From an uncultured Pseudomonadota bacterium (GTDB lineage Bacteria; Myxococcota_A; UBA796; SXON01): a DNA stretch of 33,174 nt. The position numbers and the translations under genes are program-made. Shown piece by piece: positions 1 to 33,174 of this stretch (positions are counted from its first letter, which is position 1; every line of letters begins with the position of its first letter). The notes below the pieces were generated by a model. The model had not been told where the DNA came from, did not search any database, and saw only the letters and a program-made list of their open reading frames with translations. The stretch covers positions 1 to 33,174 of the forward strand of contig CAIXRH010000101.1 of assembly GCA_903921785.1 (NCBI GenBank), written 5' to 3'.

Positions 1-838
1 CCCGGGACGCTTCGGAGCGGGGGAGCGCGCGGAGGGCGTCGGCGACGGCCTCCATGTCGGGGAAGCGCCCGGCCGGGTCGGGGGCGAGGCAGCGGAGGAT
101 GACCGCTTCGAGGTCGGCCGGGACCGTGGGGTCGCGCAACGAGGGCGCCTTCGGGGCGACGCGCGGGGTGTAGCGGCGGCCGTCTTCGAAGGGGCGCTGG
201 GCGGTGACCAGCCAGTAGAGCACCAGGCCGAAGCCGTACTGATCGGCGCGGGGGCCCACGCTCTCGCCGAGGAGCGCTTCGGGCGCGGCCCACGCGGGCG
301 AGCCGACGAAGCCGGGGTCCGGCGGCGCGCCCACGGCGGCGACGACGCCGAAGTCGGCGAGGACCGCGCGGCCGCTGGCCCAGAGGATGTTCGCCGGCTT
401 CACGTCGCGGTGCACGAGGCCGGAGCGGTGGAGATAGCCGAGCGCGTCGGCGAGCTGAAGGCCGATCTCCCGGGTGCGCTCGTGGCGCTCCACGACCGGG
501 CGCCCGCGGAGGCGCTCGCCGAGGGCCGCGAGATCGGGGCCGTCGACCACGTTCATCGCGAGCCAGGGGCGTCCGTCGGTGTGGCCGGAGGCGAGCAGGT
601 GGATGATGCCCGGGTGCTCCATGCGGCTGAGCGCCTCGATCTCGGCGGCGAAGCGCGCGGCGAGCGGCAGCGCCGCCTCGCGCATCCACTTGAGCGCGGC
701 GCGGCGCCCTTCGGCGTCCTCCGCCAGCCACACCTCGGCCATCGCGCCTTCGCCGAGCGGGCGGACCAGCGTCCACGGGCCGAGCGTCGGGCTCGGGCTC
801 AGGCGCCGCCCCCGCGGGCCCGGAACGTCGCCTGCCAC
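1..838 (-). CDS. Ser/Thr protein kinase, C-terminus beyond window edge (partial)
   Basis: Read from the complement; the gene starts near 838 and runs off the left edge, so only about 279 residues are visible. They form an almost complete Hanks-type kinase domain: a Gly-rich loop LGEGAMAEVW (about 28-37), the ATP lysine in AALKW (K50), catalytic HRDVKPAN (143-150), the metal-binding DFG (162-164) and AAPE (184-187). All key catalytic residues are present, so it is probably active. The GTG at 838 gives a short N-terminal tail before the kinase fold and overlaps the end of the upstream kinase gene by 40 bases, which points to co-transcription. Whatever follows the kinase domain (in this lineage often membrane, TPR or sensor modules) lies outside the window. 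The exact start is uncertain because no clear ribosome binding site was seen. Confidence 0.85.
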   Translation of the reverse strand, partial: MAGDVPGPRGRRLSPSPTLGPWTLVRPLGEGAMAEVWLAEDAEGRRAALKWMREAALPLAARFAAEIEALSRMEHPGIIHLLASGHTDGRPWLAMNVVDGPDLAALGERLRGRPVVERHERTREIGLQLADALGYLHRSGLVHRDVKPANILWASGRAVLADFGVVAAVGAPPDPGFVGSPAWAAPEALLGESVGPRADQYGFGLVLYWLVTAQRPFEDGRRYTPRVAPKAPSLRDPTVPADLEAVILRCLAPDPAGRFPDMEAVADALRALPRSEASR

Positions 839-3800
839 ATGCTCGGCAAGCGCGCCTGGATCGCCGCGTACCCGGACTGGGCCTCCCGAGCGAGGCGGTG
901 GGACTCGGCGGCGTCGCTGGCCACGCGGGCGGCGAGAGACATCGAGTCGAGGCCGAGCATGCGGAAACCGCGGGTCTGCGCGAGGCGGGCGGCGGCCTGG
1001 GCGAGCGGCCAGGCGGCCGCGGCGTCTCCCAACCGTTCGAGCGCCCGCGCCATGTCGAGCGCCGCCTCCACCCGCCGCTGCGGCGGCAACGTGGCGAGCT
1101 GGCTCTCCGCCTGCGCGAGCGCCGTCCGCGCCGCCGGGACGTCACGGAGGGTGGCGTGCGCGCGCGCCCGGAGCGCCCAGGCGACGGGAGTGAAGCGCTC
1201 GGGGTCGCCCTTCGGGCTCCAGGTGGCGAGGTCGGTGAGCACCTCGAGGGCGGCGCGGGCGTCTCCCTGGGCGAGGCGGGTGCGGGCGAGGTGCACCGAG
1301 CAGGCGAGGACCACGCCGCCGAGGCCGAGGGCATCGGCCTTGGACCGCGCCGCCTCCAGCTCCATGCGGGCCTCGGCCCAGGCGCCCAGCTCCAGCGCCG
1401 CGAGGCCGCGGATCATCCGGGCGCCCGCGCTCGGGGCGCCTTCGGAGCCGGCGCCTTCGGCTTCGGTCTCGGCGAGGGCGTCGGCGCCGTGCTCCCAGGC
1501 GTTGACCGGGTCTCCCTGGCCGAGCTCCACCTCGGCGAGGTTGGCGAGCGCGGTGGCGCGCATGCCGTGCATCCGGAGGTCCCGGTAGAGCATCTGGGCT
1601 TCGTTGAGCCCGCTGGCGGCGCTGGCGAGCTGTCCGCGGGAGGCCTGCACGGCGGTGGCGGCGAGCAGCAGGTCGGCGCGGGCGCCGGGGTGGTTGGTGC
1701 CGGCCTGCACGAGGCCTTCCTGCGCGAACTGCTCGACGCGGTCGAGCTCGCCGCGCGTCCAGGCGATGTGGGCCCGGGCGAGCAGCCCCTCGGCGACGGC
1801 CTCGCGCTCGCCGAGCTCGCGCGCGCGGGGGAGATGCTGGGTGACGAGGGCCTCGGCCTGGTCGACCTGTCCGGCGGTGCGGAGCACACGCGCGAGCCGC
1901 ATGCGGGCGCGGAGCGCGGCGCGCTCATCGCGGACCTGGTCGGCGAGGGAGACGGCCGCCTCCAACGCATCCTTCGCGGCGGACCACTTGCCGCGGAGGT
2001 ACTGCACGTCCGCCCGGACCATGAGCAGGACGTGGCGGATGGCGGCGAATTCGTCGACGCCGAGGTCGACGCGGGCGGTGTCCTCCACCTCGGTGGCGCG
2101 CTCGGTGAGCTCCCAGGCCTCGGCGTTGAGGCCCCGTTCGCGCATCTTGCGCGCGCCTTCGACGAGGCAGGCGTAGGCCTTCCCGGAGTCCCCGCCGAGG
2201 GCCCAGTGTTCGCCGACGCGGGTGACGGCGGCGACGGTCTGGCCGAAGTTCCCGGCGAGCGCCTTGGCGAAGGCGCGGTGGAGCACCGAGCGCCGCTCGG
2301 GGTCCAGCGCCCGGTAGAGCGCGGTGCGGTCGAGCGGGCGGACGAGCGCGACGTAGGACTGGGGACCGGCCGAGCGGGCGATGGCGATGCCGTCCTGGCT
2401 CAGGCGCCCGATGGCGTCGAGCGCGGAGTCTTCGTCGATGCCGAGGACCTCCATCACCACGTCGAGCTCGGCCTCGTGGCCATACACCGCGAGCGCCTCG
2501 GCGAAGTTGCGATCCGCGAGGTCCAGCGCGTCGAGGCGGGGGCGGACGCGGTCGAGCACCACGGCGGGCACGTCGAGGTGGCCGGTGGCGATCTCCTCCG
2601 CTTCCACCACGAGCCGGTAGCCGCGGCCGGTACGCTCCACGATGCCCGTGGCGACGAGGCCCTGGAGCCAGTCGACCAGGGCGCCCGGGTTCCCGCCGGT
2701 CTCCCGGAAGAGGCGGGCGCCCACCGCCTGGGCGGAGCGGGTGGAGCCGAGGAACGCGGCCGTGAGCGCGACGGACTCCGCCTCGGGCAACGACGCGACC
2801 TCGAACCGATCGGCGAGGGCGCGGAGCGCGTCCAGCCGCGGGGTGCGCACCGACGCGTCCATCACGAGGCCGAAGAGGATGGGCTCGGTGGCGAGGCCGC
2901 GGACGAGGGCGAGCAGGCCATCCACCGCGGGGAGGAGGGCTTCGTGGACGTCGTCGACCAGGATCACCTGGGGACCCGAGCGGGCGAGCGCGACGAGCGC
3001 GGTGGCGAGCCCTTCGTAGAGCTGAGTGCGCGCGGTGCCGCCGGCGGACTCGACCGCCTTCTGGGCGCGGCTCGAGAGCGCGGCAGCGTCGGCTTCGGCG
3101 AGGAGCGGCCGCACCGACTCCACGAGCCGCAAGAGGACCCCGAGCGGACCATCCGGCCGGGTGATGCGGAGGGCGTGCACCGGAAGCGCGAGCGCGCGGG
3201 CCTGCTCGCCGACGACGTCGAGCAGCCGGGAGCGGCCGCTGCCGTCGTCCCCTTCCAACACGAGGACGCCGCCTTCGCGGCGGGTGAGGCCGGCCACGAC
3301 GTCGCCCAGGGCGTCCACGGCGGCCTGGCGGCCGACCAGCGGCGGGAGGAAGCGCTCGGTGGGCTCCGGCGGGGCGACGGCGACCACCTCCATCCGGTAG
3401 AGCAACTCCTGCGCGCCGCGGGGGCGCCGCTGCGGTTCGCGGCTGAGCAGGCGCCGGCAGAGATCGTCGAGGTGAGGAGGCACGCCGGCCTCCACGTCCG
3501 ACGGGGCGGGCGGCTGGAGCGTGCGGTGCAGCTCGATGTACCCGGCGAGGTCCTTCGCCACGAAGGGGCGTCGACCGGTGAGCATCGCGAAGAGGATGAC
3601 GCCGAGGCTGTAGAGGTCGCTCCGATGGTCGACCGGCTGGCCGTTGACCTGCTCGGGCGACGCATACGCCCAGGTGCCGACCAGCGTGGTGGAGGCCTGG
3701 CTGTCGTGGTCGGGGTCGAGGTCCTTCACGATGCCGAAGTCGGTGAGCTTGCAGCGGCCCTGGGGATCGATGAGCACGTTGGACGGCTTGAGGTCGCGAT

Positions 3801-4251
3801 GGACGAGGCCACGGGCGTGGATGTAGACCAGGGCGCGGCACACGTCGGCGAGCACCTGCTCGCAGCGGGCCCAGCGCTCCTCCTCCGGGAGATGACGGAG
3901 CTGGTGGATCAGCGCGTGGAGGTCCTTGCCCTCCACGTACTCCATGGCGATGTAGGGGTGGCCGTGGATGTCGCCATACGCATCCACCCGGATGACGTTG
4001 GGGTGGCGCAGCCGGGCGAGAGCGCGGAATTCTCGGCGGAAGCGCTGGAGGCCGGTGCCGACCCGGCCCGTCTTGAGGATCTTGAGCGCGATGGGGCGCC
4101 CGTCGGGGTCGGAGGCGAGGACCACGTGGGCCATGCCCCCGCGGCCGATGACCCGCCGGTACACGTACTGCCCGATCCGGTCTCCCGGTTGGATCACGAG
4201 CCCGCCCACCTCCAGGGGCAGCTCCTCCGGCTCCGTCGTCGTCTCCGCCAT
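799..4251 (-). CDS. Ser/Thr protein kinase with AAA-type ATPase and TPR-like C-terminus (PknK-like)
   Basis: A 1150-residue cytoplasmic signalling protein. Residues 28-290 are a Hanks-type kinase: Gly loop GRGGMAHVV (36-44), ATP lysine K57, HRDLKPSN (151-158), DFG (171-173) and SPE (198-200). A STAND/AAA-type ATPase follows, with a P-loop GDDGSGRS (334-341) and a Walker B-like LVDDVHE (431-437). From about residue 640 to the end the protein is Ala/Leu/Arg-rich helical sequence consistent with TPR-type repeats. Kinase plus ATPase plus helical repeats is the architecture of PknK-like kinases common in myxobacteria and actinobacteria, where the C-terminus binds partners. No transmembrane helix was seen. 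The start ATG at 4251 is followed by an acidic tail before the kinase. It is divergent from the lipoprotein gene at 4346 (94-base gap) and overlaps the next kinase gene downstream. The substrate is unknown. Confidence 0.92.
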   Translation of the reverse strand: MAETTTEPEELPLEVGGLVIQPGDRIGQYVYRRVIGRGGMAHVVLASDPDGRPIALKILKTGRVGTGLQRFRREFRALARLRHPNVIRVDAYGDIHGHPYIAMEYVEGKDLHALIHQLRHLPEEERWARCEQVLADVCRALVYIHARGLVHRDLKPSNVLIDPQGRCKLTDFGIVKDLDPDHDSQASTTLVGTWAYASPEQVNGQPVDHRSDLYSLGVILFAMLTGRRPFVAKDLAGYIELHRTLQPPAPSDVEAGVPPHLDDLCRRLLSREPQRRPRGAQELLYRMEVVAVAPPEPTERFLPPLVGRQAAVDALGDVVAGLTRREGGVLVLEGDDGSGRSRLLDVVGEQARALALPVHALRITRPDGPLGVLLRLVESVRPLLAEADAAALSSRAQKAVESAGGTARTQLYEGLATALVALARSGPQVILVDDVHEALLPAVDGLLALVRGLATEPILFGLVMDASVRTPRLDALRALADRFEVASLPEAESVALTAAFLGSTRSAQAVGARLFRETGGNPGALVDWLQGLVATGIVERTGRGYRLVVEAEEIATGHLDVPAVVLDRVRPRLDALDLADRNFAEALAVYGHEAELDVVMEVLGIDEDSALDAIGRLSQDGIAIARSAGPQSYVALVRPLDRTALYRALDPERRSVLHRAFAKALAGNFGQTVAAVTRVGEHWALGGDSGKAYACLVEGARKMRERGLNAEAWELTERATEVEDTARVDLGVDEFAAIRHVLLMVRADVQYLRGKWSAAKDALEAAVSLADQVRDERAALRARMRLARVLRTAGQVDQAEALVTQHLPRARELGEREAVAEGLLARAHIAWTRGELDRVEQFAQEGLVQAGTNHPGARADLLLAATAVQASRGQLASAASGLNEAQMLYRDLRMHGMRATALANLAEVELGQGDPVNAWEHGADALAETEAEGAGSEGAPSAGARMIRGLAALELGAWAEARMELEAARSKADALGLGGVVLACSVHLARTRLAQGDARAALEVLTDLATWSPKGDPERFTPVAWALRARAHATLRDVPAARTALAQAESQLATLPPQRRVEAALDMARALERLGDAAAAWPLAQAAARLAQTRGFRMLGLDSMSLAARVASDAAESHRLAREAQSGYAAIQARLPSMWQATFRARGGGA

Positions 4252-4345
4252 GGCCCCGCGCCCGCTTCTGGCGGTGGCTAACCGGGAAACCGCGCCGCGG
4301 CGTCCCTTCGTTGCGCGCGGCGAGGCACGCCGCTAACTGTCGAGC

Positions 4346-4672
4346 ATGCGCAAGCTCTCCCTGCTCACCCTCGCGACCAGCAGCCTCTTCCTCTTCGGCT
4401 GCCTGGGCTGCTGCTCCGGCATGACCGAGGGCTTCGAGAAGGGCTTCAACGAGTCCTTCGCCCCGAGCTTCCGGGACAGCTTCGTGAAGAGCTGCACGCC
4501 CGGCCTCACCAACGTGGCCCCCGTCGAGGCCGACCGCATCTGCGGCTGCATGGCCGACCACATGCTCGCGAACCACAGCCCCAGCGAGCTCACCACGCTG
4601 AGCCTGCAGACCGACTCCCCGGAATTCCAGAAGATGGCGTCGGATGCCGCTACGGCGTGCGTGGGGCAGTAG
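4346..4672 (+). CDS. small cysteine-containing lipoprotein, unknown function
   Basis: A 108-residue protein beginning MRKLSLLTLATSSLFLFGC, a signal peptide ending in a lipobox (LFGC, Cys at 19). It is therefore expected to be exported and lipid-anchored. The mature part has six further cysteines: a CC pair close to the lipidated Cys, then singles in SCTPG, ICGCM and ACVG near the end. The charged helical segment between them (GMTEGFEKGFNESFAPSFRDSF) has repeated Phe residues. Spaced cysteines in a small exported protein suggest disulfides. I do not recognise the family. It is divergent from the kinase gene at 4251, and the 94-base gap could hold two promoters, but no convincing boxes were seen. 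Confidence 0.8.
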   Translation: MRKLSLLTLATSSLFLFGCLGCCSGMTEGFEKGFNESFAPSFRDSFVKSCTPGLTNVAPVEADRICGCMADHMLANHSPSELTTLSLQTDSPEFQKMASDAATACVGQ

Positions 4673-4852
4673 ACCGCCACCCGTCCCGGTCGGATCACCC
4701 GGCACGACGCGGCGCCCCGGATGCGGAATCCTCCGTGAGGCGGGCTCAAGCTTGGCCAACCGGAGTGACTGTCGGCGTCAGCCCTGGGTCCTGCCGCCAC
4801 CGGCGGTGGCTGCGCGGGTTCGCTCGTTGACACCCGCGGCGTGCGTGGGGCA
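4653..4852. repeat. 16-bp direct repeat flanking the 3' end of the lipoprotein gene
   Basis: The sequence cggcgtgcgtggggca occurs at 4653-4668, where it encodes the last residues (ACVGQ) of the lipoprotein, and again identically at 4837-4852 in the gap before the next gene. A second, independent structure lies between them: an inverted repeat GCCACC-GGC-GGTGGC at 4796-4810. The 187-base gap 4673-4859 holds no gene that I can see. The second copy could be the relic of a duplicated gene end, because its forward frame still reads ACVG, or a recombination scar. Confidence 0.55.
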
Positions 4853-4859
4853 CCAGGCC

Positions 4860-5867
4860 TCAGGGGTACAGCTCCCGCTGCACCGCGTCGATCGCCACCC
4901 GGGCCTCCCGGGTGATCCGCGCGACCGTGGGATCGTCCGGGACCTCAGCGTCCATGTCGATGTGGCGGTCGAGGGCGCGGGTGATGCGCCCGCCGTCGAG
5001 CCCGAGGCGCAGCTCGCCGACGCGGGCGAGCTGGTACTCGGCGAAGGTCCACACCGCGTCGTGGACCTGCACCGGCGGGAGGGCGTCGGAGTACAGGCCG
5101 GCGTCCACGACCACGTCGATCCCCGGGACCGCCTGGACCAGCGTCCGCACCGCCTCGTTGGCGTTCCAGGACAATAAAACCACCACGTCGGCGCGGGTGA
5201 CCAGCTCGGCGAGCGTGCCGGCGGCCTCGGCGGGGGGCGCAACCGTGTACGCGGAGAGGTCCGCCATCGTGGCGGCGGGGCCGGTGATCCCGGTGATCCC
5301 GATCCGCCGCCCGCCGCGCTCCACGATCACGTAGCGGCGCACGCCGGGCCCGCTCACGTTCGCGCTCACCAGGGGCAGCGTGGGGTCGGGCGGCACGGCG
5401 ACGAGCCCGGCGAGGTCGTGGGCGCTGACGTTCAAGGCGTCGTACCCCACGGCGGCGAGGCCCTTCATCATCCACTGGTCCTTGGCGGCGGCGTCGAGGC
5501 GAGGCTGACCGGCGTAGTCGACGGCGTCGGTGAGCCAGTAGCCGGCGTCCACCCGGACGGTCGGCGTGGGGAGGGCGCGCTCGATCGCGGCGGCGTAGCC
5601 GGCGTACCGGGCGAGGGAGCCGCGGGGGCGGTGGGGGCAGCCGCAGGTCTCCAGGGAGCCGTGCTGCTCGGCGCCGTAGAGCACCACGAGGTCGGCAGGC
5701 GCACGGGGGAGGCGCTGCGCGAAGGGCTCGATGGTGAACAACTCGCGGGCGACGCCGCGCTCTGGCAGCGCCGTCGCGGTGGGCGGCTTCGGAACCGACC
5801 GCGCAGCGGTCCCGGACGGATGCGGCGCGCAGCCGGCAACGAGCAGGGTGATGAGCGCGGTCCGCAT
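4860..5867 (-). CDS. 5'-nucleotidase/metallophosphatase-like lipoprotein
   Basis: A 335-residue protein starting MRTALITLLVAGC, a signal peptide with lipobox LVAGC, so it is probably exported and lipid-anchored. The stretch LETCGCPHRPRGSLARYAGY (about residues 69-88) matches a signature I know from a deltaproteobacterial branch of 5'-nucleotidase/UshA-like proteins (a CGC motif followed by G-LAR). Further family-like pieces are VDAGYWL, VGYDALNVSAHDL and GITGIT. The usual metal-binding D-x-H and GNHE motifs of metallophosphoesterases appear only in altered form (EQH, SAHD), so hydrolase activity is uncertain. The ATG at 5867 is preferred because it begins exactly at the signal peptide; the frame stays open far upstream without recognisable protein. 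It is divergent from the glycosyltransferase gene at 5910, with 42 bases between. Confidence 0.75.
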   Translation of the reverse strand: MRTALITLLVAGCAPHPSGTAARSVPKPPTATALPERGVARELFTIEPFAQRLPRAPADLVVLYGAEQHGSLETCGCPHRPRGSLARYAGYAAAIERALPTPTVRVDAGYWLTDAVDYAGQPRLDAAAKDQWMMKGLAAVGYDALNVSAHDLAGLVAVPPDPTLPLVSANVSGPGVRRYVIVERGGRRIGITGITGPAATMADLSAYTVAPPAEAAGTLAELVTRADVVVLLSWNANEAVRTLVQAVPGIDVVVDAGLYSDALPPVQVHDAVWTFAEYQLARVGELRLGLDGGRITRALDRHIDMDAEVPDDPTVARITREARVAIDAVQRELYP

Positions 5868-5909
5868 GCCGTCCCTCGTACTCCGGCGCCCGACGGGTGA
5901 CATTGGCCC

Positions 5910-7178
5910 GTGCCCCGGCGCCTCTCCGCCCTGCTCCTGGTGATCGGCCTCCTCGGCCACCTCTTCGTGCAGGCGGGCCCGGCGTGGAAGAAGGTGCACG
6001 CCGGCGGCGCCGGGCGCGACTTCGCCAGCTACTACTACGCGGCCGACGTGGCCCTGCACGGCGGGGATCCGTACGAGAACCCGAGCCTGGACGCCGCCGC
6101 GCGCGAGGACCACACCCGCAAGTCGGTGAACCCCTACTTCTACCCGCCGCCGTTTCTGCTCACGGTGAGCTGGATCGGCCCGTTCTCGCTCCAGTCCGCC
6201 TACGAGGCGTGGTTCTTCGTGAACGAGGCGCTGCTCTTCGCGGTCCTCGCCGTCGGCGTGGTCGCGTTCGAGGTGCCGGTGTGGGCGGTCGCCGCGCTCC
6301 TGTGGACCTGGTCGCCGATCCCCGACAACGCCTGGATGGGCCAGGCGAACCTGCTCGCGCTCCTCCCGGCGCTGCTCGGGCTGGCGGTGGCGAAGCGGCG
6401 CCCGGTCGCCGGGGGCATCCTGGTGGGCACGGCGGCGATGCTCAAGATGTCGCCGGCGTTGTTCCTCGGCTGGTGGCTCATGCAGCGCAACTGGCGCGCG
6501 GTGCTCGCGGCGATGGGCACCGCGGTCGGCCTCAGCCTCGCCGCGCTCCCGCTCGTGGGGTGGGCGCCCACGCTCCGCTTCTACACCGAGGTGCTCCCCG
6601 GCTTCTCCAAGGGGGATTACCACGGGTTGAAGGTTCCGATCTCGCTCGAGGCAAATCATTCCATCCCCGACCTGATGGACCGCGCCTTCCCCGGCCCCGG
6701 CTCCATCCTCTCCGAGACGGCCCAGCACGCCTCCACGGCGATCGTGGCGGTGCTCCTCGCGATCTGGGCGTGGCGGGCGTGGCGCGCGACCGAGCCGGCG
6801 GCGGTCGTCGGCGCGTTGGCGGTGCTGATGGTCGCAACGCCGGTCTATACGTACGAACACCACCTCGTGTTCCTGTTGGTGGCGATGGGCACGGCGGCGG
6901 GGCTCGCGTGGCGGCGGGTCGTGGCCGACTGGCGGGGCGGACGGCGGGCGGCGGCGGGCGCGGTGGGTCTCGCGCTGGTTTTCACCTGGTTCGTCCTGGC
7001 GTGGCCGCTGCCGATGCTCCGAGGCGCGCAAGCGATGCTGCCGAAGGACCTCGCGTGGGTCACCCGCGAGAGCAAGACCCTGGGCGAAGCGGCGCTGTTC
7101 GCAATGCTGCTGTGGTTCGCGGGGCGGCGGACGGCAGGGGCGGCCGGTCCGACCACCGGCGAGGCGGCGGAGGCCTAG
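5910..7178 (+). CDS. GT87-type (DUF2029) integral membrane glycosyltransferase
   Basis: A 422-residue, very hydrophobic protein with about nine to eleven predicted transmembrane segments. After the first helix comes GRDFASYYYAADVALHGGDPY (about 34-54), whose D-F-x-x-Y and GxDPY pattern is typical of the GT87/DUF2029 family. It is followed by NPYFYPPPFLL and, further on, WMGQANLLALLPALLG, both family hallmarks. GT87 enzymes (for example mycobacterial PimE) transfer sugars from polyprenyl-phosphate donors on the outer face of the inner membrane. The acceptor here is unknown. The start is GTG at 5910, directly before the first hydrophobic helix. A C-terminal TAGAAGPTTGEAAEA tail is low-complexity. 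The gene is convergent with the one at 7357. Confidence 0.8.
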   Translation: MPRRLSALLLVIGLLGHLFVQAGPAWKKVHAGGAGRDFASYYYAADVALHGGDPYENPSLDAAAREDHTRKSVNPYFYPPPFLLTVSWIGPFSLQSAYEAWFFVNEALLFAVLAVGVVAFEVPVWAVAALLWTWSPIPDNAWMGQANLLALLPALLGLAVAKRRPVAGGILVGTAAMLKMSPALFLGWWLMQRNWRAVLAAMGTAVGLSLAALPLVGWAPTLRFYTEVLPGFSKGDYHGLKVPISLEANHSIPDLMDRAFPGPGSILSETAQHASTAIVAVLLAIWAWRAWRATEPAAVVGALAVLMVATPVYTYEHHLVFLLVAMGTAAGLAWRRVVADWRGGRRAAAGAVGLALVFTWFVLAWPLPMLRGAQAMLPKDLAWVTRESKTLGEAALFAMLLWFAGRRTAGAAGPTTGEAAEA

Positions 7179-7277
7179 GGGACGGGTCGGCGCGACGAAG
7201 GCGCGGGGGGTGCCCGGGGGACCGGTCTTGGGGGCGCCAGACCAGCGTCGGCGCTGCGGAGGACCGGCGTCAGGCGC

Positions 7278-7298
7278 CGGCGGGCCGGAGGCCCGCCG
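7278..7298. terminator. strong GC hairpin between convergent genes
   Basis: A perfect 9-bp stem CGGCGGGCC / GGCCCGCCG with a 3-base GGA loop, in the 178-base gap between the convergent genes ending at 7178 and 7357. There is no T-run on either side, so it is not a textbook intrinsic terminator, but its position fits a bidirectional transcription end or mRNA 3'-end stabiliser. The rest of the gap has no gene. About 7245-7275 read on the complement weakly resembles the dispersed repeat described at 25031-25085. Confidence 0.5.
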
Positions 7299-7356
7299 TG
7301 AACCGTCGCGCTTCGAGCGAAGGGCGGCGGCGGCTGGGGGAGCGAGGGGCGAACCG

Positions 7357-8616
7357 CTATTCCCTCGAGGCGCAGAGGGTGAGCGCCGGGCGGAGCAACG
7401 TCGAGTCCCAGGCCACGGTTCGGTCTCGACCGGGGCTCCATGTGAACGCCGCGCGGGTGCCGTCGGCGCGGTGCTCGCGATAGCCGTACGTGGAGAACTC
7501 CCGGCGTGCTCCGCCGGAGGTCGGCTTCCCGCTGTCCAAGGGGGCGTCGAGCCGCACGCAGTCGGCGGGTGCCCGGTCCGCGTCGCGAACGTACTGTTCG
7601 AGGACGGTCGGCGTGTCGTCGAGCGAGGTCGTGCCATCCGCGAGGTGGATGAGCCACCCGGGCGGGCCTCGCGTGGCCCGCACAAGGTGCAGGGCGTAGG
7701 CACCGTCGTCTCCGAGGCGGGCGTCGTCGATCAGGACGTCGTCCAGGGGGGTGTAGCGCCCCGCGTTCCAGAGGACAGCGCGGCCACCCCTCTCCCCCGG
7801 GACAGCGCTCCAAGGCCGCGACTCGAGGTCGGGCGTACGCAGGAGGATGGCCCTTTCGCCGTCCTCCCCCGCCGCCAGCAGGACCAGGTCGCCCGGGAGG
7901 TGCGTGAGGCGCCAGTCGTTGAGCCGGTCCGCAGCGAAGTGCACGGCGAGCGCAGCGAAGCAGGCCGGTACCGGGAGCGCGAGGGTGGCGTAGACCCCGA
8001 AGCGCGCGGGGTGGGGGCCCGGAACGCTCCGGACGAGCGCGAAGAGGAGCAGCACCGCCACGTCCACTCCGAGGAGCAACTCGATGACGTCCGCGCCATG
8101 AAGCCGCGTGCCCGAGGGGCGCGCCGCGAACGCGCTCAGCGCGAGCGCGCTCACCACCGGCAGCGGGAGCAGTCGCCATCCCAGGCGCCCGGCCTCGCAC
8201 ACCGCGAGCATCAGCCACAGCGTGAAGCCCGCGACCGCATCGACGGCCAGGGCCGGGCTCCCGAGCGCGGCCGTGAGGGTCATGGTGTCCGCGCCGCTCG
8301 CGCCCGCCACGCGGAGGCTGGCCGTGCCGCCGGCGGCGATCAGGGCCGCGACCACGCCGAGCGAGATCGGAACGAGCTCCGCGAGCGCCCGACCGAACAA
8401 CTGCCGAAGGGTGGCTCTGTCCGCCCACGGGAGGGGGTGCGCCACGAACCCCACCAGGAGCGCCGGAGGCAAGAGGAGCACGAGGGCCGCGCTCCAGGGC
8501 TGGCCGACCGGCTCGGGGACGCAGAATCCAACGAGCGGAAGGAGGATCGGTTCGAGCAGGAGCTTGCCGCGGGCGCGCAGGCTGGCCGAGGCGGCATCGA
8601 CGAGGGGGGCGAACAT
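7357..8616 (-). CDS. membrane protein of unknown function with soluble C-terminal domain
   Basis: A 419-residue protein when started at the ATG at 8616 (MFAPLVDAASASLRARGKLL). The N-terminal half (about 20-215) contains roughly six hydrophobic segments. The C-terminal half (about 230-419) is hydrophilic, rich in Trp, Asp and Arg, and probably extracytoplasmic. I do not recognise either half. The frame remains open upstream to 8784, but that extension is Arg-rich and lies inside a dispersed intergenic repeat (8723-8798), so 8616 is the better start. No strong ribosome binding site was found. It lies downstream of the dihydrolipoyl dehydrogenase gene in the same direction, but with a 195-base gap, so it may have its own promoter. 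Confidence 0.65.
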   Translation of the reverse strand: MFAPLVDAASASLRARGKLLLEPILLPLVGFCVPEPVGQPWSAALVLLLPPALLVGFVAHPLPWADRATLRQLFGRALAELVPISLGVVAALIAAGGTASLRVAGASGADTMTLTAALGSPALAVDAVAGFTLWLMLAVCEAGRLGWRLLPLPVVSALALSAFAARPSGTRLHGADVIELLLGVDVAVLLLFALVRSVPGPHPARFGVYATLALPVPACFAALAVHFAADRLNDWRLTHLPGDLVLLAAGEDGERAILLRTPDLESRPWSAVPGERGGRAVLWNAGRYTPLDDVLIDDARLGDDGAYALHLVRATRGPPGWLIHLADGTTSLDDTPTVLEQYVRDADRAPADCVRLDAPLDSGKPTSGGARREFSTYGYREHRADGTRAAFTWSPGRDRTVAWDSTLLRPALTLCASRE

Positions 8617-8722
8617 CGGGGGTGCATCGGCCGCGACTCCGCTCGGCTGTAGGACGCTTCCCCCGTCGTGCGGCCTGCCACGCTCCCGGCCGATCTCCGG
8701 GAACATCGCCGCGCCCGCGCCC

Positions 8723-8798
8723 TTCTCCCCGCGGCGGCTCCTCGACCGCCGACGTCGCCGGGCGGAAGGGCGGTGGAGCTCCACCAGCCCTTCGACAC
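8723..8798 (+). repeat. dispersed intergenic repeat, copy A
   Basis: Shares with 12766-12843 a run of about 76 bases. Conserved blocks in order are TTCTC, CGGCGGCTCCTCGACCGCCGA, CCGGGCGGAA, CACCAGCCC and TCGACACC, with equal spacing between the last blocks. A third copy lies at 25031-25085. It sits in the gap between the dihydrolipoyl dehydrogenase stop (8812) and the downstream membrane-protein start (8616). All three copies are intergenic. Confidence 0.7.
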
Positions 8799-8811
8799 CC
8801 TCTCCCGCCCG

Positions 8812-10221
8812 CTAGGCCGGGGTGTTCATCACGTGCACGGCCTGGCCGATCGCGTGCTTCGCCGCCTCCATCACGCCCTCACCCAGGGTCGGGTGCGGGT
8901 GGATGGTGAGGCCGATGTCGAGCGCTTCGCAGTCCATCTCCACGGCCAGGGCGGCCTCGCTGATGAGGTCGCTCGCGTGGGGGCCGATGATGGTGACGCC
9001 GACGACGCGGTCGTTCTTCGCGTCGAGGATCACCTTGATGAACCCGTCGGTATCGCCGGTGGTGAGGGCGCGGCCGATGGCGGCGAACGGGACCTTGCCC
9101 ACCTTCACGGCGTAGCCCTTCGCCTTCGCCTCGTGCTCCATGAGCCCGGCGGTGGCGATCTCGGGGTCGGTGAAGACCACCGCGGGGACGGTCTTCGCCA
9201 CGTTGTGCGCCGGGTGACCTGCCACGACCTCCGCACAGATCTCCCCTTCGTGGGTGGCCTTGTGGGCGAGCATGAGGCCGGTGGTGCAGTCGCCGATGGC
9301 GTACACCCCGGGGACCGAGGTCTTGAGCTGGTCGTCGGTCTTGATGAAGCGGCCCTCCATCGCGACGCCCGTGGCTTCGAGGTTGCAGGTGTCGGTGTTC
9401 GGACGCCGACCCACGGTGACGAGGATGTAGTCGACCTCCACGGAGGCCTGGCCCTCGGCGGTCTCGTAGCGGAGGGTGGCGCCGCCCTCGCCCTCTTCCC
9501 AACCGAGCGCCTTGGCCTTGGTGACCACCTTGACCTTGTCCTTCTTCAGGCGCCGCTCGATCACCTTCACGGCGTCGGCGTCGAAGCCCGGGAGCACCTG
9601 GTCGGCGGCCTCGATCACGGTCACGGCGCTGCCCAGCTTGGCGAACATCGTGCCCATCTCCAGGCCGATGTACCCGCCGCCGATGACGGCGAGGCGCTTG
9701 GGGATCTCCCCGAGGGCGAGGGCCTTGGTGCTGTCGAGCACGCGGGCGTCCTTGAAGGAGAACCCGGGGATCTCGATGGGGCGGCTGCCCACGGCGATGA
9801 TCATGTGCTCGGCCTCGACGCGCACCACGCCCTCGGCGGTGGTGACCTCCAGGGCCTTCGGGCCGACGAACTTCGCCGCGCCCAGCATCATGTCGACCTT
9901 GTTGGCCTTCAGCAGCGTGCGCACGCCGCCGGTGAGCTTGTTGACCACCGAGCCCTTCCAGGCCTGCAGCTTGGTCATGTTCACCACGGGCTTCGCCGCC
10001 ACCTCGATGCCCATCACGTCGGCGTGGGCGATCTCCTCGACGCGCTTGCCGGCGGTGATGAGCGCCTTGCTGGGGATGCACCCCACGTTGAGGCAGACGC
10101 CACCCCAGTACTCACGCTCGATGACCAGCGTCTTCACGCCGAGCTGCCCGAGCCGGATGCCGCAGGGGTAGCCGCCGGGGCCCGCTCCGAGGACGACGGC
10201 GGTGTAGGTCTTGGTCTCCAT
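8812..10221 (-). CDS. lpdA: dihydrolipoyl dehydrogenase (E3)
   Basis: A 469-residue flavoprotein disulfide reductase of normal family length. It has the FAD-binding GAGPGG (12-17), the redox-active pair in GGVCLNVGCIPSKAL (C43, C48), a second Rossmann motif AVIGGGYIGLEMG (about 178-190) for NAD, and the C-terminal catalytic HPHPTLGE (H443, E448). It reoxidises dihydrolipoamide in 2-oxoacid dehydrogenase or glycine cleavage complexes, producing NADH. No E1, E2 or glycine-cleavage genes are nearby, so it either serves complexes encoded elsewhere or has another lipoyl partner. The start ATG at 10221 has AGGAG nine bases upstream. It follows the sulfotransferase gene by 27 bases on the same strand, suggesting one operon with tetR. 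Confidence 0.95.
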   Translation of the reverse strand: METKTYTAVVLGAGPGGYPCGIRLGQLGVKTLVIEREYWGGVCLNVGCIPSKALITAGKRVEEIAHADVMGIEVAAKPVVNMTKLQAWKGSVVNKLTGGVRTLLKANKVDMMLGAAKFVGPKALEVTTAEGVVRVEAEHMIIAVGSRPIEIPGFSFKDARVLDSTKALALGEIPKRLAVIGGGYIGLEMGTMFAKLGSAVTVIEAADQVLPGFDADAVKVIERRLKKDKVKVVTKAKALGWEEGEGGATLRYETAEGQASVEVDYILVTVGRRPNTDTCNLEATGVAMEGRFIKTDDQLKTSVPGVYAIGDCTTGLMLAHKATHEGEICAEVVAGHPAHNVAKTVPAVVFTDPEIATAGLMEHEAKAKGYAVKVGKVPFAAIGRALTTGDTDGFIKVILDAKNDRVVGVTIIGPHASDLISEAALAVEMDCEALDIGLTIHPHPTLGEGVMEAAKHAIGQAVHVMNTPA

Positions 10222-10248
10222 GGTCGGACGCTCCTGAGGCGCCCCGGG

Positions 10249-11589
10249 CTAACCCGCGCCGTACCCCCGACACCACGCCACGTAGTCGGCGAGGTGAAGG
10301 TGAAGCGCCACGGCGTCGATGCCGAGCTGCTCCAGGGAGCGGTCCACCTGGTAGTGGCTGCGCCGCCGCGGGGGGTGTTCGGTCGGGGCGTCGGGCGGCG
10401 GCGTGCTGTCCAGGCACTCGGCGTACACGCGACGGAGCGTGCCCGGGAGGTCGGCGAGGTACTCGTGGAAGCGGAGCACGCAGCGACGGGGCCCGTCTGG
10501 CGCGGTGAACCACGCCTTCTCCACCTGGCAGTACTCCACCTCGGTGCGGAGCGCGCCGGCCACGAGCCAGGGCCAGGCGGGCGGGCCGAGCACGGGGTCG
10601 ATCGGGTTCACCCGGATGTAGTTGATGCCGCTCTGGAAGCGGGGCGCGGGCTCACGGAGCATGGTGAAGAACCGCGCGTCGGGGAAGCGCCGGGCGAGGG
10701 CGGGGGCGCCGGCGAGGAAGTGCCCCTTCACGAAGAGGCGTCGGGGGGCGCCATCGGGGCCGGGGCCGGCGTCGAAGAGGCGCTTCCGACCGATGCGCTC
10801 CAGGAGGACCACGAAGTCTTCCTCCCAGAGGGCGCGGTTGACCGGGGCGGCGCGGCCCATGGCGAAGTCCTCCGCGGCCATGTCGGGGCCTACGAAGAAG
10901 CAGTAGCTGTTGAGGTGGGCGATGAAGAGCGCGCCGTCGAACGTGTCGGTGCGGAAGGGGTCGACCTCGTGGCGCTCCACGAAGGCCGTCGGCAGGGTGG
11001 CCTCGATCTTCCGGCGCACGGTGTCGGCCGAGACGAAGCGCCCGACGGTGGACCGCACCAGCCGGTGCAGCCAGAGGTACGGGAACATGGCCAGCAGGAG
11101 GCTCGGGGCGGCGAGCCGCGGGTCGTCCTCGAAGTAGCGCGCCAGCTGGGTGCTCCCGCTCCGGCCGGCGCTCACTTCGAAGAGCGGGGCTTCCAGCGGC
11201 ACGGCGTCGAGGCGGCGCCCGTAGAGCACCTCGTCGAGGAGCCAGGCGAGGCCGGGGAGCGGCACCATCACGGCCTTCCGGAGCACCAGAACGAGGAGGT
11301 ACAGCCGCCGCGCGAGCGTGAGCCCCGGCGCCGGCGGCTGCCCGTGGAGGATGGCGTTCACGTACCGCCGGACCTGCGCCGCGCGCAGGGCGACCGGTGG
11401 CCGCCCGTAGAGCGCCACGAGGGCCAGGTAGGGGAGCCAGAGCGGAACGGCGGCGGCGGCCACCAGCGGGAGGGTGGCGAGGCCGAGGGCGACGCGGGCC
11501 CAGAGCCCCACGCCGGTGGCGGCGCCCGAGGGCGGCTCCCCAGGGAGGGTGTCGGGGATGGAGGCGGGGTCGCGGAGGAGGAGGTTCAT
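10249..11589 (-). CDS. PAPS-dependent sulfotransferase family protein, membrane-associated
   Basis: A 446-residue protein. Residues 138-150 (EVSAGRSGSTQLA) hold the 5'-phosphosulfate-binding loop GRSGST, and LREPAPRFQSGINYIRV (311-327) is the 3'-phosphate-binding motif (R312, S320). It therefore probably uses PAPS to sulfate a hydroxyl or amine acceptor. Unlike simple cytosolic sulfotransferases it begins with hydrophobic stretches at about 31-60 and 97-118, so it is likely membrane-attached and may act on a lipid or cell-envelope acceptor (inference). The ATG at 11589 overlaps the tetR stop as ATGA, which means translational coupling with the regulator; a longer open frame upstream is only tetR read out of frame. 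The lpdA gene follows after 27 bases. Confidence 0.82.
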   Translation of the reverse strand: MNLLLRDPASIPDTLPGEPPSGAATGVGLWARVALGLATLPLVAAAAVPLWLPYLALVALYGRPPVALRAAQVRRYVNAILHGQPPAPGLTLARRLYLLVLVLRKAVMVPLPGLAWLLDEVLYGRRLDAVPLEAPLFEVSAGRSGSTQLARYFEDDPRLAAPSLLLAMFPYLWLHRLVRSTVGRFVSADTVRRKIEATLPTAFVERHEVDPFRTDTFDGALFIAHLNSYCFFVGPDMAAEDFAMGRAAPVNRALWEEDFVVLLERIGRKRLFDAGPGPDGAPRRLFVKGHFLAGAPALARRFPDARFFTMLREPAPRFQSGINYIRVNPIDPVLGPPAWPWLVAGALRTEVEYCQVEKAWFTAPDGPRRCVLRFHEYLADLPGTLRRVYAECLDSTPPPDAPTEHPPRRRSHYQVDRSLEQLGIDAVALHLHLADYVAWCRGYGAG

Positions 11590-12230
11590 CGGGGCTTCTG
11601 GGGCGCGAGGGCGTCGAGGAGGAGGGTGGGGGCCACCGCGAGGAGGGCGGCTGCGGCGGAGGGGGCGGACGGGGCGGAGGCGGCGGAGGGGGCGGACGGG
11701 GCGGAGGCCGACGCCGCGTTCGGGGCGCTCACGGCGCGGAGCAGCCCGTCGGCGGCGGCTTCGACGAAGGCGGCGAGCACCTCGACGGGGACGTCGTCGC
11801 GGACGTACCCCCACGCCACGCCCTCTTCGAGCACCGAGACCATGGCGCGGCGCATCAGGGCGTCCCGGGCGGCGCGCACCCGCGCGGCGACGGCGGGGGC
11901 GTTCGTTTCCAGCTCCGTCCAGAACCCGGGGACGAACTCCGCGGGGAGGGCGGCGGTGGCGGCGGCGAACGCCTGGAGGCGCTCGGGGAAGGGAATCGGC
12001 GCGGCGCGGACGGCGGCGAGCTCGGCCTCCAGGGCGGCGAGGCGCCCGAGGAGCACGGCCTCCACGACGTCGTCGAGGGTCGGAAACACCTTGTAGAGCG
12101 TTCGTTTACTGGTAGCCGCCGCGGCGGCGAGCGCGTCGGTGGTGAGCGCGGCCAGGCCGCCTGAGGCGTACAGGCGCCCGGCGGCGTCGAGGATCCGGTC
12201 GTGGGGGGGCGCGGAGGCGGCGGTACTCAT
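11586..12230 (-). CDS. TetR/AcrR-family transcriptional regulator
   Basis: A 214-residue protein. The N-terminal DNA-binding domain reads DRILDAAGRLYASGGLAALTTDALAAAAATSKRTLYKVF in consecutive segments (11-49); the helix-turn-helix TTDALAAAAATSKRTLYKVF and the Y-x-x-F end are typical of TetR. The rest is an Ala-rich helical ligand/dimer domain. Near residues 170-192 there is a low-complexity Ala-Ser-Pro tract (from GGCGGAGGC/GGGGCGGAC repeats at about 11640-11705) that is probably a flexible insertion. The protein probably represses its own operon through the paired operators at 12222-12300, since the first overlaps its start codon. The stop overlaps the sulfotransferase start. No ribosome binding site precedes the ATG; instead a short leader frame ends two bases upstream. 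Confidence 0.88.
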   Translation of the reverse strand: MSTAASAPPHDRILDAAGRLYASGGLAALTTDALAAAAATSKRTLYKVFPTLDDVVEAVLLGRLAALEAELAAVRAAPIPFPERLQAFAAATAALPAEFVPGFWTELETNAPAVAARVRAARDALMRRAMVSVLEEGVAWGYVRDDVPVEVLAAFVEAAADGLLRAVSAPNAASASAPSAPSAASAPSAPSAAAALLAVAPTLLLDALAPQKPR

Positions 12231-12247
12231 GTCTACAGTTCAGTACC
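12222..12247. promoter_or_regulatory. palindromic operator O1 over the tetR start codon
   Basis: GGTACT (12222-12227), 14 bases, AGTACC (12242-12247). On the coding (complement) strand the core is GAACTGTAGAC followed by the tetR ATG, so a bound dimer would cover the start of the message. The same 26-bp geometry recurs in O2, with centres 53 bp apart, close to five helical turns. Assignment to the adjacent TetR protein is inferred from position. Confidence 0.7.
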
Positions 12248-12283
12248 ACCGCCGCTCGGTGGGGGCGAGCGGGCGGTACTCAT
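12233..12283 (-). other. 16-codon leader ORF upstream of tetR
   Basis: On the complement, an ATG at 12283 with a good Shine-Dalgarno GGAG seven bases upstream (12291-12294) encodes MSTARSPPPSGGGTEL and stops at TAG (12235-12233), two bases before the tetR ATG. Its first residues mimic the tetR N-terminus (MSTAASAPP). It is out of frame with tetR. It may be a translated leader that feeds ribosomes to tetR by reinitiation, because tetR lacks its own ribosome binding site. Equally it may be a passive relic of a 53-bp duplication. Confidence 0.45.
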
Positions 12284-12300
12284 TTTGTGTCTCCAGTACC
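12275..12300. promoter_or_regulatory. palindromic operator O2 upstream of tetR
   Basis: GGTACT (12275-12280), 14 bases, AGTACC (12295-12300), identical half-sites and spacing to O1. On the complement strand it contains GGAG, seven bases, then ATGAGTACCGCC, the same first four codons as tetR. The whole unit therefore looks like a duplicated copy of the tetR 5' end and operator. Confidence 0.7.
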
Positions 12301-12366
12301 GCGGCGGGGGCGACCCCCTTGGGGACGTTCGTCGTAACCAAAATCAGCGTTAGGCAGCGCGTTCTT

Positions 12367-12412
12367 ACCCTTCTCCCTTCGGGAGAAGGTGGCGCGGAGC
12401 GCCGGATGAGGG
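12367..12412. repeat. two-hairpin REP-like dispersed element
   Basis: A 9-bp stem CCTTCTCCC / GGGAGAAGG with TTC loop (12369-12389) is followed immediately by GGCGC-GGA-GCGCC (12391-12403) and GGATGAGGGG. This hairpin pair with a GATGAGGGG tail belongs to a sequence type that, from memory, is scattered through intergenic DNA of many GC-rich proteobacteria. It opens the gene-free stretch upstream of tetR. Confidence 0.6.
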
Positions 12413-12488
12413 GACTCACAGCGCCCCACGCCCAGCCCGGCCGTCCGCTCCGGAGCGCCGCGCCCCCACCCCCCAAACAACCCCCGAG

Positions 12489-12640
12489 GTGACCCCCTCA
12501 CCCCCCGACTTCCTTGGCCTCCGCGGCGCCCCAGCCCAAGGAACGGCCTGGGTGACCCCCTCACCCCCCGACTTCCTTGGCCTCCAGGCCCCCGGCGCCC
12601 AAACAACGCCCAAGGTGACGCGTCCCCCCCCAAGTTCTTT
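12489..12640. repeat. 63-bp tandem repeat
   Basis: Units begin at 12489, 12552 and 12615, exactly 63 bp apart, with GTGACCCCCTCACCCCCC followed by GACTTCCTTGGCCTCC in the first two. The third diverges after about 25 bases. The end of the sequence before 12489 (CCCAAACAACCCCCGAG) matches the end of unit 2, so a decayed unit precedes. The period is a multiple of three and both strands stay open, but the translations (Pro-rich or Gly/Arg-rich) look non-protein. It lies in the 12301-12927 gap, where I see no gene. Confidence 0.75.
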
Positions 12641-12656
12641 GGGGCCGCCCGCGCCC

Positions 12657-12756
12657 GCCGCCGCGGCAGCGCGACCACCACCACCGCCGCGACCCGCCTC
12701 GCCACCACCGCCGCGCCCACCGCCGCGGCAGCGCGACCACCACCACCGCCCCGCCC
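12657..12756. repeat. CCACCACC-rich degenerate repeat, about 62-bp period
   Basis: A block CCGCGGCAGCGCGACCACCA continuing with CCACCGCC begins at 12661 and again at 12723, separated by further CCACCACCGCC-type sequence. It directly follows the 63-bp tandem repeats and precedes dispersed repeat copy B. Extreme strand asymmetry (C-rich top, G-rich bottom) could favour unusual structures. Confidence 0.6.
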
Positions 12757-12760
12757 GCCC

Positions 12761-12843
12761 CGCCATTCTCGCCCCGGCGGCTCCTCGACCGCCGAGGCCG
12801 ACCGGGCGGAACGTCGGCGTCGTGTCACCAGCCCCTCGACACC
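12761..12843 (+). repeat. dispersed intergenic repeat, copy B
   Basis: Begins CGCCATTCTC (shared exactly with copy C at 25031) and continues CGGCGGCTCCTCGACCGCCGA, CCGGGCGGAA, then CACCAGCCCC and TCGACACC (shared with copy A). It thus bridges the other two copies. It lies 85 bases upstream of the ferritin-like operon, in the same orientation relative to the downstream gene as copy C is to arsR. Nothing promoter-like was recognised between 12844 and 12927 with confidence. Confidence 0.7.
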
Positions 12844-12927
12844 GCTGCCCCCAAAGGTGTAGGCTCCGCTACGTGAGGGCGGTCCCTGCGCACGTCGTGG
12901 GGGGACGGCCCCCACCTCGGAGTGCCG

Positions 12928-13593
12928 ATGCTGCTGCGCCGCGCGATGATCCGCCTGGGGGTGCCCCTCCTCTGGCGGCGGATTGCCCAGGTCCAGGCCG
13001 CCCGGCTCCTGCGCTTCGGCATCACCGAGAAGGACAGCGAGTGGCAGATCCTCCACGCGCTCGACGACGTGGACGACCCCGCCACCCGCGCCCGCGTCCT
13101 CCAGCACGCGCTCGAAGAGAGCCACCACGCCGCGGAATTCACCCGCGTGTCGCTCAACGTGGCCGAGCGCCTCCCCCCGAAGCCGCTCCCGCCCCGCGCC
13201 CCGATCTACGAGACCGGCAGCGGCGTGGAGGGGCTCGCCGGCTTCGCGGCCTACGCCAACGTCGGCGAGGTGGACGTGTTCGAGCAGTTCGACGCCTACG
13301 CCGCCGGGATCGGCCCCGGCGAGGCGCGGTCCGTCTTCCGGGAGTCGAAGCTCGACGAGCTCGGCCACGTCGGCCTCACGCGCGCCATCCTCGACGAGCT
13401 GGTGCCCGACAAACGCCGCGCGGACTGGCTGGTCACGAAGGTACGCCTGCGCCGCGCCTGGGACGTCTGGCTGCGCTTCGGCAAGACGCTCGGCGAGATC
13501 AACACCACCCTCGTCCTCACCGCGCTCTACCTGCTCGCCGGGCTCCTCTTCGGCTGGCCCGCCTGGCGACGCCTCGTGGGCGAGAAGCGTTGA
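12928..13593 (+). CDS. ferritin-like (diiron-type) protein with C-terminal membrane helix
   Basis: A 221-residue protein. Two E-x-x-H motifs in predicted helices, EESHH (63-67) and LDELGH (E144, H147), plus additional Glu residues (EVDVFEQ near 114-120, E139) give the E...ExxH...E...ExxH pattern of ferritin-like diiron four-helix bundles. A hydrophobic helix (about 194-213) near the C-terminus should anchor it in the membrane. It could be an oxidase or hydroxylase acting on a lipid-like substrate, but this is a guess. GGAG five bases upstream favours ATG 12928 over GTG 12922. The stop overlaps the next start as TGATG, so it is translationally coupled to the carbamoyltransferase-like gene. I could not assign it to a named family. 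Confidence 0.7.
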   Translation: MLLRRAMIRLGVPLLWRRIAQVQAARLLRFGITEKDSEWQILHALDDVDDPATRARVLQHALEESHHAAEFTRVSLNVAERLPPKPLPPRAPIYETGSGVEGLAGFAAYANVGEVDVFEQFDAYAAGIGPGEARSVFRESKLDELGHVGLTRAILDELVPDKRRADWLVTKVRLRRAWDVWLRFGKTLGEINTTLVLTALYLLAGLLFGWPAWRRLVGEKR

Positions 13594-15401
13594 TGGACAT
13601 CCTCGGCCTCTCCAGCGGCGAGCTGGGCTCCGGCGCCAGCCTCGTCCGCGACGGCGCGCTGCACGCCTGCGCCCGCGAAGAGCGGTTCACCCGCCAGCGG
13701 CTCGACCCGAACCCGCCCAGGTTCGCCGCGGAGCATTGCCTCCGCCAGGCCGGTCACCCCGCCGCCGGGCTCTCCGGCATCGCCGTGGCGGGCGACCCCG
13801 CGGACCGCTTCACCCGCGTGCTCACCGGCACGCTCGGCCAGGGCTTCCCCTTGATGGTCCCGGCGTTCGTCCGGTCGATGTCCGCCTGGATCGGCCACCA
13901 CCTCTGGGAGCGCGACAGCCTCAGCCGACTCCTCGACGTGGACCCCGCCGCGATCCAGTACCGCGCCCGCCACCGCTGCCTGAGCGCGGCGGCGGTTCAG
14001 GGCTCGGGCGTCGACGAAGCGGCGATCCTCGTGGTCGACACCATCGGGGAATGGACGACGACGACGATCGCCCGATGGAAGGAGGGCGGCGCCCCGGAGG
14101 ACGTGGAGCGCTTCGAATACCCGCACTCGCTCGGGCTGCTCAGCGCCGCCGTGGCGATGCTCCTCGGGCTTCGCCCGTGGGAAGGCCTCGCCCCGCTCTG
14201 GGACCTCGCCGCCTGGGGCCGCCCGACGCTCACGTCGCGCTTCCGCCGCGTGCTCCAGGTGCACGAGGACGGCACCTACCAGATCACTCCCGGCTTCCTC
14301 CGCTTCGCGGAGCTCTTCGAGCCCCCGTACGGCGACCCCTGGACCGGCGCCTTCACCGACCTCTTCGGCGCCCCCCGCGACGCGCGCCGCCCCTGGCCGT
14401 TCCGCGCCGGGGAGGCCCCCGCGGTGGTGGACACCGAGGATCAACGCCACGCGGACATCGCTGCGTCGCTGCAGGTGGTGATCGAGGAGGCGATGCTCGG
14501 GCTGGCGCGGCGCGCGAAGGCGAAGACGGGCGCGGCGCACCTCTGCGTCGCCGGGGCGCTGGCCGGGAACGCCTCGGCGATCCTCCGTCTCCGTCGGGAG
14601 GCCGGGTTCGCCTCGGTGCACGTGCCCGCCGACCCGACCGGACTCTCCGCGGGCGCGGCGCTGCTGCTCGCCGCCGAGCGCGGGGCGCCGCTCTCGGGGC
14701 GGGCGCCGCAGCCCTTCGGCGGGCGGGCGTGGCCGGCGGGTCGGGACCTCGCTGCGGTCGCGCGCATGGACCCGATGTGGTGGCAGCGGTTCCGCCGCCG
14801 CGGCACCGCCCCCGTACGCGACGCCCGGATCGAGGTCACGCCCGAGCTCGACGACGACACGCTCCTCGCCCAGGTCGTGGCGGACCTCGCCGCCGGACGC
14901 ATCGTCGGGTGGCTGGAGGGCGCGTTCGAGTCCGGTCCGGGGGGGCTGGCCCATCGGGTGCTGCTCGCCGATCCCCGCGATCTTGCGGTGGCGCGGCGGC
15001 TCACGGAGCGGGTCACCGGGGCGGCGGCGTTCGCGCCGACCACGCTGCTCACGCGCCCCGAGGCCGTGGCCGCGCTCGTCGACGAGCCGGCGCCCACTGC
15101 CGGGTGGGTGCCGCTGGCGGCGCACGCCTCCGCGGCGGCGCGCGCGGCCGCGCTCACGGCGGTCCACGCCGACGGCACGCTGCGGTACCTCCCGGTGGAC
15201 GCGGCGGTCGCCCCCCGGATGGCCGCGCTGCTGGATCGCTGGAGCGCGTCGACCGGCGCGCCCGGCCTGCTGCTGGCCGATCTTCGCGAGGCGGAGGACC
15301 CCCTCGCGGCGTCCCCGGCCGATGCCTTGTTGATCTTCATGCGCACGGAGGTCGACACCCTGGTGCTCGACCAGGGCCTCGTGCGAAAGGAGCTCCCATG
15401 A
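13593..15401 (+). CDS. NodU/CmcH-type carbamoyltransferase homologue, probably catalytically degenerate
   Basis: A 602-residue protein of normal length. Recognisable landmarks are AREERFTRQRLDPNPP (27-42), VDEAAILVVDTIGEWTTTTIARW (140-162), FEYPHSLGLLSAA (174-186), LCVAGALAGNASAIL (317-331), GWLEGAFESGP (439-449) and HADGTLRYLPV (525-535). Family members join carbamoyl phosphate with ATP in a YrdC-like domain and transfer the group in a Kae1-like domain. Here many usual motifs are replaced: the N-terminal HDSAA is GSGAS, HHxxHA is RHRCLS (126-131), MGLAxYG is absent, GPRALGxRS is GPGGLAHRV (448-456), and LLNTSFN is LLADLRE (559-565). D149 remains. A structural or regulatory pseudoenzyme, or one with a changed reaction, is likely. 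It is coupled at both ends (TGATG, ATGA). Confidence 0.8.
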   Translation: MDILGLSSGELGSGASLVRDGALHACAREERFTRQRLDPNPPRFAAEHCLRQAGHPAAGLSGIAVAGDPADRFTRVLTGTLGQGFPLMVPAFVRSMSAWIGHHLWERDSLSRLLDVDPAAIQYRARHRCLSAAAVQGSGVDEAAILVVDTIGEWTTTTIARWKEGGAPEDVERFEYPHSLGLLSAAVAMLLGLRPWEGLAPLWDLAAWGRPTLTSRFRRVLQVHEDGTYQITPGFLRFAELFEPPYGDPWTGAFTDLFGAPRDARRPWPFRAGEAPAVVDTEDQRHADIAASLQVVIEEAMLGLARRAKAKTGAAHLCVAGALAGNASAILRLRREAGFASVHVPADPTGLSAGAALLLAAERGAPLSGRAPQPFGGRAWPAGRDLAAVARMDPMWWQRFRRRGTAPVRDARIEVTPELDDDTLLAQVVADLAAGRIVGWLEGAFESGPGGLAHRVLLADPRDLAVARRLTERVTGAAAFAPTTLLTRPEAVAALVDEPAPTAGWVPLAAHASAAARAAALTAVHADGTLRYLPVDAAVAPRMAALLDRWSASTGAPGLLLADLREAEDPLAASPADALLIFMRTEVDTLVLDQGLVRKELP

Positions 15402-15604
15402 GCGACACCCCCGTCGGCGCCCGCCCCCGCGGCGCCTCCCTCCGCGCGATCTTCGCCTCGGCCTCCGGGGTGCTCGGCGCCCTCGGCCGCAACCGCGTGG
15501 GCTGGGCGGCCCCGCTCGTGGCGGTCCTCCTCGTGGTGGCGATCCTCGTGGCCGTCCTGGCGTTGGTCCCCGCGATCGCGCCGTTCGTCTACCCACTGCT
15601 ATGA
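15398..15604 (+). CDS. DUF5989-like small membrane protein
   Basis: A 68-residue protein with a single long hydrophobic helix (about 36-61) and the ending IAPFVYPLL, right at the C-terminus. The short cytoplasmic start, one membrane helix and terminal APFxYxL match DUF5989, small membrane proteins that (from memory) often sit beside carbamoyltransferase and SGNH-hydrolase genes. Both flanks here fit that neighbourhood. Start and stop each overlap a neighbour as ATGA. Its role is unknown; it may recruit the soluble carbamoyltransferase-like protein to the membrane (inference). Confidence 0.75.
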   Translation: MSDTPVGARPRGASLRAIFASASGVLGALGRNRVGWAAPLVAVLLVVAILVAVLALVPAIAPFVYPLL

Positions 15605-17142
15605 GCGCCACGGAGTCGCCCTCCACCGGAGCGCCGACGGTGGACCGAAGCGCGACCGCGCGCTTGCCGTCGGCCGACCGGAGCGCTGAGGGTGAGGATG
15701 CGCAAAAAGCCCCCCCCGAAGGCCCGGGCTGCTTCGCGATGCTGGCGTTGTTCCTGGGGCTCGGCGCGGTAGCGCTGGCCGGGGTGGAGTACTGGCAGGC
15801 GCGCTGGGCCTGGCCGGTCGACCCGAGCTGGTACCGGGTGGAGGAGGCCGACGGGAAGGTCACCTTCGGCTGCCAGAATTACGCGCCGGTGCAGTTTTAC
15901 GCCGACCCCCCGGACGGGGTCACCCGCATCGTGCTTCTCGGCGGATCCGCGGCGTTTGGCTTCCCGGATCGTCCGGTGGGGGAGACGCCCATCTCCCACG
16001 CGGCGCACGGCATCGGCGGGGCGATGCAGGCGTCCCTCGACAGCGCCTGGCCCGGGCGGTTCGAGGTGGTGAACCTCGGGGTGAACGGCGGCACGTCGGA
16101 GGACACCCTGCGCCTCGCGCGCCGGGCGATGGTGTGGCACCCCGGCGCGCTCGTCGTCTACGACGGGAACAACGAGTTCATGGACGTTCCCCGCCACATG
16201 TCGCCGACCTTGTGGCGGTTCGCGCTCTACCGTCGGGCCACCGTGCTGGCGGAGCGGGCGGACGCCGCGCCGGGCTGGGTCGGTCCGCCCGCGTGGAGCA
16301 CCGCGGAGGCGGCCGGCGCGGTGCACGCGCGACTCGAACGCGACCTCGTGGCCGTGGCGGACCTCGCCCGCGACGCCGGTGTCGCCGTCGTCTTCTCCAC
16401 CCAGGCCGCCAACCTCGCGGACTTCGACCCGAGCTGGAGCACCGCTGGCGACGAAGCGACGCTCCGGAGCCTGTCCACCCGCAGTGACCCCGAGGTGGAG
16501 GCCCTGTGGGCGGCGACGCCCGACAGCGCGGACCTCGCCTGGGCCGTCGGTCAGCGGCGCCTCGCGGTCGGCCACGACGCGCGGGCTGCGCTCCAGGCGG
16601 CGGTGGACCACGACGGCGTGGCGTTCCGACCGACCACCGCGGTGAACGACACGATCCGCGCGGCCGCCCGCGAGAGCGGCGCGGCGCTGGCGGAGGCGGA
16701 GGGCGCGCTCGGGGAGGCACCGCCGGGGGGCCAGTCGTTCTACGACTGGGTCCATCCACGGCCCGAGGCGGCAGCGACGATCGCCAGCACGATCCTGGTC
16801 AGCCTGCAGGGGGCGAAGGTGATTCCCGGGGCGGCGGAGGCCGTGGAGGCGTCGCCGCTGCCGGAGGCCGACGCCGCCGCCCGCGACGTCCGGGTGGCCG
16901 TCTCCTGGCTCCAGTGGTCGTGCCTGCGCGCCCACGACCCCGGCTTCCGCCTGACCCACGCGGAGAGTTGGGCGCAGGACGCCCTGGCCGTGGAGCCGTC
17001 GAACACGATGGCCCTGGGAATCCTCGCGGTCACCCCGCTCCTCCGGGACCCCGCCGCCACCCTGCCGAACCCGCTGCCGGACGCGGTGCGGATGAAGCTC
17101 TCCGGGGTGCATCGGTGCGTGGGGGAGCGCTTGGGCGGATAG
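15601..17142 (+). CDS. SGNH/GDSL hydrolase-like membrane-anchored protein
   Basis: A 513-residue protein. Residues 1-42 are a polar, probably cytoplasmic tail, 43-62 a membrane helix, and the rest an extracytoplasmic domain. SGNH blocks are visible: LLGGSAAFG (112-120) with nucleophile S116, VVNLGVNGGTS (156-166) with the oxyanion glycine, YDGNNEF (187-193) with the Asn, and YDWVH (381-385) giving catalytic D382 and H385. This suggests an esterase or acyl/acetyl hydrolase acting on a periplasmic glycan or lipid. The C-terminal part (about 430-505) is helical and may carry TPR-like repeats. The start overlaps the DUF5989 stop (ATGA). The unusual N-terminal tail repeats DRSA and is encoded by locally repetitive DNA. 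Confidence 0.82.
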   Translation: MSATESPSTGAPTVDRSATARLPSADRSAEGEDAQKAPPEGPGCFAMLALFLGLGAVALAGVEYWQARWAWPVDPSWYRVEEADGKVTFGCQNYAPVQFYADPPDGVTRIVLLGGSAAFGFPDRPVGETPISHAAHGIGGAMQASLDSAWPGRFEVVNLGVNGGTSEDTLRLARRAMVWHPGALVVYDGNNEFMDVPRHMSPTLWRFALYRRATVLAERADAAPGWVGPPAWSTAEAAGAVHARLERDLVAVADLARDAGVAVVFSTQAANLADFDPSWSTAGDEATLRSLSTRSDPEVEALWAATPDSADLAWAVGQRRLAVGHDARAALQAAVDHDGVAFRPTTAVNDTIRAAARESGAALAEAEGALGEAPPGGQSFYDWVHPRPEAAATIASTILVSLQGAKVIPGAAEAVEASPLPEADAAARDVRVAVSWLQWSCLRAHDPGFRLTHAESWAQDALAVEPSNTMALGILAVTPLLRDPAATLPNPLPDAVRMKLSGVHRCVGERLGG

Positions 17143-17151
17143 GTGGCCCCG

Positions 17152-18297
17152 ATGCCCTCCTCCGCACGCATCCTGGTGGTGGATGACGACGCCCGCGTGC
17201 GGCGGAGCGTCGAACGTGTCCTGACGGTGGGCGGGTTCTCGGTAGAGGGCTTCGAAGATGCCCAAAAGGCGCTTGGGGCCGTGCGCGCAGGAGGGGTCGG
17301 CGCGGTCCTCTCCGACATCCGGATGCCCGGGATGGACGGGCTGGAGCTGCTGCGAGCCGTCCGCGCCGTGTCCCCCGACCTGCCGGTCCTGCTGCTGACG
17401 GGGAGCCCGGAGCTGCAAACCGCGATCGACGCCGTCGAGTACGGCGCCACGCAGTACCTGGTGAAGCCTCTGGAGCCCGAGGCGCTGCTGAAGTCCGTCC
17501 GCAGGGCGGTCTTCCTCGGCGCGCTGGCGGACGCGAAGCGGCGCGCCTTGGGCCTGGTCGGCGACCCTGGCCCGGGGGATCCCACCGAGCTCGCGGTCCG
17601 GTTCGACTCGGCCCGGGAGAAGCTCTGGATCGCCGTACAGCCGGTGGTCGACATCGCCGCGCGTCGGATCGTGGCCTACGAAGCGCTCCTGCGCACCGGC
17701 GAGGCCGCGTTCAGCGGCCCCCAGGCCCTCCTCGACGCGGCCGAGCGCCTCGGCCGCGTGCACGAGCTCGGGCAGGCCGTCCGCGCCGCGGTGGCGCGCA
17801 TCGTGGCGGAGGCGCCCGAGGGGGTGCGGATGTTCGTGAACATCCACCCCTCCGACCTGGAGGACGACGAGCTCTACGAGGCCACCTCGCCGCTGTCGAG
17901 GTTCGCCTCCCGCGTGGTGATCGAGGTGACCGAGCGCCACTCACTCGATGGCATCGCCGACCTGACCGAGCGCGTTGCCCGGCTGCGCCGCCTCGGGTAC
18001 CGCATGGCCGTGGACGACCTCGGCGCGGGCTACGCCGGCCTCACCAGCGTGGTCCGGCTGCAGCCGGAGGTCGTGAAGCTGGACATGTCGCTGGTGCGGG
18101 GCTGCGACACCGACGTCGCCCGGCAGGGCGTCATCCGCTCCATGGCCGAGCTGTCGGGGCGGTTGGGCATGGAGGTCGTGGTGGAAGGGGTAGAGACGGA
18201 GGCCGAGGCGACCTGCCTCCAGAGCATCGGCTGTTCGCTGCACCAAGGGTACCGGTACGCGAGGCCTGCGAAACCCTGGCCCGCGGTTGCCTGGTAG
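17152..18297 (+). CDS. receiver-EAL response regulator (c-di-GMP phosphodiesterase type)
   Basis: A 381-residue protein. Residues 6-120 are a CheY-like receiver with acidic pocket DDD (11-13), phospho-acceptor D55, T83 and K105. Residues about 148-380 are an EAL domain. E177-A-L, N230, E258 and E261 in EVTE, D288-D289, K309 in KLD, E345 in EGVE and Q365 before GY are all present, so c-di-GMP hydrolysis to pGpG is expected. There is no GGDEF domain. AGGTGG (17141-17146) lies five bases before ATG 17152, which favours this start over GTG 17143. It starts immediately after the SGNH gene and ends within 20 bases of the modifying-enzyme start, so it probably belongs to the same transcription unit. 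It is a plausible target of the histidine kinases at 20796 and 23216. Confidence 0.9.
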   Translation: MPSSARILVVDDDARVRRSVERVLTVGGFSVEGFEDAQKALGAVRAGGVGAVLSDIRMPGMDGLELLRAVRAVSPDLPVLLLTGSPELQTAIDAVEYGATQYLVKPLEPEALLKSVRRAVFLGALADAKRRALGLVGDPGPGDPTELAVRFDSAREKLWIAVQPVVDIAARRIVAYEALLRTGEAAFSGPQALLDAAERLGRVHELGQAVRAAVARIVAEAPEGVRMFVNIHPSDLEDDELYEATSPLSRFASRVVIEVTERHSLDGIADLTERVARLRRLGYRMAVDDLGAGYAGLTSVVRLQPEVVKLDMSLVRGCDTDVARQGVIRSMAELSGRLGMEVVVEGVETEAEATCLQSIGCSLHQGYRYARPAKPWPAVAW

Positions 18298-18316
18298 CGT
18301 GATCGCGTCCATCGGC

Positions 18317-20287
18317 ATGACGGCGGCGGAGCTCCTGGACGCGGCGTGGTCCGCGTTCTGCGAGCGGAACACCTCGCGGCCGGCGTGGCTCCGAGGCCGA
18401 CTGGAGCGGGTCCAGGCGCGGTGGCTTGAGCGGGTCGAGTCCCCCGGGCGCCTCTTCCTCGGGCCGACCGGATCGCCGGCGTTCGCGTTGCTCCGATGGG
18501 CCGCGGCGCTCGCGGAGTCGCCGCCGGCGCCCGCGTCCCAGGTGGAGGCCGGCGTCGCGATGCTCGCGCTCTACTTCGCGGTGCGCATCCAGGACGACAT
18601 CGTGGACGAAGACGCCGACAAGAACGACGTCTACGTGCTTCAGGCGCTCACGGCCGAGGCCATGGCGGGCATGGCCACCGCCGGCGCCAGCGCCGCCGCG
18701 CTCGTCACGGCGGCCGAGGTGCTCGGCCGGTTCGCAGACGCTGCGCTTGAGGACGACGCCCTCCGCCGCGGCCTCGAGCCCTGGACCCCTGGCGCGCTCG
18801 CCCGCCAGGGGGCCAAGTTCCTCCCGATGGCCGTGCCGCTCCTCGCGCTCGCGTCGCCCAGCGAGCACGCTCGCGTCGTCGAGGTCGTCGAGGCCATCGG
18901 GCGCGGCCTTCAACTCACCAACGATCTCCTGGGCGTTCGTCGGGACCTGGAACGTGGCCTCCAAAGCCCCGTGCACGTCACCCTCGGCCTGCATCCCGGG
19001 CGCCATCCCTCGACGGCGGTCGGCCCCGCACTGCGTCGGGCGGCACGAACCGGCACGTGGATGGAGCTGCTCGCAGAGGTCGACGCCGCCTTCGTCGACA
19101 CCCGGCGTGCCGCGGGCCCCAGGCTCACCGAAGAGCTGGACGAGCTCCTCGCCGGTCGGCTCCGGCATCTCCACGTGCTCTTGGGGATGGCCACGCTCCG
19201 CGCCCGCTTTGAAGCGCCGCGGGTCGTGGCCGACATCGAGGTCACCCGGGAGTGCAACCTCCGCTGCCCCGACTGCTTCGTCTTCGCGCAAGAACGCGAC
19301 CTCCGGCCCGGACACCTGCCGTCGTTGTCGATGGCGCTCGTCCGCGAGATCCTCGTCGAGTTGACTGGGTACGACGCCACGCTTCACCTCACCGGCGGCG
19401 AGCCGATGGCCTGGCCCTCCTTCTGGGACACGGTCGAGGAGGCGGGCGCGAGGGGCATCCCGAGACTGGTGGTGAACACGAATGGCGCCTTCGTGGATGC
19501 GGCCGCCGCCGCCCGGTTCGCCGCGTCCCCGATGGAGGTGAGCCTGCTCGTCAGCGTCGACGGGCCGCCGGGTGTGCACGAGCGAGCGCGGGGTCAGGGC
19601 ATGGAAGGGCGGGCGCTGGAGGCCCTCCGCGTCGCGCACGCCGCGGGGGTTCGCGCCCAGCCCGCGAGCATCCTCACCGAGGAGCTCGTGGCCTTCGGGG
19701 TGGAGGCCTGGTACCGATGGCTGGAGGAGCGGCTCTGGATGAGCCCCGGACTCGTCTTGTGGCCGCTGTTCCTCCAGCAGCAGCCCCGTCGCCAAGGCAC
19801 GGGCGGGATGTTGTCGCCCGAGGCCACCCACCGCGCCGCGCGCGCGGTGGCCAACCTCCGGCGGGAGAAGGAGCCGATCGTGGTGGCGGATTACCCGGTC
19901 ATCAATCCGCTTCTCCGACGGTATGGAGTGCCGACCGAGGAGCTGTGGGCGTGCGAGGCGGGTCGGGGGCGCTTCTGCGTCCAGGCCGACGCCACGCTCA
20001 GCCCCTGCCACCCCTTCCGGCTGGGCCTGGGGAAGCTGGAGGAGGGACAGGTCTCGGGCTTCATTGAGCGGCTCTTCGCGCACCCCGACTACCGCCGGGT
20101 CGGCGAGCGCGAACACACGGGCTGCGGGACGTGCGCCGAACGGTCGGTGTGCGGGAGCTGCCAGGCGTTCTCCATGGCGCGTGGGGAGCCGCTCGGCGGC
20201 AACGACGGGCACTGCCGCGAGGTGCTCGCGCCGGAGTCGGACTCGATCGCCACGACCTCGCCGACACGTCGCCTCGCGACAGGATAG
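18317..20287 (+). CDS. fusion: isoprenoid-synthase-like domain plus radical SAM/SPASM enzyme
   Basis: A 656-residue protein when started at ATG 18317 (GTG 18299 and TTG 18287 are in-frame alternatives). Residues about 1-295 have the all-helical isoprenoid synthase pattern: Asp-rich motif IQDDIVDEDAD (91-101) binding Mg-diphosphate, RQGAKF (163-168) and QLTNDLLGVRRD (199-210) as the second motif. Residues about 300-656 are radical SAM: CNLRCPDC (C313, C317, C320 bind the 4Fe-4S cluster), TGGEP (359-363), VNTNG, then SPASM-like cysteines C546, C554, C564, C603, C606, C612, C615 and C633 for auxiliary clusters. SPASM enzymes commonly modify ribosomal peptides, and ComQ, which prenylates ComX, has the isoprenoid synthase fold. 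The next gene encodes a 93-residue protein. I therefore read it as a peptide-modifying enzyme with two chemistries. The fusion is unfamiliar to me. Confidence 0.85.
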   Translation: MTAAELLDAAWSAFCERNTSRPAWLRGRLERVQARWLERVESPGRLFLGPTGSPAFALLRWAAALAESPPAPASQVEAGVAMLALYFAVRIQDDIVDEDADKNDVYVLQALTAEAMAGMATAGASAAALVTAAEVLGRFADAALEDDALRRGLEPWTPGALARQGAKFLPMAVPLLALASPSEHARVVEVVEAIGRGLQLTNDLLGVRRDLERGLQSPVHVTLGLHPGRHPSTAVGPALRRAARTGTWMELLAEVDAAFVDTRRAAGPRLTEELDELLAGRLRHLHVLLGMATLRARFEAPRVVADIEVTRECNLRCPDCFVFAQERDLRPGHLPSLSMALVREILVELTGYDATLHLTGGEPMAWPSFWDTVEEAGARGIPRLVVNTNGAFVDAAAAARFAASPMEVSLLVSVDGPPGVHERARGQGMEGRALEALRVAHAAGVRAQPASILTEELVAFGVEAWYRWLEERLWMSPGLVLWPLFLQQQPRRQGTGGMLSPEATHRAARAVANLRREKEPIVVADYPVINPLLRRYGVPTEELWACEAGRGRFCVQADATLSPCHPFRLGLGKLEEGQVSGFIERLFAHPDYRRVGEREHTGCGTCAERSVCGSCQAFSMARGEPLGGNDGHCREVLAPESDSIATTSPTRRLATG

Positions 20288-20307
20288 GGGACACTGCTAG
20301 TGGTCCC
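20287..20307 (+). other. hairpin between the modifying-enzyme gene and the small-peptide gene
   Basis: GGGGACACT-GCT-AGTGGTCCC starts at the final base of the stop codon and can form a nine-position stem with one mismatch and one G-T wobble. It has no following T-run. It could be a processing or attenuation site that uncouples expression of the downstream peptide gene from the enzyme gene. This is weak evidence from one sequence. Confidence 0.35.
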
Positions 20308-20349
20308 AGCGAGCTCCGGGCTTCGCGCCACCGCACCGCCACGCCAGCC

Positions 20350-20355
20350 CAAGGA
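20350..20355 (+). promoter_or_regulatory. strong ribosome binding site of the small-peptide gene
   Basis: AAGGAG lies eight bases before the ATG at 20364. It is among the best Shine-Dalgarno matches in the window, suggesting that the small protein is made in larger amounts than the modifying enzyme, whose start has none. Confidence 0.7.
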
Positions 20356-20363
20356 GAGACTCG

Positions 20364-20645
20364 ATGTACACGGGATTCACCGCGGCAACCCCGGCTCAGG
20401 CCGCATTCGTCACCAAGGCGACGAGCACCCAGGGGCAGTGGGCAAACGTCTGGGGGCGCATCCAAGGGGACGCGAACACGCAGGAGCGCGCACGCCGCGT
20501 CGCCGTGCTCGCGAACGAGTGGAACATCCCGCTCAGCGAGGACGATGCCCTGGCCCTGGCACGTCACTTCGATGCAGCGGTGGGCCTCTACGCTCAGAAG
20601 AGCGGCTTGATGCAGTATACGCCGGGCGTCAACGAGATCAGCTAG
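20364..20645 (+). CDS. 93-residue candidate peptide precursor (ComX-like position)
   Basis: A 93-residue protein, MYTGFTAATPAQAAFVTKAT at the start and GLMQYTPGVNEIS at the end. It has no cysteine, no signal peptide and no membrane helix. Trp residues are at 26, 30 and 53, and Tyr at 2, 76 and 85. Residues about 37-80 form an amphipathic helical region (ERARRVAVLANEWNIPLSED) faintly like Nif11-type leader helices. It lies 76 bases after the radical SAM/isoprenoid-synthase gene and before a ComP-like membrane kinase, where comX sits in Bacillus. I therefore propose a ribosomally made, modified signal or product peptide. Which part would be the mature peptide is unknown; the C-terminal 13-15 residues, or a Trp-containing segment if prenylated, are candidates. 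It is longer than typical ComX (about 55-75). It could instead be an unrelated small regulator. Confidence 0.7.
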   Translation: MYTGFTAATPAQAAFVTKATSTQGQWANVWGRIQGDANTQERARRVAVLANEWNIPLSEDDALALARHFDAAVGLYAQKSGLMQYTPGVNEIS

Positions 20646-20795
20646 TCCACCGTGCGTCCGAATCCCCACGAGGCTCCTCGTCGCCGACCGGTCTGGGACA
20701 GGCGGTGCCGGCAGCACGGATCCGCTGTATCGGGTGGGCATAAGGCCTGCGGCCGAAGCTCGCTCGGCGCGATCGCGTAGGTCGGACGCTCGACG

Positions 20796-23192
20796 ATGCG
20801 CCGCGAGTTGCTGCTGCTCGTGCTGCTCTGCCACGTCGCCGTGGCCACGGTCGGCTACGCCACGCTGCGTGAGTCGCGCGATCTGGACTTCGCCGTGGCG
20901 CAGGGGTCGAGCCAGGACTGCCCGTGGCGGACGCTCCCCGAGGAGGGGTGTCTGCAGAAGATCGGCGACGTGCCGCTGCGGCTGTCCTCGTTGGTCCGCG
21001 AGCCCGGCTACCTGGACCGGGAGGAGACCGAGGCTTGGCGGGACGACCAGCGCCGGCTGACCGTGGCGATGTCCGCCCCGCAGGTGACTGTGCAGATCGA
21101 CGGCAGACCCTCCCTCGTTCCGACACGGGCAGGGGCACCATCCGGCGCACGAGCACTGTTGGGACTCCTGACCTGCGCGCTCCTGGCGGGCGTGGGGGCC
21201 TTCGTTGCGTGGCGGCGTCCGCGCAACAGCGCAGCGAGCGCGCTGTTCTGGGCGAGTCAGGGGCTCGTCCTGACGGGGCTCCCGACGTTGGTCAATACTT
21301 TGCGTGGGCTGACGGTGAACCCCGAGCTCGACCGTTGGCTCTACACGGCGAACCTGGTCGGCCTGGTGATGGCACCCCTCGGCATCATCCGGCTGCTCGG
21401 GGTCTTCCCGGTTCCGGTCCTCGCACCGCGGACCGACCGATGGACACGAGATGTCCCCGCGGCCGTGGGGTGCGGCGCCCTGGCGCTGGAGCTCCTCACC
21501 GGGATTCACAGCGCGGTGGTGTTTTTCGCCGCCGCCATGGTCTACACCGCCGTGGTCTTCTTCCTGGGCCTTGGCGCGAAGAAGACACATCAGGCGCGGG
21601 TGCAGAGCCGATGGCTGCTCTGGGGCGCGGTCGTACCGATGCTCGCGTACCTGGTCTTGCGCTTGCCGTACTTCGTGGGGCTCGTGGCCGGGGACCCCGA
21701 CGACAGCACCCTCTTCATCCTGACCGCCACCCTCCCCATCGGCGCCGCCGTCGGCATCCTGCGCCACGGGATGCTGGACATCGACGTCGTGATCCGGCGC
21801 ACGATCGTCGGAGCGATCGCCGCTCCCATCGTGCTGTTCGGCTACGCCCTCGCGGTCTCGGCGTTCGCGGGCGGCCTGACACATCAGGTCTTCGACTCGT
21901 CCATCCTCGCCACCGCGATCATCCTCACGCTCCTGCTGCTCCCGTTGCAGGCCAGGCTCGAAGGATGGGTGGACCGGCTCTTTTTCCGGAACCGACACGA
22001 CTACCGCGCTGCGCTCACGGGCGTGCCGGAGGCGCTGTCGACGGTGTCACGATCGGAGGATGCCGCCCGGCTGGTGCTCGAGCAACTGCTCCGGGTCTTG
22101 GAGCTCGATCGCGGCGTGGTCGCGCTACCGGGAGGGGCGACCTGGTCGCTGGGCGGTGCCGCTGGGCCCGACGATGAGCGGACGTGGGCACCGTTGCGCT
22201 CAGGTGGGGCCCACCTCTCCGGCGACGGCGATCCGGTCGACGTCTGGCTCGCGAGCCAAGGTCTGGTGCTCGCGGTCCCGCTGCGCACCTCCGAGGCCTT
22301 CGTGGGGGTCCTCGCCCTCTCCGGAAAGCCGCTCGGGAGGTTGTACTCGGCCGAGGATGTGGCGATGCTCCGCGGCGTTGGCGCCGGGCTCGCGCTCGCG
22401 CTCTCCCGGGCCTTCGCATTTGAGACCATCGAGGGCATGAACGCCGACCTGGAGCGAAAGGTCACGGCGCGCACCCAGGAGCTCGAAGGGGTGCGGCTCC
22501 GGCTGTTCCAGTGGGAGAAGATGGCGGCGCTCGGTGTGCTCTCCGCCGGCGTGGCCCACGAGCTCAACACTCCCCTGGGGGTGGTGATCTCGACCGCCGA
22601 TCAGCTTCACCGACGCTTACCCTCGGGATCGCCGGAGTCGAGGCTCGCGGCGCTCGCCCATGAGGCCGCGCGGCGAGGCGCGGAGATCGTCGCCGACCTC
22701 GCACGGTTTTCGCGTCCGCAGGGGCAGGCGCGCCAGCCCGTCGATCTCCACGAGGGGCTCGACACCACCCTGCGCATCCTGGGGCGGTTGATCGCCGACA
22801 ATGACATCCGCGTGGTCCAACACCGCACCGACGAGCCGATGGTGCTCGAGGGGTATCCGGCCACTCTCCATCAGACGTTCGTGAACCTCGTCCAGAACGC
22901 GGCGCAGTCCTTGCCGCGGAGCGGGTGCATCACCATCACGACGGAGCGCGACGACGCCCGGCTGCGCGTGATCATCGCGGACGACGGCCCGGGGATTCCT
23001 CTCGAGCTCCGCGAGCGCATCTTCGAGCCGTTCTTCACGACGCGCGCCGCGGGCGAGGGGACCGGGTTGGGCCTGAGCCTGTGCTACACCTTCGTCACCG
23101 AGCACGGGGGCTCGATCCGCGAGGAGGGCGCCCCGGGGAAGGGTGCGCGCTTCGTGGTCGAGCTGCCCGCTGAGCTTCCCCCTGCCCCGTAG
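20796..23192 (+). CDS. ComP-like multi-pass sensor histidine kinase with GAF domain
   Basis: A 798-residue protein. An N-terminal membrane helix (about 4-22) is followed by an exported segment (about 25-115), then roughly seven or eight hydrophobic segments (about 115-395), ending in [20 protein letters not shown], a juxtamembrane signature I associate with ComP-type kinases. A GAF-like domain (about 410-550), a coiled coil ([18 protein letters not shown]), a HisKA helix with phospho-acceptor H588 ([10 protein letters not shown]) and an HATPase domain ([27 protein letters not shown]) follow. It should sense an external or membrane ligand and autophosphorylate. B. subtilis ComP has a NarL-type (HisKA_3) kinase core, unlike this one, so similarity concerns the sensor half only. 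It lies 150 bases after the small-peptide gene; that gap contains a short inverted repeat ACGAG-GCTC-CTCGT (20668-20681). Confidence 0.88.
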
Positions 23193-23196
23193 GAGG
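23191..23196 (+). promoter_or_regulatory. ribosome binding site that questions the start of the next gene
   Basis: AGGAGG, a perfect Shine-Dalgarno, lies four bases before CTG at 23201 but 19 bases before the first conventional in-frame start, GTG 23216. It overlaps the stop codon of the upstream kinase. Confidence 0.55.
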
Positions 23197-23215
23197 CGTC
23201 CTGTCCAAGCCTGCT

Positions 23216-24916
23216 GTGCTCCTCGTCGACGATGAGCCCATGATCCTCGAGAGCCTCGGGATGCTCCTCGGGGACGAGTTCGAGGTCTTCACCGCCACCT
23301 CTGCAGCCGCCGCCCGGGTGACGCTGGCGCAGCATCCGGTGGATGTGGTGGTCTCCGACCAGCGAATGCCCGGCGAGTCCGGCGTGAGCTTCCTCACCTG
23401 GCTCCGGACCGCGTACCCCGACACCGTGCGGATCCTCCTCACCGGCTACGCCGACTCCACCGCCATGCTCGGCGCGATCAACGACGCCGCCGTCTGGCAC
23501 TTCGCGAACAAGCCGTGGAACAACACGGAGTTACGTAACCTTCTGCGCCGCGCCACAGAGTCCCGCCGGCGGGAGCTCGAGCTGGCCGCGAGCCGGGCCC
23601 GGTTCTCCGCGCTCGTGGACGGGGCCCCCGTCGCCATCGTGAGCTCCGACCTCGACGGCGTCGTCGACGTGGGCAACGAGACCTGGCGCCGCCTGGCCGG
23701 CGGGGGGGCGGGGTCGATGCCGGAGGCCCTGGGCACCGACGCCTGGACGCGCCTTGTCGCCGAGCTTCAGTTGGACCGGGTGGTGGTGCATCGGGAGCTC
23801 AGCGTACGTGAAGCCCCGGTCTTGCTCAGCGCAGCGCTGATCCACGAGCCCGCCCTGGGGTGGCGGGTTCAAGTCTCAGCCTTGGACCTACGCCCGCAGC
23901 GCGAAGCGATCGTCACCCTGACGCGCGTCGAGGGCCTCGCCACCCTCCGAGACGTGGCCGCAGACGTGGTGCACGACTTCAAGAACCAGCTGACCGTCAT
24001 CCTGTCCATGGGCGCCCTCCTGCGGGACGGCCTGCCGCCCGGGCCCGAGCAGGAGTGCGCGACCGACATCGTGGACGCCGGCCACATGGCCTCGGAGCTC
24101 GCGCACCAGCTCATCGACCTGACCCGAGGGCATGGCGCCGCCACCTCCGGCGTGGACGTCGGCTCGATCGTCACCCGGCTCGCCCACTTCCTCGGGCGCA
24201 CGCTCGGCCGGCGCATCCGGGTGGAGGTGGCCGTGGCGGAGGGGCTCCCGGTCGTGCGGGTGTCCCCCTCGGGCCTGTACCACGCCCTGCTCAACCTCGC
24301 GGTCAATGCCCGGGATGCGATGCCCGGCGGCGGAACCCTCCGCCTGGAGGCCGCGGAGGTCAGCGGCAGGGTCTGCATCCGCGTCGCCGACACCGGCGCA
24401 GGCATCCCCGCCGAGCACCTTCCGCGGGTGTTCGATGCCTTCTTCACCACCAAGGCCCCGGGAGCGGGGACGGGGTTGGGGCTGCCGATGGTGCGGAGGG
24501 TCGTCGAAGGGGCGGGTGGGGAGGTGCGCGTGACGTCGAGCGTAGGCGTGGGGACCACCTTCGAGCTCCTCCTCCCCGTCGAGCCGCTCGGAGCGCCGGT
24601 CGGCCGTACGTCCGGCCGCCGGATCGCGGTCCTCGAGACGCCGCGGCTCAGCCTGGCGGTCGCGCAGGTCCTCCGGCAAGAGGGCCACGAGGTCCTGGAG
24701 GTGTCCGAGGTGCCGACCGACCCGACCCGGTTCGACCTCCTGGTCGCCGCGTCCGAGCTGCTGCCGAGCGGGCCGGACGGGCTCCTCGTACTCTGGCTCG
24801 GACCGCCCGCGGGTGCCAATCTGGGGCCGAACCTGCCCAAGCCGTTCGGCTCGACCGAGCTCGCGGCGGCGGTGAACCGGTGCCTCGGCGGGTTGGGTGT
24901 GCCGGCCGACGCGTAA
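23216..24916 (+). CDS. receiver-PAS-histidine kinase with C-terminal degenerate receiver
   Basis: 566 residues from GTG 23216. Order: a CheY-like receiver (1-118; acidic pocket DDE at 5-7, phospho-acceptor D48), a PAS-like segment (about 135-225), a HisKA-type helix with H253 in VVHDFKNQLT, HATPase (NLAVNARDAMPGG, ADTGAGIP, GTGLGLPM), and a C-terminal domain (about 455-560) shaped like a receiver. That last domain has lost the acceptor Asp (FDLLVAASELL) though it keeps LPKPF. It is soluble, with no DNA-binding domain, so it is a phosphorelay middle component rather than a ComA equivalent. D48 is a natural target for the preceding membrane kinase. CTG 23201 may be the true start: it restores SKPAVLLVDDE, a complete first beta strand, and has an ideal ribosome binding site. 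24917-25030 holds nothing recognisable. Confidence 0.88.
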   Translation: MLLVDDEPMILESLGMLLGDEFEVFTATSAAAARVTLAQHPVDVVVSDQRMPGESGVSFLTWLRTAYPDTVRILLTGYADSTAMLGAINDAAVWHFANKPWNNTELRNLLRRATESRRRELELAASRARFSALVDGAPVAIVSSDLDGVVDVGNETWRRLAGGGAGSMPEALGTDAWTRLVAELQLDRVVVHRELSVREAPVLLSAALIHEPALGWRVQVSALDLRPQREAIVTLTRVEGLATLRDVAADVVHDFKNQLTVILSMGALLRDGLPPGPEQECATDIVDAGHMASELAHQLIDLTRGHGAATSGVDVGSIVTRLAHFLGRTLGRRIRVEVAVAEGLPVVRVSPSGLYHALLNLAVNARDAMPGGGTLRLEAAEVSGRVCIRVADTGAGIPAEHLPRVFDAFFTTKAPGAGTGLGLPMVRRVVEGAGGEVRVTSSVGVGTTFELLLPVEPLGAPVGRTSGRRIAVLETPRLSLAVAQVLRQEGHEVLEVSEVPTDPTRFDLLVAASELLPSGPDGLLVLWLGPPAGANLGPNLPKPFGSTELAAAVNRCLGGLGVPADA

Positions 24917-25030
24917 GGGTGACGAGGCCAGGGCGTCCGACGAACGACCGATTTTGTTCCCCCTCCCGGCCCGCCTCCACCGTCGCGAGCCAAGACCGGC
25001 GTCGGCGGCGTGGGGCTGATCGCCGCCCCG

Positions 25031-25085
25031 CGCCATTCTCCCCCCGATCGGTCCTCGACCGCCGACGCCGGCCGCCGGGCAGGCC
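25031..25085 (+). repeat. dispersed intergenic repeat, copy C
   Basis: CGCCATTCTC, CCCCG, then GGTCCTCGACCGCCGACGCCGG. It matches copy B through the first roughly 40 bases and shares the core CCTCGACCGCCGA exactly with copies A (8723) and B (12761). It lies between the kinase stop at 24916 and the arsR promoter. Confidence 0.6.
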
Positions 25086-25116
25086 GGCTCATCCGCGCCG
25101 CTCCTTTCCCATCGCC

Positions 25117-25156
25117 TTGACAGCGCCGCCTCACATATTACATTCCACATATGAGA
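25117..25156 (+). promoter_or_regulatory. arsR promoter with overlapping operator; leaderless start predicted
   Basis: TTGACA (25117-25122), 16 bases, TACATT (25139-25144) form a sigma70-type promoter. An inverted repeat TCACATAT (25131-25138) and ATATGAGA (25149-25156), separated by ten bases, covers the -10 box and the start codon. A transcript start seven bases after the -10 would fall on the A of the arsR ATG at 25151. The AT-rich sequence stands out in this GC-rich window. Repression by the ArsR protein at this site is inferred from position and symmetry. Confidence 0.65.
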
Positions 25157-25468
25157 AGTGAAGCCTTCGAGCGCCTCGACGCCCCCGCCCTCGCGGGCGC
25201 CGCCGAGCTCTTCGCGGCCCTGGCCCACCCGGTGCGCCTGCGCATCGTGTGCGGGCTGCTTGATGAACGCTGCTGCGTCGGGCCGATGACCGAATGCCTC
25301 GGCTTGCCTCAGGCCTTCGTGAGTCGGCACCTCGCGATCCTCCGCGAAGCGGGCGTCGTCGAGAGCAGCGTGGAGGGGCGGCAGCGGGTGTACCGCGTGG
25401 TGCACCCCCTCGCCGCGTCCGTGGTCTCCCTCCTCCAAACCCAGGTCCCCAAAGAGGTCTCCGCATGA
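25151..25468 (+). CDS. ArsR/SmtB-family repressor, cysteine-rich (probable metal or thiol sensor)
   Basis: A 105-residue winged-helix protein: LFAALAHPVRLRIVCGLLDE (20-39) is the family's N-terminal helix, ECLGLPQAFVSRHLAILREA (48-67) the recognition helix region, and VEGRQRVYRV (74-83) the wing. Cysteines at 34, 41, 42 and 49 lie in or near the position where ArsR-type repressors carry metal-binding Cys pairs, so inducer sensing through thiols (metal(loid) or sulfane sulfur) is plausible. The downstream membrane rhodanese favours sulfur. There is no ribosome binding site before the ATG, matching the predicted leaderless promoter. The stop overlaps the rhodanese start (ATGATG). Confidence 0.88.
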   Translation: MRSEAFERLDAPALAGAAELFAALAHPVRLRIVCGLLDERCCVGPMTECLGLPQAFVSRHLAILREAGVVESSVEGRQRVYRVVHPLAASVVSLLQTQVPKEVSA

Positions 25469-25812
25469 TGCCCGACTGGCTCGGCCCGACACTGTTCGGG
25501 CTCGTCCTCGCCTACATGATCTACAGCCGCTTCGCCGGGAAGGCCTCGTCCACCGACGCGCGGGCCATCGTCGCAGGAGGCGGCCGCCTGGTGGACGTCC
25601 GAAGCCCCGGCGAGTTCGCGGGCGGGCACATCGCCGGCGCGATCAACATCCCGGTCGACCAACTGCCGGCGCGGATCGCCGAGATCGGCCCGCCCACCAC
25701 CCCCGTGGTGCTCTACTGCGCCAGCGGCATGCGCAGCGCCCGGGCGGCGGGCGTGCTCAAGTCGAGCGGGTTCGCGAAGGTGGCCGACCTGGGGCCGATG
25801 TCGCGCTGGTAG
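25465..25812 (+). CDS. membrane-anchored rhodanese-like sulfurtransferase
   Basis: A 115-residue protein. Residues 4-22 are an N-terminal membrane helix and 30-115 a single rhodanese domain: RLVDVRSPGEFAGGHIAGAINIP (41-63) is the conserved front half, and YCASGMRSA (84-92) is the active-site loop with persulfide-forming C85. It should move sulfane sulfur at the membrane, for example from sulfide oxidation or for detoxification. It is coupled to arsR by overlap. The following gene, convergent and only three bases away, encodes a DUF2892 protein; in E. coli YgaP these two modules are one protein. Confidence 0.9.
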   Translation: MMPDWLGPTLFGLVLAYMIYSRFAGKASSTDARAIVAGGGRLVDVRSPGEFAGGHIAGAINIPVDQLPARIAEIGPPTTPVVLYCASGMRSARAAGVLKSSGFAKVADLGPMSRW

Positions 25813-25815
25813 GCG

Positions 25816-26016
25816 CTACTTCACCGGGCAGGTGCTGAACCCGAAAATCCGGTACAACGGGCACATGCCCGCGATGCCGGTGAACAGCGGCACCACGCCC
25901 AGGTAGCCCCACGGCGTCTTCGGCCCGGCGAAGACCAGCGACAAAAGCCCGATCCCCAGCACCACCCGCAGCCAGCGGTCCAGCTTGCCTTCGTTGACGA
26001 CGAACAGGCCGTCCAT
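25816..26016 (-). CDS. DUF2892 (YgaP-type) small membrane protein
   Basis: A 66-residue protein starting MDGLFVVNEGKLDRWLRVV, with two hydrophobic helices (about 15-31 and 37-52) separated by PKTPWGYLG, and ending CPLYRIFGFSTCPVK. The N-x-x-x-x-D-R-x-x-R start, helix pair and C-P-x-Y-x-x-x-G-x-x-T-C end are characteristic of DUF2892. This is the membrane part of YgaP, implicated in sulfur or thiocyanate handling. ATG 26016 is chosen because GGAG lies five bases upstream; an upstream in-frame ATG at 26055 lacks one. It is tail-to-tail with the rhodanese gene, so the pair may act together without sharing a transcript. Confidence 0.85.
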   Translation of the reverse strand: MDGLFVVNEGKLDRWLRVVLGIGLLSLVFAGPKTPWGYLGVVPLFTGIAGMCPLYRIFGFSTCPVK

Positions 26017-26140
26017 GCGCGCTCCGGTGAGGGCAGGGAGGGCCGCAAGTTCCATGCCGAGAATGCCCGAGAAAAAACGCCCTTCACAGGTGGTGTTCTC
26101 GGCGAATCCCGGAGGGCTGTGTCCGTTGGCGCGGATCGGG

Positions 26141-26156
26141 TGGGCGGAAACGCCCA
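26141..26156. terminator. hairpin just after the hybrid histidine kinase gene
   Basis: TGGGCG-GAAA-CGCCCA, a perfect 6-bp stem with a four-base loop, starts four bases after the kinase stop on the complement strand. There is no T-run, so it is a possible weak terminator or 3'-end stabiliser only. The rest of 26017-26140 shows no gene. Confidence 0.4.
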
Positions 26157-26159
26157 GGT

Positions 26160-28241
26160 TCAACGATCGCCGAGGGCGTCGAACACGGCCTGGGCCGCCT
26201 GACGCACGGAGAACGGCTTCTCCAACGCGGCCCGAAAGCCGCGGCGGAGGAGGTCGGCGTGGGTGTTGGCCTCCACGTAGCCGGAGGCCGCGATGAGGCG
26301 GGCGGCGGGATCGAGCGCGAGGATGCGCTCGGCGGCCGCCACTCCGCCCATGCCGCCGGGCACCGTGAGGTCGAGAAAGACCACGGCGTAGGGCTCGCCC
26401 CCCGCGCGGGCCTCGGTGTAGCGGCGCACCGCCTCCTCCCCGTCGGCGCATTCGTCGACGCGATGGCCGCGCCCGGTGAGCATGGCGACGAGCACCTCGC
26501 GCACGTCCACGTCGTCGTCCATCACCAGCAGGCGGGCGCTGCCGCACGTCGCGGGCTCGGCGCACGGCGGCGGGGACGCGGAGACCGGGCGCTCCGCCGT
26601 CGGCAGCAGCAGCGTGACCGTGGTGCCCACCCCCACCGTGGAGGTGATGCGCAGCTCGCCGTCGTGCTGCCGCACGATGGAGTGGGAGGTGGTGAGCCCC
26701 AGGCCGCTGCCGAGTGCGCGGGTGGTGAAGAACGGGTCGAGCACCCGCCGGAGCAACGCCGGCTCGATGCCATGCCCCTGGTCGGCCACGGTGATCCGCA
26801 GGTACCGACGATCTTGCGCGAGGTGGTCCGGCACCTCCTCGCGCTCGGCGAGGGCCACCTGCACCCGCACCACCCCGCCGCCCGGCATCGCCTGCGCGGC
26901 GTTGAGCACGAGGTTGTGGATCACCCGCGCGAGCTGGGAGGCGTCCGCGGTGGCGGCGGGGAGCCCCTCGGGAGCCTCCATCACCAGCCGCGTGGCGGTG
27001 CCGGTGAGCGCGAACCGGGCGGACTCCTCCACGAGGCCGACGAGCGCCGTGGGGGCGAGGTTCGGCGCCCCGCCCCGGGCGAAGGTGAGGATCTGCCGAG
27101 TGAGGTCCCGGGCGCGGTCCACGGCGCGGGTGGCGGTGTCGAGGCGGGCGTTGAGCCGCGTCGGGTCGCGGTCGAGCGCGAGCAGCTCCAGGTTGCCCTG
27201 CACCGCCATCAGCAGGTTGTTGAAGTCGTGGGCGATCCCCCCCGCCAGCGTGCCGAGCGCTTCGAGGTGGCGCTGGTTCTGGCCGGCCTGCTCGCTCCGC
27301 ACCCGATCGGTGACATCCTCAGCGACCCAGCACAACCCGTCACGCCCGTCCGCGAGGTGGATGCGCTGCCGGCTGGAGTGGAGCACGCGGGTCTCGCCGT
27401 GGGCGTGCAGGAGCTCCTCGGTGGGGACGGGCTCATCCGCCCCCCGGGCCGCGGCTTCGGCGGTCGCGTAGGCCGCCGCGTCGTCGGGGCTCCACACCGC
27501 ATCTCCCTCCGCGACGATCCGGGCCGAGGTGACCGAGAACGTCTCCTCGAAGGTACGGTTCACGAACAGGTAATGGTTCGCATCGTCCTTGAGGGCGATC
27601 GCCACGGGGACCTGCTCGAGGATGAGTCGGTGCCGCCGCTCCGACGCGGAGAGCGCCAGGTTCTCCGCCTGTAACCGGCCATGAAAGTAGGCCAGGCCGC
27701 CCACGATCACCACGATGGTGCACGAGACGTTGAGGAAGAAGAAGAACGGCAGCGAGGCCGGCGGGAGCGACTCGATCGGGGTGAGGTGCGGCTCGATCCC
27801 CAGCTCCGCGACCAGGAAGCAAGCGGTGACGGCGATGAGCCCCACCCGCGCTCGACCTTCGAGGAGGAAGAACGCGGCGACCGGCGCGAGGTACGACCAG
27901 ATGGCGAACCCCCCGGACGGCGCGAAGCCGCCGAGCACGACGGTGTTGATCACGATCACCGCGAGAATCCCGGACCCCTGGAGGAGCGCCACCGCGCGCA
28001 CCCGCGACGGGTCCCGCCGCACCCACAGGATCGAGAGCCCGACCGCCACGAAGAAGCAGAGCTCCACGACCGGAAGGACCCGGAGCCCGACGGCAGCGTA
28101 CGCCACCGCGAAGAGGCCGATCGCGATCCACCCCAGCACGAGCAGGCGAAGCAGCAGCCCGTGGCGCAGCTCGGGCTGAAACCCCCGGTCTGAAGCGGAA
28201 AGAGCAGAACCGGGGAACGGAGGGAGGCCCAGCGGTGACAT
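26160..28241 (-). CDS. hybrid sensor histidine kinase (membrane, PAS, HisKA, HATPase, receiver)
   Basis: A 693-residue protein from ATG 28241 ([11 protein letters not shown]). Five or six membrane segments occupy about 27-187, followed by a short coiled coil, a PAS domain (about 203-315), a HisKA helix with H338 in [11 protein letters not shown], an HATPase domain ([30 protein letters not shown]) and a C-terminal receiver (about 565-693) with phospho-acceptor D624 in [10 protein letters not shown]. The DFNNLL-type core is usual for hybrid kinases that work with orphan receivers or phosphotransfer proteins. No partner response regulator is adjacent. It is divergent from the TonB-receptor gene at 28385, with 143 bases between, so the two could share regulation, though that is unproven. 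The frame extends further upstream but without recognisable protein. Confidence 0.9.
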
Positions 28242-28342
28242 CGCCCGCACGGGTACCGCCGTTCCGGCGGATGATCCACAAGGCGCAGCACGTATGTCCG
28301 TACTGTCACGGTGGTCTGACGCAGACAGACGCGTGGTGGAGC

Positions 28343-28359
28343 GTCGACGGTACGTCGAC
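28343..28359. promoter_or_regulatory. symmetric sequence upstream of the TonB-receptor gene
   Basis: GTCGAC-GGTAC-GTCGAC, a palindromic hexamer repeated with a five-base spacer, 25 bases before the receptor start. A smaller inverted repeat GTCTG-ACG-CAGAC is at 28314-28326. Either could be an operator in the divergent 28242-28384 gap. No Fur-type AT-rich box is visible. Confidence 0.3.
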
Positions 28360-28384
28360 CCCCCTGCGTTACGATCGAGGCTCC

Positions 28385-30418
28385 ATGTGCACCGGTCCCC
28401 TCCTCCTCGTGCTCCTCGTCGCCAGCGGCGTCGCCCGGGCGGAGGACCCGGCCACCGGCGCCGCCCCCGGCAGTCCCACCCCGCCGTCCGACCCGGCGCC
28501 GCCGACCGAGCCCGCCCCCGCGCCGCCCCCGCCGCCACCCCCGCCCGAAGACGACTTCCACGTCGACGAGACCGTGGTCGTCACCGGCTCGCGCACCGAG
28601 CAGAAGCTCAGCGAGACGGTCGTTCCGACGGAGGTCGTCACCCGGCAGCAGGTGGAGGAGTCCGGCGCGCAGGACGCGGCCGACGTGCTGGAGACCGTCC
28701 CCGGCGTGGAAGTGGAGCGCAGCTTCCGCGGCGCCGGGGTGCGCATGCAGGGGCTCGACTCCGAGTACGTGCTCATCCTCGTCGACGGCAAGCGGGTCAT
28801 CGGCGCACGGGACGGGGTCATCGACCTCTCGCGCATCCCCGTCGAGCGCATCGAGCGCATCGAGGTGGTGAAGGGCGCCGCGTCGGCGCTCTACGGCTCG
28901 GACGCGATCGGCGGCGTCATCAACATCATCACCCGCGCGCCGGAAGAGCCGCAGAGCGGGGAGGTGACGGTGTCCGGCGGCGGGCGGGACACCGCCGGGG
29001 GCGGCCCGCTCTTCGACGTGTCCGGCGTCGCCGGCTTGCACCGGGAGAAGGGCTCCGTCGGCCTCAACGCCGGCTGGCACCAGTCGCCGAGCTACGACCT
29101 CGACCCGTCGGACGACCAGACCGACGGCAACGCGATCCAGCAGCTCAACCTCGGCCTGGAAGGCGAGTTCGATCCCGTCACCTCCACGGCCCTCACCGCC
29201 GGGGCCAGCTACACCCTCCAGGACACCAGCGGAGTGGACGACACGCGCGGCGCCGTCTACGACCGCCGCAACCTCACCGAGGAGGGCGGCGCCCACCTCG
29301 GCGCGCAGACCCTGGTCGGCCTCACCAAGATCAAGGGCGGGGTCTCCGGCACCTTCACCCGGGACCAGTACCTCGCGGACCAGCGCGGCTCCGACGCGAT
29401 GGACACCTACGAGGTCACGACGGAGGACCTCGTGCAGGTGGACGCGCAGGTCGACACCTGGATCAAGGGTGGCCACCTGCTCAGCGGCGGCGTCGAAGGC
29501 AGCTACGGCGCGATGACCTCGCCGCGCCTCTCCCAACCCGGCGAGCGGTTCCTGCTTGGGGTCTACGCCCAGGACGAATGGCGCCTCGGGAGCAAGCAGA
29601 AGTTCGCGATCGTGCCGAGCGCCCGGGTGGACGTCGACTCGTGGTTCGGCACCCACCCCACCCCGCGCCTCGCGCTCCGCTACGACCCCACCGAGCACAC
29701 CGCGCTGCGGCTGAGCGCCGGCTCCGGCTTCCGGGCGCCCACGTTCAAGGAGATGTTTCTCCGCTTCGAGAACGCCGGCGTCGGCTACGTCGTCGACGGG
29801 AACCCGGACCTGCGCCCCGAGACCGCGTGGAACGTGTCCGGCGGCGCGGAGACCAGCCCGGTCCCCGGCCTCCGCCTCCACGTCGACCTGTTCTACAACC
29901 ACCTCGACGACATGATCACCGTCGGGCTGGTGCAGGAGTCCACCAGCGAAACGCCGATGGACGAGTACCAGTACGTGAACGTCTCCTCCGCGCTCACCCG
30001 GGGCGGAGAGGTGGGCATCAACTGGCGTTACAAGAAATACCTCAGCGTCGACCTCGGCTACTCCTACACCGACACCCAGGACCTCGACCTCGAGCGCCCG
30101 CTCGACGGTCGTTCACCCCACCGCGGCACCTTCACGATCACCGGCCGCCACCCGAGCTGGGGCCTCAGCGCCACCGCCCGCGGCGAGATCGTCGGTCCGG
30201 CCACCTTCTTCCTCGACGAGGAGGGCGGCACCGACGGCGTGGACACCGACCCGTACCTCAACCTGAAGGTCCGCGTGGAGAAGTCCTTCTGGAAGGGCCG
30301 CCTGCGCACCTTCGTGGCGGTGGACAACCTGCTCGACGCGGGTGACGCCCTCTACGTGCACCTCGATCCCCGCGCGATCTACGGCGGGATCACCCTCACC
30401 TCCACCCACGACGAGTGA
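28385..30418 (+). CDS. TonB-dependent outer-membrane receptor (haem/cobalamin-receptor type)
   Basis: A 677-residue protein. Signal peptide [19 protein letters not shown], then a Pro-rich spacer (about 24-58) with a run of eight prolines that should span the periplasm. A TonB-box-like [10 protein letters not shown] is followed by a plug domain with [24 protein letters not shown] and [17 protein letters not shown]. The rest is a beta-barrel ending [22 protein letters not shown] (449-452) and NPDL (473-476) are the paired motifs of haem receptors such as HmuR, and also occur in BtuB-like receptors; the His usually found between them in haem receptors is absent here. The HmuY-like gene 14 bases downstream favours haem. 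GAGG four bases before ATG 28385 supports the start; the open frame upstream to 28235 is not receptor-like. Confidence 0.92.
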
Positions 30419-30432
30419 CCCCCGAGGCCCCC

Positions 30433-31491
30433 ATGCGTGCCCTGCCCCTCCTGCTGCTCGCCGCCTGCGCCCCGAGCATCGCCCCCACCTCCCAGGACAC
30501 CGGCGCCGACGCGAGCCAGGTGACCCCGGGGGAAGCCGTGATCAACGCCACCAGCTCGTCGGACTGGGCGTACCTCGACCTCGTCGCTGGCGCCGTGGTG
30601 GACGCCCCTGCCACCCCCGAAGACTCCGACGTGTGGGACCTCGGCCTCCGCCGGCAGACCGTGAAGGTCAACGGCGGGGTGAGCGGCACCGGCGGCATGG
30701 AGGTCGTGCCGCTCGCCGGCGTGGACTACAACACCAACCTCGAAGAGCCCACCGAGGGCTGGATCACCGACGCGGCGGACGCCGACGACGACGGCGACCT
30801 CGAGTACGCCTTCAACTCCTGGTTCAACTACGACTCCAGCTCCCACGTGCTCACCCCGGCAGACATCACGTGGGTGGTGCGGGCGACCGGCGGCGAGCTG
30901 TTCAAGCTGGCGTTCCTCACCTACTACGACGACGCCGGCACCGCCGCGATGATCCACCTCCGCTGGGGCCCGCTCTCCGACGTCGCCCAGGAGGACACGG
31001 GCGACACCGGGGACACCGGCGACACCGGCACCGGCCCCGACCTCACCTGCACCACCGACCCCGGCCGCGTGGAGGCCACGGAGGCCGACGGCGTCACCAC
31101 CACCATCCTGTCCACCGCCAGCACGGACGACTGGGTCTGCTACGACTTCGGCGCCGGCCTCGTGGGCACGGCCAACGACTTCGCGATGCAGAAGTGGACG
31201 GTGATGACCACCGCCGAGGTCGCCGAGCTCCCCGGCCAGGACTTCGCCGCGCTCACCCAGGCCCCCGCCAGCGGCTACGTCAAGGACGACGGCAACGGCT
31301 CCGCGTTCGCCGCGTGGTTCGACTACGACAGCTCCAGCCACCTCATCCTCCCCCAGGACAAGGTCTACGTGCTGCACACCGCGGGCGGCGCCTGGTACAA
31401 GCTCCAGTTCACCTCGTACTACCCGGCGGACGGCGACCCCACCCAGCCCCACCACCCGACCTTCCGCTGGGCCCCGGTGGCCGCGCCATGA
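30433..31491 (+). CDS. lipoprotein with two HmuY-like (haem-binding) domains
   Basis: A 352-residue protein. MRALPLLLLAAC is a lipoprotein signal with lipobox (Cys 12). Two related domains follow, about 30-182 and 205-350. Both contain WF-x-YDSSSH (about 134-143 and 298-307), P-x-D, GG-x-x-x-KL-x-F and a YY pair near the end, as in HmuY proteins that bind haem and hand it to a TonB receptor. The first also has the WDLGLRRQTVKVNGG core that is divergent in the second. The linker DTGDTGDTGDTGTG (near 187-200) comes from 9-bp GACACCGGC repeats at about 30990-31035. ATG 30433 has GAGG five bases upstream. The stop overlaps the next start (ATGA). Which residues would ligate haem cannot be told by eye. 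Confidence 0.82.
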   Translation: MRALPLLLLAACAPSIAPTSQDTGADASQVTPGEAVINATSSSDWAYLDLVAGAVVDAPATPEDSDVWDLGLRRQTVKVNGGVSGTGGMEVVPLAGVDYNTNLEEPTEGWITDAADADDDGDLEYAFNSWFNYDSSSHVLTPADITWVVRATGGELFKLAFLTYYDDAGTAAMIHLRWGPLSDVAQEDTGDTGDTGDTGTGPDLTCTTDPGRVEATEADGVTTTILSTASTDDWVCYDFGAGLVGTANDFAMQKWTVMTTAEVAELPGQDFAALTQAPASGYVKDDGNGSAFAAWFDYDSSSHLILPQDKVYVLHTAGGAWYKLQFTSYYPADGDPTQPHHPTFRWAPVAAP

Positions 31492-32969
31492 TCCCGCTCC
31501 TGCTCCTGGCGGCGTGCAGCTCCGCCCCCACCGACACCGGCCCCACCGGCGACGACACCGGCCCCGCCGTGGACGACGGCCTCGGCGACGTCTTCGACCT
31601 CGAGACCACCGCCGACGGCGTCTCGGGCGAGTTCACCGAGCCAGGCACGTACATCGTGGTCCTGTTCTCCGCCGCCACCGAGGAGAACACCAAGTACGGC
31701 TACGGCGAGAAGGCGTCCGAGGCCGCCGAGAGCGCGCCGATGGAGCCGCTGCCCGAGGACGACGCCGAGCCGGCGATCCCGGTCGCGTTCGCCGCCGAAG
31801 GCGACCACCGAACCTTCGAGGTCTACGACGGCTCCGGCTACACCACGATCGACGCCGAGGCGGTGAAGGTCACCGACGAGCTGGTGATCTGGAACGACCT
31901 CACCACCTTCAACCCGCTCGGCGACATCCCCACGGAGACCCTCGACGGCGTGGTGGGCAACTTCGAGGACATCGTGCTGCCCCGCACCCGTCAGGTCTTC
32001 GGCGAGGAGTCCGACGTCGACGAGAGCGGCAAGGTGGACGTGCTGATCTCCTTCACCGTCGACGACTACGGCCCCGTCGCCTACGTCTCCTGGTGCGACA
32101 TCGGCGACCTCGCCGGCTGCAACGGCCACGGCAACGGCGGCGAGACCATCTACATGGGCATCCCCGACCCGAGCAGCGACTACAGCTCGGCCAACGCGAT
32201 CGTGGAGATCTGGGCGCACGAGATGAACCACCTGGTCTACGCCTGGCATAAGTACGTAGGCAACACCCAGGAGGACGCCCAGGAGAACATCTACCTTACC
32301 GAGGGGATGAGCGAGCTCGCACAGGACCTCACCGGGTACAACAACGGAAACCAGTACATCTGGGCCTCCGCGATCGACATGCGCGACTTCTACGGGGACG
32401 AAGACTTCTCCACCCAGGGCGTGAGCATCAACGACTTCCTCCGCGGCGGCGGCGGCTACGACAGCAAGCGCGACGGCCCGCTCCGCGGCGGCGGCTACCT
32501 GTTCCTCCGCTACCTCTTCGAGCAGGCCGGCGGCTTCACCGTGAACGCCGACGGCAGCTTCACCGACAACGGCGGCATCGCCTTCCTCCACGACTGGTTC
32601 GACGCCCCCGAGCTCGGCCCCGACTGCGTGGAGGCCCTGACCGGCCGCCCGGTCGAGGACGTGGCTTTCGACTGGTACACCGCCCTGGTGCTCACCGGCC
32701 GGGACATCAACGACGACCCGGCGTTCAACTACCAGGATCGGGTGCAGGACCCGCGCACCACCTTCGAGTTCGGCGTGGACCCCTACGCGGTCATCCACGG
32801 CTGGCTCACCCTCTCCGGCCCACCCGTGCAGCCGCTCGCGGAGGCCGACGGACGCATCCGCGCGGGCGGTGTGGAGTACCTGGAGGTCACGGTGGACGCG
32901 GCGGGCACCGTCTCCATCCCGGTGGACGCGGCGGCGCTGCCCCGGGCGAGGGCGTTCCGGATCCAGTGA
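31488..32969 (+). CDS. M30 (hyicolysin)-like zinc metalloprotease lipoprotein
   Basis: A 493-residue protein starting MIPLLLLAAC, a lipoprotein signal with Cys 10, and a DTGPTGDDTGP linker. WAHEMNHLVYAWHK holds the zinc motif HEMNH (H244, E245, H248), and LTEGMSELAQ (about 271-280) provides a downstream Glu (E272) as third ligand. This HExxH...EG-S-E arrangement is typical of M30/hyicolysin-like peptidases. A preceding calcium-loop-like DVDESGKVDV and GGETIYM also fit. It is expected to be surface or periplasmic. It is translationally coupled to the double-HmuY gene, so a role in releasing haem from host or prey haemoproteins is plausible but inferred. Confidence 0.82.
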   Translation: MIPLLLLAACSSAPTDTGPTGDDTGPAVDDGLGDVFDLETTADGVSGEFTEPGTYIVVLFSAATEENTKYGYGEKASEAAESAPMEPLPEDDAEPAIPVAFAAEGDHRTFEVYDGSGYTTIDAEAVKVTDELVIWNDLTTFNPLGDIPTETLDGVVGNFEDIVLPRTRQVFGEESDVDESGKVDVLISFTVDDYGPVAYVSWCDIGDLAGCNGHGNGGETIYMGIPDPSSDYSSANAIVEIWAHEMNHLVYAWHKYVGNTQEDAQENIYLTEGMSELAQDLTGYNNGNQYIWASAIDMRDFYGDEDFSTQGVSINDFLRGGGGYDSKRDGPLRGGGYLFLRYLFEQAGGFTVNADGSFTDNGGIAFLHDWFDAPELGPDCVEALTGRPVEDVAFDWYTALVLTGRDINDDPAFNYQDRVQDPRTTFEFGVDPYAVIHGWLTLSGPPVQPLAEADGRIRAGGVEYLEVTVDAAGTVSIPVDAAALPRARAFRIQ

Positions 32970-32983
32970 GGTCGGGCCGCCGG

Positions 32984-33174
32984 TCAGCCGCGCAGCAAGC
33001 TCGCCATCCGCGCCACCCGATCCACCTCCAGCGGCGCGCGCACGTCGCCCTCGGCGTGGAGCGCGGTGCCGATGATCGCGCCGTCCACGCGGGTGCGCCA
33101 GGCCGGGGCGGAGGCGTGGTCCACGCCGCTGCCGAGCCAGATGGGCGCGCCGGGGGCGGCGGCGCGGGCCTCGG
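32984..33174 (-). CDS. BtpA/SgcQ-family protein, C-terminal fragment
   Basis: Only the last 63 or so residues are in the window; the gene begins beyond the right edge. The sequence reads APIWLGSGVDHASAPAWR, then VDGAIIGTALHAEGDVRAPLEVDRVARM and stops at 32984. The GSGV...DGAIIGT...G...VDxxRV pattern is the end of the TIM-barrel BtpA/SgcQ family, named for a cyanobacterial photosystem I biogenesis factor but widespread in non-phototrophs, where its function is unclear. It is convergent with the metalloprotease gene, 14 bases between stops. Confidence 0.75.
   Translation of the reverse strand, partial: EARAAAPGAPIWLGSGVDHASAPAWRTRVDGAIIGTALHAEGDVRAPLEVDRVARMASLLRG

Follow-up and report, generated by a model that had tools for sequence, protein, structure and literature searches.

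A prenyltransferase-like radical SAM/SPASM fusion gene keeps company with small-protein and sensor kinase genes in three bacterial genomes and may belong to a RiPP-type signalling cassette

In the window, by which we mean the whole stretch of DNA analysed (33,174 nucleotides; genome G000), a gene for a 656-residue fusion enzyme is followed by genes for a 93-residue protein, a multi-pass sensor kinase and a receiver-containing hybrid. The enzyme joins a trans-prenyltransferase-like domain to a radical SAM/SPASM domain, and its gene is followed by a small gene and a kinase gene in two further genomes as well, which is more than chance. We put the chances at about even that these genes form a signalling cassette of RiPP type, in which a bifunctional maturase would feed a dedicated two-component receptor. 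The features of the locus are as follows.

17143..18297, + strand: REC-EAL response regulator, c-di-GMP phosphodiesterase type (Pfam Response_reg 1e-27, EAL 7e-46)
18317..20287, + strand: fusion enzyme, 656 aa; residues 1-290 trans-prenyltransferase-like, ~305-640 radical SAM/SPASM (Radical_SAM 7e-13, AlphaFold2, structure matches)
18593..18607, + strand: first aspartate-rich motif DDIVD, residues 93-97 (alignment of 11 family members)
18911..18925, + strand: QLTND, residues 199-203, conserved Gln and ComQ-type pseudo-SARM N-D (alignments; PMC5331326, PMC13290415)
19253..19276, + strand: radical SAM CxxxCxxC, C313-C317-C320 (alignment of three fusions, Pfam)
19952..20215, + strand: SPASM-type cysteines C546, C554, C564, C603, C606, C612, C615, C633 (invariant in three homologues)
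20364..20645, + strand: 93-aa small protein, candidate precursor (conserved middle block, ribosome binding site, homologue in G029)
20796..23192, + strand: sensor kinase with TM, ~95-aa extracytoplasmic domain, ~8 TM, GAF, HisKA, HATPase (Pfam, hydropathy)
23216..24916, + strand: REC-HisKA-HATPase hybrid (Pfam)

The initial annotation had placed the fusion, small-protein, kinase and receiver genes in that order on one strand, and the coordinates bear this out, as they do its DDIVDED at residues 93-99 when numbering begins with the ATG at 18317 (the open reading frame spans 18287-20287). The REC-EAL gene ends about 20 nt before this ATG. The strong ribosome binding site ascribed to the 93-residue gene is AAGGAGAG, a few nt before its own ATG, and the 16-residue juxtamembrane stretch quoted for the multi-pass kinase is present in the product of 20796-23192. 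The receiver gene was described correctly in part: a receiver domain is there, but the last gene encodes a REC-HisKA-HATPase hybrid and not a plain receiver. Pfam found no HTH in this protein, in agreement with an output that does not use a DNA-binding regulator. No convincing promoter or terminator was seen within the operon, and the locus had no Rfam match. Elsewhere in the window, a sulfotransferase-like gene (- strand) and a carbamoyltransferase gene (+ strand) lie upstream of the cassette at 10249-15401, and a TonB-dependent receptor gene followed by one for an HmuY-like protein lies at 28235-31488.

The sole Pfam match of the N-terminal domain was squalene/phytoene synthase (PF00494; E 0.0014), and membership of that family was rejected at 18.8 bits, below the Pfam cut-off of 26. 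An AlphaFold2 model of the fusion, built from 12 sequences, had a pLDDT of ~90 over residues 1-290 and of ~25-50 in parts of the C-terminal region. Residues 1-285 superposed on trans-isoprenyl diphosphate synthases (polyprenyl synthase 9imq, Z 22.3, rmsd 2.8 A, 263 aligned; VIA-align), and the top isoprenoid-fold match in Foldseek was the tryptophan prenyltransferase Ord1 (9v4i, E 9e-5), ahead of the synthases (5ze6, 4e-4). Both comparisons uphold the isoprenoid-synthase fold that had been proposed for this domain.

Across the three fusions and eight stand-alone relatives (n=11), R90, D93, D97, D203, D210 and G214 were invariant. The second aspartate motif of the fusion reads Q199-L-T-N202-D203-L-L-G. 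In ComQ this motif must be NDxxx or GDxxx, and DDxxD, the form found in chain-building synthases, is unsuitable there for Trp prenylation (PMC5331326); N202-D203, kept in all three fusions, agrees with this pseudo-SARM rule. Trans-IDS-like prenyltransferases are marked by a Gln that precedes this motif (PMC13290415), and Q199 was likewise kept in 3/3 fusions, some stand-alone members having Gly at that site. The Ord1 residues altered in variants named in PDB titles, Q216A and D219A, lie as far apart as Q199 and N202. Because of the Q-x-x-N-D second motif, the Gln rule and the Ord1 spacing, prenyl transfer appears more likely than chain elongation as the activity of this domain, to judge from its motifs. 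This ComQ/Ord1-type motif pair (DDIVD; Q199-x-x-N202-D203) had gone unnoticed in the initial annotation.

The C-terminal part of the fusion matched Radical_SAM in Pfam (E 7e-13). Its CxxxCxxC and eight further Cys were invariant in all three fusions, and the Foldseek matches of this domain, modelled with low confidence, were anSME, ChlB, SuiB and SkfB. The Pfam match, the cysteine motifs and the peptide-maturase folds support the claim that the enzyme carries a radical SAM/SPASM chemistry domain. The best NCBIfam matches were also peptide maturases (StsB, the mycofactocin enzyme), and since all of them fell far under their cut-offs we claim no known radical SAM subfamily. Pfam gave no PqqD match in the fusion or its scanned neighbours; a diverged RRE could escape such a profile.

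The fusion thus has likenesses to two groups of known enzymes. With SPASM maturases (SuiB, SkfB, StsB, anSME-like) it shares CxxxCxxC, the SPASM cysteines, the fold and an adjoining small gene, but its N-terminal partner is a prenyltransferase-type domain and not an RRE. With trans-IDS-like Trp prenyltransferases (ComQ, PalQ, Ord1 and the P-domain of ChrPC) it shares the fold, the first Asp motif and the upstream Gln, whereas the conserved Trp acceptor of that group is not visible in the three small proteins. ChrPC offers a precedent for a trans-IDS-like domain fused to a second modifying domain (PMC13290415, PMC10853753), which in ChrPC is a terpene cyclase rather than radical SAM/SPASM. No fusion of radical SAM and isoprenoid synthase domains turned up in the literature library searched, and to that extent the remark in the initial annotation that it knew of no such system holds. 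If our reading is right, the fusion would be the first enzyme known to us to combine prenyl transfer with radical chemistry of the SPASM kind.

The fusion occurs in the window genome, in G051 (52% identity) and in G029 (46%; contig CAJXRZ010000025.1), which are three species from three families of one order. It was present in 3 of the 71 species searched in the class, and no further intact fusion was found among 379 of the phylum. A fourth candidate (G097:C79; L031/L115) runs into unrelated sequence at a contig edge and was not counted; L115 1-554 holds a fusion-like piece similar to the G051 enzyme, followed by glycosyltransferase-like sequence, and G097:C79 is a probable assembly chimera.

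The order of fusion, 84-95-aa small gene and kinase was the same in all three genomes, and fusions that are 46-52% identical therefore keep the conserved company that the initial annotation had anticipated in relatives. The four-gene order was seen directly in two genomes, one of them G029, where a REC-PAS-REC gene stands in for the hybrid beyond the kinase after a gap of ~0.8 kb. For G051 the order was pieced together: the kinase runs off contig C481, C699 opens inside a matching kinase gene, after which come two REC-PAS-HK genes in tandem, the hybrid's counterparts, and the join of the two contigs is likely. Upstream genes differed, being REC-EAL in the window, an S8 subtilase in G029 and a divergent radical SAM gene in G051; the REC-EAL gene is absent from this place in both relatives. 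The G029 subtilase gene (L006 8955-9908) overlaps the fusion gene by 4 nt, and its product, in which no obvious signal sequence was seen, is a candidate leader peptidase. The fusion loci yielded neither a transporter nor an RRE.

Hydropathy of the kinase indicated one TM segment, ~95 extracytoplasmic residues, ~8 TM segments, GAF and the kinase core, and a Cys pair in the extracytoplasmic domain was conserved in all three kinases. The core is HisKA (PF00512), not HisKA_3 (PF07730). Of 361 genomes searched with the sensor half, which is unique within the window genome, only the three that carry the fusion gave a match with E below 1e-100, the next best being 7e-14, and the fusion and this close sensor subfamily therefore co-occur strictly, with three lineages as support. 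Predicted strands and one helix in residues 28-112, modelled with moderate confidence, fit a PDZ domain by eye; no PDZ chain was listed among the structure matches of these residues, and a PDZ sensor was not confirmed. GPCR-like matches of the sensor came from a low-confidence model and were put down to a general likeness among helix bundles. Distant sensor relatives were seen elsewhere in the phylum in stretches read without the fusion (L112 8958-11240 in G324; L114 852-3122 in G360), and these kinases have a distantly related extracytoplasmic and multi-TM sensor and weak HisKA_3 matches.

The small gene directly follows the fusion in all three genomes and is preceded in each by a GGAGAG ribosome site (AAGGAGAG in the window, GAGGAGAG and CGGAGAG in the counterparts); the fusion and kinase genes have weak ribosome sites in all three loci. 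The codon-position GC of the 93-aa gene (0.63/0.51/0.85) is typical of genes. Alignment of the window and G029 small proteins scored 70 against 23.8 +/- 4.3 for shuffles (0/2000), and on this measure the two are homologous; the window protein, searched against whole genomes, also matched the syntenic G029 gene (E 0.024). For the G051 protein sequence similarity was not significant, and it was grouped with the other two because of where it lies, its size, its ribosome site and the residues it shares with them. Conservation centres on a block at about residues 36-73, the N-terminus and tail being variable, and a C-terminal Ser is kept (P-D-M-L-S and P-D-L-A-S in two proteins, P-G-V-N-E-I-S in the third).

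Tryptophans are at W26, W30 and W53 in the window protein and at W51 in the G029 protein, and the G051 protein has none. The three small proteins share no Trp, Cys or Tyr and no tail contains Trp, so no conserved residue presents itself as prenyl acceptor, the chief gap in this reading; past its FDA motif the G029 tail is free of aromatic residues. Thioether (sactionine) chemistry is impossible on the window protein because it contains no Cys. Pfam scans up to E 10 matched the small protein neither to the ComX family (PF05952) nor to the RiPP precursor families Nif11, NHLP and PF14407. A Nif11 leader had been suspected by eye and was set aside, there being also no Nif11 in 58 relatives, as was PF14407 kinship (hhalign to a PF14407-like set, P 0.07).

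A peptide substrate for the fusion is supported by the surroundings of its stand-alone relatives, which adjoin PF14407 precursors and PqqD/M50 proteins. Seven of the nine loci examined with stand-alone relatives of the N-terminal domain contain a PF14407-like (Franean1_4349/Os1348) RiPP precursor of 70-78 aa. The precursors lie above the Pfam cut-off in L034/L076, L073 and L080 and below it (E 1e-9 to 1e-10) in L075 and L077, and those in L079 and L081 were detected only with a profile built from the other five. In L073, L075 and L076 the precursor gene immediately follows that of the enzyme, as the small gene follows the fusion. PqqD and/or M50 metalloprotease proteins were present in the precursor-bearing loci where tested, the M50 proteins being nearest to the daptide protease family, under its cut-off. 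The prenyltransferase-domain family therefore looks like a family of RiPP tailoring enzymes. Fusion and stand-alone loci share this isoprenoid-synthase-like enzyme family, but their precursor families differ, and the radical SAM fusion and dedicated kinase belong to the fusion loci only.

Predicted fold, motifs, gene order, sensor co-occurrence and the RiPP context of the stand-alone relatives are established, and we infer from here a substrate, a chemistry, and modes of export, sensing and output. The N-terminal domain, with its trans-isoprenyl-diphosphate-synthase fold, would probably put a prenyl group on a peptide, and the SPASM radical SAM domain would perform a second, radical modification. 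Both domains would act on the adjoining 84-95-aa protein, its middle block perhaps serving as recognition region and its variable tail with the C-terminal Ser as core. The product would be set free on the outer side of the cytoplasmic membrane and detected by the extracytoplasmic and multi-TM part of the kinase, with the signal passed to the REC-hybrid protein; in the window genome the REC-EAL partner may convert it to a change in c-di-GMP. The fold, the QxxND motifs, the maturase-like radical half and the stand-alone RiPP loci argue for such a cassette, as do the small gene with its strong ribosome site after the fusion in 3/3 genomes, the S8 protease of G029 and the confinement of the close sensor subfamily to fusion genomes. 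Against it stand the lack of a conserved acceptor, although characterised trans-IDS-like peptide prenyltransferases all act on Trp (PMC13290415), the lack of a precursor-family match, the failure to find a transporter or RRE at the fusion loci, the count of only three genomes and the split kinase of G051.

The locus resembles ComQXPA, a quorum-sensing system of Bacillus and some Clostridiales, in having an enzyme, a small protein, a multi-TM kinase and a receiver in that order on one strand, and in an isoprenoid-synthase fold with a DDxxD first motif (D1, D5) and an N-D second motif. It differs in the extra radical SAM/SPASM domain, in a small protein unrelated to ComX with no Trp within ~10 residues of the C-terminus (3/3), in a HisKA instead of a HisKA_3 kinase, in a hybrid receiver-kinase or EAL output without the LuxR-type HTH of ComA, and in its Gram-negative host. 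Because four of the features tested (ComX family, Trp tail, HisKA_3, LuxR-type HTH) failed, the locus is not ComQXPA by descent and works like one at most. Of the peptide-signal system with a prenyl and radical enzyme that the initial annotation put forward, the cassette remains the best supported reading, but the kinship to ComX, ComP and ComA does not hold. A fuller version is possible though somewhat unlikely: an independently evolved ComQXPA-like circuit with a Gram-negative pheromone, in which one polypeptide would both prenylate and radically modify the precursor for a dedicated multi-pass kinase. If true, it would extend ComX-type modified-peptide signalling to Gram-negative bacteria.

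The fusion and small protein might instead produce a RiPP of different function, such as an antibiotic, with the kinase and hybrid doing no more than inducing its production in response to another cue; we consider this rather unlikely. Two-component systems commonly regulate RiPP clusters, the stand-alone relatives lie in RiPP clusters without the fusion-type kinase, and distant sensor relatives occur in stretches without the fusion (G324, G360), all of which favours it. However, the close sensor subfamily is found only alongside the fusion, no immunity or export genes adjoin the small gene, and that gene occupies the place of comX, with the enzyme gene before it and the kinase gene after it.

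An action of the fusion on a small isoprenoid or lipid, with the 93-aa protein as carrier, adaptor or regulator, we regard as improbable. The sub-cut-off PF00494 match would fit it, as would the absence of a conserved prenyl acceptor and the existence of non-peptide members, such as BlsE, among SPASM-related radical SAM enzymes. However, the stand-alone relatives adjoin RiPP precursors and PqqD-M50 proteins, and at its second Asp motif the domain has the N-D of ComQ in place of the N-I-L-R-D of phytoene synthases. A catalytically dead N-terminal domain that only binds the small protein for its radical SAM partner might be imagined, as many radical SAM maturases depend on a recognition domain and no RRE was found in the fusion; the invariance of D93, D97, D203 and D210 in 11 members, fused and stand-alone, makes this very improbable. 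That the locus is a true ComQXPA member with a Trp-prenylated ComX-type pheromone is scarcely credible, for the gene order, fold and ComQ-type motifs are outweighed by the missing ComX match at E 10, tails without Trp (and a G051 protein without any), HisKA in place of HisKA_3, the lack of a LuxR-type HTH and a comQXPA census that found Firmicutes only (PMC4008528).

The stand-alone loci deserve attention in their own right, since the PF14407 and PqqD-M50 neighbourhood points to an apparently undescribed family of RiPP tailoring enzymes. The combination of enzyme, PF14407 precursor and PqqD-M50 protein, often with a cNMP-binding protein, recurs at L073 4962-7440, L075 4709-6952, L076 1-1837, L077 3791-7289 and in L079-L081, and is possibly an undescribed RiPP class. 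Second-messenger genes also recur near the prenyltransferase-like family; at L081 4458-5768, an adenylate/guanylate cyclase gene directly precedes the stand-alone prenyltransferase-like gene.

Follow-up and report, generated by a model that had tools for sequence, protein, structure and literature searches.

A single polypeptide joining an N-terminal trans-IDS-like prenyltransferase domain to a C-terminal radical SAM/SPASM domain was found to be encoded in the window (the whole stretch of DNA analysed, 33,174 nucleotides), and the same fusion was found in three genera. The gene fusion, the identities of its two domains, the conservation of their motifs, the gene order and the pairing of the downstream kinase sensor with the fusion, exclusive within the order, make up the established part of this work. 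As for function, the chances are about even, in our judgement, that the protein combines a ComQ/PalQ-like peptide prenyltransferase with a peptide-modifying radical SAM enzyme and that its product is a signal for the adjacent kinase. The features concerned are the following.

17143..18297, + strand: response regulator with an EAL (cyclic-di-GMP phosphodiesterase) domain (PF00563 6.9e-46, PF00072 1.1e-27)
18317..19213, + strand: N-terminal trans-IDS-like prenyltransferase domain of the fusion, residues 1-299 (hhalign against PF00348 proteins)
19214..20287, + strand: C-terminal radical SAM/SPASM domain of the fusion, residues 300-656 (Pfam PF04055, NCBIfam, invariant Cys)
20364..20645, + strand: candidate precursor peptide, 93 aa, with a strong ribosome-binding site
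20796..23192, + strand: sensor histidine kinase, candidate receptor (HATPase_c 1.6e-26, HisKA)
23216..24916, + strand: response regulator/histidine kinase hybrid, candidate downstream partner (Response_reg 7.8e-18)

The fusion gene (18317-20287, + strand) was read as a single frame of 656 aa without internal stop; an alternative start upstream of 18317, at 18287 or 18299, is possible. The original prediction, that one polypeptide joins an isoprenoid synthase to a radical SAM/SPASM enzyme, was borne out by this frame and by full-length homologs in two more genomes from the order, G051 (52% identity) and G029 (46% identity), the contig of the latter being apparently the same as the public MAG locus L004 (45% identity in that search). 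The residues it had named were all located where it placed them, including the first Asp motif DDIVD (D93, D94, D97), the pair N202-D203, the radical SAM motif 313-CNLRCPDC-320 with C313, C317 and C320 in CxxxCxxC spacing, and eight C-terminal Cys (546, 554, 564, 603, 606, 612, 615 and 633), and all of them were invariant across the three fusion homologs. The coding pattern of G+C by codon position was unbroken across the domain joint, and substitutions relative to the fusion homologs piled up at the third codon position. The source was a fragmented draft genome of 362 contigs, which would suit a chimeric assembly or a frameshift having joined two genes, and a sequencing error near residue 295 had been named beforehand as a possible cause; but the same fusion was present at about 50% identity in two other genomes, and because these full-length relatives form one clade, such an artefact was excluded and its probability is regarded as vanishingly small.

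At the thresholds used, the fusion was confined to these three genomes when 63 genomes from the order, 71 from the class and a sample of 379 from the phylum were searched; the absences at the phylum level are weak because three candidates were scored per genome. No relative of the fusion was found in the plasmid and viral collections searched. In the phylogenetic tree of the prenyltransferase family, the three fusions grouped together (support 100/100), with stand-alone relatives as their neighbours and ordinary trans-IDS outside, and this grouping fits an origin by a single fusion event.

The N-terminal half gave only a weak SQS_PSY match below cut-off (0.0012) when a single sequence was compared with Pfam. 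When its family was aligned by hhalign to the PF00348 proteins of relatives, a probability of 97.6% (E 3.6e-12) was obtained, compared with at most 0.2% for reversed or column-shuffled controls and 0.6% for cyclases. Squalene/phytoene synthase was rejected as the nearest relative, as PF00494 reached 42% in hhalign versus 97.6% for trans-IDS. All five PDB matches of a profile built from the fusions only were isoprenoid synthases. The N-half is thus assigned, at the level of sequence, to the isoprenoid synthase superfamily as a trans-IDS-like member, and the expected combination of a PF00348-like domain (97.6%) and PF04055 (7e-13) in one protein was confirmed. An AF2 model of the N-domain, built from a two-sequence alignment, was of low confidence (pLDDT 56, pTM 0.54); the matches listed for it were isoprenoid synthases, with Z up to 11, short of the value of about 13 below which helical bundles call for caution, and the Ord1 prenyltransferase was among the Foldseek matches listed and was not among the best 50 of a second aligner. 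These structural matches lend weak support to an isoprenoid synthase fold. The full-length model (pLDDT 48) was left unused.

The claim that both halves keep their metal-binding motifs stood in part. The first Asp motif and the radical SAM Cys were intact, and D93 and D97 were invariant in 11/11 family members compared; the second DDxxD motif of trans-IDS was lacking, since N202-D203-L-L-G206 of the fusion aligns to DDLLD (ND..G versus DD..D) within a degenerate region spanning N202-D210. A motif pattern of this kind resembles that of peptide prenyltransferases more than that of chain-making synthases, a feature that the original prediction had passed over, as it had the small ORF and the dedicated kinase gene that lie downstream. 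ComQ is reported to have the first Asp motif without the second, and PalQ to remain active after double mutation of the Asp residues in its second motif (PMC10853753). A review of this enzyme class names ComQ, the P domain of ChrPC and PalQ, and reports Trp as the target in every characterised trans-IDS-like peptide prenyltransferase (PMC13290415).

The C-terminal half matched Pfam Radical_SAM PF04055 at 7e-13 over residues 307-446 (49.5 bits versus a cut-off of 29.5), and is by this match a member of the radical SAM superfamily. Its best NCBIfam matches were SPASM-type peptide and cofactor maturases, all far under their cut-offs; the mycofactocin maturase (MftC) model was covered end to end (6.9e-16), and a tetraether synthase model was matched weakly (8.8e-8). 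The StsB, ScmE and MftC models have a radical SAM core and SPASM-like Cys in common with the fusion C-half, whereas they have no N-terminal prenyltransferase domain, and the fusion scored far under their curated cut-offs. The canonical SPASM pattern is CX9-15GX4C ... CX2CX5CX3C ... C. In the fusion, the Cys were spaced as C603-x2-C606-x5-C612-x2-C615 plus C633, one spacing being short of the canonical pattern, and the Gly before C564 was absent. In a PDB sequence search at 1e-3, the radical SAM half had no match. A family assignment within the SPASM-type group is not justified by these scores and spacings.

Stand-alone relatives of the prenyltransferase half, about 300 aa long, were detected with the fusion-half profile in nine additional genomes from the order. 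After these relatives had been added to the profile, 33 of the 379 sampled phylum genomes, including the three with the fusion, matched at 1e-6. Reading of 27 stand-alone loci with a simple purpose-made gene finder revealed alignable peptides of NHLP type, about 70-77 aa long, near the prenyltransferase in 16 of them, and the peptide context of these loci was of the NHLP/Os1348 type. Four such peptides were tested with HMMs and matched PF14407 (8.7e-16, 2.1e-10, 2.2e-16 and 6.5e-10; the curated cut-off was missed by two), and two of the four also matched NF038399 (down to 4.2e-17). Frequent partners were a membrane cyclase (PF00211) and a PqqD-M50 protein, one of which, tested with NCBIfam, matched a daptide-type peptidase model at 1e-34. 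At six loci, a D[SA]D[DSL] motif in a protein of 567-629 aa, together with its weak match to squalene cyclase, marks that protein as probably class II terpene-cyclase-like. At L073 (6512-9345) and L074 (3372-6737), the prenyltransferase gene directly adjoined a B12-dependent RiPP radical SAM C-methyltransferase gene (TIGR03975, 1.6e-103 and 2.8e-98, above cut-off); at L074 the two genes overlap by 4 bp and are followed by a 127-aa ORF without family match. These gene pairs show that a prenyltransferase and a radical SAM enzyme are also paired unfused, the radical SAM class being different. Both halves acting on the same substrate had been proposed, and this is supported as far as their membership in one pathway, because unfused relatives of the N-half adjoin RiPP precursors and, twice, a RiPP radical SAM gene.

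Six of the stand-alone loci (L062-L065, L026 and L027) encoded an NHLP-type peptide with a conserved, not variable, RKAAS-like C-terminus together with a terpene-cyclase-like protein, an M50 peptidase and a membrane cyclase, and form a recurrent RiPP-like cluster type of which no description was found. A similar ArsR-type regulator with a small second ORF was observed near the fusion cassette in the window (25151-25812) and near a stand-alone cluster (L032, 12532-13181).

Directly after the fusion, a small ORF with a strong ribosome-binding site was present at 3/3 loci, encoding 93, 84 or 95 aa, and at each locus it was the single ORF of such size preceded by a Shine-Dalgarno (SD) sequence in the interval between fusion and kinase. 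The gap from fusion to peptide was 76 bp in the window, -11 at L004 and 26 at L005, and the gap from peptide to kinase was 150, 7 and 9 bp, respectively. The window and L004 peptides were related (z 10, 0/300 shuffles, BLASTP 1e-6), and no similarity of the L005 peptide to either was detected. None of the residues Trp, Tyr and Cys was common to all three peptides, as Trp was absent from the L005 peptide, Tyr from the L004 peptide and Cys from the window peptide. Known RiPP leader models, including NHLP/Nif11, and the ComX family PF05952 (Pfam) gave no match to the fusion-locus peptides. An NHLP/Nif11 identity, plausible by eye, was rejected, as the leader models were unmatched and hhalign to the stand-alone peptides gave 1.7%.

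The kinase gene lies downstream of the fusion in 3/3 genomes. Its N-terminus contained about ten hydrophobic segments in a crude hydropathy scan, and a conserved two-Cys stretch was noted in the sensor region. Among the 63 genomes of the order, this sensor region was found only at the three fusion loci; two further matches in the 379 phylum genomes were distant and weak, with no cassette nearby. The hybrid regulator at 23216..24916 was related to a response regulator downstream in L004 (z 52), and the L005 contig terminates within the kinase. On the upstream side, the EAL regulator lies 19 bp before the fusion and was not conserved at the other fusion loci, and the corresponding position in L004 (8955-9908) was occupied by an S8 subtilase gene, absent from the window, which overlaps the start of the fusion gene and encodes a candidate leader peptidase. 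No exporter or leader peptidase was conserved across all three fusion loci.

In ComQ/PalQ-type systems, the enzyme gene is characteristically accompanied by a small peptide gene and a histidine kinase gene, and this arrangement was found at 3/3 fusion loci. In Paenibacillus alvei, the gene for PalQ is clustered with genes for a histidine kinase and a precursor of NHLP type (PMC10853753). As in PalQ-PalX-PalP, a trans-IDS-like prenyltransferase, a small precursor and a histidine kinase are clustered at the fusion loci and the first Asp motif is kept; unlike the fusion, a radical SAM domain is not mentioned for that system, and PalX is of NHLP type with a C-terminal Trp that is absent in the fusion peptides (PMC10853753). 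ComQ-ComX-ComP-ComA of Bacillus shares the order of enzyme, peptide, multi-pass histidine kinase and response regulator (PMC4008528), and ComQ has a degenerate second Asp motif, as in the fusion N-half. In contrast, ComQXPA has no radical SAM enzyme, ComX has its Trp near the C-terminus, and the regulator is a ComA-type DNA-binding protein, whereas the downstream regulator in the window is a response regulator/kinase hybrid. A census of 2014, covering genomes to 2013, did not find ComQXPA outside Firmicutes (PMC4008528). In ChrPC, too, a trans-IDS-like prenyltransferase domain is linked to another enzyme domain, and both act on one peptide (reviewed in PMC13290415), although its second domain cyclises the prenyl group and that of the fusion is radical SAM/SPASM. 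The likeness to ComQ and PalQ was drawn from published descriptions rather than from a comparison of their sequences, and suggests a similarity, not a demonstrated orthology.

Accepting this analogy, the protein would be a bifunctional enzyme of RiPP maturation. Its N-half, trans-IDS-like and of the ComQ/PalQ functional type, would prenylate a small ribosomal peptide, for which the product of 20364-20645 is the most likely candidate, and the radical SAM/SPASM half would make a second change on the same peptide, such as a cross-link, an oxidation or an excision. After processing and export, the peptide would be detected by the multi-pass histidine kinase encoded next to it, and the cassette would work like ComQ-ComX-ComP or PalQ-PalX-PalP. 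The acceptor is the main difficulty, because Trp is the residue modified by the known enzymes and is absent from the L005 peptide; either a residue other than Trp is the acceptor or another molecule is the substrate. The unmatched leader models, the dissimilar L005 peptide, the lack of a conserved exporter or peptidase and the weak sensor matches outside any cassette also count against this explanation. In its most specific form, the cassette would be a Gram-negative counterpart of ComQXPA/PalQXP, in which a bifunctional enzyme prenylates a non-Trp residue and makes a radical change, possibly on or beside the prenyl group, and the dedicated kinase reads the resulting pheromone; this is offered tentatively, as a possibility that falls short of probable.

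A small-molecule isoprenoid pathway, rather unlikely in our view, would assign the N-half to making or rearranging a prenyl diphosphate, the radical SAM half to modifying that lipid, and the small ORF to an accessory or regulatory role. It is consistent with the probable fold of the N-half, which would be that of chain-making synthases, with peptides that have neither Trp, Tyr nor Cys in common and are unmatched by RiPP leader models, and with the fact that some radical SAM enzymes act on lipids, the weak tetraether synthase match (8.8e-8) included. The degenerate second Asp motif argues against it, as do the NHLP-type precursors, RiPP peptidases and RiPP radical SAM enzymes that adjoin relatives of the N-half, and the peptide and cofactor maturases that are the best matches of the C-half. 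The original prediction had also offered a prenyl diphosphate itself as the radical SAM substrate, and nothing was found to favour it over a peptide.

Loss of prenyl transfer, leaving the N-half to serve the radical SAM enzyme by binding the peptide or the membrane, would likewise agree with the degenerate second Asp motif and with peptides lacking a conserved nucleophilic acceptor. We consider it unlikely, as D93, D94, D97 and their surrounding residues are invariant in the fusions, D93 and D97 in 11/11 family members, and PalQ is active without the Asp residues of its second motif (PMC10853753). A different question is whether the kinase senses the product or regulates its production only, the doubly modified RiPP being then an antimicrobial or a cofactor. 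The same genomic data fit the latter, and many radical SAM RiPPs act as antimicrobials or cofactors; nevertheless, product sensing is favoured because the kinase sensor is paired exclusively with the fusion in the order and because of the ComX/PalX analogy, so that production control alone appears quite improbable.

No description of a prenyltransferase-radical SAM fusion was found in the open papers searched, and radical enzymes are not mentioned in the text of the review of the peptide prenyltransferase class (PMC13290415). The conserved fusion is apparently undescribed, although the peptide prenyltransferase systems among which it falls are already recognised as a class, if a young one; a peptide signal bearing both modifications is a plausible hypothesis. 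A family of proteins resembling the ComQ type of prenyltransferase recurs across the phylum beside RiPP genes, and one branch of it has recruited a radical SAM/SPASM domain. This phylum is probably Myxococcota, as suggested in part by myxobacterial kinase models among the matches. If the proposed chemistry is true, it would combine modifications in a new way, probably involve an acceptor residue that is new to the enzyme class, and supply a ready bifunctional catalyst. The enzyme, the peptide and the sensor together are compact enough for joint testing.

Farther from the cassette, a carbamoyltransferase (PF02543/PF16861) is encoded upstream at 13593-15401, with neighbours lacking a Pfam match, and a TonB-dependent receptor is encoded at 28385-30415.
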